Assembly: GCA_035621235.1 (NCBI GenBank)
Contig: CP141731.1
Span: 2,294,001 to 2,358,000, forward strand
DNA from: Actinomycetaceae bacterium MB13-C1-2
GTDB lineage: Bacteria > Actinomycetota > Actinomycetes > Actinomycetales > Actinomycetaceae
Length of the DNA: 64,000 bases
Reading direction: 5' to 3'
Positions 1 to 64,000 of this stretch are shown here, piece by piece. Numbering within the stretch: the stretch's first letter is position 1; every line of letters begins with the position of its first letter. The translations under genes and the position numbers were made by a program. Under the pieces are notes generated by a model that was not told the origin of the DNA, did not search any database, and worked only from the letters and a program-made list of their open reading frames with translations.

Positions 1-881
1 GACTCACGCACCCCGGAAAGATTTTCCCAAAACTCCTCCGGGTTCACGTCCCGCAGGTACTCCTTCTTGAAGTACCTGGCGACCGCACGCATCTCTCTGG
101 TGATATCTGCGTAGTCTTCAGTCAGATCGGCGTGATCGGCGCCCGAATCAACGATGCACATAACGTATCCGGAACTCGCCAGGTCAAAGTGGACCTCGGT
201 GATTGCCGGTTCGTTCGGATCAGCGAAGTCGATGCCGATGATTCCTCCGATGGAACAAGCCATCTGATCCATCAACCCACTTGGCTTGCCGAAATAGACG
301 TTCTCCGCATATTTGCCAATCTTCGCGATCTCAACCGGACTGAGTTCATCGTTGCAGAAGAGATGCGACAGGACATTTCCAATGAGAACCTCGAATGCGG
401 CCGAGGATGAGAGGCCCGATCCACCCGGAACCCCCGACAAAGTGAGAATCGTTGCGCCCTCAAGCGAGTATCCCCGATCGACGAGATTCCTGGCGATACC
501 GCGGACCAAGGCAATTGATTTTCCCTCTTCCTCAGGTTTCGGCTCCAAGTCGTCTAGGTCAACGACGTCCTCGGGATACTGCGTAGAAGTTACCCGAATA
601 ATCCGAGTTCCGTTTGGTGCGGCAACCGCAACAGTCTCCATGTCAACCGAGGCCGCCAGCACTCGCCCGTGCTGATGATCGGTATGGTTTCCGCCCATCT
701 CGGTGCGTCCGGCCGCGGTGTAGAGGGACGGAGTAAGCTCCGGGTGATCGGACGTGAACTCATCCAGTAGCGAACCGAGCTTAATCCTGGCTTGCGCAAC
801 GGCTCTATCAGTTACATAGATCTGTGCAAGTCTTCCGTCCAGGTCACCGCCATCTAGGCGCGCAGCAAGCGTCTTGGTCAT
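1..881 (-). CDS. galK: Galactokinase (partial, C-terminus beyond window)
   Basis: ATP-dependent phosphorylation of galactose to galactose-1-phosphate, first step of the Leloir pathway, cytoplasmic. The N-terminal 293 residues are present. The galactokinase signature (GRTEMGGNHTDHQHG, about residues 59-72) and the GHMP ATP-binding loop (PGGSGLSSSAAFEV) are intact, followed by HADLTEDYADI. The form GRTExGGNHTDHQ belongs to the Firmicutes/actinobacterial clade rather than the E. coli type. The ATG at 879-881 lies 31 nt downstream of the lacZ stop, so the two genes are very likely one transcript under the LacI regulator encoded divergently. Truncation is due only to the window edge; the frame is open to base 1. 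Confidence 0.93.
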   Translation of the reverse strand, partial: MTKTLAARLDGGDLDGRLAQIYVTDRAVAQARIKLGSLLDEFTSDHPELTPSLYTAAGRTEMGGNHTDHQHGRVLAASVDMETVAVAAPNGTRIIRVTSTQYPEDVVDLDDLEPKPEEEGKSIALVRGIARNLVDRGYSLEGATILTLSGVPGGSGLSSSAAFEVLIGNVLSHLFCNDELSPVEIAKIGKYAENVYFGKPSGLMDQMACSIGGIIGIDFADPNEPAITEVHFDLASSGYVMCIVDSGADHADLTEDYADITREMRAVARYFKKEYLRDVNPEEFWENLSGVRE

Positions 882-912
882 TCTTGTTCCTAAGCGTATG
901 GGCCGTTATCTG

Positions 913-3900
913 CTACTTGATTCCCTGGAAGGCGAACTTGAACTGTAGTTCCCCTGCAGGGATTCGGAACTCTTCATGTGGCCTGGCGCCCCATGAATCA
1001 TCACCAGCAACACCCCGGCGAACCAGGGCGGGACGGATGAAAGTGTTCAAGATCGGTGGAAGCTCGTTGTGGTGCGACGCATTTTCGATCTCGAATGGAC
1101 TCCACGGCAACGCGGAGAACTCCATGGGCACTTCCGCTTCAAACCGTAGACCATGGCCTTTCTCATCGGTGACCTCTGCCCAACGGACCTCGGTATGGTT
1201 TCCTGACTCCTGCGGGCGTAAATACTCTGCGAGTTGATCATCCACCGATTGCTGGTAGACACCCAGACGGCCGCCACCTTGACGATCAGAGTATGTTTCT
1301 TGCGGGCCATCGCCGTACCAGGTCAGTACAGAAAGATCAGCATCCGTCTTGAAGATCATTCCGAACTCGGGAAGCTCCGGAAGTGATTCGTCTGCTCGGA
1401 GAGTTTCAGTGACCTCAATGCGTCCCTCACCGTCAACCGCATACTCAATCTCGCACTGACTCGGTGGAATGGTTGGAAGATCGTATGTGTATGTGACTAC
1501 CGCCAAACCATCACGCATCTCAAATCTGGGGCTGTCAGCCGATTGATCCACCTTCGCATAGCGAGAAGCAAGCAACCACTGTCCATCCTCGAACGAGGAT
1601 TTCCATCCGCGTTCATTCGACGTGGGCGCATGCCAGAAGTTCGCCGTGGGAACGGCTTTCAAGAGCTCGCCTCCCCGATCAGACGTGACGCCGTACTTGT
1701 AAGAGCTAAGGCCGCCCTGTAGACGGGAAAACAACGCCGAGAAATTCGGCCCGTGAACCCCAATATTGTGGATTCCCTGAACTACCTGAGGTTCTCGTCG
1801 CGCGATGGCCGAAGCGGCAGTGTCAACCTTGATAACTCCCTGCTCACTCGCGACCTCGTACGCCGCTTCAGCGTATGAGGTTGGCTCCCGAAGTTGGAAG
1901 GAGACGTCGACGACGTACTCCCCTGCTTCTGTGGGAACTTCGAAGGGGAACGGGTACTTCTTGGTCTCACCCGGGGCGACGTCAGTATTGACGATACCGG
2001 CCTCTAGAACCTCGTCTTCCTCGCACAGAGTCACCACGCACTCAAATGCGGAAGTATTCGTGAAGTTATAGCGATTCGTGACGCTGAATCCCTTATCCTC
2101 CACCTCTCCACGGATACCCTGGTAGAGATACTTGACCTCTTGCATGAAGGGTTTCGGCGTGTGGTCAGCGAAGAAGATGCCGTTCCCACTGAAGTCACTG
2201 TCGTGCGGGGCCTCGCCGTTGTCCCCACCATAACCGAAGTATTCGTTTCCGTACCGATCCTTCATCAGGATCGCCTGGTCAGCGAAGTCCCAGATAAATC
2301 CTCCCTGGAACCTCGGCTCGCGATATGCGAGCTCAATGTAGCGATCCACCGAACCGAGCGAGTTGCCCATGGCGTGCGCGTACTCGCAGAGGATGAAGGG
2401 CTTGTCGAGGTTTTCCTCCAGGAACTCCTCAATCTTGGCGGCCGGAGTGTACATCTGGCTGTATACGTCCGTGGTGTCGGGATAGCGTGGATCCCAGGTG
2501 ATTCCCTCGTAGTGAACTGGACGGGAATCGACGCTGCGGAAGTAGTTTGAGACCTCAAGAATGTCTGTTCCACCGTACGACTCATTTCCACAGGACCAGA
2601 TCACGATACTGGGGTGGTTCTTGTCGCGCTGGTACATGCTTGCGGCACGATCCAGTAATAATGGCAACCAGACCGGATCATTGCCGGGAACTGCCGCCTC
2701 ATCAGGGAAGTCCGCGTAGCGGATCAGATCCCACAGTCCGTGGCTCTCCAGATTCATTTCGTCGATGACGTAGAAACCATACTCGTCCGCTAGCTCGTAC
2801 AAGAATGAGTTGTTCGGATAGTGACTGGTGCGAATCGCGTTTAGTCCCGCTCGCTTTAGCGCGATTAGGTCGGCCTCGGTCTGTTCCCGGGTCATCACAC
2901 GCCCATCGAGGCCAAAGTCGTGCCTGTTAACTCCAAAGAAGACGATGCGCTCACCGTTAATCTTCAGTAGGCCGTCCTCGATTCCGAAACGACGCACCCC
3001 GACGCGAATGGGAATGTACTCAGTGGCGACCCCTGCCGTGTCGAGGACCTTGACCCATCCCTCGTACAGGTACGGGTCCTCGGAACTCCACAGGCGCGGA
3101 TCAGGAATGTGGGCGGTAAACAACCCCTGTCCATCCTGGCTAAACTCGCCTACACCGTCTAGCGAGACAGTCGCAGATCCCTCACCTTGTAGCTCAACCT
3201 CAACACGAACTACCGCATTCTTCAGATCGGAAGGAAGGTCGACGCCGACCTTTACGTCACGTGCGTGCACCTTTGGATAGGTACGCAGGACGACGCTACG
3301 GAACAAACCAGAGAAACGATAGAAGTCCTGGTCCTCAAGCCATGAGCCCGAGCACCACTTGACGACCTCGGCAGCCAGTTTGTTCTCCCCATCGACCAGA
3401 TAGGGAGTTAGATCGAACTCGGAAGGTGTGAAGGTGTCCTCCGCATATCCGACGTAGTGCCCATTGAGCCACACGACAAGCGCGCTCTCAGCACCATTAA
3501 AGGTGACGGTAACACGCTCCCCTTCCTCCAGTTCGCGTTCGAGGACGAAATCCTTGACGTAGCAAGCCGTCGGATTAAACTTCATCGGAGCATTCGGGGG
3601 CGCAATCTCCTCATTCCCATCCCACGGATACTGAGTATTCGCATACTGCGGACGATCGTATCCCTCCATCTGGATATGGGCGGGAACCCGTATGTCGTCC
3701 CATTCAGAGGTATCAAACTCAAGTGATTCAAACCCCGCCGGCGCACTGTTCGGGTTCTTCGCATACTGGAACTTCCAAAGACCATCCAGTGATTGCTCAT
3801 AGCTGCTTACATCCCTTTGGGACTCTTTGGTATCAGCGAACCAGCGGTGGTCGGAATGGGCGGGCAGCCGACCTTCGGAAACAAATTCGGGGTCGGACAA

Positions 3901-3918
3901 GACAGCGGGGTCGAACAT
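913..3918 (-). CDS. lacZ: Beta-galactosidase, GH2
   Basis: Retaining GH2 beta-galactosidase of 1001 residues, the full LacZ length, hydrolysing lactose to glucose and galactose in the cytoplasm (no signal peptide). The sugar-binding, Ig-like, TIM-barrel and C-terminal small-chain domains can all be followed. The acid/base is Glu446 in CGNESYGG and the nucleophile is Glu512 in CEYAHAMGNSLG; the HYPNNSFLYELADEYG and DEMNLESHG signatures precede them. It is the first gene of a lacZ-galK operon transcribed away from a LacI-type regulator. A palindromic operator lies in the divergent promoter. No permease gene lies between lacZ and the regulator, so lactose entry must be encoded elsewhere, for example downstream of galK beyond the window edge. 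Confidence 0.97.
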   Translation of the reverse strand: MFDPAVLSDPEFVSEGRLPAHSDHRWFADTKESQRDVSSYEQSLDGLWKFQYAKNPNSAPAGFESLEFDTSEWDDIRVPAHIQMEGYDRPQYANTQYPWDGNEEIAPPNAPMKFNPTACYVKDFVLERELEEGERVTVTFNGAESALVVWLNGHYVGYAEDTFTPSEFDLTPYLVDGENKLAAEVVKWCSGSWLEDQDFYRFSGLFRSVVLRTYPKVHARDVKVGVDLPSDLKNAVVRVEVELQGEGSATVSLDGVGEFSQDGQGLFTAHIPDPRLWSSEDPYLYEGWVKVLDTAGVATEYIPIRVGVRRFGIEDGLLKINGERIVFFGVNRHDFGLDGRVMTREQTEADLIALKRAGLNAIRTSHYPNNSFLYELADEYGFYVIDEMNLESHGLWDLIRYADFPDEAAVPGNDPVWLPLLLDRAASMYQRDKNHPSIVIWSCGNESYGGTDILEVSNYFRSVDSRPVHYEGITWDPRYPDTTDVYSQMYTPAAKIEEFLEENLDKPFILCEYAHAMGNSLGSVDRYIELAYREPRFQGGFIWDFADQAILMKDRYGNEYFGYGGDNGEAPHDSDFSGNGIFFADHTPKPFMQEVKYLYQGIRGEVEDKGFSVTNRYNFTNTSAFECVVTLCEEDEVLEAGIVNTDVAPGETKKYPFPFEVPTEAGEYVVDVSFQLREPTSYAEAAYEVASEQGVIKVDTAASAIARREPQVVQGIHNIGVHGPNFSALFSRLQGGLSSYKYGVTSDRGGELLKAVPTANFWHAPTSNERGWKSSFEDGQWLLASRYAKVDQSADSPRFEMRDGLAVVTYTYDLPTIPPSQCEIEYAVDGEGRIEVTETLRADESLPELPEFGMIFKTDADLSVLTWYGDGPQETYSDRQGGGRLGVYQQSVDDQLAEYLRPQESGNHTEVRWAEVTDEKGHGLRFEAEVPMEFSALPWSPFEIENASHHNELPPILNTFIRPALVRRGVAGDDSWGARPHEEFRIPAGELQFKFAFQGIK

Positions 3919-4173
3919 TACTTAACAGCTCCCATAACTCCGTTAGCGAAACTCTTTTGAAGAACAAGGTACCGAGATACCGTCAGCACTTTGAAGTGTC
4001 CTATGTGACTCTTAGCCGCGACTGACGTGTACGAATCAGCCTCATTCTTCTACTCGTCACCATTGATAACGTTATCACCAACAGTCCAAGGGTAGGTCTG
4101 ATGGCAGCCTGGCATCACTCATAGACTATTGCGGTTCTGTAACAATAGAGCGTCTCGGGATTTTGGAGGGATC
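3919..4173. promoter_or_regulatory. Divergent lacZ/lacI-type promoter region
   Basis: This 255-base region separates lacZ (minus) from the LacI-family gene (plus) and must carry promoters for both. It contains the perfect palindrome at 4064-4077. The first in-frame ATG of the regulator's reading frame (4129) is about 45 bases upstream of the chosen start and is not needed for the HTH. Confidence 0.7.
4064..4077. promoter_or_regulatory. LacI-family operator palindrome
   Basis: Perfect 14-bp palindrome with half-sites TGATAAC and GTTATCA and the central CG typical of LacI/GalR-family operators. It is placed between the divergent lacZ and LacI-family genes. The natural reading is autoregulation plus repression of lacZ-galK by the neighbouring regulator. 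Binding is inferred, not shown. Confidence 0.75.
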
Positions 4174-5199
4174 ATGAATGCACGGCAAAGGAAGAGTGCT
4201 TCCCTGGGTGACGTTGCACGTCTAGCTGGCGTTTCACCTCAGACTGCATCTCGCGTTTCAACCGGCTCAAATCTCGTCACACCGAAGACAGAAGCGAAGG
4301 TACGAGCCGCGATGGAGCAGTTGGGATATGCCCCAAATCAAGCGGCTAGAGCACTTCGTAAGGGAGCGTACAAGGCTGTCGGAGTCGTTACCCAACAGCT
4401 TGAGCGAACTGGCGAATCACTCACCACGGCCGGAATCGTGGATGAGGCCGCACGGCACGGGTACACGGTAACCGTGGTGCAGATCGGTCAGCCGGATACC
4501 GATGCTCTAGATGAAGCCTTGAGTCGACTATGGGTGCTGCCTATTGACGGATTGATAATGGTGAGAATCGGTCGAGCTTCAGTTGACCGGATCAAGCTTC
4601 CGCCACACTTGCCCGTTGTCTCGCTCGATTCGCGTCTTGCGGGTGTTTACCCCACCGTAATAGGCGACTCTCCCGAAGGAACAGCCGAAATAGTCCGCTA
4701 TCTGGCTGGGATGGGGCACAAAAACATACACCACGTTATGGGCGCTTCAGACTCAGATTCGGCCGTCGTTAGGCGTGACCAGTTCACAAAGTCCATGGAG
4801 GAACATGGGCTGGAAGTTGGGGGCATCTGGCAGGGCGACTGGACGGTCGAGTCGGGCTACCATGCCGGAACAATGATCGCGAAGGATGACAAAGTCACCG
4901 CCGTGTTCTGCGCGAACGATGAGATGGCATTCGGCGTTGTCAGGGCTCTTCAGGACGCAGGGCTACGTGTCCCCGAAGACATTTCGATTGCTGGGTTTGA
5001 CGGCACAGAAATATCTGAGTTCTCCATCCCACCTCTGACCACGATTCATCAAGACTTCCGCTACATCGCGGAGGTAGCACTCGGACGACTAATAAACGAG
5101 ATCGAGCTCGGAGAAGCTCCAGACCTTATGCCGTTCGTGAAGCCCGTTACGATGGTGATCCGTGACTCCACAGCACCGCCAAATCCAAGCCGGCTCTAG
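4174..5199 (+). CDS. LacI-family transcriptional regulator
   Basis: DNA-binding repressor of 341 residues with a LacI HTH at the N-terminus (SLGDVARLAGVSPQTASRV, followed by the hinge-type motif AMEQLGYAPNQAARALR) and a periplasmic-binding-protein-like sensor domain ending near IAGFDGTEIS and LTTIHQD. The start is the ATG at 4174 because a GGAGGG ribosome-binding site sits just before it; the frame extends to an ATG at 4129 but those 15 residues are not part of the fold. It is divergent from lacZ-galK and a palindromic operator lies between, so it most likely responds to lactose or allolactose and represses that operon. Confidence 0.92.
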   Translation: MNARQRKSASLGDVARLAGVSPQTASRVSTGSNLVTPKTEAKVRAAMEQLGYAPNQAARALRKGAYKAVGVVTQQLERTGESLTTAGIVDEAARHGYTVTVVQIGQPDTDALDEALSRLWVLPIDGLIMVRIGRASVDRIKLPPHLPVVSLDSRLAGVYPTVIGDSPEGTAEIVRYLAGMGHKNIHHVMGASDSDSAVVRRDQFTKSMEEHGLEVGGIWQGDWTVESGYHAGTMIAKDDKVTAVFCANDEMAFGVVRALQDAGLRVPEDISIAGFDGTEISEFSIPPLTTIHQDFRYIAEVALGRLINEIELGEAPDLMPFVKPVTMVIRDSTAPPNPSRL

Positions 5200-5383
5200 C
5201 AAGACGATTTGTTGCTCCAGCGGGTGCGGGCTTCGGTAGTGATCGTACTCATAGACCAATCAAAACCACTAAGAAATGTGGATGCCCAGAGGAGTACGCG
5301 GGCGGATTACACGTTCGTCAGATCAGACGGCGAGCAACTATTCTGTGGTCGTCGGATGATGTCGGAGAGATCAGGGTTAGGTG

Positions 5384-6103
5384 ATGGGAAAAACCGAGTC
5401 CAGCGCCAGCGGAAGAAGCCGCCGAGGACCTGGCCGTCCCAAGGCCGGAAGTGAGGACAAGTCAGCTCGTATCCTCGAAGAAGCACTCAATCTGTTTTCG
5501 CGAGTCGGTTACGACGGTGCTTCGCTCGAGGACATTGCTAGAGCCTCCGACCTGTCAAAAGCAGGCTTGCTGCACCACTACCCGTCTAAGGAAGCATTGT
5601 TTGCCGCGGTCCTAGAAGAACGTGACAGACGTTCGACTCTGACGATCACCGAGACTCTCGGTCTTCCCGTTGACCGCCAGACGCTACCTTCCGGCCTAGA
5701 AGTAGATGCCTGGGAGGCTCTCAGGTCTTGGGAGCATGTCCTGGAAGAGAACTTCCGTAATGTGGCGGGCACCTCGTTGTACGTAACGCTTGGTTCCAGT
5801 GTTACCAATCCTGACCATCCTGCGCACGAGTGGTTCACCACTCACCTATCCGTATTTCTCAACACGTTTTGCGAGGTACTTGAACAGGGCAAGAAACGGG
5901 GCACAGTCGACCCTGCCGCTCCTTCTATGCAAATTGCTCGTATTCTGGCCGCGGTTTCAGATGGCCTTCAGTTGCAGTACCTCGCCCATGTCACGGACCT
6001 GGAGAGCGGAGACGAAAAGTCGTTGAAAGCGCTGGATACGGACATCGTCAGCGAGGCTCATTTGGTCATTCAGATGATCGAAGATCGCTGGAGAATCAGA
6101 TAA
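5384..6103 (+). CDS. TetR-family transcriptional regulator
   Basis: TetR/AcrR regulator of 239 residues. After a basic, glycine-rich N-terminal arm (SGRSRRGPGRPKAG) the HTH runs ARILEEALNLFSRVGYDGA, then SLEDIARASDLSKAGLLHHY and PSKEALF, which is canonical. The C-terminal ligand domain is helical and not assignable. The start is ATG 5384; GTG 5381 in the same frame is the alternative. It follows the LacI gene by 184 bases and is closed by a strong terminator. The neighbours on either side belong to other systems, so the target is unknown; the adjacent lac operon regulator or the APC permease gene are only possibilities by position. Confidence 0.9.
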   Translation: MGKTESSASGRSRRGPGRPKAGSEDKSARILEEALNLFSRVGYDGASLEDIARASDLSKAGLLHHYPSKEALFAAVLEERDRRSTLTITETLGLPVDRQTLPSGLEVDAWEALRSWEHVLEENFRNVAGTSLYVTLGSSVTNPDHPAHEWFTTHLSVFLNTFCEVLEQGKKRGTVDPAAPSMQIARILAAVSDGLQLQYLAHVTDLESGDEKSLKALDTDIVSEAHLVIQMIEDRWRIR

Positions 6104-6139
6104 CTAAACCCTGATCAGAAACTTGTTGGGGTGCAATGA

Positions 6140-6181
6140 GGGCGGGTGGCGCAGGTTTCCCGTCACCTGCACCACCCGCCC
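6140..6181. terminator. Bidirectional terminator between TetR and APC permease genes
   Basis: Long hairpin: outer arms GGGCGGGTGG and CCACCCGCCC, one mismatch, inner arms GCAGGT and ACCTGC, 8-nt loop. It lies between the convergent ends of the TetR gene and the minus-strand permease. There is no clear T-tract on either side, so termination efficiency is inferred from stem strength and position. Confidence 0.65.
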
Positions 6182-6211
6182 CGTCATTTGCGACAGCCGG
6201 AGAACGACTCC

Positions 6212-8395
6212 TTAGCTGTCTGCGGTCTGTGTCCCTCCCTGATTAGACGAGTCCGGCTTACTCGGTCCGTCATCGCTATCGGTCGAACTCCCACCAGGTG
6301 TCTGAGGGGTGGCCGAACCCGCATCGCCGTGGGTTGCTTCCACCGCCTGTTCGGCGGCGGCCGTGGCCGCTTTAGCCTTGCGTTCGGCCTCCGCTAGTTG
6401 TGCATCTGCCTTGGCTTCATCGGCGAGTGCCTGCGCCGCAACCTCAAGCTTCTTGGCCTGAGCCGCAGTCTGTTGTGCCTGCTGCGCTGCCGCTTGGGAA
6501 GCCGCATCCAGATCCGCGGGGAGCACCGTAGAAGCAACTGCTTCTGCGGATGCCTGAGGAACAGGAACATGCCTCGGCCTGCTTGCCCGGGTCGGCTTCA
6601 CCTGTTCGGTGTCTACAGCTGTGGCAACCTGGCTCGCTACTGCCGTAGCAACGGAAGTTGTGCCTGCCGAGGCGGCCCCTTGCACCTTTGCTGCCGCCAA
6701 CTCTTCTGGCGTCGGTTCTCCTCTGTGTTTCTTGATGTCGTCATACTCCGGCGGCAGCATGATTCGGTCATTCGGCGAGTAGAGACGCTTGACGGGTAGA
6801 CCCATGGGGTTCTGGCCCTCGGCCATCATTTCACTTGGTACGTTCGACAGAACCTTCTGAGGCTTCTTGAGTCCCTCAAGCTCCCATGTGAAAGGAGCGA
6901 AGGTATTCTTTGGATCGACCCAATCGTGTTTCTTGGACTCCTGGTAGATCCAGATACAGAGCGCCAAAACCACCGCGATAATCACCAGAATAATCGTCAC
7001 GTAAGTGGTACCGGATCCGACCTCCTTCTTGACCTGTTCTGGAGGATACAAAGCCAAGACAATACCAAACACCGACGCTGCCAACCCAATCCCTGCAACG
7101 ATCCAGGCACCGATCATCCCACCGGGTACTACGAAAGTCCGAGGACGGTTCGGTTGCTCATACCGAAGTCGCAGGAACGAAACGAACATGAGGACGTAGT
7201 AGACCATGTACAGGATCGTGACCGCCTGAGTTACCAGGATCACGAATCCCTCTACGTTCGGAAGGAGGAAGACAACGAAAGCGATCAGGGTCATACCTGC
7301 CATCTGCAGGTACATCAGGCGCGAAGGCATGCCGTGCTTGTTATTGTTCTGCAGAACCTTCGGGAGGAAACCACTTCGACCAGCCTGACCCAACATAAAG
7401 GAGGGGCCGGCGAGGTTCGTGATCAGGTTTGCCATTCCGGCGCCAAGGCCGAGGTACACAAACACCATATACAGCCAGGGCATGCCGATGGTCTCGCCCA
7501 GTGCCCGATAGGTGGCAAACAACGTGTACAGGACGTTGATGTCCTTATTGGGAATCACCATCGCGATGATCAGTGTTCCAACAATGAAAATGACCAGTGA
7601 CAGGATCATGGCGATAAACATTGCGATTGGGAACTGCTTGCGGGGGTTCTTCAACTGCTTAATGTGCGCAGCGTTCATATCGATGCCCGCAAATGAGAAC
7701 AAAACGCCTGCCGCCAACGCGAGCGAAGTAAAGTTCTTGACGGGTGGCACCAGTCCCGACGGAGTGAAGTCGATGTTCGGTTTATTGCCCTGCATCAGCC
7801 AAACGACCGCAAGAATGGTCATTACTGCGAGCGGCAGGAACGTTCCTAAAAGAACACCGTACTTCGCAACGCCAGCAAAAACCTTTACGCCCTTGGTCGC
7901 AACCCAGCAGATTGCCCAGTAATAGACCAACCAGCCGCACATGATAAGCAGTTCGTGCGAGGGGTTCTCGGCAAACTTCACCGCACCCTCAAAGTCGGAG
8001 GTGTAGAACTTGATCGTCGCCGAGGCGCTAGGGATGCCAGAACCAAAGTTGAAAGTTGTTTGAAACCAAAGGATCAACAGACAGGTGAACGCCCAACCCT
8101 TACCCATCCCCTCGCCAACCCAACGAAAGATACCGCCTCGCTGGGACCAGCCGGATGCCAATTCGGCGGCAACCAGACCAGTCGGAAGAAAGAACACAAT
8201 TGCACCGATGGTGAAAAGCGTGACAGAAGACAGGCCATAAAACGCCTGCTGAACATCGTTGCCGATTCCGGCGACGATGGTCACATTCATCATCACCAGG
8301 GCGAGCGTCGTTATATATCCTGAGCCGCCGCCAGTTGGTTTTGCGCCCACGGCTCCAGCTTTGGCGCTGGTCGGGGAGCTCGTTTGAGAACTCAT
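6212..8395 (-). CDS. GadC-like APC amino-acid antiporter with long coiled-coil tail
   Basis: Twelve-TM amino-acid/polyamine/organocation transporter of the glutamate:GABA antiporter type. The motifs LASGWSQRGGIFRWVGEG, FAGIDMNAAHIKQLKNPRKQ and NLAGPSFMLGQAG are shared with the family and with the permease at 42833-44386. The transport domain ends near residue 520. After it comes a cytosolic region whose last ~170 residues are Ala/Gln/Lys-rich, heptad-like, and finish in a Ser/Asp/Gly-rich tail, which is unusual for GadC relatives. The start is ATG 8395, with AAAGG eight bases upstream; ATG 8401 is too close to that site. It is the last gene of the minus-strand hydrolase block. The substrate is probably an amino acid or derivative released by the upstream enzymes. 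Confidence 0.88.
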   Translation of the reverse strand: MSSQTSSPTSAKAGAVGAKPTGGGSGYITTLALVMMNVTIVAGIGNDVQQAFYGLSSVTLFTIGAIVFFLPTGLVAAELASGWSQRGGIFRWVGEGMGKGWAFTCLLILWFQTTFNFGSGIPSASATIKFYTSDFEGAVKFAENPSHELLIMCGWLVYYWAICWVATKGVKVFAGVAKYGVLLGTFLPLAVMTILAVVWLMQGNKPNIDFTPSGLVPPVKNFTSLALAAGVLFSFAGIDMNAAHIKQLKNPRKQFPIAMFIAMILSLVIFIVGTLIIAMVIPNKDINVLYTLFATYRALGETIGMPWLYMVFVYLGLGAGMANLITNLAGPSFMLGQAGRSGFLPKVLQNNNKHGMPSRLMYLQMAGMTLIAFVVFLLPNVEGFVILVTQAVTILYMVYYVLMFVSFLRLRYEQPNRPRTFVVPGGMIGAWIVAGIGLAASVFGIVLALYPPEQVKKEVGSGTTYVTIILVIIAVVLALCIWIYQESKKHDWVDPKNTFAPFTWELEGLKKPQKVLSNVPSEMMAEGQNPMGLPVKRLYSPNDRIMLPPEYDDIKKHRGEPTPEELAAAKVQGAASAGTTSVATAVASQVATAVDTEQVKPTRASRPRHVPVPQASAEAVASTVLPADLDAASQAAAQQAQQTAAQAKKLEVAAQALADEAKADAQLAEAERKAKAATAAAEQAVEATHGDAGSATPQTPGGSSTDSDDGPSKPDSSNQGGTQTADS

Positions 8396-8426
8396 TTTCA
8401 TTGCCTTTCGCGTGGCGAAGAAGACG

Positions 8427-8465
8427 GGTGGGTGGGCACTTGATGGGAACTCTAGCCCACCCACC
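8427..8465 (-). terminator. Intercistronic hairpin between pepC-like and permease genes
   Basis: Perfect 11-bp inverted repeat (GGTGGGTGGGC and GCCCACCCACC) with a 17-nt loop in the 103-base gap between the C1 peptidase gene and the downstream permease. On the minus strand a pyrimidine-rich GTCTTCTTCGC follows. It may be a partial terminator that lowers permease expression, or an mRNA-stability element. Confidence 0.5.
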
Positions 8466-8498
8466 GGCTGCTATTGCCGAACCAGTGCTGGTCCGTGC

Positions 8499-9842
8499 CT
8501 ATAGCGGATCGAAGCTGCTCCAGTAGGGCAGGATGATGGGATCTGTTCCAAAGACCTTCTGTAGCTCTTCGGGAAGCAGATCCTTACGAACGGCAACCTC
8601 ATAGACAAAGTTGTCGAACCATTCGTCGCTCATGACGTAGTACCCGTTGTCACCGACCTTCTGCCCGTGAACGTCAGCACCCCACGAGTTCTCTACCTTC
8701 CACCTACGGGGCTTCCCGTCAACGATGTCAACTCCGGCGATCGTCATGGCGTGAGTGGGTAGTGAGTCGCGCATCAGGTAACGCTGCGCCTTATCCATGG
8801 TGAACTCGACACCGAAAAGTTCATCGAAGCTGAACAGGTCCATGTCCATAACTCCGTTATGAATGTCGGTGTGCTGCATTACGTCACAACCGAACCAAAT
8901 TGGTTCACCGGCCTGAAGTTGCTTGAGAGCGACCGCTTTCAGATCGTCCATGCTGACATTCAGATAGCGGTTGGGTCGACCCTGGATGATCTCATTGGAC
9001 ATCTCGATACCAAATACCCGGTTGTAGGGCATGGACTCGATCGGAACATTGATAACCCCGACGTAGTCATCAAGATTGATCGGAACGTACTTGGCCAGAA
9101 ACTCCAGTGGAGTTAGGCCAAAGTCTGAATGGTACTTGTCGTCCTTGTCCCTGTACTCAAAATCAATGGTCTCCGGAGGAGTTCCAAGGGCCACCGAGAG
9201 TATCCTGTAAACCTCGTTCAGCATTCTTTCGCGAACCGAGTCAAGTTCCGCCTCCGAAGCCTCCTTCTGCACCATTGTTCTTAGCTCTAGTGCGTCCTGA
9301 CGAAGCTTCTTGTTGAGGATAGTGTCGAGTTCGGACGAGTTGATACTAGCGTGGGTCTCGTCCATCCACTTCTTCGGAATCACGCCGTATTTCTTCACGA
9401 TCGCGGCGATGATGTCGAAGTCCCCTCCGTCCTGTTGAGGGGTGTTCAGAAGGAACGTAACTCTCCGGTCTGACAGCGGAGCATCGGCGGAGTCGATAAT
9501 CTGCTGATGAAAGAAGTTCGACTTCTCAAGCTTGTCGTAGAAGAACGTGTAGTTCTGCGACAGTTCGAAGGATCCGTGGGTCAAGTTAAGATCTTTTTCT
9601 ATATGCCAACGCAAAGTGTTTAGACAGGCGTACATCCAACAGCGCCCGGACTGGTTCTGATTGGCAACAGCCTCAGAATCGACGTCAATTGAGAAAACGT
9701 ACTGATCCCTTGCGACCACGTCGGCGTTCTCACACGAATCCAAGATTCCGTTTTTCATCGTGGCACGCTGCGCCACATGCTGCGTCTCCGCTTTCGCGTA
9801 TTCATCCCTCATTTTCTTAAGGGCATCTTTGGTAAGCTCCAT
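8499..9842 (-). CDS. pepC: C1-family aminopeptidase (PepC / bleomycin hydrolase)
   Basis: Cytoplasmic papain-fold cysteine aminopeptidase of 447 residues, the usual PepC length. Catalytic Cys68 lies in NQSGRCWMYA, the His in PTHAMTIAG and the Asn in VENSWG, all intact. PepC/bleomycin hydrolase forms a hexameric barrel with the active sites inside and trims amino-terminal residues from peptides and amino-acid amides. No signal peptide. It lies downstream of two PLB-like hydrolases and upstream of a GadC-like permease, separated from each by a hairpin, so it probably completes degradation of an imported peptide or conjugate. Confidence 0.94.
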   Translation of the reverse strand: MELTKDALKKMRDEYAKAETQHVAQRATMKNGILDSCENADVVARDQYVFSIDVDSEAVANQNQSGRCWMYACLNTLRWHIEKDLNLTHGSFELSQNYTFFYDKLEKSNFFHQQIIDSADAPLSDRRVTFLLNTPQQDGGDFDIIAAIVKKYGVIPKKWMDETHASINSSELDTILNKKLRQDALELRTMVQKEASEAELDSVRERMLNEVYRILSVALGTPPETIDFEYRDKDDKYHSDFGLTPLEFLAKYVPINLDDYVGVINVPIESMPYNRVFGIEMSNEIIQGRPNRYLNVSMDDLKAVALKQLQAGEPIWFGCDVMQHTDIHNGVMDMDLFSFDELFGVEFTMDKAQRYLMRDSLPTHAMTIAGVDIVDGKPRRWKVENSWGADVHGQKVGDNGYYVMSDEWFDNFVYEVAVRKDLLPEELQKVFGTDPIILPYWSSFDPL

Positions 9843-9881
9843 TGAGCTACTCCTTCACTTGTATTTGTTAGGTGTGGTGGT

Positions 9882-9925
9882 TCCGTGGGTGCCCGATCCC
9901 GGCCAAGAGAGTGGGCGCCCACGGA
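9882..9925 (-). terminator. Intercistronic hairpin upstream of pepC
   Basis: 13-bp inverted repeat with one wobble (TCCGTGGGTGCCC and GGGCGCCCACGGA) and an 18-nt loop, in the gap between the first PLB-like gene and pepC. No T-tract follows on the minus strand, so attenuation or RNA processing is as likely as full termination. Confidence 0.5.
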
Positions 9926-9933
9926 GTCCTTTG

Positions 9934-11292
9934 TTAATCGAGAACGGTCCAGGGCTGGGACGGTCTCGATTCCAGATATCCTTCCTGCCATGCCCAAAGA
10001 GGGTGTTCGCGCAGGAACTTGTCTGCGTCGAATTCACCGCCATCGGCCCGTCCGTACCGACCCCAGATCCTTACGCCCAGAATGTCATCTGCGTCCGCGG
10101 CTTTCCCGTCGACGGAACCCGCCGGGTAGAACGGGACATTCCACACCGCATTTGGATCATCGGCGTAGTACATGGGATCAACGTCGTAATACGAGCAGAC
10201 ACCGCGTGAACTCGGATTCTCATACCCCAAATATGGGTCGTACTTGTCGGCAAGAATCTTCTTTGCGACGTCGGTATCAATTTTCCCGTGATACTGGTCG
10301 AGCAGTTGCATGAGTCGCTGACGTCTTGCCCCGGTCTGCTGACGAGGATCATTGAAACCAACATCCGCACACTCAAGATTGCGGATTCGCGGATCGAAGG
10401 TCGCGTTGCAGCCAAAGAATGACCCATCAAAGGTGCGTTCGAGGGACTGGTAGATCAGTCCTTCCTCGTACCTGGCTATCTCCCCTGTATTGGCGTCGGC
10501 GACAAGCCAGGCGTTCGCGTAACCGCCGTTATTGTCCTTGTTTAGCGTAGCGACCCACTCATCGATGGAACCTGAAAACTGAACGGCATTCCGGGCACGA
10601 ACGTACTCGGGCACTCGCTTTTCGTCGTATCCGCGAAAGCCCGCCAGTGTCGTCTCGGTGATACCAAGTCCAGCTGAATTGACATAGAAATCAGTCATTG
10701 ACGCGAGATAGCCTGCGACAGTCTGCATTGTGAACGCGTGGCCCTCGTCAGGGTGAATATGCGCGGCAATATTGAAGTATTGACCAGACCAGAACTCGTC
10801 AAAGCTCTCGTGCGCAATCACGACTTTCCCATTGGTGGTCGCCGAGCCAGTGGCGACAATGCCCGAGCAGTGCGAACCGCGAGGGCCCTGCGGGGGGTTC
10901 TTCGAGTACTGTGCGGCCACGGTAGGCCACCAGTAGTCAGTAAGCTCCATCCAAGCGTTCCAACCGATGAGATCATCGACGGAGGTTTCGGTGCCCGCGG
11001 CAGTGAAACCATCTGCCATGCCTTCCAGTTCCTTCATCAGGTACTCGGGAATCTTGTCCCTGTGCATCTTGGCCGCGGACTCAACGAAGAATGAGTAGTC
11101 CATTCCAAAGCACTGGAGTGTCATGTAGGTATAGGTTCTCAGCGCTTTCGCGTACTGCTCTGCCAGCAGGTAGCCGTGCTGAAACCCAAGCGAGTACGGG
11201 TCGCCGTAGGTCTTGACGTGATACCAGCCGTCCTTCTCTTCAAGAGAAGCACGATCGACAATCGCCTGCTGGTCAGACGTTAGTTCAGCCAT
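9934..11292 (-). CDS. Phospholipase-B-like / C45-type Ntn hydrolase, copy 1
   Basis: 452-residue protein resembling the phospholipase-B-like (LAMA/PLBD) branch of N-terminal-nucleophile hydrolases, often labelled C45 family in bacteria. The predicted nucleophile is Cys142 in GSHCSGIVATG, exposed by self-cleavage in the family. The PLB-like block follows: HESFDEFWSGQYF, VAGYLASMTDFYVN, GLGITETTL. Further conserved stretches are DNNGGYANAWLVAD and NTGEIARYEEGL. No signal peptide or TM helix is seen, although eukaryotic members are lysosomal. It is a close paralogue of the next gene, with a 2-base gap. Chemistry is amide or ester hydrolysis; the substrate is unknown. An AGGAA sequence precedes the ATG. 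Confidence 0.78.
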   Translation of the reverse strand: MAELTSDQQAIVDRASLEEKDGWYHVKTYGDPYSLGFQHGYLLAEQYAKALRTYTYMTLQCFGMDYSFFVESAAKMHRDKIPEYLMKELEGMADGFTAAGTETSVDDLIGWNAWMELTDYWWPTVAAQYSKNPPQGPRGSHCSGIVATGSATTNGKVVIAHESFDEFWSGQYFNIAAHIHPDEGHAFTMQTVAGYLASMTDFYVNSAGLGITETTLAGFRGYDEKRVPEYVRARNAVQFSGSIDEWVATLNKDNNGGYANAWLVADANTGEIARYEEGLIYQSLERTFDGSFFGCNATFDPRIRNLECADVGFNDPRQQTGARRQRLMQLLDQYHGKIDTDVAKKILADKYDPYLGYENPSSRGVCSYYDVDPMYYADDPNAVWNVPFYPAGSVDGKAADADDILGVRIWGRYGRADGGEFDADKFLREHPLWAWQEGYLESRPSQPWTVLD

Positions 11293-11294
11293 TG

Positions 11295-12689
11295 TCAGTT
11301 CCTATCTTCCAGTGGTCCAGTCAGTTCTGTTTCGGTCACACCGTTGTTGAAATACGTCCAGGGCTGGGAAGGACGGGACTTCAGGTACCCCTGTTGCCAG
11401 TTGAACTGCGGATGCTGGCGCAGATGCTCATCCGCATCAAAGACCGTTCCGTCGGCACGTCCGAAACGGCCCCACATACTCATGTTCAATACGTCGGTTG
11501 CGGTAGCGAGTTTGGCGTCCACCGATCCGAACGGATTGAACGGAACTCCGTGAGACGAGAGGAAGTGGAGCGGATCAGCGTCGTAGTGCGAGCAGATAGT
11601 CCGCATTGAAGGGTTGTTGAAACCAAGGTAGACATCGTAGGTGTCAGCAATCATGGCCTTCCCGACTTCGGCGTCGATGTGGCCGTGGTGCTGATCAAGG
11701 AGGTTCATCCATCGGACCCGTCGAGCTCCCGTAGGCCATCGAACGTCGTCATAGCCATAGTTTCCACATTCAAGGTGCATGATTCTCGGATCGCCTGGGG
11801 CGTTATCTCCGAAGTAAGACCCGTTACGAGTGGTGACTAAGTTTTGATAGATCAACCCCTCCTCGTACCTGGCGATCTCGCCAGTGTTCGCATCCCCGAT
11901 CAACCACGAGTTCGCATACCCGCCGTTGTTATCCCGATTCAGGGTGTCCACCCATTCGCTAATGGTCTTTGCGTACTGCGTCGCCAACCTTGAGCGCACG
12001 TACTCGGGCGAGCGCGAAGCATCATAGCCCTGGAAGGCACCGATCGTCGTTTCAGTCACGACCAGACCGGCAGAGGTCACCCAGAAGTCGGTAAACGATC
12101 CGACATACCCGGGAACCGACTGCATAACCATCCTCGATCCCTCGGTTGGGGTCAGGTCAAGCAGTAGGTTGAATGATTGGCCGTTCCAGAAATCATCGAA
12201 GCTGGTGTGCGCGATGACGAGTTTGCCGTCAACGGTCGCAGATCCCGTGGCAACAAATGCCGAGCAGTGAGAGTCCTTCGGCGACTTTGGGCCGGACTTT
12301 GCGTACTTCGATGCGACGGTTGGATACCAGTAGCCCGTGAGTTCCGTATACGCATTCCAGCCAATGATGTCATCGTAGGTCGCAGGCACTCCGGCCGCCG
12401 TCAGTCCGGCAGCAATGCCCTTCATTTCGTCGGCGATTTCCTCTGGGATTTTATCCTTGTGGAGTTCGATGGCGTGCTCTTGGAAAAAGTCGTATGTCAG
12501 ACCGTAGTTCTGATACGTCATTGCTCGCGTTACCCGCAGAGCTTCGGCCCATTCGTCTGCGACCAGGTAGCCATGTTGGAACCCTCGCGCGAACGGCTCG
12601 CCCTTGACTCGCAGATAAATCCAGCCGTTTATTCCTGATCTACTTGCCTCTTGGAGCCACTGCTCTTGTTCGCCAGTAAGTCTTGCCAT
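11295..12689 (-). CDS. Phospholipase-B-like / C45-type Ntn hydrolase, copy 2
   Basis: 464-residue paralogue of the downstream gene; the two align nearly end to end and both place the predicted nucleophile at Cys142 (here DSHCSAFVATG). Conserved blocks are HTSFDDFWNGQSF, VPGYVGSFTDFWVTSAG, VTETTI, DNNGGYANSWLIGD and NTGEIARYEEGL. It has a slightly longer C-terminal end. No secretion signal. It starts 18 bases after the stop of an APC permease and is almost certainly cotranscribed with it. Two kept copies suggest different substrate preference or a hetero-oligomer; neither can be decided from sequence. Confidence 0.78.
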   Translation of the reverse strand: MARLTGEQEQWLQEASRSGINGWIYLRVKGEPFARGFQHGYLVADEWAEALRVTRAMTYQNYGLTYDFFQEHAIELHKDKIPEEIADEMKGIAAGLTAAGVPATYDDIIGWNAYTELTGYWYPTVASKYAKSGPKSPKDSHCSAFVATGSATVDGKLVIAHTSFDDFWNGQSFNLLLDLTPTEGSRMVMQSVPGYVGSFTDFWVTSAGLVVTETTIGAFQGYDASRSPEYVRSRLATQYAKTISEWVDTLNRDNNGGYANSWLIGDANTGEIARYEEGLIYQNLVTTRNGSYFGDNAPGDPRIMHLECGNYGYDDVRWPTGARRVRWMNLLDQHHGHIDAEVGKAMIADTYDVYLGFNNPSMRTICSHYDADPLHFLSSHGVPFNPFGSVDAKLATATDVLNMSMWGRFGRADGTVFDADEHLRQHPQFNWQQGYLKSRPSQPWTYFNNGVTETELTGPLEDRN

Positions 12690-12707
12690 CGCTGATTACC
12701 CACTTCC

Positions 12708-14132
12708 CTACTTCGTTGTACCCGGGGTCGCCGGGGGTGAAACGGCGCAGTTCTGCCGCCCAGGATCACCGAGGAAAAACCTCATCAACGGGGTGTCTCC
12801 CCTTGCGATGTGGTCCTTGATGTCCTGCTGATAGACGATGTCATATGCTTTTCGACGCGCCCAGATCGGGAATCCAACCGCCACCATTGCCGCACCAACC
12901 AGGACCTGCCACCATCCGAGAGACGGAATCTGAATCAGCGCCGTCACAATTGCGAGGATTGGGATAGTCGGTCCGAGAGGGAGTTTCATTCCGGGAGTGG
13001 CCCACTTCTTCAGTCCCATCTTCAGTGCGGTAACATCCACTATCACCATTGCCGCAATCGCCGCCACGTTACAGAACACGACGATTATCTTTAGAGCTTC
13101 CTTCCCGATATCGGGAAGGACCCCGATTAGCAGAAGAACAAGGGTAATCACTGCGGTCATGGCAACAGATGAGATCGGATTACCCGCCTTGCTTAGTCGT
13201 CCCAGTTTTGATGGCAGGTCGCCGTTGCCGGACATATGCACTAGAAGATCGGAGTTTCCAAGCATGTTGGCATTGGCTCCCGAAAGTGTTGAGACACACG
13301 CAGCAATTGCGACCAGGTAGGCGCCCCAGTCCCCCACCAGGGCCTTTGCTGCGATCGTAAGTCCGTGTTCGGCAAAGCCATCGGCGCCGGTCTGCTTCGA
13401 CATGACCAAAGCAATGGCAACGCCAATGTAAACGACTGCAACAACGCCTAACGAGGTAATGATCGCTTTTGGCACAGTCTTCTGCGGATTCTTCACAGAC
13501 CCTGACATGTTCGTGATCACATTGAATCCGGTATAGGCGGTGAACAATAGCGCCGTAGTCGACCAGATAGAGGACGACCCGTGCGGGATCATGTTGCTAA
13601 GTTCTGCCGGAGCAAAGTGAATAAACCCAAAGACGACCAGCAGCAAAAGTACGGCAAGCTTGAACGCAACCATCGCGGTTTCAGCCTTACCAACCAGTGC
13701 GGCAGGACCAAAGTTGAGCAGTGCGAGAAGCACGGCAGCGCCCAGCGCAAACCAGATCGACTGTCCCTTTAGGTCCGGGAAGAAGGTCATTAGGTAGTTT
13801 GCAAACGACATCAAGACATATGCGATACCGGTGACGCCGCAAATGTAGAAGGCCCACATCGCCATGAAACGCCACATCGGAGACAACTCGGTTGCGATCG
13901 GGGCGTATCCTGATTCGCCTGGCTTAGCTCGCGAGGCGACCGCAGCGAAGCACAGCGCGGAAAGAAGCATCACGAGACCGGCGAGAATGTAAGAAATGAT
14001 TGCGCCGGGACCGGCTTCTTGCACAACCATGCCGGAAAGAGCAAAAACACCGCCGCCGACCATCGTTCCCACCGCGAATGCGATGAGTGGGATCATCCCT
14101 AAGGTCTTGCCCTTACTACTACTGGCGTCCAC
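12708..14132 (-). CDS. APC-family amino-acid permease
   Basis: 474-residue, about 12-TM transporter of the APC superfamily. The family start motif (GTMVGGGVFALSG in TM1) and the amphipathic loop FNVITNMSGSVKNPQKTVPKAI are present. It differs clearly from the two GadC-like permeases in the window and is closer to the basic amino-acid/polyamine branch; the substrate is not assignable. It starts at GTG 14132 with an AGGAGG ribosome-binding site eight bases upstream. It heads the permease-PLB-PLB-pepC-permease run, with the LuxR-type regulator immediately upstream, so it is the probable importer for the substrate of the hydrolases. Confidence 0.9.
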   Translation of the reverse strand: MDASSSKGKTLGMIPLIAFAVGTMVGGGVFALSGMVVQEAGPGAIISYILAGLVMLLSALCFAAVASRAKPGESGYAPIATELSPMWRFMAMWAFYICGVTGIAYVLMSFANYLMTFFPDLKGQSIWFALGAAVLLALLNFGPAALVGKAETAMVAFKLAVLLLLVVFGFIHFAPAELSNMIPHGSSSIWSTTALLFTAYTGFNVITNMSGSVKNPQKTVPKAIITSLGVVAVVYIGVAIALVMSKQTGADGFAEHGLTIAAKALVGDWGAYLVAIAACVSTLSGANANMLGNSDLLVHMSGNGDLPSKLGRLSKAGNPISSVAMTAVITLVLLLIGVLPDIGKEALKIIVVFCNVAAIAAMVIVDVTALKMGLKKWATPGMKLPLGPTIPILAIVTALIQIPSLGWWQVLVGAAMVAVGFPIWARRKAYDIVYQQDIKDHIARGDTPLMRFFLGDPGRQNCAVSPPATPGTTK

Positions 14133-14238
14133 TTATGTCGCCTCCTAGCGCCTGTGCATTCCCCGATTGGGGTATCTGATGCTCAGAGCGTAGGTCAGCC
14201 CTTCCCCTTGAATCGTCAGCCGGGGTTACTTCACCCTC

Positions 14239-16809
14239 TCATTTCCCCCCTCGGTCTAAAAGGCGGAAACGTTCGACGATTTCAAGGGCGTCTAGGCGGT
14301 CAGAAGCGCCCAGTTTTCGATAGAGGGTTTTTAGCTGCGATCGCACAGTTCCGACAGTGACAAACCTGGCCTCGGCAATCTGGCGATTTGTCCGTCCAAG
14401 GGAGAGCATTTCCAGAATTTCTCGCTCACTCGGAGTGAGCCTGGGGTCTTCGACCCAGCGAATTGCGCGCTTGTCCTCGATGGAGTCCTCAAACACCTGA
14501 GAAAGCATCTGTGGAATCTGGTCCGAAAGTGCCCTCAGTGCATCAAATGCAGCCTGAGGAACAAAACGAAGAGCAAATCTAAAGAGCCGTGGCGCCGGAT
14601 ACTGACGCCATACTGTCTTCAGTGAGAGAACTGACCTTTCTTGATCGCCGCGCAGAGCCTGTGATGCGGCTGTGATCGTCCATGCGTAAACAGCAAGTCT
14701 GGGCGGGATGGGCCAATCGATCGATTCAAAAGTCGCGTAGGCGGCATCCGCGTCGCCCTCCCACTGTGCCAGGGTCATACGCGCTAACTTGGCGAATACA
14801 TCGTCGTAGGTGGAGAGGGAATCAACCCAAGCCCTTGCCTTATCGCCGGCGCCGATACTGGCGAATGCGATGACTGCAGCCAAGACAAGAAAGCTACTGG
14901 GCCTGCCGTCATCCCAAGACCTGGAACTGCGAGAGAGCTTCATCTCGATCTCGCTGGCGCTTAGTTCGTCTGGCGAGGCTACTGCCCAACCAACTAGAAT
15001 CAGCGCGTCAAGTGCGGATCTCGAGACGCCGCTATCGTGCGCAATAATGGGGCGTAGAAATCCGAAAGCTTCGCCATCTGCGCCCTCTTCAAGATCGACT
15101 AACGGTTGTGCTTGGGAATGAGAATCAGTAGAAGGTCGCTCTCCGGTAGGCGACATTGATCGAAGACCGTGCAGGTCTTGCTCGGTTACCAGGCTCACGT
15201 GCTCGTAGAAGTACAGCCGATCCTTTGGGTCACTGTACCTGACGATCGCCTCGGCCAGTTCGAGGGCCTCATCGTGCAGATCTGCCTGAAGCGCTGACCA
15301 GTAAGCCAAATAACAGGCACCGACGGAACGAATTCGGGCAGCATCGTCTATCGGCTTACGGGCACTCTTCGCTGTGTCGACCAACTCGATTACGTGCCTC
15401 ACGTAGCGTGAGGCTTCCCCGCGATGACCGGCCAAGGTAGCGCCGTAAGATAACAGGCCTCCTCGTTCGATTTCCTCGTAGGTACTGGTCGCCTGCCAAC
15501 CGCGAAGCCTCTGGAATGCGGCATCTGCTTCGGCCCGCAGTTCCGGATCAAATCCGTGGCTTCTGAGTCGGAGTTCTGTCTGCAAAAGAGTCAGTGCCGG
15601 TGCCCGCGCCGGGTCGACGGAAGCTTCTTCCAGGCACCGCGTTGCCCACTGGTCGCAGAACATAAGGAACCAGCGGAAGTTTCTTCTCACCAGTTCCTCG
15701 GCTTGGACCACGCTCCCCGTCTCCAGAAGGTAAATCAGTTGTGCTGCGATCCGTCCACTTCTGCGGACATCAGCCAGACCACTCCCAAGTCGAGCCGCCT
15801 TGGACGCACTTGGTTCACCCTCGGCAATGGCTCGCCACACATCACCGCGCCAACCCCATTGTTCAACCCGCAGTTCGTCGTCGGAATCCCGGTCGAACAG
15901 CGGAATACTAGAAAAACGAGTGACCATCGAGGTCGCCAGTTCGTGCGACATGTCATCGCCGGCAAGAAGATCTGCCGAAACGGCTCGGAACCGCCGCGCT
16001 TCTCGCAGCGCCTTCCCAATTGGGTATTCTGAAAGCCTGGTCTGTTTGACAGCCCCATCTAGCAGACCTAGGAGCCGGAGCTCGATCCGCGGATCCGTCG
16101 CCACCCATGTTCCCACGTGGCCGGGAGCCGTCATGCGTTCGATGTGCTGGCCTACGAGATAGGGGCAGCCCTTCTCGCGTTTACCGTCCAGAAGAAGATC
16201 ATTCAGCATCCCGTCATCTCCGAGCAATTGGCGAAGCGCCGAGAGTTCCTCCGCGTTGAAGCTGAGTTCTCCCTCGTTCATCACCAAAGCATCTGCCAGG
16301 ATTGACTTTGCTTCGCTCTCTTCTGGCTCAGAGAGTTCGGCCAACGAGCCCCGGTCCAACGGAGGATATCCATACGTTCCCACGATGCACCGCACCCAGG
16401 GGCGCGCGGCCAGCACCACGGCCAGTTCCCCCCAAAAGGAGTCATCGGCTCCTGCGTCGCGTCCGTCTAGAAAGCAGATTACGTCGCCAGCACCGCCGCG
16501 AACGCCATCCAGAATCGATCCGAGATCCTGGATTCCGCGAGCCCAATGCAGCTTTAGGTCGGGCCTGGTCCTGGACAGATAGTCGGCAGACTGCTCTTTC
16601 CAGGTCCGTTTCCCCCAACCTGGAAGCGCAGCAAGTACAAGGAGTTGCGGAAGATCAGCCCACAGGCTCTCAAAGCGCGAACGATAAAGAAGTTTTGAAG
16701 AGGTAACTGGGATCTGACTTGGTTGCCACCAGTGCGGCTGAACTATCTGGTTCGACCGAGCATGGAATCCGTCATCGCCCATGCGCAGGACCTCGCTCTC
16801 GTCACGCAC
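14239..16809 (-). CDS. Large LuxR-family (LAL/MalT-like) regulator
   Basis: 856-residue transcriptional regulator with an N-terminal ATPase-like domain, a long helical-repeat middle and a C-terminal LuxR HTH (LTPSEREILEMLSLGRTNRQIAEARF, then VGTVRSQLKTLYRKLG). The P-loop reads ALPGWGKRTW: the Lys is kept but the next Thr/Ser is replaced by Arg, so nucleotide binding may be altered. VICFLDGRDAG is a possible Walker B strand. The start is GTG 16809 or ATG 16782, neither with a convincing ribosome-binding site. It lies 106 bases upstream of the permease on the same strand and most plausibly activates the permease/hydrolase operon in response to its substrate. Confidence 0.88.
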   Translation of the reverse strand: MRDESEVLRMGDDGFHARSNQIVQPHWWQPSQIPVTSSKLLYRSRFESLWADLPQLLVLAALPGWGKRTWKEQSADYLSRTRPDLKLHWARGIQDLGSILDGVRGGAGDVICFLDGRDAGADDSFWGELAVVLAARPWVRCIVGTYGYPPLDRGSLAELSEPEESEAKSILADALVMNEGELSFNAEELSALRQLLGDDGMLNDLLLDGKREKGCPYLVGQHIERMTAPGHVGTWVATDPRIELRLLGLLDGAVKQTRLSEYPIGKALREARRFRAVSADLLAGDDMSHELATSMVTRFSSIPLFDRDSDDELRVEQWGWRGDVWRAIAEGEPSASKAARLGSGLADVRRSGRIAAQLIYLLETGSVVQAEELVRRNFRWFLMFCDQWATRCLEEASVDPARAPALTLLQTELRLRSHGFDPELRAEADAAFQRLRGWQATSTYEEIERGGLLSYGATLAGHRGEASRYVRHVIELVDTAKSARKPIDDAARIRSVGACYLAYWSALQADLHDEALELAEAIVRYSDPKDRLYFYEHVSLVTEQDLHGLRSMSPTGERPSTDSHSQAQPLVDLEEGADGEAFGFLRPIIAHDSGVSRSALDALILVGWAVASPDELSASEIEMKLSRSSRSWDDGRPSSFLVLAAVIAFASIGAGDKARAWVDSLSTYDDVFAKLARMTLAQWEGDADAAYATFESIDWPIPPRLAVYAWTITAASQALRGDQERSVLSLKTVWRQYPAPRLFRFALRFVPQAAFDALRALSDQIPQMLSQVFEDSIEDKRAIRWVEDPRLTPSEREILEMLSLGRTNRQIAEARFVTVGTVRSQLKTLYRKLGASDRLDALEIVERFRLLDRGGK

Positions 16810-17019
16810 CCTCAGGACTCACCATACCGTCGAGGAACATTCTTGCCCCTTTAGCAGCGCCGATAATGTTCGCGCAGCCAGAGACGAGACGGCCCAAATC
16901 TTGGTCACTCCAAGGGAAATGGCGAGTACCACTACTTGTTTGTAGCACGCGACGAGTTTATTTGAGGACGGTGTCCGGCAAGAGAAATGAAATATCGGTC
17001 ATCAGCGCGATAGGTAACC

Positions 17020-17047
17020 CTGCTGTCGGCCGCGAGGCTGACAGCAG
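17020..17047 (+). promoter_or_regulatory. Hairpin with GCGA tetraloop upstream of clpP pair
   Basis: Inverted repeat with outer arms CTGCTGTC and GACAGCAG, extended inward by four pairs (one G-U) to a GCGA loop: a 12-bp stem about 40 bases before the first clpP start. It could be an operator for a ClgR/PopR-type regulator or a leader-RNA structure. Confidence 0.45.
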
Positions 17048-17057
17048 ATAAGGCGGT

Positions 17058-17073
17058 TTCCGTTCAGTCGGAA
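17058..17073 (+). promoter_or_regulatory. Inverted repeat just before clpP start
   Basis: TTCCG, six bases, CGGAA; ends about 15 bases before the ATG. Short, and may be chance, but it lies next to the larger hairpin in the same leader. Confidence 0.25.
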
Positions 17074-17088
17074 CGTGATGATGGGTTC

Positions 17089-17742
17089 ATGAGTGATGCA
17101 TCTAAACCTCCAGTTTTCACCGAGTCGTTCAGACGTGAACTATACGATCAGCGGGTTCTAGTACTTGATGGCGAGTTAACAGACGATAACGGCATGCTCC
17201 TGGCAACGCAGTTATTCTCGCTAGCGACTACCGATCCGCGTTCCGAGATCGCGCTGTGGATTCACTCCCCCGGTGGCTCCGTCCCCGCCATGGTCGCAAT
17301 TCGCGATCTGATTCATTTGATTCCAAACGAGGTCTCAACTCTGGCACTAGGGATCGCCTATTCGGCCGGACAGTTCTTGCTAACGGCCGGTACAAGAGGA
17401 AAACGGCGAGCATTGCCAAATGCCAGGATCCTCATGCATCAAGGCTCTGCAGGCATTGGTGGTTCGACAGTCGACGTGGAACTGCAGGCCGGCGACCTAA
17501 GGTATACGCGTGACACGCTACTCAAGCTGACGAGCGAGGATACGGGCCAGCCGATTGAAAAGGTTTTCGAGGATTCTCTCCACGATCACTGGTACTCCGC
17601 AGAAGAAGCCCTCGACTATGGGTTCATTGACACCATCGTACAAAGCTTCGAAGAACTCCTGCCCCGGACAAGTGACAAAACATCAGGGTTTACCTCACGG
17701 TCTCTGGACGCGAGTTCTGCTGATATCAAGGAGCCAAAATGA
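17089..17742 (+). CDS. clpP: ATP-dependent Clp protease proteolytic subunit, catalytically complete copy
   Basis: 217-residue ClpP subunit of the cytoplasmic ClpXP/ClpCP protease. The catalytic triad is intact: Ser92 (GIAYSAGQFLLTAG), His117 (NARILMHQ) and Asp166 (HDHWYSAEEALDYGFID). The substrate-channel SPGGSV motif is present. There is a C-terminal extension of about 25 residues. The stop codon overlaps the start of the next clpP by four bases (ATGA), indicating coupled translation and probably a mixed ClpP ring. No tig or clpX gene adjoins, so this is probably a secondary pair like clpP3-clpP4 of Streptomyces rather than the main clpP1P2; that is inference. Confidence 0.94.
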   Translation: MSDASKPPVFTESFRRELYDQRVLVLDGELTDDNGMLLATQLFSLATTDPRSEIALWIHSPGGSVPAMVAIRDLIHLIPNEVSTLALGIAYSAGQFLLTAGTRGKRRALPNARILMHQGSAGIGGSTVDVELQAGDLRYTRDTLLKLTSEDTGQPIEKVFEDSLHDHWYSAEEALDYGFIDTIVQSFEELLPRTSDKTSGFTSRSLDASSADIKEPK

Positions 17743-18332
17743 GTCAAAGCTACACAATTCCCAATGTGATTTCTCAGAGTCCGCGAGGCGAGCGGATCAT
17801 GGACGTCTACTCACATCTACTCACCGAGAGAATCATCTATCTCGGCACACCTATTGACGTGGGCGTCGCGAATGCGATCATTGCCCAACTGCTCTACCTT
17901 GAGTCATCCAGCACCGACTTTGACATCAATTTCTACATCAATTGCGAGGGCGGCGACCCAAGCGCGATGCTGGCAATCTACGACACCATGCAGTATGTAA
18001 AAGCGAGCGTGGCCACTACCTGTGTTGGACAGGCAATCGGTGTAGGAGCGATCCTTCTCGCCTCCGGAACGAGTGGCAAACGCTCGGCACTACCCCACAC
18101 TCGCGTCGTACTCCATCAACCCAGCAACCAGGGAAGACGAGGAACCATACCCGACCTTATTCTTCAGGCCGACGAGGCGGTGCGACTCCGCTCGGAACTG
18201 GAGACCGTGCTGGCATATCACAGTGGACAAACGGCCGAACAACTACGCGCTGATACCGATCACGATCGGGTGTTTACCGCGCAGGAGGCAAAGGATTATG
18301 GGCTACTCGATCAGGTAATAACCCAGCGATGA
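17739..18332 (+). CDS. ClpP-like subunit lacking the catalytic serine (ClpR-like)
   Basis: 197-residue ClpP paralogue. The fold motifs are kept (NCEGGDPSAM, LPHTRVVLHQPSNQ with His126, DHDRVFTAQEAKDYGLLD with Asp176), but the serine motif reads CVGQAIGVGAILLASG: the residue at the catalytic position is Gly101 (codon GGT, 18039-18041) instead of Ser. The open frame and otherwise conserved sequence argue against decay. It would be proteolytically silent, comparable to ClpR of plastids and cyanobacteria, and probably assembles with the upstream active subunit, with which it is translationally coupled. It ends six bases from the convergent regulator gene. Confidence 0.9.
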   Translation: MSQSYTIPNVISQSPRGERIMDVYSHLLTERIIYLGTPIDVGVANAIIAQLLYLESSSTDFDINFYINCEGGDPSAMLAIYDTMQYVKASVATTCVGQAIGVGAILLASGTSGKRSALPHTRVVLHQPSNQGRRGTIPDLILQADEAVRLRSELETVLAYHSGQTAEQLRADTDHDRVFTAQEAKDYGLLDQVITQR

Positions 18333-18338
18333 CAGATC

Positions 18339-18692
18339 TTAGGCTGCAAGAGTAAACGAAACTCGACATACAGCGGCCAGAGCACCCGTTGATTGCGCGG
18401 TCGGGTACCGTTCAACGACCGATCGTGCCAAGTCGATCGAGGTTACGTCCAGTGCCCCGGCAACGGCTTCGATCATTTCGCTCGACGGGTCCTTGACACC
18501 GCGCTCTATCTCAGACAGATACTGCGGGGACACCTTGGCTCTTTTGGCCGTCTGGTCGAGCGTTTCCCCACGTTCGCGGCGCAGGCGCCTGAGTTCATCT
18601 CCCATTAGGTGACGCCATAGAGGATGACCATAGCTCACGGAGGTGCCCTCCTCTGAAGTTATCTTGTTCTGCTTCCTAGTGTTCACAGCCAT
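18339..18692 (-). CDS. ClgR/PopR-type XRE regulator with Leu-Ala-Ala C-terminus
   Basis: 117-residue Xre-family DNA-binding protein. The HTH region (GDELRRLRRERGETLDQTA, AKVSPQYLSEIERGVKDPSSE) matches the ClgR/PopR family, which activates clp genes in actinobacteria. It is convergent with the clpP pair at a 6-base gap, fitting a dedicated regulator. The C-terminus reads VSFTLAA. In Streptomyces the terminal Ala-Ala of PopR and ClgR makes them ClpP substrates, so this protein is likely to be degraded by the protease it controls. A perfect 14-bp inverted repeat lies 32 bases upstream of its start. Confidence 0.85.
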   Translation of the reverse strand: MAVNTRKQNKITSEEGTSVSYGHPLWRHLMGDELRRLRRERGETLDQTAKRAKVSPQYLSEIERGVKDPSSEMIEAVAGALDVTSIDLARSVVERYPTAQSTGALAAVCRVSFTLAA

Positions 18693-18723
18693 ACCTCATC
18701 GTAACCGGGGCAGATTCGTGCCC

Positions 18724-18754
18724 GTTCTGTCTCTGCTGCTAGCAGAGACAGAAC
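18724..18754. promoter_or_regulatory. Perfect 14-bp inverted repeat upstream of ClgR/PopR-like gene
   Basis: Arms GTTCTGTCTCTGCT and AGCAGAGACAGAAC with a 3-base spacer GCT. It lies between the end of the ABC permease gene and the start of the regulator, both on the minus strand. There is no T-tract on either side, so an operator is favoured over a terminator. TGTCT near one edge and AGACA near the other recall the TGTCTGCC/GGCAGACA PopR box reported from Streptomyces, but the match is partial. Confidence 0.5.
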
Positions 18755-18795
18755 CGAGAGCGTAACTCCCAACGCCGATCACGCGGCAACGATGA

Positions 18796-19530
18796 TCATC
18801 TGCGACGTACTAGAACCAGTCCTGCTCCCACAACGGAGAGAACGCACCACATAGTCAGCACCACGATTGATGTCGTGGATACCTGATAAGCGCTGCTCGC
18901 CAAGCCGCTTCGAATAACGTCGCCCATCGGCTCGAAGGGCAACCACTGGTGAAGACTCTGTAACCAACCGGGCATGCGTTCAGGGGGGAAGGAGATCGGA
19001 GTGAACAAAAGAATTACAAATACCAAAAGCTGACTGACCAGCATGGCGACCACCGGAGGAAAAAGGGTCGCAACTGCATACCCAAAGCTCGCTGCAGTGA
19101 GCGAGACGACAATGACTCCGGCCAGTAGCCAGGGACTGGGCGAAAGCTCAATATCGTAACGCCATAGCGCGACCAGAATCGCCAGTACCAGCCCCGGCAA
19201 TGCGATCACAGTCCACATCACCAGATCTGCGGCAAGGAACAATATCCGGGGCACCGGAAGGGTATGTTTCCAGTCGATACTTCCCTCACGCTTCTCCTCG
19301 GCCACCATCTGCGGAGTCATTACCAGGCCAACCATGACCAAGGTGACCGTCGGAGCGCCCGTCGCCAGGAACAGCGCCGCCACGGGGTCAAGATCGCCGA
19401 TGAGGAATCCGAACCCGATTATGGTACCCACGGCAAGTAGCGTCTGAACCAGGATCATCAATGGAAGACTGCTAGCTCCACGGCGAAGTTGCCACTGAAT
19501 GAGCAGTCCAGTTTGTCGCAATGTGTTCAT
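18796..19530 (-). CDS. ABC-2 type exporter permease
   Basis: 244-residue membrane protein with about six TM helices (LPLMILVQTLLAVGTIIGF, GAPTVTLVMVGLVMTP and later segments) and the EKREGSIDWKHTLPVPR cytoplasmic loop typical of ABC-2 permeases. It starts within the stop of the upstream ATPase gene (ATGA overlap), so the pair forms one transporter. Drug or lipid export is the usual role; the divergent TetR gene supports efflux regulated by a small molecule. Confidence 0.88.
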   Translation of the reverse strand: MNTLRQTGLLIQWQLRRGASSLPLMILVQTLLAVGTIIGFGFLIGDLDPVAALFLATGAPTVTLVMVGLVMTPQMVAEEKREGSIDWKHTLPVPRILFLAADLVMWTVIALPGLVLAILVALWRYDIELSPSPWLLAGVIVVSLTAASFGYAVATLFPPVVAMLVSQLLVFVILLFTPISFPPERMPGWLQSLHQWLPFEPMGDVIRSGLASSAYQVSTTSIVVLTMWCVLSVVGAGLVLVRRR

Positions 19531-20432
19531 GCCGCTTCCTTTACCAGTGAAATGTAAATGTCCTCCAACGTGGTCGGCGCAAGAGAGAAGCGTTCCGCGT
19601 GATCACTCGCCCACGCGATCGCTGCTGGGGCATCGCAGTCTCTTACCCGCACCACGATCCCCGACTCGTTGCGAGATACGATATTCATCTGTTCGTCTGG
19701 CTCAGTACGCAAACCGCTAATGGTCAAAGACAGTTCTCCTCTTGTAGAAGCGGAGAGCTCCGCGGGGGTTCCTTGAGCTATCACCTTGCCGTGATCAAGA
19801 ATCACGAGGGAATCGACAACATGCTCGGCTTCAGCAACATTGTGAGTCACCAAAAGCACCCCGACACCAGAGTCTGCGAGTCTGCGAATCTCTGCCCACA
19901 GAAGCTTTCTGCGAACCGGATCGACATCGTTAGTTGGTTCATCGAGGATCACGAGCTCACCCGGCGCCGCCGTTGCCATCCCAAACGCAGTCAGGCGTGC
20001 AACGCCACCAGAGATTGCCTGTGCGGGCTTATCTGCCCACTGCTCCATTTCTAGCGCGGTCAATAGCTCGACGGCTCGCGTTGAAGCATCTTGTTTTGAC
20101 AGGCCGCGGATTCTCCCTACCAACTCGATGGCTTTGCGAGGCGATAGCCCGGTGATCGGAACATTTGCCTGCGCTTGCACGGAAACGAGTCGGCGCGCAA
20201 TCTGTGGCTTAGAGATGACATCGTGACCACTCACCTCTATCACCCCACCATCGGGCTTTAGGATGCCCACGATCTGGTTGACGAGCGTTGTTTTCCCCGC
20301 GCCGTTGTGTCCGAGGAGTCCTACGACCTCCCCCGATCCAACACGAATCGATATGCCGTCGTTTGCCTTCGAGCCGTGACGCCCAGAGTAGGTCTTTTCG
20401 AGGTCTAATACGTTTAAAACTGGTTGGTACAT
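19527..20432 (-). CDS. ABC-2 type exporter ATPase
   Basis: 301-residue ABC ATPase. Walker A GHNGAGKTT, signature AISGGVARLTAFGMA (ISGG in place of LSGG), Walker B ELVILDEPTNDVD and the H-loop LLVTHNVAEAE are present. The long C-terminal part after HGKVIAQGTPAEL resembles drug- and antibiotic-export ATPases. Cotranscribed and overlapping with the permease; separated from a divergent TetR gene by 58 bases, which carry an inverted repeat. Confidence 0.92.
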   Translation of the reverse strand: MYQPVLNVLDLEKTYSGRHGSKANDGISIRVGSGEVVGLLGHNGAGKTTLVNQIVGILKPDGGVIEVSGHDVISKPQIARRLVSVQAQANVPITGLSPRKAIELVGRIRGLSKQDASTRAVELLTALEMEQWADKPAQAISGGVARLTAFGMATAAPGELVILDEPTNDVDPVRRKLLWAEIRRLADSGVGVLLVTHNVAEAEHVVDSLVILDHGKVIAQGTPAELSASTRGELSLTISGLRTEPDEQMNIVSRNESGIVVRVRDCDAPAAIAWASDHAERFSLAPTTLEDIYISLVKEAA

Positions 20433-20439
20433 ACCGAGC

Positions 20440-20454
20440 AGTATTTCATATACT
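20440..20454. promoter_or_regulatory. Putative TetR operator in divergent ABC/TetR promoter
   Basis: Inverted repeat AGTAT, five bases, ATACT in the 58-base gap between the exporter ATPase gene and the TetR gene; a further AGTAT follows eight bases on. Position and A+T content suit a TetR-family operator overlapping both promoters. Confidence 0.45.
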
Positions 20455-20490
20455 TAACAGTATGTTCAAACCGGCTGGTATCGTGCCATC

Positions 20491-21249
20491 ATGACTGAGA
20501 ACCAGACAAGTTTGTCCGAGGCTATTAAGGCTCTTGCATCAGCGACCGCAGACTTAACGAAGGCCGCAACCGTTGGTCTGGGACGTGATGTTTCCCGACA
20601 GATGTCCGATGCACTTCAGTCAGCCGCCGACGCGGTTGAGGACGCAGCCAGGAAGGTGACTCCATCTGAGGGAAAACCATCAAGCACGCGCGACGATATC
20701 CTTCAGGCCGCCGCCATCGTCTTTTCCGAAAAGGGTTTTGATGCGGCAAGTCTCGACGAAATCGCCAAAAGAGCAGGCCGCACCAAGGGAGCCATCTACG
20801 CACATTTCCCGAGCAAAGATGACCTAATGGTCGCTTTGGCCGAGAGTCAGTGCTCAGAGGGTGGCCTAGATGACGGAACGAAAGAGGTCGTGTACGCGTT
20901 CAAGGACGGTCGCTTGGCAGAACTGATTGATCGATCGGTCTCCGATGCGGAGGAACGACGGGAAGCCGCACTGTCTTTGGAAATCCTCATCTACGCTTTC
21001 CGACATCCCGAACATCGCGAAGCGATAATTCGCGGTCAAGTGCGAGCTCGGGATCAAATCGATCAGTTCCTCGCGGAAGAACTACCCGGTGTTGGACCCG
21101 ATGCTGCGCTGACTTTAGCGACCATCGTCAACATGGGAACACTTTACGCAGCTCTCACTCCAGAGATGGTCGACGGAGCCGCAGTGCAACGCATCCTCTC
21201 ACGCGCGCTGTCCTACGAGCCAAATGAACCCGCAAACGAGGCGGACTAA
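20491..21249 (+). CDS. TetR-family regulator with N-terminal helical extension
   Basis: 252-residue TetR regulator. The HTH lies unusually far in, at about residues 67-113 (TRDDILQAAAIVFSEKGFDAA, then SLDEIAKRAGRTKGAIYAHF). The preceding 65 residues are Ala/Lys/Asp-rich and strongly helical (SLSEAIKALASATADLTKAA, then VSRQMSDALQSAADAVEDAA), looking like a coiled coil absent from typical TetR proteins. No internal Met near the HTH offers a shorter start with a good ribosome-binding site. Divergent from the ABC-2 exporter, which it most probably represses. Confidence 0.88.
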   Translation: MTENQTSLSEAIKALASATADLTKAATVGLGRDVSRQMSDALQSAADAVEDAARKVTPSEGKPSSTRDDILQAAAIVFSEKGFDAASLDEIAKRAGRTKGAIYAHFPSKDDLMVALAESQCSEGGLDDGTKEVVYAFKDGRLAELIDRSVSDAEERREAALSLEILIYAFRHPEHREAIIRGQVRARDQIDQFLAEELPGVGPDAALTLATIVNMGTLYAALTPEMVDGAAVQRILSRALSYEPNEPANEAD

Positions 21250-21280
21250 CTGACAGAATGAGCGAAACCGGCTCACGGGA

Positions 21281-21332
21281 AGCGAGAAGGTCCCTGATCC
21301 TTGGATTACTCCAGATCAGGGACCTTCTCGCT
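21281..21332. terminator. 19-bp perfect hairpin between TetR gene and tRNA-fMet
   Basis: Perfect inverted repeat with arms AGCGAGAAGGTCCCTGATC and GATCAGGGACCTTCTCGCT and a 14-nt loop. It lies downstream of both the TetR gene (plus) and the tRNA gene (minus), 10 bases past the CCA end, and probably serves both. No long T-run on either strand. Confidence 0.65.
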
Positions 21333-21342
21333 CGCTACTACT

Positions 21343-21419
21343 TGGTAGCGGGGGCTGGATTTGAACCAACGACCTCCGGGTTATGAGCCCGGCGAGCTAC
21401 CGAACTGCTCCACCCCGCG
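21343..21419 (-). tRNA. Initiator tRNA-fMet (CAT), CCA encoded
   Basis: 77-nt tRNA on the minus strand beginning CGCGGGGTGGAGCAG. The anticodon loop is CUCAUAA on a stem with three consecutive G-C pairs (GGG/CCC), and position 1 (C) faces U72, so the first acceptor pair is absent; both are marks of the initiator. The T-loop is UUCAAAU on stem GUUGG/CCAGC and the CCA end is encoded (TGG at 21343-21345 on the plus strand). Confidence 0.96.
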
Positions 21420-21484
21420 TCGGCTCAAACAACTCTACTCACCGCGGGTTGTTAGCTCAAGTGAGCAGCCAGTGGGGTTTCTCA

Positions 21485-24400
21485 TTACTTGGAGTCAGTT
21501 GCCTCCTGAGCGTCTTCGCCTAGCTCCCCAAGGTTTACATCACCTGAATTCGCGTCAGCCGCAGCATCCGACTCAGGAGCCTCTAGGCTTTGCAAGCTCA
21601 CCAGCTCATCCAATGCCTGCGCAAGCTTGTCCTGCGCCTTGCCATATGCAGTCCAGTCGCCATCGGTCATTGCCTGATTAGAAGCAACCATCGCATCTCT
21701 TGCCTCAAGAAGGAGAGCGTTTATTTTCTCTTCTTGAGTCTGCTCCGCTCCTGCACCACCAGTAACCTCGTCCGGCACAGTCTCGTCTCCCAGAGTCGCC
21801 TGCGAGTCCCCACCGAAGGTTTGGTCCAGAGCCTCGGCCAGAGTCCGACCAAACCCGACCTGGTCACCGAATGCCGTCAGGACGTAACGCAGAACCGGAT
21901 ACGAGGTGGACGAGGTCGACTCAACATAAACAGGCTGCACATATAGCAGTCCCCCGCCGACAGGTAGCGTCAGTAGGTTACCGTGGCGTACCTTTGATCC
22001 CTGCTGGTTCAGCAGATTCAGTTGCTGAGCGACGGTCTGGTCAGTGTTGAAGTTATTCTGTACCTGTCCGGGTCCGGGAACCGTGGTTGAGGACGGAAGC
22101 GCTATCATGCGCAGTTTTCCGTAGTCTTCACGAACCTTCCCCGTCTCGTTTCCGGTCTCTGAATCAACCGCCAAAAAGCCTGCCATTGCAGCGCGTCGTG
22201 TCTCACCTGCACCGGCAGGAACGTACACGGACGTCAGCGAAAACTCGGCGCTGTCCTGAGTCGGCATTTGCATTGTCAAGTAGTACGGCGGTTGCAACTT
22301 CTGCGAAGCTGAGGCCGCGGCATCATTTGCAGAAACCGTGGGATCTTCTGACAAACGCCAGCGGTTACCACCGGTGTAGAACTCAGATGCCTCCGTGACG
22401 TGATAGGTCTCAAGAAGCTTTCGCTGGACCTTGAACATGTCCTGTGGGTATCGCAGGTGCGACATCAAGTCGCCGGAAATCTCAGAAATGTCAGAGATCA
22501 TTCCTGGATAGACGCCCGACCATGCCTGCAGTATGGGCTCATCGGGCTCCCATGCATAAAGCTTTACAGAGCCGTCATATGCATCAACCGTGATCTTTAC
22601 TGAGTTACGCATGTAATTTACGTTGCCCGCATCAAAGATCCCGGTCTCGGCCGTACGCGAATCCGTGGTTGCTTCAAGTAGCGACTGGTGTTCCGAATAC
22701 GGGAACTTGTCAGTTGTCGTGTATGCGTCAATGATCCACACCAAACGCTTTGGCGTCGACGGATCATCGTCATCGTCCACAACTGCCGGGTAAGCGTTCT
22801 TGTCAAGCGTCAAGAACGGTGCGACCTTCGAGGCACGTTGAAGAGGATCGCGATTATAGAGAATCTGCGATTCCGAGTTGGTCTGACTTGAGAACAGGAT
22901 GTCCGTCGAACCAAACTTCACCGCATACAGGAGCTTGTTCCAGGGATTGCCAACATTCGGACCTCCGTCACCGGTGAAAGTGGTCATCACCTGGCCCGAA
23001 GCGGCGTTTTCATCTGGATAATCCAGTTCTTGTGGCTCCGATCCCTCGGGAGCTCCAACAATCGAGTACTCCGGGGATCTGGGAGAGAAGTAGACACGTG
23101 GCTCATAGTCACCGAGATCACCCTGTGACGGGATCGACTGCTCCCAGAAAGCAGGGGTGCCATCAGACTGAACGGTGTTACCGAATGCAGCTACAACACC
23201 GAATCCATGAGTGAAGACAGTCCGCTCATTCACCCAAGTCTGTTGCTGGGCCTGCAGACCGTCAAGGTTGATGTCGCGAACTGCAATGACCGTATCTCGA
23301 CGCTCGTCGTCAATGGTGTATCGGTCAACCGACAACTCATTCGCGAACGTGTAGTAGGGGCGCGACTGCTGTAACTGGCGGAACGTCGGCGAAACGATGC
23401 CCGGATCGAGCAGGCGAATTTGCGATGTCGACTGAGAGTCTTGACGTAGTTGACCGGGAGCCGCTTCAGTCTTGGCCGAATAGGTCTGATACTCGACGTC
23501 GTCTAAGCCGTACGCCGAAAGTGTGGCATCGATGTTGCGCTGAATGTATGCGCTCTCCAGATTTCGTTCGTTCGGGGTTACTTTGAACTGCTGCACAAGA
23601 GCGGGATACGCGCCTCCAATGATCAACGCAGAAACAACCGTTACTCCCACCCCAACGGCAGGAAGTTTCCAGGTCCCCCGGAACGCAGCGACGAGGAACA
23701 GTACGGCCACGAGCAACGAGATAACCGCCAGGATGACCTGCGCGGGAAGCGTCGCATGAACGTCGGTGTACATCGCCCCATCAGCGGGTTCGCTGTCTTT
23801 CAGCAGAAGCGAGTAGATGCCGAGCCAGTATCGAAGTGCGACGACGAGCGAGAGAAGAGCAGCGAGGATACCGACCTGCCGACGTGCTTTTGCAGTGCTT
23901 GAGAACCTCGGGGCAAAGCTTAGTCCGCCGTAAAGGTAGTTGACACCAACAACTGCAAGCAGAGAAATGATCAGAGTCGATAGAAGAAATCCAGCGATGA
24001 TCTCAAGTAGTGGCAGGGTGAAGACATAGAACGATATGTCCAGCCCGAACTGAGGATCCACTTCCCCAAAAGGCGCTCGATTCATCCAAACCAGGAAGGT
24101 TTGCCAATTGCTGGCAACGCTGCCAGCAGTCATCGCTGCAATGATCGCGGGAAGGCCCCAGAACACAAACTTTCTAAATGGCTCCACCACCCGCTGATAC
24201 TCACGCATATTGGCTGCGTTAGCACCACGAGCCGAACTGGGTCGACCCCTGTAAGCCCAGTACACACAGGCAACGACTACCGCGAACTGGACCAGGAAGG
24301 CCAGCACAAACAACAGCCCCATAGCACCCCAGCGGGTCCAAAGAACTCGTGAAGCTCCAAGCTGGTCAAACCAAAGAACCTCAGTCCACACCTTTGAGGC

Positions 24401-24586
24401 GATCACAACGACGAGCACCAGCGCTGCGATTATCGACAGCGTCCAGAACCACGGGTTCTTCAGTATCGACCGTCCCGCACCACCTGGCGGGTTCGAGGCT
24501 CCCGAACCATCTGCCTGGGTCGGGGCACTCTGTCTAGGTCCTGTTGGTCTGTTGGGCCTCGGCCAGCCCTCCGGGAACGAACTCAC
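21485..24586 (-). CDS. UPF0182 family membrane protein
   Basis: 1033-residue conserved actinobacterial membrane protein of the UPF0182/COG1615 family. The N-terminal third has about seven TM helices (from NPWFWTLSIIAALVLVVVIA onward). A long extracytoplasmic domain follows (NERNLESAYIQRNIDATLSAYGL region, YFSPRSPEYSIVG, YGDGNW-like variants absent), and the C-terminus is acidic and low-complexity. The start is GTG 24586 with GGGAGG five bases upstream rather than the in-frame ATG at 24625. Function is unknown; the Mycobacterium homologue lies in the same neighbourhood as YlbL, DUF2342 and UvrD2 genes. Confidence 0.92.
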   Translation of the reverse strand: MSSFPEGWPRPNRPTGPRQSAPTQADGSGASNPPGGAGRSILKNPWFWTLSIIAALVLVVVIASKVWTEVLWFDQLGASRVLWTRWGAMGLLFVLAFLVQFAVVVACVYWAYRGRPSSARGANAANMREYQRVVEPFRKFVFWGLPAIIAAMTAGSVASNWQTFLVWMNRAPFGEVDPQFGLDISFYVFTLPLLEIIAGFLLSTLIISLLAVVGVNYLYGGLSFAPRFSSTAKARRQVGILAALLSLVVALRYWLGIYSLLLKDSEPADGAMYTDVHATLPAQVILAVISLLVAVLFLVAAFRGTWKLPAVGVGVTVVSALIIGGAYPALVQQFKVTPNERNLESAYIQRNIDATLSAYGLDDVEYQTYSAKTEAAPGQLRQDSQSTSQIRLLDPGIVSPTFRQLQQSRPYYTFANELSVDRYTIDDERRDTVIAVRDINLDGLQAQQQTWVNERTVFTHGFGVVAAFGNTVQSDGTPAFWEQSIPSQGDLGDYEPRVYFSPRSPEYSIVGAPEGSEPQELDYPDENAASGQVMTTFTGDGGPNVGNPWNKLLYAVKFGSTDILFSSQTNSESQILYNRDPLQRASKVAPFLTLDKNAYPAVVDDDDDPSTPKRLVWIIDAYTTTDKFPYSEHQSLLEATTDSRTAETGIFDAGNVNYMRNSVKITVDAYDGSVKLYAWEPDEPILQAWSGVYPGMISDISEISGDLMSHLRYPQDMFKVQRKLLETYHVTEASEFYTGGNRWRLSEDPTVSANDAAASASQKLQPPYYLTMQMPTQDSAEFSLTSVYVPAGAGETRRAAMAGFLAVDSETGNETGKVREDYGKLRMIALPSSTTVPGPGQVQNNFNTDQTVAQQLNLLNQQGSKVRHGNLLTLPVGGGLLYVQPVYVESTSSTSYPVLRYVLTAFGDQVGFGRTLAEALDQTFGGDSQATLGDETVPDEVTGGAGAEQTQEEKINALLLEARDAMVASNQAMTDGDWTAYGKAQDKLAQALDELVSLQSLEAPESDAAADANSGDVNLGELGEDAQEATDSK

Positions 24587-24687
24587 TCTTACCTCCCCGC
24601 AGGCACTAACTGCTACTGCCCGCATTTAGCTGTCGCCAGTCTATCCGTACTTGGGACTGCAACCCCAGTCGTGCGAATATTGCCGCC

Positions 24688-25314
24688 ATGAGCGAAACTG
24701 AAAACGAAACACAGGAAACTCCATCGCGTAAAGAAGAACTGAAGCAGGGGGCGCTGCAAAGTGCCTCACAGAGGGCACTGCGACGCGTCGTAGATGAACT
24801 TGAAGTCGGCAGCGCCCGCGTTGGTTGGGACCGACCTCCCGCGCTCTACGCGCTGGTGCGCACAGAATCCCTTCTGGCGACCCCCGGGCTGCCGTCGGAT
24901 GTTGCGGAGTCGCTTCGCGCCGAATGGGATGGCTCATCAGATCACCTCTCCGCTGTTGCCCAGGAAACACTGCCTCAGGACGATCTTGAGGAACTTCTCC
25001 CCAAGATTGCCTGGCCGGACACCGTTGCTGGTGCGGCACTAACCGTCGAACGAATAATCCTTCCCGATGACGCGGATGAGGAGGCGCCCGAAGATCCCAA
25101 CGAGGCTGTCCACTACGCAGAGAACCACCCTGCTCGCACCGATATTCGCGTAGTCGTCGGGGTCAACCGCGACGGAGATTCCTGGTGTGAGGTTCGTGCC
25201 CGTACGTTTGATGACCGCGAACGTGTCGGTCAGGGAGCCCTCCTCGTGCCAGGGCTGGTCGAAGGCTTGAAGATTGGACTCACTGAAGAATCACAACAGA
25301 ACGCCTCAAAATAA
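24688..25314 (+). CDS. PPA1309-family conserved protein
   Basis: 208-residue soluble protein of an actinobacteria-restricted family of unknown function. The conserved core is GWDRPPALYALVRTESLL at about residues 46-63, LLPKIAWPDTVAGAALTVER, and VVGVNRDGDSWCEVRAR with a final LLVPGLVEGLKIGL. The N-terminus is charged. It lies divergent from UPF0182 and convergent with ylbL, a placement I recall from other actinobacteria. Confidence 0.82.
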   Translation: MSETENETQETPSRKEELKQGALQSASQRALRRVVDELEVGSARVGWDRPPALYALVRTESLLATPGLPSDVAESLRAEWDGSSDHLSAVAQETLPQDDLEELLPKIAWPDTVAGAALTVERIILPDDADEEAPEDPNEAVHYAENHPARTDIRVVVGVNRDGDSWCEVRARTFDDRERVGQGALLVPGLVEGLKIGLTEESQQNASK

Positions 25315-25377
25315 CGGCGGGATACCGCTGAGCAAACCGTCCAGCCCATGTGACAAGCGTTGGTCTGCTGGGCCTAT

Positions 25378-25411
25378 CAGTAGAGTGTTCAACTCAGTAG
25401 AGTGTTCAACG
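25378..25411. repeat. Tandem 17-bp direct repeat
   Basis: Two adjacent copies of CAGTAGAGTGTTCAACT (the second ends in G), lying in the convergent gap just after the PPA1309-like gene and five bases from the ylbL stop. No known function; may be a simple duplication. Confidence 0.7.
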
Positions 25412-25415
25412 CCAA

Positions 25416-26543
25416 CTAGGACTGTGCAGCCTCACAGGTAGCAAAACCCGATGTCTGTCCAGCGGCGATCTGTTGTACGACGTCTACTGCGCCTCCGAGC
25501 GTCTTCACCGGAATTACGGTCAGGCCTTTCGGAATATTTCCAACCACCAAGTCGCAGTTGTCATACGGAACGAGGAACCAGTCCGCACCGTCACGTTTGG
25601 CGCCGTACATCTTCTGCTTGACTCCACCGATCGGCATTACGTCACCGGAAAAACTCAGCGCTCCCGTACCGGCAATTACCTGGCCGCCGGTTATGTCTTG
25701 GTCACTCAGTCGGTTGATGATTCCCAGCGCAAAAATGAGCCCGGCGGATGGACCGCCAATACGTTCTAGGTGAATAGTTACGTCGAGTGGCAACTCAGTG
25801 TCGGCTGACAGGTAGATGCCCATCTTTGAACCCTCAAAGTTCTCTCCGTCTTGTGGCCCCGTCGTAACTATGGGGATCTCGATCTTTTCGCCCCCTCGAT
25901 CGACCGTAACCACGACAGTTGATCCCGGCGTGGTTTCCTTCATCAAGTCGAAGGGAACAGAAGGTCGATCCACCCGATGCTCGGTGCCATCAGGAGTCCT
26001 AATCGAAACAAGCACGTCCCCTTGCTCGACCTGCCCTTCTGCACTGCTTCCGGGAACGGCTCCCTCGATTGTCAGTGTTGACTCCATCGGAATCCCAAGA
26101 TAATCGAATGCTGCGATCGAGGCTGCCGAGTGAGAAGACGTCATTTGTGCAGCACCTGCGTCTTTCAACTGTTCGGCAGTGATGGTCTCGTCATAGAGAT
26201 CCTCGTAACGATCTACCTCGTCGGCCGGATTCAACTTTGCTCGAATCAGGTCAATGAGACGGAGCTTGGTACCGGGTCCGCCAGACTCGGAAACGGTCAC
26301 CATCCGCAGCTGTCCCTCGTCCTCGCTCTCCGGACGAACGGCCGGAACCGAGGGATCATCGGCCTCGCCGAATTCGAGGACAACCGTGCTCCCCTGAGAA
26401 CCAAGAACGTTGACGGTTGGTCCCGGACTGTGAACCACGTATGGAACAGGAATCATTGCAACGCCGATGAGTAACACCGTAAGTAGGGCGACCACAATCG
26501 CAGCGCGAAGGACAAGCCGCATCCGACTCGCGTGTTTCGTCAT
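25416..26543 (-). CDS. YlbL-type PDZ / Lon-like S16 membrane protease
   Basis: 375-residue membrane-anchored protease. One N-terminal TM helix (LRAAIVVALLTVLLIGVAMI), a PDZ domain around GAVPGSSAEGQVEQGDVLVS, and a C-terminal Lon-type proteolytic domain with the Ser266 (GGPSAGLIFALG) and Lys309 (PIGGVKQK) dyad. The active domain faces outward in this topology. The start is ATG 26543 with GAGG nine bases upstream; the longer frame to 26597 is not supported. It adjoins the DUF2342 gene divergently, a conserved actinobacterial pairing. Substrate unknown. Confidence 0.9.
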   Translation of the reverse strand: MTKHASRMRLVLRAAIVVALLTVLLIGVAMIPVPYVVHSPGPTVNVLGSQGSTVVLEFGEADDPSVPAVRPESEDEGQLRMVTVSESGGPGTKLRLIDLIRAKLNPADEVDRYEDLYDETITAEQLKDAGAAQMTSSHSAASIAAFDYLGIPMESTLTIEGAVPGSSAEGQVEQGDVLVSIRTPDGTEHRVDRPSVPFDLMKETTPGSTVVVTVDRGGEKIEIPIVTTGPQDGENFEGSKMGIYLSADTELPLDVTIHLERIGGPSAGLIFALGIINRLSDQDITGGQVIAGTGALSFSGDVMPIGGVKQKMYGAKRDGADWFLVPYDNCDLVVGNIPKGLTVIPVKTLGGAVDVVQQIAAGQTSGFATCEAAQS

Positions 26544-26638
26544 AAATGAATCCTCAGTTTCCGTTAGAGCAATTTCGCCTACGGCCCTATTGTGCATCCA
26601 TCGGCCAATTTGGGTTTACACGCCTGTAGGCTCGGACT

Positions 26639-28075
26639 ATGGAAGACGATCAGGGTAAACCGAACGAGGAAGAACCACAGGATTTCCTCGAACAGTTCCT
26701 TCAAGGATTCTTAGGTCCACAGGCGGGCGAGGAAGCCGCGAGAGCGATGCGTGAGCAGGGTTTTGATATATCTGCGATGGGAAACTTTGCTTCACCTGGG
26801 GCTATGGCGCAGGCCATGAACCAGTTCCGATTTCTTATGGACTCGTCAAGCGGACCCGTGAACTGGCGAATGGTTGAGGACATCGGACGTCAAATGGCCT
26901 ATCAGTCGGGTGACCCCCGCCTCTCGGCCGCGCAATCTGGGCAGGTAAGGCAGGTGCTGTCGGTAGCAGACCTCTGGTTGGACCCGGTTACAGATTTCAC
27001 CATGCGCGGAAGCGAACGTGAGGCTTGGACGCGGGCGGAGTGGGTCGATCAGACACTGCCCGCCTGGAAGAACGTTTTCAATCCGATCGCCGAGAATGTG
27101 GCCAGGGCAATGGGTGAGTCCATCCAGTCCCAGATTGGTGATGGGGCAATGGTTCCCGAGGAAATGTCGGGAATGATCGGTTCGCTGAGCAACATGATTC
27201 CTAAGATTTCTGCGGTCTCCTTCGGTGCCCAAATTGGGCAGGCTCTGTCGGCTATGGCAAAAGACAGTTTTGGCACATCCGATGCAGGTTTTCCTTTGAC
27301 CCAGCCAGGCATCGCCGCACTGGTACCGACAAACATTGCCGCATTCGCTGAGGGACTCGATGATGATTTCGCGACGATTCAGCAGTACGTGGCAGTACGG
27401 GAGGTGGCGCACGCTCGCCTGCTTGCATCGGTCCCGTGGTTACGACACGACCTTGAGCTGGCGGTTATCCGCTACGCCCAAGAGATCGCACTGGATGATG
27501 ACGCGATCGCGGACGCCGCGCGCTCCATCGATCCCTCTGACCCCGAGTCGTTACAGCGTGCCATGAACGGTGGAGTGTTTGCCACGGAGGCAACTGAAGA
27601 CCAGGCTCGTGCTCTGCAGCGTTTGGAGACGCTACTGTCGCTCATTGAAGGTTGGGTCGAGACCGTCACAGCCACAGCAGTTGCTCCCTACCTGCCAAAC
27701 GCCGACAGACTGCGAGAGCTTATTAGGCGCCGAAGAGTCACGGGTTCTTCGGCTGACAAACTCCTAGGAGAGTTGGTCGGACTAAAGTTGCGTCCACGGC
27801 AAGCTCGCGGCGCGGCACACATATTCCGTAATCTGGAGATAGAGGGAGGTCCGGGCGCGCGTGACTCGGTCTGGGCGCACCCCGATTTCGTTCCGACCAG
27901 CGAAGACCTAGAGAATCCGATCCAGTTCCATGCCTCTGGTACGGCCGTTGTTGCCGAGCAAGACTCCGAGTTTGATAGGGAGATGCAAAAGCTACTTGAG
28001 GGAACTCTCGAATGGGATGAAAACGTCCCCGAAGATCTGCGGAGCGCCGAAGAGCCACACGAGGACGAGGAGTAG
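26639..28075 (+). CDS. DUF2342 / zincin-2 family protein
   Basis: 478-residue conserved actinobacterial protein of the zincin-like family (COG5282). Typical blocks are WRMVEDIGRQMA, EWVDQTLPAWKNVFNPIAE, QYVAVREVAHARLLASVPWL and an acidic C-terminus. No HExxH zinc motif is seen; the nearest segment is REVAHARL, so calling it an active protease is unsafe. There is no clear ribosome-binding site before the ATG, and a TAGGCT sequence about 12 bases upstream may be a -10 of a leaderless mRNA. Adjacent to ylbL, as in Mycobacterium. Confidence 0.85.
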   Translation: MEDDQGKPNEEEPQDFLEQFLQGFLGPQAGEEAARAMREQGFDISAMGNFASPGAMAQAMNQFRFLMDSSSGPVNWRMVEDIGRQMAYQSGDPRLSAAQSGQVRQVLSVADLWLDPVTDFTMRGSEREAWTRAEWVDQTLPAWKNVFNPIAENVARAMGESIQSQIGDGAMVPEEMSGMIGSLSNMIPKISAVSFGAQIGQALSAMAKDSFGTSDAGFPLTQPGIAALVPTNIAAFAEGLDDDFATIQQYVAVREVAHARLLASVPWLRHDLELAVIRYAQEIALDDDAIADAARSIDPSDPESLQRAMNGGVFATEATEDQARALQRLETLLSLIEGWVETVTATAVAPYLPNADRLRELIRRRRVTGSSADKLLGELVGLKLRPRQARGAAHIFRNLEIEGGPGARDSVWAHPDFVPTSEDLENPIQFHASGTAVVAEQDSEFDREMQKLLEGTLEWDENVPEDLRSAEEPHEDEE

Positions 28076-28078
28076 CGG

Positions 28079-28120
28079 AAGAGGTAGCACCGCTCGTTGA
28101 TTAGTGGCACTACCTCTTTT
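28079..28120 (+). terminator. Intrinsic terminator after DUF2342 gene
   Basis: Arms AAGAGGTAG and CTACCTCTT with an inner CCGCT/AGTGG pairing, followed by T residues on the plus strand. It lies between convergent DUF2342 and carbamate kinase genes. Confidence 0.75.
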
Positions 28121-28130
28121 GACTCGCAAC

Positions 28131-29063
28131 CTAACTGATTCGAGTGCCCGACTGACCTCCGAGCGCTTCTGCGGCACGCTGAAGTGAACCGATTATGGCT
28201 TCACGTCCGGGTGCTCCTTCAACGAATGAAAGCGCCGCCTCCACTTTTGGCTTCATCGACCCTTCGGCAAAGTGTCCCTGATCCAAATAGCGGTGCATGG
28301 TAGCTGTGTCTACGTCATCCAAACTCGTCTGCTCCGGTGTTCCCCAGTTGATCGCAACGTTGTCCACCGCCGTGAGGATGATTAGTCTTTCGGCACCCAC
28401 GACCTCGGCAAGCTTCGCGGCAGACCGATCCTTGTCGATGACAGCCGCAACCCCTTTCGTTCCGCTGCCGTCACTAATCACAGGAATTCCACCACCACCG
28501 CAGGCGACTACTACAAAACCCGCGTCGACCAGCCCCGTGATTGCATCACGTTCCATTATCGAGACCGGCTTCGGGGAAGCCACGTACTCACGCCAACCGC
28601 GGGACGCATCTTCCTTGAAGATGCAACCGGGATACTCCTCCATCAGAACCTTTGCCCTCTGCTGGTCCACAAACTCACCAATTGGCTTCGTCGGATGCTG
28701 GAATGCGGGATCGTCGGCATCTACCAACACATCTGTAACGATCGTTACACACTGCTTGCCCGTGTCATGATGCGTCAGTTCTCTGGTCATGGCTTGCTGC
28801 AGGTGGTATCCGATGTATCCCTGACTCATTGCGGTGCATTCGGCGAGGGGCATTGGGGCGATATCCCAGTCCATCTGAGAGGCTTTGGTAAATGTCTTGT
28901 CGATCATTCCGACCTGGGGACCATTACCATGACACAGGACCAGATCGTTTCCTGCCAGTACCAACTCGACTAGCGACCGCGCGGCAACTTCGACCCTCTC
29001 AATCTGTTCGGTCGGAGTATCCCCCAGTGCATTTCCACCTAACGCGACAACAATCCGTGCCAC
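28131..29063 (-). CDS. arcC: Carbamate kinase
   Basis: 310-residue carbamate kinase, making ATP from carbamoyl phosphate (last step of arginine, agmatine or purine fermentation). Motifs: VVALGGNALG at the N-terminus, LCHGNGPQVG, VVACGGGGIPV and AGFVVVACGGGG region, then IDKDRSAAKLA and LDQGHFAEGSMKPKVEAA near the end. It stands alone with no arcA, arcB, allantoin or agmatine genes nearby, so the source of carbamoyl phosphate cannot be told here. It interrupts an otherwise conserved housekeeping block. Confidence 0.95.
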   Translation of the reverse strand: MARIVVALGGNALGDTPTEQIERVEVAARSLVELVLAGNDLVLCHGNGPQVGMIDKTFTKASQMDWDIAPMPLAECTAMSQGYIGYHLQQAMTRELTHHDTGKQCVTIVTDVLVDADDPAFQHPTKPIGEFVDQQRAKVLMEEYPGCIFKEDASRGWREYVASPKPVSIMERDAITGLVDAGFVVVACGGGGIPVISDGSGTKGVAAVIDKDRSAAKLAEVVGAERLIILTAVDNVAINWGTPEQTSLDDVDTATMHRYLDQGHFAEGSMKPKVEAALSFVEGAPGREAIIGSLQRAAEALGGQSGTRIS

Positions 29064-29368
29064 CGGCTCCTCCTACAGTCCTGCTAGCTCGTATTCTGGG
29101 AAGGCTCTCATCGAGGAAAGTCGGTGAGAGTAGTAGAACTTTACGTCACAGGAGCCCCTCACAGAACGTAGTCCGTCTGTGCCTTATAAGCGGCTGTTTT
29201 GCTAAGACAGAATCTGGAAGCGGCCCGTGAGGTCCGCTGACCAGCCATGATGTGACGCCCAAACCATAATAATCACATTGCGTTTTCCACAGACCTCATT
29301 TTCACCGCCTAACCGTCATGGTTCGTTCATCCTTGATAGCGGAAATACCAATTAGAGAGGAGCGCCAC
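29064..29368. other. Gene-free divergent region, arcC / E1-like gene
   Basis: About 305 bases between divergent genes. A short CTCTCA/TGAGAG inverted repeat near 29105-29130 and A+T-rich stretches near 29260-29290 are the only features. The plus-strand frame runs back to 29318 but without a ribosome-binding site. Presumably holds both promoters; nothing else is seen. Confidence 0.5.
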
Positions 29369-30349
29369 ATGGTCTCCCATAAGAAACATCTTGTTCCAGG
29401 AACCTTGGTGCACGAGGTCGAAAATGGCATGGTCCAAGTCGGGAGCAACCCGAAGCATTCGGTGTTGTTCTCCGGGCTTAGTAACGCAGAAATTTCTTGG
29501 TTGAAATCTCTTAGAGATGTTCCTTTTGGGGGCGGCAGCCGACAACGCCGAGCGAGCGAGGATCTAACCGGCCGACAGGAGGAAGCCCTTCGCCTGCTGG
29601 GTGCAGCCGGCCTCCTTGACTGCGGCGAACCCCGGATGAGAACACTCAGAATTCGGGTAGTGGGCCTAAATGACGTTGGAATTCGAATAGCGAGAATCCT
29701 CGCCGAAATCCGAATAAAGCACATCGAGGTGAGGGATCCGAGATTCGTTGACAGTGACTGTGAACTCCTGTTTCCCTCCTCAGCCAAAGGTCAACCGAGA
29801 GAACGGGCCACGCGAGAGATGATCCGAGACATCTCTCCCAACACGTGTCTAGGCAAGATCGCTGTCCCAGACCTGGCCATCGTCTGCAGCGAGAGAACCA
29901 TCGATTTCGGCATAGTGGGTCTGCTGCTAAGCCACGACACGCCCCACGTACCAGTTGTCTTAGACGATCGCCAAGTAACTGTTGGTCCTCTGGTAGTCCC
30001 GGGTCAGACAGCATGCGCTCTGTGCGCCGAGCTTCATTCCGCAGACCGAATCCCCGGGTTGGGCTATTTCGCAGATGCGCTAAGGCGGAGCGGACCGTGT
30101 CGTTCCGTCTCATTTATCTCTACTATGGCGGCCGCGGCAGTGGTCAACATTATCGATGCCGTTGCCGCGAACCGGTTCCCTCGGCCGCAGACCACATCGA
30201 ACTCGGACCCTGAGCAACCGTCGTCGACGTCCACGGCCCCTACTCCCCTTCTCAGGGTGGGCACCGAGGGAATAACGACTCAGTACGTCATGCCCCATGC
30301 AGACTGCGGCTGTATTGGCCTGAACACCGAGCTAGTGCGAGCCAACTAG
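29369..30349 (+). CDS. Degenerate E1/ThiF-like (cyclodehydratase-type) protein
   Basis: 326-residue protein related to the ThiF/E1-like component of azole cyclodehydratases and to a conserved actinobacterial orphan next to uvrD2. The nucleotide loop is degenerate (VVGLNDVGIRIARIL; the family GxGxxG is broken). The zinc-site cysteines remain: CALC in VPGQTACALCAELH and CGC in HADCGCIGLN near the C-terminus. No YcaO, dehydrogenase or precursor-peptide gene is nearby. The start is ATG 29369 with GAGGAG six bases upstream. Role unknown; a leader-peptide-binding or scaffold function is inference from family. Confidence 0.72.
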   Translation: MVSHKKHLVPGTLVHEVENGMVQVGSNPKHSVLFSGLSNAEISWLKSLRDVPFGGGSRQRRASEDLTGRQEEALRLLGAAGLLDCGEPRMRTLRIRVVGLNDVGIRIARILAEIRIKHIEVRDPRFVDSDCELLFPSSAKGQPRERATREMIRDISPNTCLGKIAVPDLAIVCSERTIDFGIVGLLLSHDTPHVPVVLDDRQVTVGPLVVPGQTACALCAELHSADRIPGLGYFADALRRSGPCRSVSFISTMAAAAVVNIIDAVAANRFPRPQTTSNSDPEQPSSTSTAPTPLLRVGTEGITTQYVMPHADCGCIGLNTELVRAN

Positions 30350-30421
30350 CTTCTGTGCGGCATAGCCTGACCCAAGCTTATGGACCGATTCGGGGGTACG
30401 AGCTCGCTCACCGACTATCCA

Positions 30422-32512
30422 TTAGTTGTCTGAGGCGATCTCACGGACCGTCTTTAGGATCTCTGCACCGAACTGGGTTAGCTTCACATCGCCTATGCCC
30501 CTTAGGACACCAAGCTGTCTCATCGTCTTTGGCCTTGCCGTCGCGATGTCACGCAGAGTCGTGTTTGGAAGCACCGTATAGGCTGGGCGTCCCATCGCGT
30601 CTGCGGTGTCCTTTCGCCACTGACGCAACTGCTCGTACAGTTCCAAAGTGGCCTGATCGGATTCGTCTTGGAACTCTTGTTCTTCAGTTTTACGACGCTG
30701 CCCGCCCGCCAGTCGTCTTGTCTTGTTCGAGGGATCACCAGCAGGCCACAGGGGCCCCAAGAATCTACTAACCTTTCGAACATTACGACCGCCCCCTCCC
30801 TTGGACCTAGACCATGAAATCTGCAGTTCTCGCTTCGCCCGAGTAATTCCGACATACAGTAGACGGCGTTCTTCTTCAATCGCCTCTGGTGTTGTCGCAA
30901 GCGAGATCGGTATCAATCCCTCGGAGCATCCACCCAGAAAAACCGCCTCCCATTCGAGGCCCTTTGCTGCGTGCAAGCTACTCAGAGTGACTCCTTCAAT
31001 CTGCGGAGCGGCCTTATTTTCGGCCCTTTCTTGAAGCTCGACAAAGAAGGCCGCGAGCGACAAATCCCTTCTCGAACGAGCCATCTGAACCAGCGCATCA
31101 AGGTTGCTCCATCTTTCGCGCACTGCTCCTTCACCGGTGGGCGGCTGAGGAGACCAACCGAGAGTGGAAACAACCTCTTCAACCTGTTCGAGTAGGCTCG
31201 GCTCTCCCTTGAGCCCAGTGTCCTCTGCCAGAGCGGAAACCCTAGCCTGTTGGCGTAGAAGCATCACGGCCCGACGCACTTCTTCACGGTCAAAGAACCG
31301 CGCGCCACCGTGGACTTGATAATTGATTCCCTCGGCGCCCAACGCCTCTTCAAACAACCTGGACTGAGCGTTTGTCCGGTAGAGGATTGCTATCTCTGAC
31401 AGGCGGGTACCTGCCGCCTGAACCTCGCGGATTCGCCTAGTTATTCCCGCCGCTTCTTCTTCATCACTGTCATACACGTTGAATCGAACGGCCGGACCTG
31501 TTGGCTGTCCGGCAACAAGTCGAACCGATCCCTTAAGTCCACCTACGCGTGATCGACCATCCATTCCTCTAGCACTTCCGACTACCTGATTAGCCACAGC
31601 GACAATCTGAGGGGTGGAACGATAGTCCCGAACCAGTTCAACCACCTGAGCTCCGCTCATCCATTGTGGAAAGGTCTCTAGATATCGAGAACTCGCGCCG
31701 GTAAAAGAGTAAATGGTCTGAGCGACGTCACCGACAACACAGATGTCTTTGCGATCACCCAGCCACAGTTCAAGCAGTCGATGCTGAATCGGTGAGACAT
31801 CCTGATACTCATCCACTACAAAGCTGCGATAGCGAGAACGGACTGAACGGGCGATATCGTCACTACGAGCAAGCATTGCTGTCGTCAGTGACAAAATATC
31901 CTCGAAATCTATGACCCCTCGTTCGTCCTTGCCCTGTTCGTATGCGTCGATTATCTTCGCGACCATCTCCGCCTCGAGACCGCCGGGAGGGGTTCGCCCG
32001 TCAGCCATAGCTCTTTGTGCGTAGCGGGAGGCATCGACAATCGAGACCTTCGACCACTCAATCTCCGCAGACAAATCCCTTACCAAAGCCTTATCAGCAG
32101 AAATTCCAACCCTCTGCGCTGCGGCCGCGACCAGTGACGCCTTGTGCGAAGCTACACCCGGCATCTGACCTCCATAAGCGACCGGCCAAAAATGTCTCAG
32201 CTGAGCGAGTGCAGCCGAGTGAAACGTCCGGGCAGTAGCCCGACCCGCACCGAGCTCTCTGAGCCTAGATCCCATCTCGGCAGCCGCCTTGGTGGTAAAG
32301 GTGACGGCTAGGACAGTAGAGGGATCGACGGCACCCATCGCAGCCCCATAGGCAATTCGATACGTGATTGCACGGGTTTTGCCTGTCCCAGCGCCAGCTC
32401 TAACACAAAGCGGACCTGTAACCCGCATCGCTACCTGTTGCTGCTGAGCGTCCAGGGCACCGAGCAGTCTGTCAGCTGCTTGCCTGTCATCAGCAGAAGG
32501 TGAGAGAGCCAT
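30422..32512 (-). CDS. uvrD2: UvrD2-type DNA helicase with HRDC domain
   Basis: 696-residue superfamily 1A helicase. Walker A AGAGTGKTRA, motif II DEYQDVSP, motif III GDVAQTIYSF, motif V-VI HAAKGLEWEAV and YVGITRAKREL are intact. A C-terminal HRDC domain follows (YTVLPNTTLRDIATARPKT, GVLRGIGDVK). The cysteine-rich tetracysteine linker described in mycobacterial UvrD2 is missing: the linker (about residues 575-620) is rich in Lys, Arg and Glu and has no cysteine. Convergent with the E1-like gene at a 72-base gap and divergent from rph. Function: DNA unwinding in repair or replication. Confidence 0.93.
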   Translation of the reverse strand: MALSPSADDRQAADRLLGALDAQQQQVAMRVTGPLCVRAGAGTGKTRAITYRIAYGAAMGAVDPSTVLAVTFTTKAAAEMGSRLRELGAGRATARTFHSAALAQLRHFWPVAYGGQMPGVASHKASLVAAAAQRVGISADKALVRDLSAEIEWSKVSIVDASRYAQRAMADGRTPPGGLEAEMVAKIIDAYEQGKDERGVIDFEDILSLTTAMLARSDDIARSVRSRYRSFVVDEYQDVSPIQHRLLELWLGDRKDICVVGDVAQTIYSFTGASSRYLETFPQWMSGAQVVELVRDYRSTPQIVAVANQVVGSARGMDGRSRVGGLKGSVRLVAGQPTGPAVRFNVYDSDEEEAAGITRRIREVQAAGTRLSEIAILYRTNAQSRLFEEALGAEGINYQVHGGARFFDREEVRRAVMLLRQQARVSALAEDTGLKGEPSLLEQVEEVVSTLGWSPQPPTGEGAVRERWSNLDALVQMARSRRDLSLAAFFVELQERAENKAAPQIEGVTLSSLHAAKGLEWEAVFLGGCSEGLIPISLATTPEAIEEERRLLYVGITRAKRELQISWSRSKGGGGRNVRKVSRFLGPLWPAGDPSNKTRRLAGGQRRKTEEQEFQDESDQATLELYEQLRQWRKDTADAMGRPAYTVLPNTTLRDIATARPKTMRQLGVLRGIGDVKLTQFGAEILKTVREIASDN

Positions 32513-32645
32513 ACGCCCAAGGTAGCCATCAACTCCGACATCTGGAAATCACGAAAGTTCAACTGTGGACAATCCCCAATCGGCACACCCTATCGGATCG
32601 GCCACTCCGTGTGAGTAGACGGTAAGAAAGAGATACCGTTTGAAC

Positions 32646-33398
32646 ATGAGTGAAAACCAAGTATCGACAACCAGGGCCGACGGACGTTCGGCCGATCAAA
32701 TCCGACCCGTAAAAATCACCAGAAAATGGACCAATACAGGTGAAGGCTCGGTCTTAGTTGAGTTCGGTGATACTCGCGTCCTCTGCATCGCCTCTTTCTC
32801 AGAAGGAGTTCCGCGCTGGCGGAAGGACTCTGGAGAAGGATGGGTTACCGCTGAGTATGCGATGCTGCCCCGCGCGACATCTGAGAGATCGCCGCGAGAA
32901 TCAGTTCGTGGCAAGATCGGTGGGCGCACCCACGAGATTTCCCGCCTAATTGGTCGCTCGCTACGCGGAGTCGTGAATACGAAAGCACTCGGGGAAAACA
33001 CCATCACCGTCGACTGCGATGTGCTCCAGGCAGACGGGGGAACCCGTACAGCCTCAATAACCGGGGCCTGGGTCGCCCTTTACGACGCAATCGAATGGGC
33101 GATCCAGAAGAGAATCCTCAAAGTTGCTGATCCACGAAGGGTACTCACCGACAACGTCGCCGCCATCTCCGTCGGCATCGTTCGAGGAAACCCCGTCCTC
33201 GACCTACCCTACGTTGAAGACGTTGCGGCCGAGACCGACATGAATGTCGTGGGGATTGGATCCGGGGACCTAATCGAGGTTCAGGGAACGGCAGAGGGCG
33301 CTCCGTTCTCACGAAACGAGCTAGACCAGCTACTCGACCTTGCCCAGGCAGGCATCAGGCAGCTAATCGACCTACAGAACGAGGCGATTGCCAGGTGA
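32646..33398 (+). CDS. rph: Ribonuclease PH
   Basis: 250-residue phosphorolytic 3'-5' exoribonuclease that trims tRNA 3' ends. Conserved blocks [70 protein letters not shown] and [12 protein letters not shown] are complete. The start is ATG 32646; TTG 32640 has a better spaced GAAAGAG and could be used. It overlaps rdgB by four bases (GTGA), giving the rph-rdgB pair common in bacteria. Confidence 0.96.
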
Positions 33399-34024
33399 GC
33401 AGACCACGGCCCCTTTTGGTTCTAGCCAGCGGCAACGAGCATAAGGTCGAGGAGATACGCACCATTTTGACTCCCTCACTTCCCGGCCTCGATCTGAGTC
33501 GAATCGTGTCAATGGCGGAGTTTGGTGTTGATTCACCCGTCGAAGACGCGCTGACTTTCGAGGGGAATGCTCTGCTAAAGGCACGGGCAGTCACGGCGGC
33601 AACTGGGCTTCCCGCCCTTGCTGATGACTCCGGCCTCACTGTGGATGCCATGGGGGGCGCCCCGGGCATCTTCTCGGCGCGCTGGAGCGGGGGACACGGG
33701 GATGATGCAGGCAACCTCGAGTTGCTACTCGCCCAGGTTTCCGATCTGAAGGAAGAGGACAGGGGAGCACAGTTTGTCTGCGCTGCGGCCCTGGCGCTAC
33801 CCGACGGAAAGTCGGTCACTACCGAGGGGATTATGCGCGGCGTTCTTGCCACGCAGCCCCGAGGAAAGAATGGTTTTGGATATGATCCAGCATTCATCGC
33901 GGACGGATACCGGGTGACAAACGCAGAGCTGAGTGCAGAGGAGAAAAACCAGATCTCTCACCGCGCAAAGGCAATGCGTGACATGGCTCCGTACATCGCA
34001 AAGCTATTCGATCAGTCGCACTAG
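33395..34024 (+). CDS. rdgB: XTP/dITP diphosphatase (RdgB/HAM1)
   Basis: 209-residue nucleotide-pool sanitiser that hydrolyses dITP and XTP to monophosphates. The N-terminal [14 protein letters not shown], the catalytic [19 protein letters not shown] and the FGYDPAF motif with a final SHRAKAM are present. GTG start overlapping the rph stop; translation is coupled. Same gene order as Mycobacterium rphA-Rv1341. Confidence 0.95.
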
Positions 34025-34043
34025 AGTCCCGCGCCGCAAGCTA

Positions 34044-34203
34044 GGGTGTGTCTCCTAAATATGTGCTCAGGCGAGGATGCCCGGGAAATTCGTGGTTGCA
34101 AGGCGGAAGAGGAGGCTTTGCTGGTGGCAAAGCCGACGATGACAACGTAGCAAACGCGGATTTCCCGGTCACCACAGCAAGCAAAGATATAGGAGACACA
34201 CCC
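34044..34203. mobile_element. MITE-like element with perfect terminal inverted repeats
   Basis: The element has termini GGGTGTGTCTCCTA and TAGGAGACACACCC, flanked on both sides by CTA, which could be a 3-bp target duplication of the IS5/IS1031 type. Counting the flank, the inverted repeat is 18 bp perfect (34040-34057 and 34190-34207). The 160-bp interior has no transposase. This is a non-autonomous element or an internally deleted insertion sequence in the gap after rdgB. Confidence 0.65.
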
Positions 34204-34408
34204 TAGCTTCCTAGATCGCACAAAGTCGGCGCATCACCAGGTAAGCGGACAAAGGCCTGTCGGACGATAGTCGTTGTGCTTCTGCCAGGACCACCTATCG
34301 CATCGCAAAGCAAATGAACGAAGGCTTGCCGGTGCAAGTCAAACGAGGGCGCCGCCGACAAGCTCTAGCTTTGCGCTGATGCAGTGGGCGAAGCTGCGAC
34401 GCCGGAAA
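34204..34408. other. Gene-free stretch after MITE
   Basis: Together with the MITE this makes a gap of 384 bases between the convergent rdgB and MBL genes. No open frame with a start signal, no T-tailed hairpin and no recognisable gene remnant were seen in it. Confidence 0.5.
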
Positions 34409-35206
34409 CTAAAGCGACCAGGTCTTCCCGACCTCAGCAACCTCGGGGCGACTCCCCAGCACTTTCTCCGCCTCAGTCAAAGGAACACTGATATCGGTCC
34501 AGGGCTGAATATGCGTCAAGACGAGGGTCTTGGCCCCCGCGTTCTTTGATATTTGAGCAGCGCGCGTCCCGCTCAGATGGATTCCTCGTACCTCGACTTC
34601 GTCGGTGAATCCGCACTCCGAAAGCAATAGATCGACGTCTTTTGCCATTACCTCCATCGCATCGCAACTATCTGTGTCCCCCGTGTAGGCGAGGGTCACA
34701 ATCTCGCTGCCTCCGCTCTCGGCAGGACCTTCGATCCGGAAACCATAGGACTCGACGGTGTGAAGGCCTCGGAACGCGGATATCTTCATCGGTCCAACCT
34801 CAAACTGCGTTCCATGCTGAATCGGGTGGAACTCGAATGCCTCGTACTCATCAAAGTCTGTGCGATAGCCCTCGACCTGCACGATGCGCGTTGGAGTTTC
34901 TTCGGGTCCGTAAACCGGCAGTCCACGAATTTCACCGTCAGGATGCCACTTTAAATACACCTGGAGCGAAATAATGTCGGCCATATGATCCGCGTGCCCG
35001 TGGCTGATCAACACCGCGTCCAGATCGCGTGGCGTGAGAAACTTCCATAGTTGTCCGAATGCGCCAGGGCCCAGGTCCATAATCAATGACCAGGTCCGTC
35101 TCTCACCCGTATTCGCATCTACTCCGTCTGCCTGGACCATGTAGCAGGACGCCGCGCCCTCCGGCCCTGACATCGATCCGGTAGACCCAACGACCGTTAG
35201 TCTCAT
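34409..35206 (-). CDS. MBL-fold hydrolase, Rv1339-like (class II cAMP phosphodiesterase family)
   Basis: 265-residue metallo-beta-lactamase-fold enzyme. The metal ligands are HGHADH (SHGHADHMADI), a central GLHTVESYGFRI, YTGDTDSCD and the terminal LTHIQPW. In Mycobacterium the homologue Rv1339, in the same murI neighbourhood, has been reported as an atypical cyclic-AMP phosphodiesterase. The start overlaps the murI stop by four bases (ATGA). Role in cAMP turnover here is by homology only. Confidence 0.85.
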   Translation of the reverse strand: MRLTVVGSTGSMSGPEGAASCYMVQADGVDANTGERRTWSLIMDLGPGAFGQLWKFLTPRDLDAVLISHGHADHMADIISLQVYLKWHPDGEIRGLPVYGPEETPTRIVQVEGYRTDFDEYEAFEFHPIQHGTQFEVGPMKISAFRGLHTVESYGFRIEGPAESGGSEIVTLAYTGDTDSCDAMEVMAKDVDLLLSECGFTDEVEVRGIHLSGTRAAQISKNAGAKTLVLTHIQPWTDISVPLTEAEKVLGSRPEVAEVGKTWSL

Positions 35207-36036
35207 GGCTGATCCTCACTGCTACTTGCGGTAACCAATTCGAGTTCGCCAACCTCAGGACCCAGGAAACGTCGCGCCAGTGAAACGAACCGATTGTTCG
35301 GTGCGGTCATCAAGAACCGGTAGTTTGATGTCCCGCTCGGGCGCGGGCTGTGCAACAGATCGCCTTCAACGAGAAGCAGGTAGACCTCTCGGGCAGTCGC
35401 CTCAGATGACGTCACCAGGTTGACACCCTCTCCCAGTTCCCGAGCTAAGGCGCCTTGCAACAGAGGATAGTGCGTGCATCCAAGGATCACGGTGTCAACG
35501 TTCTCTGTCTTAAGTCCGGACAGATATTTCTTGGTGATGCTCTCAAGTTCTGGCCCTGTTGTTATCCCCTGCTCAACAAAGTCAACGAACTCAGGACAGG
35601 CCTGCTGAAATACCTCTACCCCTGGAACCGCACCGAGGGCTGAGGGGTAGGACTGCGAAGCCACAGTCGCTTCGGTGCCAATCACTCCAATACGTCCGTT
35701 TCGAGTCGTCAGTGCCGCCTCACGTGCCGCCGGAGAGATCACCTCGACCACCGGAATTCCCATTTGTACCGAGTACCGCTCTCTGGCATCAGCCAGAGCC
35801 GCAGCAGTTCCCGTATTGCAAGCGATAACCAGTACCTTGCAGCCTCGTTCCACCAGCGTGTCGAGGCCAGCAATGGTCAGATCACGAATTTGTGCAATGG
35901 ACCTGGGACCGTACGGGGTATTCGCCGTGTCTCCCAGATAGACGATATCCTCACCGGGAAGATAGTCGATGATCGCCCGTGCCACAGTCAAGCCTCCGAG
36001 GCCGGAATCGAAGATGCCAATCGGCGCGTCATTCAC
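35203..36036 (-). CDS. murI: Glutamate racemase
   Basis: 277-residue enzyme that converts L- to D-glutamate for peptidoglycan. Both catalytic cysteines are in their motifs: VIACNTGTAAA and ILGCTHYPLL. The N-terminal PIGIFDSGLGGLTVA and the YLGDTANTPYG block are canonical. GTG start at 36036. Upstream of, and coupled to, the Rv1339-like gene; divergent from pncB. Confidence 0.96.
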   Translation of the reverse strand: MNDAPIGIFDSGLGGLTVARAIIDYLPGEDIVYLGDTANTPYGPRSIAQIRDLTIAGLDTLVERGCKVLVIACNTGTAAALADARERYSVQMGIPVVEVISPAAREAALTTRNGRIGVIGTEATVASQSYPSALGAVPGVEVFQQACPEFVDFVEQGITTGPELESITKKYLSGLKTENVDTVILGCTHYPLLQGALARELGEGVNLVTSSEATAREVYLLLVEGDLLHSPRPSGTSNYRFLMTAPNNRFVSLARRFLGPEVGELELVTASSSEDQP

Positions 36037-36180
36037 GAGATTGACGCTATCGCAATTGAGGCGCCAATCTAGTCATCTCTATGCGAGATCACACCCGTTT
36101 ACCCGGGGTGTGCGTCACACTAGACGAGAAGGAATGACTGTCCGCTCCCCCGCCGACGCTCTGAGGGCTACGGTTGACCC

Positions 36181-37542
36181 ATGCCCGCATCACAGTCAAC
36201 TGCACTCTTGACCGACAAGTACGAACTAACGATGTTGGACGCGACTCTGGCGTCCAAAGTGGCGGGGCGCCACTCAGTCTTTGAGCTATTCGGACGAAAG
36301 CTTCCCACTGCAAGACGTTTCGGTGTTGTTGCCGGAGTCGGGCGGATACTGGAAGCCCTGCAACGCTTTGAGTTCAGCGATGAACAGATTTGTTGGCTCG
36401 ACGCTCAAAAATTCCTTTCCGACGACGCGCTGAACTACCTGAAAGATTTTAGGTTCTCAGGTGACATTTACGGCTATGCCGAGGGAGAGTGTTACTTCCC
36501 TGGATCGCCCCTACTCACGGTCGAGGGAACATTCGCGGAGTGCACCGTACTGGAAACACTGTTGCTCTCAATTCTCAACTATGACTGCGCGGTCGCATCA
36601 GCAGCGTCGCGAATGACAATCGCCGCGCATGGACGCCCCTGCATCGACATGGGAGCGAGACGCACACATGAACGATCCGCAGTCTCGGCAGCTCGCGCTG
36701 CGTTCATCGGAGGCTTTGTAGGTACTTCCGATCTGGAGGCTGGTACCCGATACGGTCTGCCCACGGTCGGCACTTCCGCGCACTCGTTTACCCTGGTTCA
36801 TGACACAGAGGAAGAGGCCTTCGCAGCGCAGGTCGCAAGTCTAGGACCGGGCACAACGCTTCTGGTTGACACATTCGATGTGCACGAGGGAGTCGTCAAA
36901 GCCGTTGAAGCGGCCCGCGCGGCCGGCGGCGAACTAGGAGCGGTACGTATTGACTCCGGTGACCTGGTTGCTCACGCCTTCAAGGTTCGCGAGCAGTTGG
37001 ATGAACTCGGTGCCACCTCCACGAAAATAACGGTTACTTCAGATTTGGATGAGTACGCGATCGCTGCACTAGGCGCCGCACCCGTGGACAGCTACGGAGT
37101 TGGGACCCGTCTGGTGACCGGCTCTGGAGTTCCGACGGCATCGCTTGTCTACAAGCTAGTTGCACGGGAGGACGCCAACGGAACCGTTGCGCCGGTAGCC
37201 AAGAAATCAGAGTCAAAGGGAACGGTCGGTGGCCTAAAGGTCGCTGGTCGACTCTATGACGCCGATGGACGGGCATCACAGGAAGCGCTACTAACCGGCG
37301 TTGGTGTTGAAGAGGCTAAAGAGAGAATTTTAGACGCCGGCGGTCGTCTGCTCCAGGTACCGCTGGTGCTAGCAGGAGAGATTACCGAAGAGCTTTGGGC
37401 CGCTCCTGAGACACTTCGGGCGCAGGAGCACCATAAGTCGGTTCGAAATGAACTCCCTTACCACGCATGGCGTCTTTCAGAGGGAGAACCCGGAATCCCA
37501 ACCGTCTATTACGACGCAGACAGCAAGCTTCCGACTCACTAG
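36181..37542 (+). CDS. pncB: Nicotinate phosphoribosyltransferase
   Basis: 453-residue enzyme of the NAD salvage pathway (nicotinate + PRPP to nicotinate mononucleotide). N-terminal LLTDKYELTMLDA, MGARRTHERSA with the catalytic region, DLEAGTRYGLPTVGTSAHSF, LLVDTFDV and the phosphate-binding VRIDSGDLV are present. Monocistronic, with the region between it and murI as the probable divergent promoter. Confidence 0.95.
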   Translation: MPASQSTALLTDKYELTMLDATLASKVAGRHSVFELFGRKLPTARRFGVVAGVGRILEALQRFEFSDEQICWLDAQKFLSDDALNYLKDFRFSGDIYGYAEGECYFPGSPLLTVEGTFAECTVLETLLLSILNYDCAVASAASRMTIAAHGRPCIDMGARRTHERSAVSAARAAFIGGFVGTSDLEAGTRYGLPTVGTSAHSFTLVHDTEEEAFAAQVASLGPGTTLLVDTFDVHEGVVKAVEAARAAGGELGAVRIDSGDLVAHAFKVREQLDELGATSTKITVTSDLDEYAIAALGAAPVDSYGVGTRLVTGSGVPTASLVYKLVAREDANGTVAPVAKKSESKGTVGGLKVAGRLYDADGRASQEALLTGVGVEEAKERILDAGGRLLQVPLVLAGEITEELWAAPETLRAQEHHKSVRNELPYHAWRLSEGEPGIPTVYYDADSKLPTH

Positions 37543-37683
37543 GAGGCCGACACTAGTTTCCCGCGTCGCAGACTCCTTTCAAGGATCGCGTGCAAAATCT
37601 GCGTATCTCAAGTCAAGCGATAGTACCGCCCAGAGGTGTTGGCTCGGTGCGCGATACAGGGAATGTAGCTACGACGCGGGACA

Positions 37684-37956
37684 CTAGCCCGCAAAGGGGA
37701 AGTTTGGACCCTGCTTCCCAATCTCGTCCTTCAGGGCCTTGCAACGAGGACAGATTGGGTACTTCTTCGCATCCCTAGTAGGGACCCAAACTTTTCCACA
37801 CAGAGCTACAACGGCCTGGCCAGTCACAGCCGAAACATTGGCACGGTCTCGACGCACATAGTGAGAAAACCTGTCCTGATCACCATCGTTGCTTACGGGC
37901 TTCGTCTTCGGAAGCTCTAGGACATCGGCACCACCCGCCGGCGATGCGTTACTCAC
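37684..37956 (-). CDS. DUF3039 small zinc-binding protein
   Basis: 90-residue actinobacterial protein with the family core RFSHYVRRDRANVSAVTG, VVALCGKVWVPTRD and a terminal YPICPRCK. The Cys residues (CGK, CPRC) suggest a zinc site. The start is set at GTG 37956, which overlaps the nagB stop as GTGA; a longer frame reaches 37968. Cotranscribed with nagB. Function unknown. Confidence 0.82.
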   Translation of the reverse strand: MSNASPAGGADVLELPKTKPVSNDGDQDRFSHYVRRDRANVSAVTGQAVVALCGKVWVPTRDAKKYPICPRCKALKDEIGKQGPNFPFAG

Positions 37957-38720
37957 TGCGCATCCCAAACTGCGCGGTAGTGATCGATTAACCTCAGTCC
38001 ACTAGCCGCCTGCTCATCAACCATGATGGTGACGTCGTTATGGAACTGGAGCACAGTAGCTGGCCAGAGCGCCGACACCCCGCCCTCTACCATCTGAGCG
38101 ACGGCCTCAGCCTTTTGCTTGCCCTCTGCCACCAAAACGATTTTCTTTGCGTGGCCTATCGTCTCGAGGCCCTGGGTAAGCGCCAGAGAAGGCACCTTGT
38201 TGATATCTCCGCCAAAGAAGCGGGCATTGTCCTCGCGTGTCTGTCTCGTCAGCACCTGAGTGTGGACCGGAGACGTTAGAGAACCTCCCGGCTCATTGAA
38301 GGCGATATGGCCATCTGTTCCGATGCCCAGGATCTGCAGATCGACCCAACCGGCGGTCTCCATTTGCTTCTGATATTCGACCGCGGCTGCCTCCACATCT
38401 TCCGCTTGACCATCCGGTCCGATGACAGCGTTAGGCGCAAAGTTCACTCTGCCCGCAAACACTCGCTCAATAAAGTTTCGGTAGCCCTCTGGGTGATCTG
38501 CCGGAAGGCCGACATATTCGTCCAAAAGAAAGGCGCGAGCCTCGGCAAACGAAATCTTCCCTGCCTCGTGCCTGCGAATCAGTTCGTCATAGATCGGAAC
38601 CGGGGATGATCCCGTGGCCAATCCCAGGACAGCATCCGGCTTCTTTGCCAGTAGCTCCGAGTACATATCGGCAACCAGGGGGGCGATTTCCTTGCTCGAA
38701 GGAAGGACAGCGACTCTCAA
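37953..38720 (-). CDS. nagB: Glucosamine-6-phosphate deaminase
   Basis: 255-residue enzyme that converts glucosamine-6-phosphate to fructose-6-phosphate and ammonia. The N-terminal VLGLATGSSP, FLLDEYVGLP with catalytic Asp, LGIGTDGHIAFNEPG and the later ALTQGLETI are intact. Starts with TTG 38720 after AGGAG. No nagA or PTS gene adjoins. Two hairpins lie between it and the hup gene upstream. Confidence 0.95.
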   Translation of the reverse strand: MRVAVLPSSKEIAPLVADMYSELLAKKPDAVLGLATGSSPVPIYDELIRRHEAGKISFAEARAFLLDEYVGLPADHPEGYRNFIERVFAGRVNFAPNAVIGPDGQAEDVEAAAVEYQKQMETAGWVDLQILGIGTDGHIAFNEPGGSLTSPVHTQVLTRQTREDNARFFGGDINKVPSLALTQGLETIGHAKKIVLVAEGKQKAEAVAQMVEGGVSALWPATVLQFHNDVTIMVDEQAASGLRLIDHYRAVWDAQ

Positions 38721-38833
38721 CGTACTTCTCCTGCGCTAGTGATGTGTGAGTCCCTCCATCCTAGTCCGAACGTTGCATGGAACGGACGGGGACTCCAGGC
38801 GTAAGTGGATGCTGAGCACCTCCCCTCGAATCT

Positions 38834-38895
38834 CCAATCAGATAGGGGCCGATTTCGCGCCACTTTCCCGGCGTGTCGGGCACCTATCTGATTGG
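38834..38895 (-). other. Long-range hairpin upstream of nagB
   Basis: Perfect 13-bp inverted repeat (CCAATCAGATAGG and CCTATCTGATTGG) extended by three G-C pairs across one mismatch, with a central loop of about 30 bases, about 115 bases before the nagB start. Could be a leader structure or a second terminator for hup; no T-tract. Confidence 0.45.
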
Positions 38896-38938
38896 CAAAC
38901 GCTGGGATGGGTTGGGACTAAAAGACCTTAGAGACTAA

Positions 38939-38978
38939 GAGAAGTGGGGATTGAGTCTAGACTCAATCCCCACTTCTC
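38939..38978 (-). terminator. 20-bp perfect palindrome after hup
   Basis: Perfect 40-base palindrome (arms GAGAAGTGGGGATTGAGTCT and its complement, no spacer) 14 bases after the HU stop. Followed on the minus strand by CTTAGTCTC and a CTTTT about 30 bases further. Probable terminator of hup. Confidence 0.65.
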
Positions 38979-38992
38979 GATGCGAAGTGTTA

Positions 38993-39274
38993 CTACTTTG
39001 CGACTGCGTTCTTGAGGGTCAGGCCCGGGGTTAGCTTTACGCCATAACGTCCGGGGATCTGGATCTCTTCGCCAGTGCGAGGGTTACGGCCAGTACGTGC
39101 CGCACGCTCAACGCGCTCGATCGACATCAGGCCAGTCAGGCGAACTGACTCGCCCTCAGCCAGTGCGTCAATGATTGTGGACTGGAAAGCAGTCAGGGCT
39201 GCGTCAGCCTGAGTCTTGGTCAGACCCGAGCGCTCTGCAATTGAGCTAACCAGTTCGTTGCGGTTGATCGCCAT
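38993..39274 (-). CDS. hup: DNA-binding protein HU
   Basis: 93-residue nucleoid protein, full HU length and without the Lys/Ala-rich tail of mycobacterial HupB. Motifs AINRNELVSSIAERSGLTK, the beta-arm AARTGRNPRTGEEIQIPG and the final LKNAVAK are typical. Own promoter in the region before 39507; followed by a long palindromic terminator. Confidence 0.97.
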   Translation of the reverse strand: MAINRNELVSSIAERSGLTKTQADAALTAFQSTIIDALAEGESVRLTGLMSIERVERAARTGRNPRTGEEIQIPGRYGVKLTPGLTLKNAVAK

Positions 39275-39519
39275 GCGTTTGTCCTATTCTCGATACAAGA
39301 TTTGCCTAGACCACTTGCGTAGCCTCGTGTGAAACCCTACGGAACATACGGCCCAGTTGCCAGACGGCACCACGAAAAACCCAGTGCAATTACTCGCAAA
39401 CCAGCCGAAAACGCTCGAATTTCGTGTTTCGATTTGGGAAATAGCCTCATCAGCAGGTCCTCATGCCCGGTAGGCTGAGCAAGAAAGCAGGACCGTACAG
39501 CTAAGAAGTGGAGACCGCG

Positions 39520-40209
39520 TTGTCAGATAACACGAACCCGTTTGCTCCGTCCAACGACGAAGAAATCGAGGTGGAGGTCGTCGAACCCGATTATGAGGTT
39601 CCCGCTCAGCCTCCCGCTACCGACTACTCCTCGTACCAACCCGAGGAAGCTCAGGTCTTTCCTCCGTACGGTAGTGCACCAAATGATGCGCTTCCCACGA
39701 GCGATCCCACATGGACCGCATACGAGTACCAGCCTTCAGACCAAGGCGCCAACACGCTACCCACAGACGATCAGACCGCTCCCCCATACGGCTATCAACC
39801 TTCAGATCCGGGCGCATACACACAACCACAGGAAATGCCATACCCCGCGGGCGCCTATCCGCCACCTAATGCGGGATATCAGCAGGGGCCGTACCAGGGA
39901 CCGGGACAGCCCTACGTGCAGACTGCGAGCGGCGCCTACCAGCCAGTAGCGATGTGGAGTCCCAAGAGCAAGCTCGCAGCGGGCCTGCTCGGAATCTTCC
40001 TTGGGACCTTTGGTGTTCACAACTTCTATCTGGGTTACACCGGCAAAGCGGTAGCCCAGCTACTAATCACATTGCTTAGCATCGGAATGCTTGCTTGGGT
40101 CTCTTCAATCTGGGGGCTTATCGAAGGCATCCTCGTTCTTGCTTCCGGCACCGGCACCAGCTGGGACTTGGACGCTAACGGTTACCCGATGCAACCAATC
40201 GGCTCGTAG
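39520..40209 (+). CDS. TM2-domain protein with Pro/Tyr-rich N-terminal half
   Basis: 229-residue membrane protein. The first ~145 residues are disordered, rich in Pro, Tyr, Gln and Asp, with loose repeats of the form YxYQPSDxGAxT. A TM2 domain follows (SKLAAGLLGIFLGTFGVHNF, YLGYTGKAVAQLLITLLSIG). TTG 39520 is preferred (MSDNTNPFAP form, GTGGAG seven bases upstream); GTG 39508 is the alternative. Function unknown; family members are common in Actinomycetales. Confidence 0.85.
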   Translation: MSDNTNPFAPSNDEEIEVEVVEPDYEVPAQPPATDYSSYQPEEAQVFPPYGSAPNDALPTSDPTWTAYEYQPSDQGANTLPTDDQTAPPYGYQPSDPGAYTQPQEMPYPAGAYPPPNAGYQQGPYQGPGQPYVQTASGAYQPVAMWSPKSKLAAGLLGIFLGTFGVHNFYLGYTGKAVAQLLITLLSIGMLAWVSSIWGLIEGILVLASGTGTSWDLDANGYPMQPIGS

Positions 40210-40332
40210 CTACCCCGCCCCACCGAGGCACCTAAGCGAGTAAGGCGCGGTCCGAGAGGGCTGAAGGTCCTGTGTGCTCAACGTTCTTAGTGATCTCCGC
40301 ACATGTGGAACGCCTGAGATCATAGAGCCAGG

Positions 40333-41511
40333 CTACTTCGCCCAACCGTAATCGGTGATCGGTATTGCACTGTGTTCTATCTCCGGTGCCAGCTCGGGAC
40401 GGTAATCGAACAGATGACTACTTCTACGGATGAAATCATCAGCGAGCACCACGAAAGACAACCACGATGCGTATCTGTCGTACTCCCCTTTCCAGTCGCT
40501 GGGAGGAGGAAGCTCGGCCATCTCGCTTACAGACTGCCGGAGAGAGACAAAACGGCTGACGTAGTCCCTGTCCCTGGAAGCATCTCCAATCTGAGCAGCG
40601 CGGACCGCACATGCAGTGAACTCATCTGCTCCGAGTGGACTAACCTTCTCGGGTTCCTTCCATCTGAGAAGGTAATACATCTGGGACCGGACGCCCTCAA
40701 ATGAGTCCTTTAGCCGAATTAGTTCTGGCACTTTCGACTTCGGGTGTTGCGGAGGCAGTCCGTACTGTATGCCGGTGATGGTTCCGGCAACCATGTAGAC
40801 AGCGAACGGCATTGAGAACCGATCTTTGCCACTGTAGAAGTAGAGAGCAGAGTGATCAGCTGCGATCGAATCAAAGTATCCGTTCATTGACGATCTGGTC
40901 GTTGCAAGATGCTCTTCGAGGCTGGTTGGCTCTTCTACTGGAAGATACGGGATAAGTGAATCAACGTTCAAAGTCACACGGGTCGTGCTGTTTGGAAAAC
41001 AAGCACAGAGCGTTCGAAGGGCTTCGATTGAGTTGAAGATGTTTATCAGGAACGCGATTACCAGGGAAAGAAACAGCACACTGAACAGTGTCTCAATAGC
41101 GCTAACAACACTTACCCAGGAAACCTGAGGCGAGAGTCCGTCGGCTCCCACTGTTGCGAACTGGGCGATGCTTAAGTAGATCCCGCCCACGAGGCCTCCC
41201 GGCGCCCCACTTTCCACTTTCAGGTGTCCAAGCTGAATCGCACCCAGGTACACCAGGCTGAAACCGCCGACGATGCCCGCAACCCACAGTCCGATTCCAG
41301 AGACCAAAGTCAGCCCTGTAAGCGAACGATAGAACGGACGTCTTATGGCAGTGGGGAAGCCCCTGGCAATCCAGTGGGCTCCCTTCCACTGCCACCTCAA
41401 GAAGCGGTTGAAAAACAAACCACGTTGGTTGTAGTTGAGAACCGTGAAGAACGTGTCCACCAAGGTAAACAGAACCAGCAGAGTTCCAACCGCTATCAGC
41501 AAGTAAGCCAC
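40333..41511 (-). CDS. Two-TM ion-channel-like membrane protein
   Basis: 392-residue protein with three to four N-terminal hydrophobic segments, one pore loop and a long cytoplasmic C-terminal domain. Pore region: GGIYLSIAQFATVGADGLSP between TM segments, i.e. the architecture of a K+ channel (TM-P-TM), but the selectivity filter reads TVGAD rather than TVGYG. The C-terminal part (about residues 195-392) has no recognised RCK fold. It could be a non-selective or anion-conducting relative; activity is not predictable. Upstream neighbour on the same strand is a nitrilase-like gene, 10 bases away. Confidence 0.7.
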   Translation of the reverse strand: MAYLLIAVGTLLVLFTLVDTFFTVLNYNQRGLFFNRFLRWQWKGAHWIARGFPTAIRRPFYRSLTGLTLVSGIGLWVAGIVGGFSLVYLGAIQLGHLKVESGAPGGLVGGIYLSIAQFATVGADGLSPQVSWVSVVSAIETLFSVLFLSLVIAFLINIFNSIEALRTLCACFPNSTTRVTLNVDSLIPYLPVEEPTSLEEHLATTRSSMNGYFDSIAADHSALYFYSGKDRFSMPFAVYMVAGTITGIQYGLPPQHPKSKVPELIRLKDSFEGVRSQMYYLLRWKEPEKVSPLGADEFTACAVRAAQIGDASRDRDYVSRFVSLRQSVSEMAELPPPSDWKGEYDRYASWLSFVVLADDFIRRSSHLFDYRPELAPEIEHSAIPITDYGWAK

Positions 41512-41521
41512 TTGCCCACCC

Positions 41522-42823
41522 CTAGATGCTTACAGGTTCCTTGAGTCCGTAGATGTGAATCGCTCCCGGGCCACCAGCAAAGACGGTGTGAAGGTCAGGG
41601 GTTCCATCAACAGAAACAACCGTAACATCCACCTCAGGAATCTCTGTCACCGCGTCCTTGGTTCCAGGCTTGGCGGAGTCTCCCCCCACAGGGCCTTGCA
41701 CTACCCGTGCCAGTTGGCTGTGCGCCCCATAGGTGGTGTCGTCCCCGTCGATGTAGCTGACGTGAATAGACTCGACTCCACCAACGTTCCCCTTCACGAT
41801 CTCTCCAGATGCAGAGTCGTCAAGACCGTACAAGCCGTCGCAGTTAAAGGCCAAACCACCCGAGATTGCAGCAATCGATGCGGGATGCAGTTGCATGCCA
41901 CACGACGGCACCAGGTGCAGGTTCACTCCCTGTCCGTCTGAGGGCCAGGGAGAGCGGGCGGCTGAGCGACGCAGACGATGATCCGAGTGATCCAGACAAA
42001 TCTCGACTCCGATATTGGGTCCGTCGTCGAGTTTGAAAATCGCTTTGGAGTCACCCGGGCTCTGCTTTAGGTCACCACCCGAGAGATCAAGAACCGGATA
42101 AGCGACCATCTGCTCTGTGATGACGGGTTTGCCCGTCACATCCCAGAGTAGGAAGTCTTCGTTCGAGGCGAAATACTTCTCTGCCGTCAAAGACTTAGCC
42201 TGCATGTCTCCAGAGACCGATTTGAGGTTCTCAGAACCCACGACAAGGGCTCTGTTACGAACCTCTACCTTGGGATAGGCATGGCCCAGCTTTACAAAGT
42301 TCACCATCATGTCGAACAGGGCGTCCTTGATCGCACCGGTGGTGTTGACCCAGCCCTCCCCGATTGACCTGACAACCTTGTTACGTTCTAGGACCGACGA
42401 GTCGTTCAGAACAGCCTCTAGGTTATCCACCTGTGCCGAGATTACTGTTCCAAAAATGAACAGTGTGTTCGGATACTTCTCTGCCGTGAACCTACCCTGC
42501 AACTGCTCCAGGATGTACTCGGCAGGGTCAGTCTCCCCCGGACTAAAGACGTAAGGCCCGATGTCGCTATGCCAATAGAACTCAGGGGCCACAAAGACAT
42601 TGAGTACGTCCTCGTCATCCTGCTTGTCGATCTCAGCGAACGCTGTCTTGACCGCAGCCTCCATGACATCCAAACGAGCCGCAATGTCCTTGCTAGAGTC
42701 CTCAAGCGCGGGATACGTGCCAGCAACGGCTCCGGGTCCGTTGACATCACCAACACCCACGATGCTTGAAGGAGTCGTTGGAATAGCGAACCCAGCGAAA
42801 CGGACTTTGTTCATACTGCTCAT
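41522..42823 (-). CDS. Nitrilase-superfamily-like hydrolase (unassigned)
   Basis: 433-residue cytoplasmic protein, longer than the usual 270-330 of the carbon-nitrogen hydrolase fold. A plausible Glu-Lys-Cys triad is Glu81 (FVAPEFYW), a Lys near 210-217 (QAKSLTAEKYFASNEDF) and Cys276 (GVEICLDHSDHR), with NLHLVPSCGMQ following. The Lys motif is not canonical. Strong ribosome-binding site (AGGAGG) before ATG 42823, nine bases after the GadC-like permease stop, so the two are cotranscribed. It probably hydrolyses an amide or nitrile group of a compound imported by that permease. Substrate unknown. Confidence 0.65.
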   Translation of the reverse strand: MSSMNKVRFAGFAIPTTPSSIVGVGDVNGPGAVAGTYPALEDSSKDIAARLDVMEAAVKTAFAEIDKQDDEDVLNVFVAPEFYWHSDIGPYVFSPGETDPAEYILEQLQGRFTAEKYPNTLFIFGTVISAQVDNLEAVLNDSSVLERNKVVRSIGEGWVNTTGAIKDALFDMMVNFVKLGHAYPKVEVRNRALVVGSENLKSVSGDMQAKSLTAEKYFASNEDFLLWDVTGKPVITEQMVAYPVLDLSGGDLKQSPGDSKAIFKLDDGPNIGVEICLDHSDHRLRRSAARSPWPSDGQGVNLHLVPSCGMQLHPASIAAISGGLAFNCDGLYGLDDSASGEIVKGNVGGVESIHVSYIDGDDTTYGAHSQLARVVQGPVGGDSAKPGTKDAVTEIPEVDVTVVSVDGTPDLHTVFAGGPGAIHIYGLKEPVSI

Positions 42824-42832
42824 TGACTCCTC

Positions 42833-44386
42833 CTACTTGGTAGTGGGCGCAGAAGTGGTGGTGGCAGTAGCCTTTTCCTTTGCTTGCTGCTCCTTAATCT
42901 GCCAGTCAAAGGGCTCAAAGTCCTCGTCGGCAGCAACCCATTCAGGCTTCTTCATCGAGTAAATGATGTTCGGGATCGCGTAGAACAAGAGCGCCAGTGC
43001 GACAAGGATGACAACGTAAAGGACCGGACTTCCAACATTGATTTGGTCTGGCGGAATGAAGCTGAAGCAGAACGCGATAAGCGAGGCCACGAACCCGAGA
43101 CCTGCGACGAACCACATTAGCCCGTTGCCCTTCTTACCGAGTCTGAACGGACGTCGAACATCCGGTTCACTGTGACGCAGGTAGATCGCTGCGGCAAACA
43201 TCAACATGTACACGGTTAGGTAAAGAATGTTCGCTAGCTGATTCAGAATCTGGTATGCCGACTGCACGGAAGGCAACACAACGAACAAGATAGCCAGCAG
43301 AGAAACAAGGCCAGACTGGATCAGCAGAATACTGATCGGCTGACCGTTCTTGTTGGTCTTTTGGAGCCAACGAGGAAGATAACCAGCCTTGGCCACGGCC
43401 AACATACCGGTTGATGGACCTGCGACCCAGGTCGTGACGTTTACTAGCACGCCGATTGCAAGCATGATGGCAATTACGGATCCGAGCCACGGAACATGGG
43501 CCCACTCAAAGATGTCGAAGTACGTGGTAAGGATCGCGGTCGTGAGGCTTATGTCCTTATGAGGGACAACCCAGGCGATGATCAAAGTTCCAAGGACGAA
43601 GATGAGCACCACAATAATCGCGGAAAGGAAGATCGCTTTCGGATACGTCTTCTCCGAGTTCTTCACCTGTTTGATGTGAACCGCGTTCATTTCCATACCG
43701 GCGAACATCAGGAACACAGAAGCCGCCAAAACGATGTTGCTGAAGTTTGAGAAGTCGGGAATCAGCTCATCCCAACCCAGCTTCATCTCGGCCTTATTCC
43801 CACCGATCATGTAGGCAGCACCAAAGCCAATCAGGATACCCATGGGGACAAAGACACCGAGGATTCCACCCCACTTTGCCATCTTCTGGACGCCTTTAGA
43901 GCCGATCAGCGTTACGAACAGCGCGCCCCAGTAGACGATCAGGACGATCGCCATAACGAAGAACTTGTTGTTAGCAAGACTCATTGCGGACTTGTGATTC
44001 GGGTCAATGTTCGCAAGAGCAACGGCACCGAACGTCAAGGCGGTCGGAAGGAACACGCAGACCTCGACGAATGCCAAGAACATCGCCATGAATCCAAAAC
44101 GTCCCTTGAACGCCTCGCCCACCCAGCGGAAGACTCCGCCCTGTTTGGGCCATCCGGTAGCCAGCTCGGCTGCTACCAGAGCCACTGGAACTAGGAAGAA
44201 TACGGCCGCGAACAAGTAATAGAAGACAGCCGAGAGACCGTACTCGGCCTCCGAGGGAAGATTGTTCAGTGAGATGATTGCGGTGATATTGAGAAATATC
44301 AGGCCCCAAAGCCCAATCGTGCCCTGGGACTTCTGTACAGTACCGGCCGACTGTTGTTGGTCGGGCGCGGCTTTGGTAGAAGACAC
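42833..44386 (-). CDS. GadC-like APC amino-acid permease
   Basis: 517-residue, 12-TM transporter closely similar in motif order to the permease at 6212-8395: LATGWPKQGGVFRWVGEAF, FAGMEMNAVHIKQVKNSEKT and NVTTWVAGPSTGMLAVAKAG. The C-terminal tail is short (Lys/Ala/Thr-rich), not the long coiled coil of the other. Coupled to the nitrilase-like hydrolase and possibly the channel gene. Likely exchanges an amino acid or amide derivative; exact substrate unknown. Confidence 0.88.
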   Translation of the reverse strand: MSSTKAAPDQQQSAGTVQKSQGTIGLWGLIFLNITAIISLNNLPSEAEYGLSAVFYYLFAAVFFLVPVALVAAELATGWPKQGGVFRWVGEAFKGRFGFMAMFLAFVEVCVFLPTALTFGAVALANIDPNHKSAMSLANNKFFVMAIVLIVYWGALFVTLIGSKGVQKMAKWGGILGVFVPMGILIGFGAAYMIGGNKAEMKLGWDELIPDFSNFSNIVLAASVFLMFAGMEMNAVHIKQVKNSEKTYPKAIFLSAIIVVLIFVLGTLIIAWVVPHKDISLTTAILTTYFDIFEWAHVPWLGSVIAIMLAIGVLVNVTTWVAGPSTGMLAVAKAGYLPRWLQKTNKNGQPISILLIQSGLVSLLAILFVVLPSVQSAYQILNQLANILYLTVYMLMFAAAIYLRHSEPDVRRPFRLGKKGNGLMWFVAGLGFVASLIAFCFSFIPPDQINVGSPVLYVVILVALALLFYAIPNIIYSMKKPEWVAADEDFEPFDWQIKEQQAKEKATATTTSAPTTK

Positions 44387-44762
44387 TGCTTACCTCCTGT
44401 GTTGAATGTTCACCTGGGATGGGTGACGCAGAGAGCGGGTCAAAACCCACTCGCTGTCATCCTATCCACGAAGAGATTGCTCCGCCGAATAATCCAGATC
44501 ACATGGGTGCACTACTAACGAATTACCCCTCTGACAAGTGATTACGCCCCTTAGGGTACGTCTCGCACCCGTAACACCTGGAGGGTGAAAGAAAATGTCG
44601 TGCAGGGTGAGATACGCGAGGACATGACTCGCGTGGGTCTAGACCATGCGTAGCGTCTTAAGTCACATCCGGATAAGGCCCCGTATGACTCACGTGCGTC
44701 GGGCCTATATGTCTTCCCGTAGGCCGTAATCTGACCACAAGAGATTAGGAGACGACCGAGAA
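44387..44762. other. Gene-free divergent region, permease / mscS
   Basis: 376 bases between divergent genes, holding both promoters. It contains a perfect 7-bp inverted repeat (ACGCGAG, 7 bases, CTCGCGT, 44614-44634), a GTCTAGAC palindrome at about 44637-44644, and a wider AGGCCC/GGGCCT repeat at 44676-44706. No open frame has a start signal. The first repeat may be an operator. Confidence 0.5.
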
Positions 44763-45803
44763 ATGTCTGAACAACTAGAGTCCTGGCTTGGACTATTGCT
44801 AGCCCTACTGGTCATAGCGGTGCTGTTGGTATTGCTGTCTTGGCTACTCAAGTTGGCCACCCGGGCGCTGCGGCCCAAGCACCCTGATTTCGTATCGACG
44901 CTTGCCGCATCGCGCAAGTACCTCCTGACCCTCACCGGACTCATTTTGGGACTCGTTTCGATCGCCGCCACCTGGCCGCACGCGTCCTCAAAAGATCTGG
45001 TTGTCCGCATCATGGTAATAGCAAGCATCTTTGCGACGGCGGCGCTGGCAACCTCAATAACTAACGCACTAATAGACAGAATCAGAACACGTCATCCCAT
45101 AGAAGGTGACAACGATCAGCAAACGATGCGTCTGCATACTCAACTGTCTGTAATTAGAGCCTTCGCAAACGCAGCCATTTGGCTTCTAGCCATCGGCATT
45201 TCGTTCTTCACGATCCCCGGAGCACATGCCTTTGGAGCATCCGTACTAGCTTCCGCAGGCGTCGCTTCTGTGATCATTGGCGTTGCCGCACAATCGGTCC
45301 TCGGAAACGTCTTTGCCGGAATGCAATTGGCACTGAACGGCGCGATCCGGGTGAACGATTTGGTTGTCGCCAACGGGGAACAGGGGCGAATTGAAACCAT
45401 CAACCTCACCACGGTCGTGATGCGCCTGGGTGATGGACGCTGCCTTGTACTTCCTTCGAACTACTTCACTACTACTCCCTTCGAAAACTGGACCAAGGAA
45501 ACAGGAGTTCATATTGGTTCAATCAGATTCGATGTCGATTGGCGCATTAGCCCATCTGCTATCCGCGAGCAGCTGAACCAAGTTCTCTCGGGAAACCAGC
45601 TCTGGGATGGAAAGACAGCCAGCGTAGCGGTGGAGGACGCTACGGGCGGGATGGTGCGAATCCGCGTGACGGTTAGTTCCGGGGATGAAAACGATCTGAT
45701 GAATCTTCGACTACAGGTACGTGAACAGCTCGTCGAATGGCTTGCATCCACTCAAACCACCGCACTGCCGACGCAACGAGTGCTTGAGGAGCCGGCCAAC
45801 TAA
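44763..45803 (+). CDS. MscS-family mechanosensitive channel
   Basis: 346-residue small-conductance mechanosensitive channel. About four TM helices, then the pore and beta-domain region GASVLASAGVASVIIGVAAQ, SVLGNVFAGMQLALNGAIRV and NDLVVANGEQGRIETINLTT. It protects against osmotic downshock in the cytoplasmic membrane. ATG with TTAGGAG 11 bases upstream. Its end overlaps the antiporter gene's end by four bases. Confidence 0.9.
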   Translation: MSEQLESWLGLLLALLVIAVLLVLLSWLLKLATRALRPKHPDFVSTLAASRKYLLTLTGLILGLVSIAATWPHASSKDLVVRIMVIASIFATAALATSITNALIDRIRTRHPIEGDNDQQTMRLHTQLSVIRAFANAAIWLLAIGISFFTIPGAHAFGASVLASAGVASVIIGVAAQSVLGNVFAGMQLALNGAIRVNDLVVANGEQGRIETINLTTVVMRLGDGRCLVLPSNYFTTTPFENWTKETGVHIGSIRFDVDWRISPSAIREQLNQVLSGNQLWDGKTASVAVEDATGGMVRIRVTVSSGDENDLMNLRLQVREQLVEWLASTQTTALPTQRVLEEPAN

Positions 45804-46948
45804 AGAAACATTGACGCCACGAACAGCGTAAACAACGTCAGGTGCGCGTAGCCGAATCCGCGCCTAATGCGACCTCGACCGAATGAGACCGCTGTCAGGA
45901 CGTAGCTGGCCGCTAGTAGCGTCAGGTTCGCCAGGCTCTCGGCCAATACCACCGGCTGCCCTGTGAAGAAGCCAATCGTCAGCACTGCTGGGATCGTTAG
46001 CCCCATGGTAGAAAGCAATGCTCCGTGGCAGAGGTTACTGACCCTCTGCATCTCGCCAACTGCTGCGGCCCGAAAAGTCGTGATTGTTTCGGGAAGGAAG
46101 ACAATCATTGCAATCAGTAGACCAGAAAGTGCTACCGGCGCACCGAGGCTGTCGAGTCCGCGATCAAGAAGGCTCGCCATGTCGTGCGAAAGAAGCACTA
46201 CTGGGACCATTAGCAACACCAATGCGGCAGTGGCCTGAGCAACCTCCGATCGGTATTTGTGAATCAGACTGCCGACGCTTACCTGGGGAGCTCTCTTTGT
46301 CCTCTCCCCCACAGCAGACGATTCCTCAACTTCTTGAAAGTGGCGGCTGTCAGCCCCCATCTGCCGGAAGAGAAAGACCCCGTAAATCACTGCTGTTAGT
46401 ACAACCACGACTGGTTGTTGACCACGCAAGTACTGCCCGTCACGGCCTATAAGGCTCGGAAGCACGAATGCAATCGTGCTTAGCAAAACCAGCAAGACCA
46501 AATAGGTGAAAACACCCCGACCGTTAGCACGCGGACTCTCGCCACGACGTTTTGACACGAGGACGGCAACCCCGATTACCAGGTTCAAAATGATCATGGA
46601 AACTGCCATCACCGAGTCGCGAGCAATAGTCGAATGCTCGCCGGGTCCCAGCATGACGGCGGCGATCAAGATGACTTCAATCATGGCGATTGAAATGGTT
46701 AGGATCAGTGTTCCGTATGGGTCGCCCAAGCGCTCTGCAAGACGTTCTGCCTGCGCAACCACTCCAAATGAGCAGACGATGATTACCGCCACTACGGCGA
46801 TTAGCAGACCGAGCAAAGCCAGTCCGGACAGTTCTCCCTCAAGAATCGGGCGGTATATGACGGTGAGTAGATACGCTCCCCAACCGACTCCCAGCCGAAC
46901 AAGAAGACCCGGGTTGAACACCGACGTGGACAGAGGTGCAGAGTGCAA
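45800..46948 (-). CDS. ChaA-type cation/proton antiporter
   Basis: 382-residue, about 11-TM CaCA-superfamily antiporter exchanging Ca2+ or Na+/K+ for H+. The two inverted CaCA repeats carry the acidic motifs RLGDPYGTLILTISIAMIEV and FLPETITTFRAA. An acidic/polar loop between them is cytoplasmic. Convergent with mscS. Precise ion specificity is not evident. Confidence 0.87.
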   Translation of the reverse strand: MHSAPLSTSVFNPGLLVRLGVGWGAYLLTVIYRPILEGELSGLALLGLLIAVVAVIIVCSFGVVAQAERLAERLGDPYGTLILTISIAMIEVILIAAVMLGPGEHSTIARDSVMAVSMIILNLVIGVAVLVSKRRGESPRANGRGVFTYLVLLVLLSTIAFVLPSLIGRDGQYLRGQQPVVVVLTAVIYGVFLFRQMGADSRHFQEVEESSAVGERTKRAPQVSVGSLIHKYRSEVAQATAALVLLMVPVVLLSHDMASLLDRGLDSLGAPVALSGLLIAMIVFLPETITTFRAAAVGEMQRVSNLCHGALLSTMGLTIPAVLTIGFFTGQPVVLAESLANLTLLAASYVLTAVSFGRGRIRRGFGYAHLTLFTLFVASMFL

Positions 46949-47132
46949 GACTGTTCCGTTTCTGGGGGCCGTCCCACCTCAGAGCTAAGACCGCCAGGTC
47001 GTCCTGGAGGTACCGCCCGACAATGCTACCCAACTAAAAGGGCACCTGCTACTTCTCATTTCAACGCTACACCGGCACTAGGGCTACGCTTCCACTTTCT
47101 CTTCGGGCACATTGGCACGAGGTGCTAGAGGT

Positions 47133-48599
47133 CTACTTCGCGATTCCCGGCACACGCTCTGACCAACTCAGTACTTCTTCGAGTTGCTTGCCCAAACGAA
47201 GCAGAGTGGCCTCGTCTCCCGGCCTGCCGATCGCCTGAACTCCGATCGGGACACTCGCACCCGTGACTTCTGAAGTGCCCTGTCCGACAGGCAGGGCAAT
47301 CGCAGGAAGTCCAGCAACATTCAGATAACTGGTGAACGGCGTGTACTGGCACTGCTGAACAAAGTTAAGGTTTCCGTCCACCTGGTCGTACCAGTCGGAA
47401 GCACGAGGGGTCATCGCAAGTCCAGGCGTCAAAACGGCATCGAAGTCTGAGTAGTCAGAAATAATCTGCGACTCGAACTCGGCAAGCCTTGTCAGTCCGG
47501 CTGGAAGGTCAGATGCAGGACGCTCCCGTCCCGAGCGGATCAACCAGGCCGTGAGTGGCTCAACAACTTCCAGCGCCTCGTCAGGCAGCGGAGCGGAAGC
47601 TGCGGATCCCATCCAGACCGAACGGAATGCTTGAACGTAGCCGGGAGCCGGCGTTGGCTCCACCTCTTCAACGCGGTGCCCCAGGTTCTTCAGTAGATCC
47701 AGGGTCTCCTGGAACACCCTCATAACCTGTGAGTCGACGACGATGTCATACTCCTCATTCCAAGGCGACCACGTGTTCCAACCGATTCTGAGTCTTGGAA
47801 TAGGAAGGTTCGCCGCATCGAGGAATGAACCGTTCTCGGACATATAAGGTGGCTGCGGAGCTCGCACGGCGTATCGCTGCGGTCCCTTTAGCATTCCGTC
47901 TAGTAGTAGCGCCACGTCATCGACAGTTCGACCGATGGGACCCGCCGTTGGAAGTCCAGCCAGAGAACCACTGCCCGGTAGTCCCGGAACTCGCCCTCTT
48001 GATGGTTTGAGGCCAACCAATCCGGTGGCGGAGGCCGGAATACGGATCGACCCACCGGCATCATTCCCGGGAGCAAACGGGAGCATCCTCGCCGAGACAG
48101 CCACTGCCGCACCCGATGAACTACCGCCCGGATCGAGGCTCGGGTCCCACGGGTTCCTGGCGTAGCCCTCGGGTAGTTTGTTGACCGCGTAACACGGTGA
48201 ACCAAACTCAGGAACGTTGGTCTTTCCAAGGGAGATACCGCCGGCTCGGTCCATGTCCTGAACCACGGGCGAAGAACTCTGCGCCACATAGCCAGTCATT
48301 GCAACCGATCCATACGTGGAACGAACGCCCTCACGATCATCAAGATCCTTATCGGCAAATGGCAGGCCCCAGATTGGTTGCTCAAACCGGTCTGGAACTG
48401 CCCCTGCGGCTTCCAGTTCGCCGGCGCGCCAGAGAGCCATATCGCCAGTCAGCGTGGTTAGCGCATGGAGTTTGGGGTTCAGGGCTTCTATCCGTCTCAG
48501 ATAGTGCTCGACCAGTTCGGTTGGACGGATCTCCCGGTTCTGAAGCATTGCCCTCAACTGAACCGCAGGGTATTTGTGTAGTTCGGTCACTTTGCTCAC
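47133..48599 (-). CDS. Amidase-signature family hydrolase
   Basis: 488-residue amidase of the AS family. Ser-cisSer-Lys triad visible: Lys in PFADKD, cis-Ser in LDPGGSSSGAAVAV, nucleophile Ser in GNDAGGSIRIPAS. Closer to general amidases than to GatA, with no gatC/gatB neighbours. The start is uncertain: GTG 48599 (AAGGA just upstream), GTG 48590, or the longer ATG 48677 frame. Divergent from pyridoxal kinase. Substrate unknown. Confidence 0.88.
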   Translation of the reverse strand: MSKVTELHKYPAVQLRAMLQNREIRPTELVEHYLRRIEALNPKLHALTTLTGDMALWRAGELEAAGAVPDRFEQPIWGLPFADKDLDDREGVRSTYGSVAMTGYVAQSSSPVVQDMDRAGGISLGKTNVPEFGSPCYAVNKLPEGYARNPWDPSLDPGGSSSGAAVAVSARMLPFAPGNDAGGSIRIPASATGLVGLKPSRGRVPGLPGSGSLAGLPTAGPIGRTVDDVALLLDGMLKGPQRYAVRAPQPPYMSENGSFLDAANLPIPRLRIGWNTWSPWNEEYDIVVDSQVMRVFQETLDLLKNLGHRVEEVEPTPAPGYVQAFRSVWMGSAASAPLPDEALEVVEPLTAWLIRSGRERPASDLPAGLTRLAEFESQIISDYSDFDAVLTPGLAMTPRASDWYDQVDGNLNFVQQCQYTPFTSYLNVAGLPAIALPVGQGTSEVTGASVPIGVQAIGRPGDEATLLRLGKQLEEVLSWSERVPGIAK

Positions 48600-48784
48600 G
48601 CTTCCTTGTGCACCCAAGTTCCAAGCTAAAGACTGCCATGCACCACCGGACTGCAACAACCTGAAGTGACAGATCACCGGCGCCTGTCAAGCGTCTAGGC
48701 AGATTCACTTCCTAAACTCCACCGCTCCTTCTTATGCTGGACGCTTCTGGCGTTCATATGCCCTTCGGGTGCATGCTCTAAATC

Positions 48785-49636
48785 ATGAGAATTCTGTCTA
48801 TTCAGTCATCAGTTTCATACGGTCACGTCGGCAACTCCGCTGCTGTATTCCCTCTTCAGCGTCAGGGCCATGAGGTTATGCCGGTCTATACCGTCATGTA
48901 CTCAAACCACACTGGCTACGGCGCCTGGGAAGGTCCGATGATGACCGGGGACGACGTGCGGGGTGTCGTGAAGGGCATCAATGATCGCGGCGGCCTGGAT
49001 GATTGTGCTCTGGTCTTGTCGGGATATCAGGGTGGTTCCTCAATCGGGGATGCGATTCTCGACGCCGTAAGGCTGACGAAAGAGGCCAACCCGGCGGCTC
49101 TATACGCTTGCGATCCGGTCCTAGGCAGTGCCGATAAGGGTTGTTTTGTCTCGCCGGAAGTTCAAGAACTGATTCGTGATCGAGTCGTTCCCTACGCCGA
49201 CATCATCACTCCAAACCAGTTCGAACTTGGATTCCTTACCGGCACCGATCCGCACACTCTCGAAGAAACACTCGAGTCGGTCGACGCTGCTAGAGCCTCG
49301 GGCCCTAATACGGTGCTGGTGACATCCGTTCTTCGTCCCGACCGTCCTGAGAACACAATCGAAATGATGGTCGTAAACGGCGATGGTGCATGGATTGTTC
49401 AGACCCCTTTGCTACCGTTCAAGGCCAACGGCTCCGGGGACGTCACAGCGGCGCTCTTCTCTGCGGCGTATGTCGAGAGCGGCAACCCAGCGCTGGCGCT
49501 TGAGAAGACCGCAGCGAGTGTCTTCGAGCTACTAGAAAATACGCTGAGTTCCGGCAAGCGCGAACTTCAACTCATAGAATCCCAAGAGGCGTATGTTGCA
49601 CCGACCCACGCCTTCGAAGTCAAGAGAATCCGCTAG
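48785..49636 (+). CDS. pdxY: Pyridoxal kinase
   Basis: 283-residue PfkB-fold kinase that phosphorylates pyridoxal in the vitamin B6 salvage pathway. ILSIQSSVSYGHVGNSAAV, CDPVLGSADKG, DIITPNQFELGFLTG and PFKANGSGDVTAALFSA are typical of PdxY. Followed after 17 bases by a flavodoxin-like oxidoreductase gene in the same direction, probably cotranscribed. Confidence 0.94.
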   Translation: MRILSIQSSVSYGHVGNSAAVFPLQRQGHEVMPVYTVMYSNHTGYGAWEGPMMTGDDVRGVVKGINDRGGLDDCALVLSGYQGGSSIGDAILDAVRLTKEANPAALYACDPVLGSADKGCFVSPEVQELIRDRVVPYADIITPNQFELGFLTGTDPHTLEETLESVDAARASGPNTVLVTSVLRPDRPENTIEMMVVNGDGAWIVQTPLLPFKANGSGDVTAALFSAAYVESGNPALALEKTAASVFELLENTLSSGKRELQLIESQEAYVAPTHAFEVKRIR

Positions 49637-49653
49637 TTAAGGAAATCTCGAAT

Positions 49654-50196
49654 ATGAACACCCTGGTTCTGGTTGCTCACCCTGATCTCGATGCATCCCG
49701 AGTCAATCGAACGTTGCTGGACGCACTACTGACCCTGCATGACTCCGAAGATATTACTGTCCGCGACCTCTATGCCGCATACCCTGACGGCCGAATTGAT
49801 GTTCCAGCCGAGCAAGCGCTGGTAGAAGCCAGCCAACGAATCATCTTTCAGTTCCCGCTGTATTGGTACAGTTCCCCCTCACTTCTGCACCAGTGGCTAA
49901 GTGAAGTTCTGGTTGACGGCTGGGCCTATGGCAATGGTGGAAGAAAGATGGCCGATAAGCTAATAAACGTTGCCACAACCATCGGCTCGCCCGCGGAGAG
50001 TTACACCGCTGAGGGTGCGGTCGGATTCACCATTGACCAGGTTCTCGTCCCTTTCGCAGCGACGGCAGTTTTTGTCGGATCAACGTTTGGAGAACCATTC
50101 ACTATTTTTGGGGTAGCCGAAAACTACTCTGGTGATCAACTGGAAGCGGACGCAAAGCGCTACGCAGAGTGGGTTCAAGACTCCCCGCAGAATTGA
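49654..50196 (+). CDS. Flavodoxin-fold NAD(P)H oxidoreductase (KefF/MdaB-like)
   Basis: 180-residue FMN/FAD-dependent NAD(P)H:quinone reductase of the flavodoxin-2 family. [15 protein letters not shown] at the N-terminus, [21 protein letters not shown] and DGWAYGNGG in the substrate and flavin region. Family members reduce quinones in stress defence, or act as KefF subunits; no kef gene is present. RBS AAGGAAAT at suitable distance; last 115 bases before aspA are non-coding in this frame. Confidence 0.87.
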
Positions 50197-50311
50197 TGTA
50201 TCACTTCCAAAATACGCCTCTCAATCCCGAAGTGTCTCGGCCCAACTGGGCCCAATTTGGTTCGGACGAGGTACCCTCATTCCGAGGGGTAGCGAAGAGG
50301 AAGGCCGCGCT

Positions 50312-51757
50312 GTGAAGACTCGGATCGAAGAGGATCTACTCGGCACCCGTGAGGTTCCGGCTGATGCATATTACGGTATCCATACTGCCCGTGCGATTGA
50401 GAACTTTCAGATCTCTGGAACAACGGTCTCGGACGTTCCAGAATTCGTGCGTAGCATGGTGATGGTCAAGAAGGCATCGGCGCTTGCCAACAAGGACGAG
50501 CATGTTCTTCAAGGAGATATAGCAGACGCAATCGTTCGTGCCTGCGATGCCATCCTTAGTGATGGTTGCTGCTTGGATCAATTCTTGGTTGACGTGTTCC
50601 AGGGTGGCGCCGGCACCTCAACCAACATGAACACGAACGAGGTAGTCGCCAATTTGGCGTTGGAGCTTGCTGGCTTTGAGAAGGGCCGCTACGACCTGAT
50701 CAATCCAAACGACCACGTTAACAAGTCGCAGTCCACGAACGACGCCTACCCAACCGGATTCCGGCTAGCCGTCTACTTCATGGTTCAAAAGCTGATTCGG
50801 GCGATTGAGGAACTTGCTGCCGCGTTCGACAACAAGGGACTTGAGTTCCAGAACATTCTGAAAATGGGTCGGACCCAGCTTCAAGACGCTGTGCCAATGA
50901 GCCTAGGACAGGAGTTTTCCGGCTATGCCACGAACATTTTGGAGGAGGTGAGACGACTAGAGGCGAACAGCGAACTACTCCTTGAAGTAAATCTCGGAGC
51001 AACCGCCATTGGTACCGGGCTCAATACTCCCCCCGGATACTCGGTGGTTGCGATTGAGAAGCTGAGCGACGTGTCCGGACTACCGGTAGTTCCGGCAATC
51101 GACCTTGTCGAGGCCACTTATGACAACGGCGCCTACATCGCGGTGCACTCTGCACTTAAACGTCTGGCCGTTAAGCTGTCGAAGATTTGCAACGACTTGC
51201 GCCTGCTTTCATCGGGCCCCCGTGCCGGCCTCAATGAGATCAACCTTCCGGAGCTACAGGCTGGCTCCTCCATAATGCCTGCCAAGGTAAATCCCGTGAT
51301 TCCCGAGGTTGTGAACCAGGTGTGTTTCAAGGTCATCGGTAATGACGTGACAGTAACTCTGGCCGCCGAGGCGGGTCAGTTACAACTCAACGTTATGGAG
51401 CCGGGACTCGCACAGTCCTTGTTCGAGTCCCTCTCTTTGCTAACCCGGGCCCTGGACACCCTTCGTACCAAGTGCATCGTGGGGATCACCGCGAATGAGG
51501 ACGTATGTCGCGCCGGAGTCCTGGAATCCATTGGTATCATCACTTACTTCAACGAGATCATCGGGCACAAGGCCGGCGACGAGGTCGGCCGCGAGTGCGC
51601 CCAGACCGGCAAATCTGTGCGTGAGGTCCTGATCGAGAAAGGGCTGATGACTCCCGAGCGGATCGACTCGATCCTCAGCGTGGAGAACCTGCTGAGTCCG
51701 GAGTATAGGGGGACCTATTACAACACCACTGAAACTGGACTACCGAAATCAGACTAA
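50312..51757 (+). CDS. aspA: Aspartate ammonia-lyase
   Basis: 481-residue fumarase/aspartase superfamily enzyme: L-aspartate to fumarate and ammonia. N-terminal [53 protein letters not shown] and the signature [11 protein letters not shown] at about residues 318-328 identify AspA, not fumarase. GTG 50312 is chosen because GAGGAAGG lies seven bases upstream; the same frame is open back to 50132 over the preceding gene. A long inverted repeat closes it. Confidence 0.95.
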
Positions 51758-51814
51758 ATCGATTAGCGGAGTGCAGCGGACATTCGCCGCCAGTACTGTC
51801 TTACCCCGAAGTCA

Positions 51815-51876
51815 TTGCCGGACCGGCGACACAACAGGTCGGCCTACAACCGAACCTATCTGCGCCGGCCCGGCAA
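51815..51876. terminator. Candidate bidirectional terminator, aspA / GH13 gap
   Basis: 14-bp arms TTGCCGGACCGGCG and CGCCGGCCCGGCAA, complementary except for one base, 34-base loop, in the 130-base convergent gap. No T-tract, so a strong stem rather than a classical intrinsic terminator. Confidence 0.5.
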
Positions 51877-51887
51877 GAACATCTCGA

Positions 51888-53564
51888 TCAGGAGACCTTG
51901 ATCCAGGCAGTGGTTTCGGCCGGCAGGATTCCATCTGAAATAGGCTGGCTTGAGATCAAGACTTCGCCTTGACCAAGTTCCACCGACTCCATCCCGAAAT
52001 TCGTCACTACTTCCCAGCCGTCTGGCCGACGATAGCGCAGAACATCATCTCTTCCGGTCTCAAGCCACTCAAGTTCCTCAGCTCCCTGAAGTTCGCGGCG
52101 AAGATGAATTGCTCGGCGATACAGGTTGAGGGTTGAGTCTGGATCAGCATCCAGGGCCGCGACTGCGAAGTCTCGAAACCAACCTGGTTGCGGCAAATGG
52201 GCAAATGCTTCACCGAAGCCGAACGAGTCTCCCTCCGGTTCCCACGGGAGGGGAACTCGGCAACCATCACGACCAATCTCAGCGCCCCGGGTGCGGAAGA
52301 ACGTAGGATCCTGACGCTCCTCGGCCGAAATCTCTGCTACCTCATGCAGCCCTAGTTCCTCGCCGTTGTAGATGTACGTCGAACCGGGCAGGCCAAGGAT
52401 CATCAGTGTGGCCGCATTTGCCCGCCTCTCCCCCTGCTCCCGCAGTAGCTCTGGCTCTGTGCCTCCAGAAGCCAACCACTCTGATCCATGCTTAACGTCC
52501 GGGCGCCAACCGGACCGCGCAGGATTGGGCAGGCCATACCTGGTGGGGTGACGGACCACGTCGTGATTCGACAGGACCCATGTACTTGATGATTCTGAGG
52601 TCTCAGCCATCTCCAGATGATGATCGATGATCCGTTTGAAGCTCGGCGCGTCAAAATCGGCCTCAAGCAGGTCAAAGTTGAAACATTGACCCAGACTGTT
52701 TGGATTCGCGTAGCGAGGCACCCGATCAGAGTCGACCCATGCCTCGGCCACCGCAGTTCGAGGCGGATCGTATCTATTGAACAACTCACGCCACTCGACA
52801 TAGATGTCCTGAACCTCGTCCCTGTCATAGAACGGGTGAACACCCATGTTCGTCGGCATCGCCTTGATTTCGGCGAGGGTGGGAAGAGGCTCACTCAGGT
52901 CCTTAGCCAGAGCATTTGCGACGTCGATCCGGAAACCGTCGACTCCCCGGTCAGCCCAGAACTTCAGGATATCCAGAAACTCGTCCCGCACTTCCCGGTT
53001 TTCCCAGTTCAAATCTGGCTGCTCGCTAGCGAACATGTGGAGATACCACTGGCCGTCCTCGACGCGGGTCCAGGCGGGTCCCCCAAACTCAGAGATCCAA
53101 TCGCTCGGTGGTTCCGTACCGTCCGGCCCTTTTCCTTCGCGGAAGATATAGCGCTCCCGCGCGGCGGAACCAGGGCCAGCCGCGAGCGCCTCCTTGAACC
53201 ATCGGTGCCGGTTAGAAGTGTGGTTAGGGACAATGTCGATGATGACCTTTATGTTTCGCCTGTGCAGTTCTAAGAGCATCAGATCGAAGTCCTCAAGGCT
53301 TCCCAGTCGGGGGTCGACGTCGCGGTAGTCGTCGACGTCGTATCCCCCATCGGCCAAAGCCGACGGGTAGAACGGGCTAAGCCACACGGCATCAATCCCT
53401 AAGCCAGCCAAATAGTCTGCTCGTGAGATTATCCCTTGCAGGTCGCCCAGTCCGTCGTTGTTCGAGTCCGCGAAACTACGGGGATAGATCTGATACACGA
53501 CTGCCTGTCGCCACCATGGGGCGTCTTCGCGCGCCTGTGCCGATCGCTCGACTTGAGTGGACAT
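51888..53564 (-). CDS. GH13 alpha-glucosidase (oligo-1,6-glucosidase type)
   Basis: 558-residue cytoplasmic alpha-amylase-family glucosidase. Barrel motifs VVYQIYPRSFADSNNDGLGD, DIVPNHTS, GFRIDVANAL (nucleophile Asp214), AVAEAWV (acid/base Glu274) and LSNHDVVRH (Asp335). Acts on short alpha-glucosides (isomaltose, maltose, sucrose-like). Good ribosome-binding site AAAGGAAG. Last gene downstream of the ABC sugar permeases, with which it is likely cotranscribed. Confidence 0.93.
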   Translation of the reverse strand: MSTQVERSAQAREDAPWWRQAVVYQIYPRSFADSNNDGLGDLQGIISRADYLAGLGIDAVWLSPFYPSALADGGYDVDDYRDVDPRLGSLEDFDLMLLELHRRNIKVIIDIVPNHTSNRHRWFKEALAAGPGSAARERYIFREGKGPDGTEPPSDWISEFGGPAWTRVEDGQWYLHMFASEQPDLNWENREVRDEFLDILKFWADRGVDGFRIDVANALAKDLSEPLPTLAEIKAMPTNMGVHPFYDRDEVQDIYVEWRELFNRYDPPRTAVAEAWVDSDRVPRYANPNSLGQCFNFDLLEADFDAPSFKRIIDHHLEMAETSESSSTWVLSNHDVVRHPTRYGLPNPARSGWRPDVKHGSEWLASGGTEPELLREQGERRANAATLMILGLPGSTYIYNGEELGLHEVAEISAEERQDPTFFRTRGAEIGRDGCRVPLPWEPEGDSFGFGEAFAHLPQPGWFRDFAVAALDADPDSTLNLYRRAIHLRRELQGAEELEWLETGRDDVLRYRRPDGWEVVTNFGMESVELGQGEVLISSQPISDGILPAETTAWIKVS

Positions 53565-53619
53565 GGAACTTCCTTTCAGTTCAATTTCAATTGCGAATTC
53601 GTTGTTTACGGGGTTGGCT

Positions 53620-54534
53620 TTAGCCCTTTACGGCTCCCTGTGTGACGCCTTCCATGACCCAGCGCTGACTGAACAGATATGCCACAATCGCCGGCGCCAT
53701 CGCCATCAGATACGAGGCGAATGAGACGTTGTAATTGTTTGCAAACTGGTTTTGGAACAGGTTCTGACGTACCGGGAGGGTTTGCAGGGCCGGGTCTGAG
53801 ATTATCAAGGACGGCATCATGAAGTCATTCCATGCATAGAGGAACGCAAAGATACCAACGGTTGCACTCATAGGGCCAAGTAGCGGGAAGATAACCTTCC
53901 AGAACGTCTGCCAGGTCGTGGCACCGTCCATGCGTGCTGATTCTTCGAGTTCCAGGGGAATCGACCTCAGGAACGCGGTGAACAGCATTACCGAGAAGCT
54001 GAGTTGGAACATCGTTGCCAGAATCACGACTCCGAGGGGGTTATCGAGCCCGACGCGGCCGGTTAGCTGGACCTGTGGCAATGCAACAACCGGGAATGGA
54101 ACAAACATTGCGGCAAGCAGGTAGAAGAACGAGTAGCGAAACAGCTTACGATCCCAGTTCCTCACGATGGCATATGAAGCAAGCGCCGCGAGGAAGATAG
54201 TAAGGACCACCGTTCCGGCGGTAACAAACAGTGAAACCCCGGCACCCACCGGAAACTTGGTGAGGTTCCACGCTTCGATGAAGCCACTGACGCTAGGCGG
54301 CGATGGGAGCGAGAAGGCATTGCCATCAACCGCCTGCGTACCGGTCTTGAACGCCATCGAAATCGTCACATAGAGCGGCAGGAGAACCGTGACCGTGCAG
54401 AGAATCAGGAGCACTGTCGCGGACCAGTTGATTCTTTCTCCCTTTTTGGCCTTTACCTGCTTCGCTGGCTTGGCCATCTCCAGGTCGATGGCTGCCTCGA
54501 CCAGTTCAAACTCAAGTGCTGGCTGTGTAGACAT
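53620..54534 (-). CDS. ABC sugar permease, MalG-type
   Basis: 304-residue inner-membrane permease of a CUT1 carbohydrate importer. About six TM helices; the EAA loop ELEESARMDGATTWQTFWKV follows the pattern EAAxxDGAxxxxxF. An N-terminal cytoplasmic extension of about 40 residues precedes TM1. Starts within the stop codon of the upstream permease (TAATG). Confidence 0.93.
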   Translation of the reverse strand: MSTQPALEFELVEAAIDLEMAKPAKQVKAKKGERINWSATVLLILCTVTVLLPLYVTISMAFKTGTQAVDGNAFSLPSPPSVSGFIEAWNLTKFPVGAGVSLFVTAGTVVLTIFLAALASYAIVRNWDRKLFRYSFFYLLAAMFVPFPVVALPQVQLTGRVGLDNPLGVVILATMFQLSFSVMLFTAFLRSIPLELEESARMDGATTWQTFWKVIFPLLGPMSATVGIFAFLYAWNDFMMPSLIISDPALQTLPVRQNLFQNQFANNYNVSFASYLMAMAPAIVAYLFSQRWVMEGVTQGAVKG

Positions 54535-55430
54535 TAGAGCTCACTCTTTCCGCGATTTACAGACAGTTGAAGCAGGGCAATAAAGATCGCCACGATGAAG
54601 AAGATGGTCGCGTTGGCCATCTGATACGCATAGTCGCCGCCGTTGAATCCCTGAATGATGGTTAAGGCAACGCTACGCGTGGCTGTGCCGGGACCGCCGT
54701 TAGTCAGGCCGACGATGATGTCATATGCGTTGAGGAAGTTCTTGAATCCCAAAATAACGTTGATGACAACGTAACCGAACACCAGCGGTACCGTGATCTT
54801 GGTGAGTTGTTGCAGACCGCTCGCGCCGTCAATATCCGCTGCCTCGTAAACATCCCCCGGAATCGAGAGTAGGCCAGCGATGTAAATAAGCATGGTTCCC
54901 GGCATTGCCTGCCAGGCAGTCACCAGAACGATGGCAAGCCAAGCAAGGTCTGGATTGGCAAGAATACTGTTTTCAAGCCAAGGAATCCCCCACGCTCCAC
55001 CTAGCGCAGGCAGAGAGTTCGAGAACAGAAAGTTGAAGACGTAGGCAATGATGATGCCAGAGACAACCATCGGAATAACGAATATTGCACGAAGTGCCGT
55101 CTTGAATCGTATTCGAGCGGTGAGCCCGAGAGCCAAGAAAAACGACACTACGTTCACCACTATCACCGTGGTGATTGCGAAACCGAAAGTGAACAGATAG
55201 CTCTGGAGGATCGCCGGGTCGGAGAACAGCGCGATGTAGTTCGTGAATCCCACGAAGCTCCAGTCACCGATTCCGATCGAGTCGGTGAAGCTGAAGAAGA
55301 TTCCCATAACTCCCGGGACCGTGATTGCGAGCGTGAACAAAAGGACGGTTGGGAGCAGAAACAGGTAGTAGATTGGTTCGACCCGAGGTTTCTTGTCAGC
55401 TCGGGGTTTGGCAACTGTTGTTGTGGTCAT
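54534..55430 (-). CDS. ABC sugar permease, MalF-type
   Basis: 298-residue CUT1 permease with six TM helices and the EAA loop VYEAADIDGASGLQQLTKIT. Together with the downstream MalG-type protein it forms the channel. No ATPase gene follows, so a shared MsmK/MsiK-type ATPase is expected to drive it. Confidence 0.93.
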   Translation of the reverse strand: MTTTTVAKPRADKKPRVEPIYYLFLLPTVLLFTLAITVPGVMGIFFSFTDSIGIGDWSFVGFTNYIALFSDPAILQSYLFTFGFAITTVIVVNVVSFFLALGLTARIRFKTALRAIFVIPMVVSGIIIAYVFNFLFSNSLPALGGAWGIPWLENSILANPDLAWLAIVLVTAWQAMPGTMLIYIAGLLSIPGDVYEAADIDGASGLQQLTKITVPLVFGYVVINVILGFKNFLNAYDIIVGLTNGGPGTATRSVALTIIQGFNGGDYAYQMANATIFFIVAIFIALLQLSVNRGKSEL

Positions 55431-55442
55431 TGTCCAGGTTCC

Positions 55443-56726
55443 TCACTCGGCCTTAGGCTGACGAAAAGCCAGGCGCGCCCAGTCGTTGTCAAGGATTTCT
55501 AGGTACTCGGTTGGGTCCCCGCCCATCGCTATTGCCTGCGCATAGCTCCAGACCGGAATCGCCTTAGGAATCAGAACGGATGCGCCCTGGAAAATCTGTC
55601 CGTCCTCGTAGTACGGGATCATTCCTGCAAGGCGTGGGTCCGTCGGTGCGGGAGCGTCTTTCGTCGGGGTGAAACCCAATTGCGACTCGTTGTAGTCCTG
55701 AATAATCTCCGGTTGGTAAAGGTACTCAAGGAAGTCCCGTGCCGCCTCTTGATGCCTAGAGCCTGTGGGAATCAATGCCGCCAGATCGATGTTGGTGCGC
55801 ACTGACAGATCACCCTCGTCATTGGTCATTGGTAGGGGGAAGGTGCCGAGTTCCAGGTCGGGGGAAGTCTTCGCTATTTCATTGAACGCCCACGGCCCTT
55901 GCAAGTACATTGCCGCCTTGCCTTGGGCCATGGCTAGGTTGCCATCACCGTAACTGCGGCTATCTGCATCCGCATTCGCGTAGTTCTTGATTAGTCGCGT
56001 CATTTTGTCCATCGGCTCGGCGAAGTCTTTCTGAAAAGAAACCGCAGATTCGGGACCGACATCTGTTCCCTCGGCTTTTAGCGCATCAAAGAACTCAATG
56101 ACATCTATCGACCCGCCAACCGTGTAGTCAAACCATCCCTGACCGACCGTCCAGTCATCTTTGAAAGTCCCGTAGAACGGAGTAACGTCTTCTTGCTTCA
56201 GTTTGTCGCTAACAGCAATGAGCTCATCCCAAGTCTTGGGAATCTCAAGATCATGCTCGGCAAAAATCTCTTTGTTGTAGATGACCGCCGCCGACATGAC
56301 CGAATACGGAAGGGCACTTACTCTTCCCTCACACTGCCCGTACTGGTCCATAAGCGGTTCGAACATCTCTAGGTCGACCGAAGCGGCCGCCTGAGTATCC
56401 GATAGATCAGTCAATACACATCGATCAACAAATCGAGAAACCTCAAAGTTGTAGTTGGCCAGCATCAGGTCTGGCGGGTTTCCGCGCACGAAACTGGCGG
56501 AAATAACGTCGACACCTGAGGTGTCCAGCACTGCTTCGTATCTATCTTGTGAGGAGTTGTAGTCCTTCACCACCTCACTAATGAAGGGGATTGCCTCACG
56601 CTTACTGAACGTAAAGCGAATCTCCTCCCGACCACCAGATGAGCAGCCACCTAGTAGTGGCCCTCCAAGGGCCACTACAGCCACGGCAGCGATCCACCGC
56701 TGCGCCGTCTTTGCACGTCTCGACAC
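55443..56726 (-). CDS. ABC sugar-binding lipoprotein
   Basis: 427-residue extracellular solute-binding protein of family 1. Basic signal peptide with lipobox GPLLGGC (Cys28 in the chosen start), then a periplasmic-binding fold with YNKEIFAEHDLEIPKTWDEL and MYLQGPWAF. GTG 56726 is used because GAGGAGG lies seven bases upstream; a TTG at 56741 in frame overlaps that site. First gene of the binding-protein/permease/permease/GH13 run and divergent from a ROK regulator. Probably binds an alpha-galactoside or alpha-glucoside. Confidence 0.93.
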   Translation of the reverse strand: MSRRAKTAQRWIAAVAVVALGGPLLGGCSSGGREEIRFTFSKREAIPFISEVVKDYNSSQDRYEAVLDTSGVDVISASFVRGNPPDLMLANYNFEVSRFVDRCVLTDLSDTQAAASVDLEMFEPLMDQYGQCEGRVSALPYSVMSAAVIYNKEIFAEHDLEIPKTWDELIAVSDKLKQEDVTPFYGTFKDDWTVGQGWFDYTVGGSIDVIEFFDALKAEGTDVGPESAVSFQKDFAEPMDKMTRLIKNYANADADSRSYGDGNLAMAQGKAAMYLQGPWAFNEIAKTSPDLELGTFPLPMTNDEGDLSVRTNIDLAALIPTGSRHQEAARDFLEYLYQPEIIQDYNESQLGFTPTKDAPAPTDPRLAGMIPYYEDGQIFQGASVLIPKAIPVWSYAQAIAMGGDPTEYLEILDNDWARLAFRQPKAE

Positions 56727-56762
56727 CCTCGTCCTCCTCAAACCACCGCGTTATCAGTATCG

Positions 56763-56783
56763 CTAACAGATAAATCTAGTTAG
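56763..56783. promoter_or_regulatory. Putative operator between ABC importer and ROK regulator
   Basis: Inverted repeat CTAAC, 11 bases, GTTAG in the 88-base divergent gap; a second CTGTTAG at 56799-56805 also pairs with CTAACAG at 56763-56769. Likely bound by the ROK protein; no experiment. Confidence 0.45.
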
Positions 56784-56814
56784 TAAATCAACTGTGCGCT
56801 GTTAGTATTGCGCC

Positions 56815-58071
56815 ATGTCTAGCACTCTGTCAACACCTACCGCCGGGCGGACGGGCGGCAGTACCGAGCGACCAGCGAGCCTGGACACGGTTCTGGGCTA
56901 CGCCTGGGACGCGGACGATTTCACGGCAACCGATGTAATGGCCGCAACGGGCTTGACTAGAACCACGGCCATCGAGGCTACTCAAACCTTGGTCGAACTG
57001 GGGTTACTTCGCGAACTCCCGAATGCTCGCGAGGCCGGACAGTATCAAAAGGGTAGACCCGCCCGAAGATTTGAGTTCCGCGCTGAAGCCGGACTCGTGG
57101 TCGGTGTCGATGCAGGGCACTCCCATTTGACGGCGACCGTCGCTAATTTGCGCGGCGTTCCTCTTACGACAATTAGCGCAGAATCAGGACTTAAGCCCGG
57201 CACAGAGCACAATCTCGACGGCGTCGCAGAAGCCGAGCGTCGCAACGCCATCGTTTCCGTCATCGACAATGCACTATCGGACGCCAAACCCGATGATGCA
57301 GACGTTTTCGCTATCTGCCTAGGAGTGCCAGCGCCAGTTGACGAAAGCGGAGTTTCCCCCGTGCACCGAACGGGGTTCTGGCAGAGAATAAATCCCGATC
57401 TAGTTGGGCTTCTCAAGCAGTGGGCTCCGGTGGTCAGAGTCGAAAACGATGCGTCTCTGGCTGCGCTCGCCGAGGCGGCGTGCGGGGCGGCCCAAGGATG
57501 TCGCAACTTCGTCACTATGCTCGCCGGTTCAAGACTGGGTTCCGGAGTAGTGGTCGATGGCAACCTGTTACGCGGAGCCCGCGGCGGGGTCGGAGAAATG
57601 GGAGCTTTCGAACACGTCGAGGGCGTTAGTGACACCTACGGTCTTGGTTACCAGGCTGCAGAGCTCGCGCGCCGGTCGCTAGCCACAGATGACATCGGCG
57701 CGGATAGCGAGCTAAGGTCCTTCACCCCCGAGGACCTAGACGGACGAGCCGTTATTGAACTGGCAGCAAAGGGAGATCCTGATGCTCTCAGGCTGATCTC
57801 TGTTGTGGGTCAGCGATTGGCTCGAATAGTCAGCGTGTTCGGCGGAATGTACGACCCGGAAAAGGTGATAGTTGCCGGTGGAATCGGACCCGGTGCTGGC
57901 CCGTTGATCGAAGCAGCTCAAGCCGCCCTTCCATCGGATCTATACTCACCAGCGCCGGAAATCGTCGCGTCTCAACTAGGAGATAAAGCAGTTGTGACCG
58001 GCGCTGTGGTCGCTGCAGTGGACCTGGCGCGGACGCATGCCCTGGACCTCTGCCTTAGGGCGCGGGAGTAA
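56815..58071 (+). CDS. ROK-family transcriptional regulator
   Basis: 418-residue repressor. Winged-helix N-terminus (TATDVMAATGLTRTTAIEAT, QKGRPARRFEFR) and a ROK sugar-kinase-like domain with RVENDASLAALAEA and GSGVVVDGNLLRGARGGVGE. The zinc-binding CxCGxxGC motif of ROK kinases is missing and the catalytic Asp region reads ENDASL, so a regulator rather than a kinase. TTAGTATT just upstream of the ATG suggests a leaderless or near-leaderless mRNA. Divergent from the importer operon and convergent with GH36, whose expression it may also control. Confidence 0.9.
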   Translation: MSSTLSTPTAGRTGGSTERPASLDTVLGYAWDADDFTATDVMAATGLTRTTAIEATQTLVELGLLRELPNAREAGQYQKGRPARRFEFRAEAGLVVGVDAGHSHLTATVANLRGVPLTTISAESGLKPGTEHNLDGVAEAERRNAIVSVIDNALSDAKPDDADVFAICLGVPAPVDESGVSPVHRTGFWQRINPDLVGLLKQWAPVVRVENDASLAALAEAACGAAQGCRNFVTMLAGSRLGSGVVVDGNLLRGARGGVGEMGAFEHVEGVSDTYGLGYQAAELARRSLATDDIGADSELRSFTPEDLDGRAVIELAAKGDPDALRLISVVGQRLARIVSVFGGMYDPEKVIVAGGIGPGAGPLIEAAQAALPSDLYSPAPEIVASQLGDKAVVTGAVVAAVDLARTHALDLCLRARE

Positions 58072-58140
58072 CCCGAGCAAGTGGCAGTGCGGCACTTCTC
58101 GACGCACTTTACGCATCGCTCCGTACAGAAAGAACCCGAG

Positions 58141-60300
58141 CTATTTCTGCTCGGACACGTCGAATAGAACTGTCTGCTGCGGCATCAAATCTGGGAACCT
58201 AATCCCTACCCGTCCCAGAACGTCACCTGGGAGTGCTAAGCCGTCCTTCCACCACGGAACCTGCTTCTCTGGGTCAATCCCGGCAGTGGCCGACTCGACT
58301 CCGCCCGGTAGCAACTCGCGCACGCGGTAGACCTTCTTCGGATCGAGACCGGACAGAGTCAGAGGCGGAGTCGGCCGTTGCTCCCCCGTCCTCATTCTGG
58401 TTACCGCATAGAGCCCATGATTTTGGTCATCGCTGACAACCCCATTTACCCACCACGACCTGTCCGCGTGATCGCTGTGAACCGTTGTCCCCGAGTGCAG
58501 GAACTCGCGCAGTTTCTTATGGAGGGCAACCCAGGAACCAAGGTCTTCACGTTCTTTGGAAGTGGCTTCGGCTAGATCCCACTCGATTCCCATGTGCGAG
58601 AACATCGCGGTCGAGGCACGCAGAGTCAAGTCCAGTGTGCGTCCGGTGGTGTGTGAGGTGGTCGAAGCAACATGTGAACCGACCAGTTCTGGCGGCAACA
58701 GCAGAGAGGTCCCTGCCTCTATCTGCTTGCGTTCCAGCGGGTCAATGCAGTCAGAAGCCCAGACCCGCACCGCACGGGTCATCATCTCAAGGTCAATTCG
58801 ACCGCCACCTCCGGCGCACGACTCAATCTCGAGACCTGGAAATTGCTCAAGTAGCTCGTCCATCAGTCGATACGTGGCTTTGGTTTGCTCGTGGTATGAG
58901 GGTTTCCCGGTAGCAGGGCTAACTGCCTCGTACAAATCCCGGTTGAAGTCCCACTTGAGATAGTCAACCGGCGTATCTGTAAGGACTTTGACCAGCGCGG
59001 AAAGCACATGTTCAAACGCCTCAGGGTTACTAAGATCGACAACCTGCTGCCACCGCGCCTCAATCGGTCGATGGCCCAAGGGACCAAGAATCCATTCGGG
59101 ATGTGCGCGGGCAACATCAGAATCGGGACTAATCATCTCCGGCTCCACCCACAGACCAAACTGCATTCCCTTGGCGTGAACCGCATCGGCCAGAGGGTTC
59201 AGCCCGTCCGGCCATACCTCACCCGAGACGACCCAGTCACCGAGAGAGGTGTGATCGTCTCTTCTGCCACCAAACCAGCCATCGTCCAGAACAAAACGCT
59301 CCACTCCCACTTCTGAGGCAGCATCAACGAGGGCGAGGAGACGCGGAAGCGAATGGTCAAAGTACACCGCCTCCCAGGCGTTCAAAGTTACGGGACGAGG
59401 AGTCTTCGGGTAGTTTCGCTGACTCCGCACGACCTGGTGAACCCTACCGGCCGCGCGGTCCAGTCCGTCTCCCCAAGTGGCGATAATCCACGGGGATTCG
59501 TAACTCTGTTCTTCATCGAGTACTACCTCGCCCGGATAGAGCAACTCTCCACCCATCAGTCCCTGGAAGCCAAGGATGTCGCGTTCAGCAATAGTGCGGG
59601 TATTTCCTGACCAAGCAACATGAATGTAGTGCACCTGTCCGCTACGCCAACCGGTGTGCGGTTCACAGGTACCGTGGATGGTCGACTCGGCATGCCCTCG
59701 TGCAACTCGAACTGATCGTTCGTGGGAGCCCAGAGTGAACTCGTGCCGTTGAATGGATCGTTCCCTGAGGTGGTGGCCAGTTAGGTCCAGCACCTGCGTC
59801 TCCGAAGACGGTGTAGGAATCGCAAGCAGTAGCGACTGGAGTTCATAACCGCCCTCACCCTGGTTTATGAGTCTCGCGCGCAGCCTCAAAACTCCCGATT
59901 CCGTCAGCTCAAGGGTGACGGTAAGGGCTAGATCGGCTTCGAAGTCGTAGGAGTCGACCTCAACCCTGACTACATTTCCAGAAGCGTCGTCCTCGGTGCG
60001 AACCTCCGTAATGTGGACCGCAGAGAAAGTCTCCAGTCCGCCTCGCGAACCAATCAGACCAGGTGTGCCAAGCCACCCCTCGCTTTGCAAAGGGATGAGG
60101 GAAAAGGCTGACGGGATGTCGGCCGTCCCCGAAACCACCTCGGGAACCTGGGAAAGCACAAAATCAAGGAGTTGAGACTCGGTCATGGAACCGATTTCCC
60201 TTCCCCAATAGGCTATTCTTGGGCCGCCCACAGGGGGATTCGACACCACCACCGATGTGCCACCGCGGGACATGTGTATTGCTGGTGGAGGTTGAAACAT
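58141..60300 (-). CDS. Alpha-galactosidase, GH36
   Basis: 719-residue cytoplasmic GH36 enzyme hydrolysing melibiose, raffinose and related alpha-galactosides. Nucleophile Asp451 in DYLKWDFNRDL, acid/base Asp517 in VRVWASDCIDPLER, plus FVLDDGWFGGRRDD and SCAGGGGRIDLEMM. Start set at ATG 60300 (GGGAGA 8-10 bases upstream); the frame continues to 60399. Galactose released enters the Leloir pathway, which the galK gene near the window start serves. Confidence 0.94.
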   Translation of the reverse strand: MFQPPPAIHMSRGGTSVVVSNPPVGGPRIAYWGREIGSMTESQLLDFVLSQVPEVVSGTADIPSAFSLIPLQSEGWLGTPGLIGSRGGLETFSAVHITEVRTEDDASGNVVRVEVDSYDFEADLALTVTLELTESGVLRLRARLINQGEGGYELQSLLLAIPTPSSETQVLDLTGHHLRERSIQRHEFTLGSHERSVRVARGHAESTIHGTCEPHTGWRSGQVHYIHVAWSGNTRTIAERDILGFQGLMGGELLYPGEVVLDEEQSYESPWIIATWGDGLDRAAGRVHQVVRSQRNYPKTPRPVTLNAWEAVYFDHSLPRLLALVDAASEVGVERFVLDDGWFGGRRDDHTSLGDWVVSGEVWPDGLNPLADAVHAKGMQFGLWVEPEMISPDSDVARAHPEWILGPLGHRPIEARWQQVVDLSNPEAFEHVLSALVKVLTDTPVDYLKWDFNRDLYEAVSPATGKPSYHEQTKATYRLMDELLEQFPGLEIESCAGGGGRIDLEMMTRAVRVWASDCIDPLERKQIEAGTSLLLPPELVGSHVASTTSHTTGRTLDLTLRASTAMFSHMGIEWDLAEATSKEREDLGSWVALHKKLREFLHSGTTVHSDHADRSWWVNGVVSDDQNHGLYAVTRMRTGEQRPTPPLTLSGLDPKKVYRVRELLPGGVESATAGIDPEKQVPWWKDGLALPGDVLGRVGIRFPDLMPQQTVLFDVSEQK

Positions 60301-60416
60301 CGCGAGCGGTCTCCCGTCTAGTCCGATTTCTTTCCGTAACAAGACTATATTCGGAGTCCGTGGGCTAAACGAGACGGCCCTAGCGGAGTCCCGGCGCAAA
60401 AAACTAGATTCTATTC
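60301..60416. promoter_or_regulatory. Divergent GH36 / PEP-synthase-like promoter
   Basis: 116 bases between the divergent starts. CTATATT near 60344 and TAGATT/CTATTC just before 60417 are possible -10 elements; the plus-strand gene lacks a visible ribosome-binding site and may be translated from a leaderless mRNA. Confidence 0.35.
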
Positions 60417-62948
60417 ATGAACGGTTTTCGTCCAATCAGCTCCGGTCACCCAGGGATCGATGGAGTGGTTGATGGACTTCGCTTGGGTGACAACGTGGTG
60501 TGGCAAGCAGACGATATCGATGATTACGAGGCGCGCGTGACCCCGTTCGTTCAGAAGGCACTGGCAGATGATCACACGGTCGTCTACTTTCGGTTTGGTG
60601 AGCACCACCCGGTGGTCCACGATGATCGAGTACAGGTGTTCCGCTTTGATCCTTCAGCGGGGTTCGAGTCACTGACACGTTCGATTTATCAGACAATCAC
60701 TGATATCGGGGTTGGTGCCTACTATGTCTTCGACTCGCTGACAGGACTTCTGGCTCACTGGAACAGCGATCTGATGGTCATGAACTTCTTCAAGGTCACC
60801 TGCCCCTACCTGTTTCAGCTAGACACCGTCGCATATTTCTGTCTGCTACGCGGAAGGCATTCATTCGACGCCATCGCCGGAATCCGCGAGACCACCCAAC
60901 TACTGTTGGACCTGCACACAATCGAAGGCGCAGAGTACGTCCAGGTTCACAAAGCATGGGGTAGGTACTCCCCCACGATGTTCTTTCCTCATTTACTTCA
61001 GGGAGATCAGGCGATACCAGTAACGTCATCAGCGCAGGCCGTTGAACTCTTCGGAAAGATCGGGCTTCACGAGCCTCCGCTGGGTCCGTGGCCGGCGCTA
61101 CTCATGCGGGCAGAGCAGGCCCTCACCACCGGTGATACCTCCTCGCAAGAGAAAGTCGCGGGCGAACTGCGCCGCATCATGATTGGTCATGCGGGACGAA
61201 TGGGGGAACTGGCAGACGAACACCTGAGACTTCCTGATCTACTTGCCATCGCGGGGCGACGCATTGGTTCCGGCCGAATAGGCGGCAAATCGGTCGGCAT
61301 GCTGGTAGCAACTCAGATCGCTCTTGACGATCCCGCGCTGGTACCCAGACTCGAGCCTCAAGACTCCTTTTACCTTGGCTCCGACCTGTTTTTCACTTAC
61401 CTTATTGAGAACGGATGGTGGGCTGATTGGGTTGAACAGAAGACCCCGGAGGGCTACTTTCCCGTCGGCGCGAAGTTGCACGAGAACCTGCGTCACGGAA
61501 CCTTCGGTCCTGCAATCCGCGAACGTTTCCTTCGCGTTCTCGAGCACTTTGGGCAATCCCCCATAATCATCCGCTCCAGTTCACTGTTGGAGGACAACTT
61601 CGGAAATGCCTTCTCTGGAAAGTACGAGAGTGTGTTTTGCGCCAACCAGGGAACTCCTGAACACCGGCTTCGCGCGCTCGAGGACGCGGTTCGAATCGTC
61701 TATTCCTCTGCAATGGGGACCGAACCTCTCCACTACAGGCTGCGCCGGAACCTTGCGGATAGTGACGAGCAAATGGCGATCCTGATTCAGCGCGTTTCGG
61801 GGGCTCACCACGGTGATTACTTCTTCCCCAACGCTGCCGGAGTGGGAAACTCACACAACCTATTCGTCTTTTCCGAAGAGATTGATCCCGATGCGGGAGC
61901 TTTACGTCTAGTTGTTGGTCTGGGGACCAGGGCAGTAGATCGTCTTGAGAACGACTACGCCCGAATGGTTCCACTGGATAATCCGACTAAAAGTGCGGTT
62001 GATGCAGCGGACCTACCGCGTTACTCACAGCGAATGATCGACGTTATTGACCTTCCGCACAACGCACTCGTCACTGCACCCATTCGAGATCTACAAAACC
62101 TCGATGCGCACTGGGATCTATTTGTGGGCGTTGACCGCGCCCAGATTGCTCGCGCTCGCGAACGGGGACGACCCCTGAAGTCGCCGCCCAGGTTCGTGGA
62201 CCACGCGAAACTGCTACGGGGCGAGTTTCCCTCGTACATGCGTAATCTATTGAAGACACTTGCCTCCACATACGACTACCCGGTCGACATCGAGTTCACA
62301 CTAAACATTGACGATGCCGGGGAGTTCCATGTTGGCCTGGTTCAATGCCGTCCCCTTCAGACGCGAGGTGTGGGGACAGCAGTCCAAGTACCAGAGCTCG
62401 AAGCGGACCAGTGCCTGTTCACCAGCAGTGGTGGCTTCATGGGTGGCAACCTAGACCTGGCCGTCGATACGGTGATCTACGTTGACCCACAGGCATACCT
62501 TGCTCTTCCTGAACAAGACAGGTACGAGGTGGCGCGCACCATCGGGCGGCTTAATCGCGACCTGGCCGATCGGACTGTTTTGGCTCTGGCCCCCGGACGC
62601 TGGGGCAGTCGAATCACCAGTCTGGGATTGCCAGTCTCATTCGCAGAGATCAACCACATGGAGGCCATTGTCGAGTTCACTGACCCGGCATTGAACTTCA
62701 ATGTTGATCTGAGTTTTGGGAGCCACTTCTTCCAGGATCTGGTGGAGACGGGAATCTTCTTTGTTGCCCTCGACCAAATGAATCCAACGAGCCGACTGAA
62801 TCCCGGGTTCGTCCTGGGTCTTCCAAACTGCCTCGATGGACCCCTGAGCCAGGTGATTCACGTCGCCCACACGCCGGGATTGAGAGTCTGGGCTGACGTG
62901 GTAAGCCAGCAGCTAAGATGCGCATTCGCTAACCAACCAAACCTATAG
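60417..62948 (+). CDS. PEP-synthase-like ATP-grasp protein with KaiC/MEDS-like N-terminus
   Basis: 843-residue protein. Residues 1-180 resemble a KaiC/MEDS-type RecA fold (SSGHPGIDGVVDGLRLGDNV, YYVFDSLTGL) but the P-loop is lost. From about residue 280 a PEP/pyruvate-dikinase ATP-grasp domain follows: GSGRIGGKSVGMLVATQIAL, SPIIIRSSSLLEDNFGNAFS, GKYESVF and the VQCRPLQ motif. The phosphohistidine swivel and the PEP-binding barrel of true PEP synthase are absent, so it cannot perform the full reaction. It is followed by a tyrosine phosphatase after 41 bases. Function unknown; a kinase or sensor role is inference. Confidence 0.78.
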   Translation: MNGFRPISSGHPGIDGVVDGLRLGDNVVWQADDIDDYEARVTPFVQKALADDHTVVYFRFGEHHPVVHDDRVQVFRFDPSAGFESLTRSIYQTITDIGVGAYYVFDSLTGLLAHWNSDLMVMNFFKVTCPYLFQLDTVAYFCLLRGRHSFDAIAGIRETTQLLLDLHTIEGAEYVQVHKAWGRYSPTMFFPHLLQGDQAIPVTSSAQAVELFGKIGLHEPPLGPWPALLMRAEQALTTGDTSSQEKVAGELRRIMIGHAGRMGELADEHLRLPDLLAIAGRRIGSGRIGGKSVGMLVATQIALDDPALVPRLEPQDSFYLGSDLFFTYLIENGWWADWVEQKTPEGYFPVGAKLHENLRHGTFGPAIRERFLRVLEHFGQSPIIIRSSSLLEDNFGNAFSGKYESVFCANQGTPEHRLRALEDAVRIVYSSAMGTEPLHYRLRRNLADSDEQMAILIQRVSGAHHGDYFFPNAAGVGNSHNLFVFSEEIDPDAGALRLVVGLGTRAVDRLENDYARMVPLDNPTKSAVDAADLPRYSQRMIDVIDLPHNALVTAPIRDLQNLDAHWDLFVGVDRAQIARARERGRPLKSPPRFVDHAKLLRGEFPSYMRNLLKTLASTYDYPVDIEFTLNIDDAGEFHVGLVQCRPLQTRGVGTAVQVPELEADQCLFTSSGGFMGGNLDLAVDTVIYVDPQAYLALPEQDRYEVARTIGRLNRDLADRTVLALAPGRWGSRITSLGLPVSFAEINHMEAIVEFTDPALNFNVDLSFGSHFFQDLVETGIFFVALDQMNPTSRLNPGFVLGLPNCLDGPLSQVIHVAHTPGLRVWADVVSQQLRCAFANQPNL

Positions 62949-62989
62949 GCTCTAGTAACTAGGCCAATTGCCGACTACGAGGGGCGAAG

Positions 62990-63742
62990 ATGACTATTCA
63001 GTACGAGCTAACAGGCTTCTATAACTTCCGTGAGGGCGGTGGCATGGCCGCTGGAAATGGGCGAGTGCGCACACAGCGTCTGCTTCGCTCGGACTTCCCC
63101 CAGTCCTTCGGCCCCGAAGACGCGGAGTTCATGCAAGAGGTGCCATTGGCTACGGTTCTTGATCTGCGCACGGACGCCGAGATCGCGTCGCAGCCCAGAT
63201 ACTTCAAGGACGCTGGCTTTAGCGTCGTCGAGATTCCCATTCTCACCGGATCAATTAAGTCGATGATGGCGAATATTCCCACTGTCAGCGAGCTATACCA
63301 GAGCATGATCACAGAGTCACCAAAGCAACTCGCAGAAGCCGTTTCTACCGTTGCTGCAGCAGTGCCGAATGGAGCAGCGCTGGTCCACTGCACCGCAGGA
63401 AAGGACCGGACGGGAGTAGTCATCGCCCTCACGCAGGAATTGATCGGGGTCAACGATAAGGACATCGTCGCCAACTACGTCCTAACCCAGAAGAACCTCC
63501 AGGGTGCATGGCTCGCAAAGATGCAAGCCAACATGCAAAAGATGATGTCCAAGGTCCCCGATGTCGGCGGCATCGACATTGCCGCCGTTACCGCGTTGGC
63601 AACAGGTAGCCCCGCGGAAGCCATCCAGGGCGTTCTGGACACTATCCGCAAGGAGCACGGCACCGTGAAGGACTTTATCCTGGCGAACGGCGTAACGCAA
63701 GACGAAATTGACGCTCTACGCGCGGAACTCATTGTGGCTTGA
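62990..63742 (+). CDS. Dual-specificity/tyrosine protein phosphatase (MptpB-like)
   Basis: 250-residue phosphatase with the P-loop VHCTAGKDRTGVV (Cys134, Arg140) and the N-terminal GFYNFREGGGM that marks the family of MptpB and LipA-type bacterial tyrosine/phosphoinositide phosphatases. General acid probably Asp in the VLDLRTDAEI region. No signal peptide. GGGGCGAAG ribosome-binding site region before ATG. Coupled by position to the PEP-synthase-like gene. Confidence 0.9.
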   Translation: MTIQYELTGFYNFREGGGMAAGNGRVRTQRLLRSDFPQSFGPEDAEFMQEVPLATVLDLRTDAEIASQPRYFKDAGFSVVEIPILTGSIKSMMANIPTVSELYQSMITESPKQLAEAVSTVAAAVPNGAALVHCTAGKDRTGVVIALTQELIGVNDKDIVANYVLTQKNLQGAWLAKMQANMQKMMSKVPDVGGIDIAAVTALATGSPAEAIQGVLDTIRKEHGTVKDFILANGVTQDEIDALRAELIVA

Positions 63743-63754
63743 GTCCTCTTAGTC

Positions 63755-63778
63755 CTCGGCACGCCCGGGATTGTTTTT
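63755..63778 (+). terminator. Weak T-tailed terminator after phosphatase gene
   Basis: Short stem CTCGG/CCGGG (one G-U) with a 5-base loop followed by ATTGTTTTT. Modest stem, but a real T-run at the right place. Confidence 0.45.
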
Positions 63779-63975
63779 CGTGGATGCAGTAACCGAAGCG
63801 AAACGCCTTCCCCGCGGGATAGTTGCTAGGACTATTCGGAATCGACCACTAAGATGGTTCGACGGGTGGAGTTGATCTATCCCCCCGCTATCCCCCTCAT
63901 GGAATAGCCCCCTGCAAAGGAGATCGGCAGCACGTCGCGCTGCGCACCCCTTGCCTACTAGAGAGGAAGAGTCAT

Positions 63976-64000
63976 ATGGATGAGAAGGACTGGGAAAAGA
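63976..64000 (+). CDS. Start of unidentified gene (partial)
   Basis: ATG at 63976 after a good ribosome-binding site (GAGAGGAAGAG, spacing about six). The eight codons in the window read MDEKDWEK and cannot be assigned. The 233 bases before it hold its promoter. Confidence 0.5.

Follow-up and report, generated by a model that had tools for sequence, protein, structure and literature searches.

The window analysed here is a stretch of 64,000 nucleotides (56% G+C), positions 2294001–2358000 of a 2.58 Mb one-contig genome in the genus that also includes Scrofimicrobium canadense and 'Actinomyces minihominis'. S. appendicitidis, at 64% G+C (PMC12281968), is an unlikely match. Six minus-strand open reading frames with short intergenic gaps lie at 6212–16809, and both the frames and their families are as the original prediction of a six-gene, one-strand locus had claimed. 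In transcription order they encode a LuxR-type regulator, an APC permease, two PLB-like hydrolases (PLBb, then PLBa), a PepC-type peptidase and a GadC-like permease:

14239–16809, minus strand: LuxR-type regulator, first gene (856 aa; C-terminal GerE HTH, degenerate P-loop)
12708–14132, minus strand: APC-superfamily amino-acid permease (474 aa; AA_permease_2)
11295–12689, minus strand: PLB-like/C45 predicted Ntn amidohydrolase b, PLBb (464 aa; Phospholip_B and C45 profiles)
9934–11292, minus strand: PLB-like/C45 predicted Ntn amidohydrolase a, PLBa (452 aa; predicted nucleophile Cys142; the copy kept across lineages)
8499–9842, minus strand: PepC/bleomycin-hydrolase-type peptidase of a module-specific subfamily (447 aa; Peptidase_C1_2; C68, H364 and N385; altered C-terminal tail)
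6212–8401, minus strand: putative GadC-like antiporter with an extra C-terminal tail (AA_permease_2; longest open reading frame 6212–8464, 750 aa)

The gaps between these genes measure 106, 18, 2, 91 and 97 bp in transcription order, the last counted from an ATG at 8401. We consider this ATG (729 aa) a more likely start of the GadC-like gene than the GTG at 8464, because a GAAAGG stretch precedes it. Consensus scans of 5900–17300, which are weak evidence, returned zero terminator-like sites against 9.2 ± 3.0 in shuffled sequence; the single promoter-like site, against 5.7 ± 2.7 in shuffled sequence, is on the plus strand. Gaps of 2–106 bp together with zero terminator-like sites are only suggestive of a single transcription unit, and internal promoters are possible because the gaps of 91 and 97 bp give them room. 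Among RNA elements searched for in the window, tRNA alone reached the gathering score.

The regulator ends in a GerE HTH (PF00196, 38.2 bits in a profile search). Its P-loop-like ALPGWGKRT has no Ser or Thr directly after the Lys, and the MalT model scores 23.5 bits against a cut-off of 537. No LuxR relative was found by tblastn (E ≤ 1e-3) in the fetched stretches around the clusters of the two congeners, loci L009 and L010 (assemblies G088/G595 and G070/G596), and as far as tested this regulator is local to the present genome. Upstream of the APC gene of 'A. minihominis', where the window has its LuxR-type gene, L010 carries an AraC-type regulator (2128–3171; HTH_18). Divergent from the window's LuxR gene are two adjoining ClpP-like genes at 17089–18332, read from their translations. 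The APC gene, with AGGAGG preceding its GTG start (by eye), encodes a permease with 81–84% relatives inside both congeners' clusters.

The hydrolase–PepC–GadC neighbourhood is conserved across several families

Relatives of PLBa occur at 31 named contig loci in Scrofimicrobium, Bifidobacterium, Eggerthellaceae, Atopobiaceae and Coriobacteriaceae, as recovered with PLBa as query from named genome contigs, a scan that picks up close relatives only. Neighbours were called by tblastn with known members and by a codon-model gene finder. By tblastn, 29 of the 31 loci have PepC downstream of PLBa, at most 3.1 kb away and always on the same strand, and 27 have a GadC-like gene near PLBa, again always on the same strand, with L025 contributing only a piece at the contig edge. 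PepC is missing from L031 and L039, and GadC from L021, L031, L033 and L039; at every miss, the contig breaks off on the side that carries the gene in relatives, and the GadC of L033 was found on another contig of what the coordinates indicate is the same genome, G829. The original prediction took the order of the six genes to suggest one pathway and implied that they travel together. This stands for the hydrolase, PepC and GadC-like gene, referred to below as the module, and is not supported for the LuxR gene, the APC permease and the second PLB, which are local: the window-type APC permease and second PLB were seen in the genus of the window alone (31 loci, tblastn), and the APC permease of other lineages' clusters is of a different type, 21% identical to the window's.

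Gene order differs between lineages. Bifidobacterium has PLB-PepC-GadC, with an S10 carboxypeptidase gene next in 8 of 9 loci, and two further Bifidobacterium genomes have PLB-(PepC)-GadC-S10-APC. Carriers that we take to belong to the class Coriobacteriia show either PLB-PepC-GadC-APC or GadC-APC-S10-PLB-PepC, and the two congeners of the window genome show APC-PLB-GadC-PLB-PLB-PepC. Because the three genes travel together across families in more than one gene order, a single pathway is a fair inference. Other genes join them less regularly: across the 31 loci we counted an S10 carboxypeptidase in 15, a second APC type in 12 and a C69 dipeptidase in 7. A search for S10 in six genomes of the window's own genus gave no match, although it was run without a positive control and shows little, and the S10 protein had nothing at 0.001 against PDB sequences. 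The Atopobiaceae order is PLB-PepC-GadC, and in 5 of 6 loci PLB is followed by an antisense gene for a polysaccharide deacetylase; this gene (10711–12306 in L035, and in four other Atopobiaceae loci) stands before PepC where the contig reaches.

The association also holds when genomes with and without the hydrolase are compared, in Fisher tests whose p values ignore the relatedness of the genomes. In Bifidobacterium, to which G601 (B. pseudolongum, locus L016) belongs, PLBa is present in 12 of 112 genomes. Module-type PepC, called at a minimum of 67% identity to the B. pseudolongum copy (next best 39%), occurs in 11 of the 12 PLB-positive and 0 of the 100 PLB-negative genomes (p 2.3e-14); module GadC, called at no less than 64% (next best 32%), occurs in 12 of 12 and 1 of 100 (p 2.9e-15). 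In the family of G265 (n=138), module GadC is present in 13 of 13 PLB-positive and 0 of 125 PLB-negative genomes (p 1.7e-18). PLB was called there at 57% or above, once in two pieces, with one genome that has a 27% PLB match left uncounted; module GadC matched at 58–67%, one copy with a further piece at 50%, against a best of 32% in the PLB-negative genomes. Across both counted groups, module GadC occurs without the hydrolase in 1 of 225 PLB-negative genomes, a count in which a missed copy is possible, since in many genomes only 7 or 10 of the first-look GadC candidates were scored. One Bifidobacterium genome, G627, keeps adjoining PLB and GadC genes and lacks module PepC, which makes hydrolase and exchanger the tightest pair in this genus. 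In G634, two tandem module GadCs follow GlmM and def (L065, 7116–11085), the position that the cluster takes in 7 of 9 Bifidobacterium loci, with neither PLB nor module PepC.

Distribution and history

The prediction had framed this neighbourhood as one to be sought across Actinomycetales. It is conserved in several families, but it is not a general trait of that order: in its own family, PLBa was found in 3 of 200 genomes, the window genome included, all of this genus. A sample of the phylum gave PLBa matches in 17 of 396 genomes, again with the window genome included. Three of the other 16 matches are close and all have the module (G265 is the genome of locus L037), four stand at 44–47%, and nine are weaker. 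Around the four 44–47% relatives, the fetched stretches (about 1.7–10 kb per side) showed neither module PepC nor module GadC. Two of these, from other actinobacterial families (L060, 9788–11296; L063, 7866–9308), were inspected and have lipoprotein-like N-termini by eye; the 44–47% proteins are possibly secreted relatives. Named carriers of the cluster include Bifidobacterium pseudolongum, B. choerinum and Adlercreutzia, and some carrier names, taken as names and apart from isolation records, point to the rabbit, pig or hamster gut.

Three of the window's genes, PLBa, PLBb and PepC, cluster with their congener counterparts in phylogenetic trees. The window GadC is nearest by path to that of an Eggerthellaceae locus (L011, 71%), with the tree leaving its exact position open, and the GadCs of the congeners split off deeply on a branch of their own. 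Shared descent of the window GadC with its operon neighbours is not supported by the tree, as the neighbours group with the congeners and GadC does not. This departure implies that the cluster exchanges parts, and the deep branch of the congeners' GadC that the permease is inconstant even within the genus. Sparse presence in distant families, together with the tree topologies, suggests horizontal transfer.

Hydrolase, peptidase and exchanger families

All parts of the module are assignable by sequence to known families. The two hydrolases, 57% identical to each other, match Phospholip_B (PF04916; 63.9 and 51.4 bits, cut-off 27) and the NCBIfam C45 proenzyme model (NF040521; 135.5 and 155.6 bits, cut-off 85). 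C142, H161, T215, N296 and R323/R324 are invariant in 33 PLB-like sequences, an alignment that includes both window copies and three copies per congener and leaves out L017, L027, L031 and L039. A 2009 paper gives the active site of PLBD2 as C249, H266, T330, N432 and R463, and states that the substrate was then unknown (PMC2739207). T215 of the hydrolase corresponds to PLBD2 T330 by alignment, and C, H, N and R were matched by motif and spacing, without structural superposition.

An AlphaFold2 model of the PLB-like hydrolase (pLDDT 87.9) predicts an Ntn alpha-beta-beta-alpha fold. Its best PDB matches by Foldseek (E 1.6e-18 for 3fgw and 8.2e-17 for 2x1c) are PLBD2, isopenicillin N acyltransferase and PLBD1, followed by CV2077 and acid ceramidase, and its fold matches also include the C69-family dipeptidases 5imh and 5img and penicillin/cephalosporin acylases. 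With PLBD1/PLBD2 and isopenicillin N acyltransferase (C45) the cluster enzyme shares the Ntn fold and a predicted Cys nucleophile with His, Thr, Asn and Arg. It differs from them in being bacterial, apparently cytosolic and encoded in an operon-like cluster, and is 14–18% identical to them in fold alignments. The cytosolic location is likely, because the PLB-like sequences have no evident signal peptide at their start (by eye).

Module PepC matches Peptidase_C1_2 (PF03051, 565 bits) and, over its full length, bleomycin hydrolase (7v5l, E 1.8e-99). As in the PepC/bleomycin hydrolase (C1B) family, it has the catalytic Cys, His and Asn: C68, H364 and N385 are kept in all 41 aligned rows, 33 from the module and 8 housekeeping. 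In this family the C-terminal tail sits in the active-site cleft and determines exopeptidase behaviour, and a tail of the WDPMG[AS]LA type is usual. Seven of the eight housekeeping rows have such a tail, and the eighth ends WDALM. The module rows instead end in P[YF][WY]xxF[ND]P, a tail present in 32 of 33 (two of the 32 come from one genome, and the 33rd row ends at a contig edge) and in 0 of 8 housekeeping rows. At 36–42% identity to the full-length housekeeping copies, module PepC is in its sequence a subfamily distinct from housekeeping PepC. The window genome encodes a second, unlinked PepC, 42% identical to the module copy and of the type carried by two congeners without PLB (36–41% to module PepC), and both types were also found in each of the 8 named Bifidobacterium genomes searched. 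Module PepC may also do general work, because no other PepC was found in 7 of 18 genome rows (one genome fills two rows), including both module-bearing congeners and several Coriobacteriia.

The GadC-like gene belongs to AA_permease_2. Its best NCBIfam model is GadC (TIGR03813), at 403.2 bits against a cut-off of 650, and it is also below cut-off for NF053662 (326.2 against 640) and TIGR00910 (200.1 against 673.5). The window also has a gene for a true Gln/GABA GadC, at 42833–44386 (TIGR03813, 703 bits against 650). Of 202 positions invariant in 28 module GadCs, an alignment that leaves out both congeners' copies, 99 differ in the window's true GadC; judged by these residues, the module GadC is distinct from it. 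The 28 proteins share a conserved block at about residues 491–540, numbered from ATG 8401, followed by an Ala-rich and weakly conserved tail.

A candidate uptake-and-cleavage system

Gene content, conservation, co-occurrence, conserved catalytic residues and subfamily distinctness are established by these results. For function, we assign a probability of roughly 45% to a dedicated uptake-and-cleavage system in which the GadC-like permease exchanges precursor for product. The permease would import a small molecule containing an amide-linked amino acid, for which an N-acyl amino acid, an isopeptide, a gamma-glutamyl compound and a short peptide are candidates. The probably cytosolic PLB-like Ntn hydrolase would then cleave the amide bond, and the modified PepC, elsewhere also the S10 carboxypeptidase, would take off remaining residues. 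One freed amino acid would exit through the exchanger, paying for the next uptake. A further product may be imported or returned by the extra APC permease, with the LuxR-type protein as the probable regulator of the cluster here. This order of import, deacylation, trimming and exchange, which we infer from the genes, is plausible; exchange is likewise a conjecture from the permease family, as a GadC-type sequence neither proves exchange nor fixes the substrate. Also weighing against the model are the two tandem GadCs of G634 that lack the other module genes, the separate GadC branch of the two congeners, the 99 positions at which the true GadC departs from the module GadCs, and the genome rows in which module PepC is the sole PepC found.

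The closest known arrangement is the glutamine-dependent acid-resistance system GadC-YbaS/GlsA (AR2_Q), in which a GadC-family exchanger works with a cytosolic amide hydrolase, often encoded adjacent, so that an amide enters and its product leaves. E. coli GadC takes in Gln and releases the Glu that the glutaminase YbaS makes inside, and in several bacteria gadC has glsA next to it (PMC6250119). Because this pairing is known, exchange of an amide precursor for its own hydrolysis product is the simplest model. The present cluster differs in that its hydrolase is an Ntn C45/PLB-like protein and not a glutaminase, PepC (and S10) join, and its GadC-like protein falls under the GadC cut-offs and has an extra tail. 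Among the titles and abstract openings listed in searches of open-licence PMC papers, none describes the cluster or module. A more specific version of the exchange model is more tentative: an undescribed system of gut Actinobacteria and Coriobacteriia that combines a tailed GadC-like exchanger, an Ntn amidohydrolase and a PepC with a rebuilt, specificity-setting tail, and that may serve one host- or diet-derived amide-linked amino-acid conjugate. If true, the exchange model would give a metabolic context to bacterial PLB-like proteins, relatives of animal PLBD2, and would mean that the GadC principle, with a precursor coming in and its hydrolysis product going out, reaches beyond glutamine to further amides. 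It would also single out a few genes, open to experiment in named gut species, that probably process a specific gut metabolite.

The main rival, suggested by the peptidase-like nature of the added enzymes (S10 in 15 and C69 in 7 of the 31 loci), is general peptide scavenging, in which PLB-like, PepC, S10 and C69 proteins would act as cytosolic exopeptidases on peptides from other importers and the permeases would move free amino acids. Intracellular peptide breakdown of this kind is familiar from lactic acid bacteria, where cytosolic exopeptidases, PepC among them, act on peptides that the cell has taken up; the cluster peptidase differs in its link to an Ntn amidohydrolase and a GadC-like exchanger. 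The C69-family dipeptidases among the hydrolase's fold matches and the genome rows with module PepC as sole PepC found (7 of 18, two rows from one genome) also fit scavenging. A general function, however, would need neither a separate PepC subfamily beside a second PepC at 36–42% (in the window genome and in 8 of 8 named Bifidobacterium) nor a GadC so tied to the hydrolase that it occurs in just 1 of 225 PLB-negative genomes, and we regard scavenging as rather unlikely.

Acid resistance, in which intracellular amide cleavage would free a base and the exchanger remove the acid as with GadC/YbaS, is improbable. A GadC-like exchanger does stand beside an amidohydrolase, and GadC-glutaminase systems are established (PMC6250119). 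The six genes of the cluster, however, include neither a glutaminase nor a glutamate decarboxylase, the cluster GadC scores 403 against a cut-off of 650 with a true Gln/GABA GadC encoded elsewhere in the window, and PepC and S10 have no role in such a scheme.

Quite improbable, too, is detoxification, with the hydrolases inactivating amide-type antimicrobials and a permease expelling the products. Penicillin/cephalosporin acylases are among the fold relatives and PepC belongs to the bleomycin hydrolase family (7v5l, E 1.8e-99), but this is family resemblance only, and both permeases match amino-acid permease families and not drug exporters.

That housekeeping genes are merely neighbours by chance or frozen order is hardly credible: 7 of 9 Bifidobacterium loci do share one site, after GlmM and def, and so are not independent, yet at least three gene orders exist across families, other bifidobacteria have the cluster at further sites, PepC and GadC are subfamily-specific, and the genes co-occur across PLB-positive and PLB-negative genomes (with p values that ignore relatedness).

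Two further genes follow the window's true GadC on the same strand (40333–44386 for the three), encoding a 430-aa protein (41522–42814) and a 392-aa membrane-like protein, neither with a Pfam match. The 430-aa protein looks nitrilase-like by eye (APEFYW, GVEICLDH), which is only an impression. In S. canadense (L078, 12249–14572), a 52% relative of this protein with a shorter N-end lies divergent from and adjoining the module APC gene, and a relative of the 392-aa protein, recognised by eye, is likewise divergent beside it.
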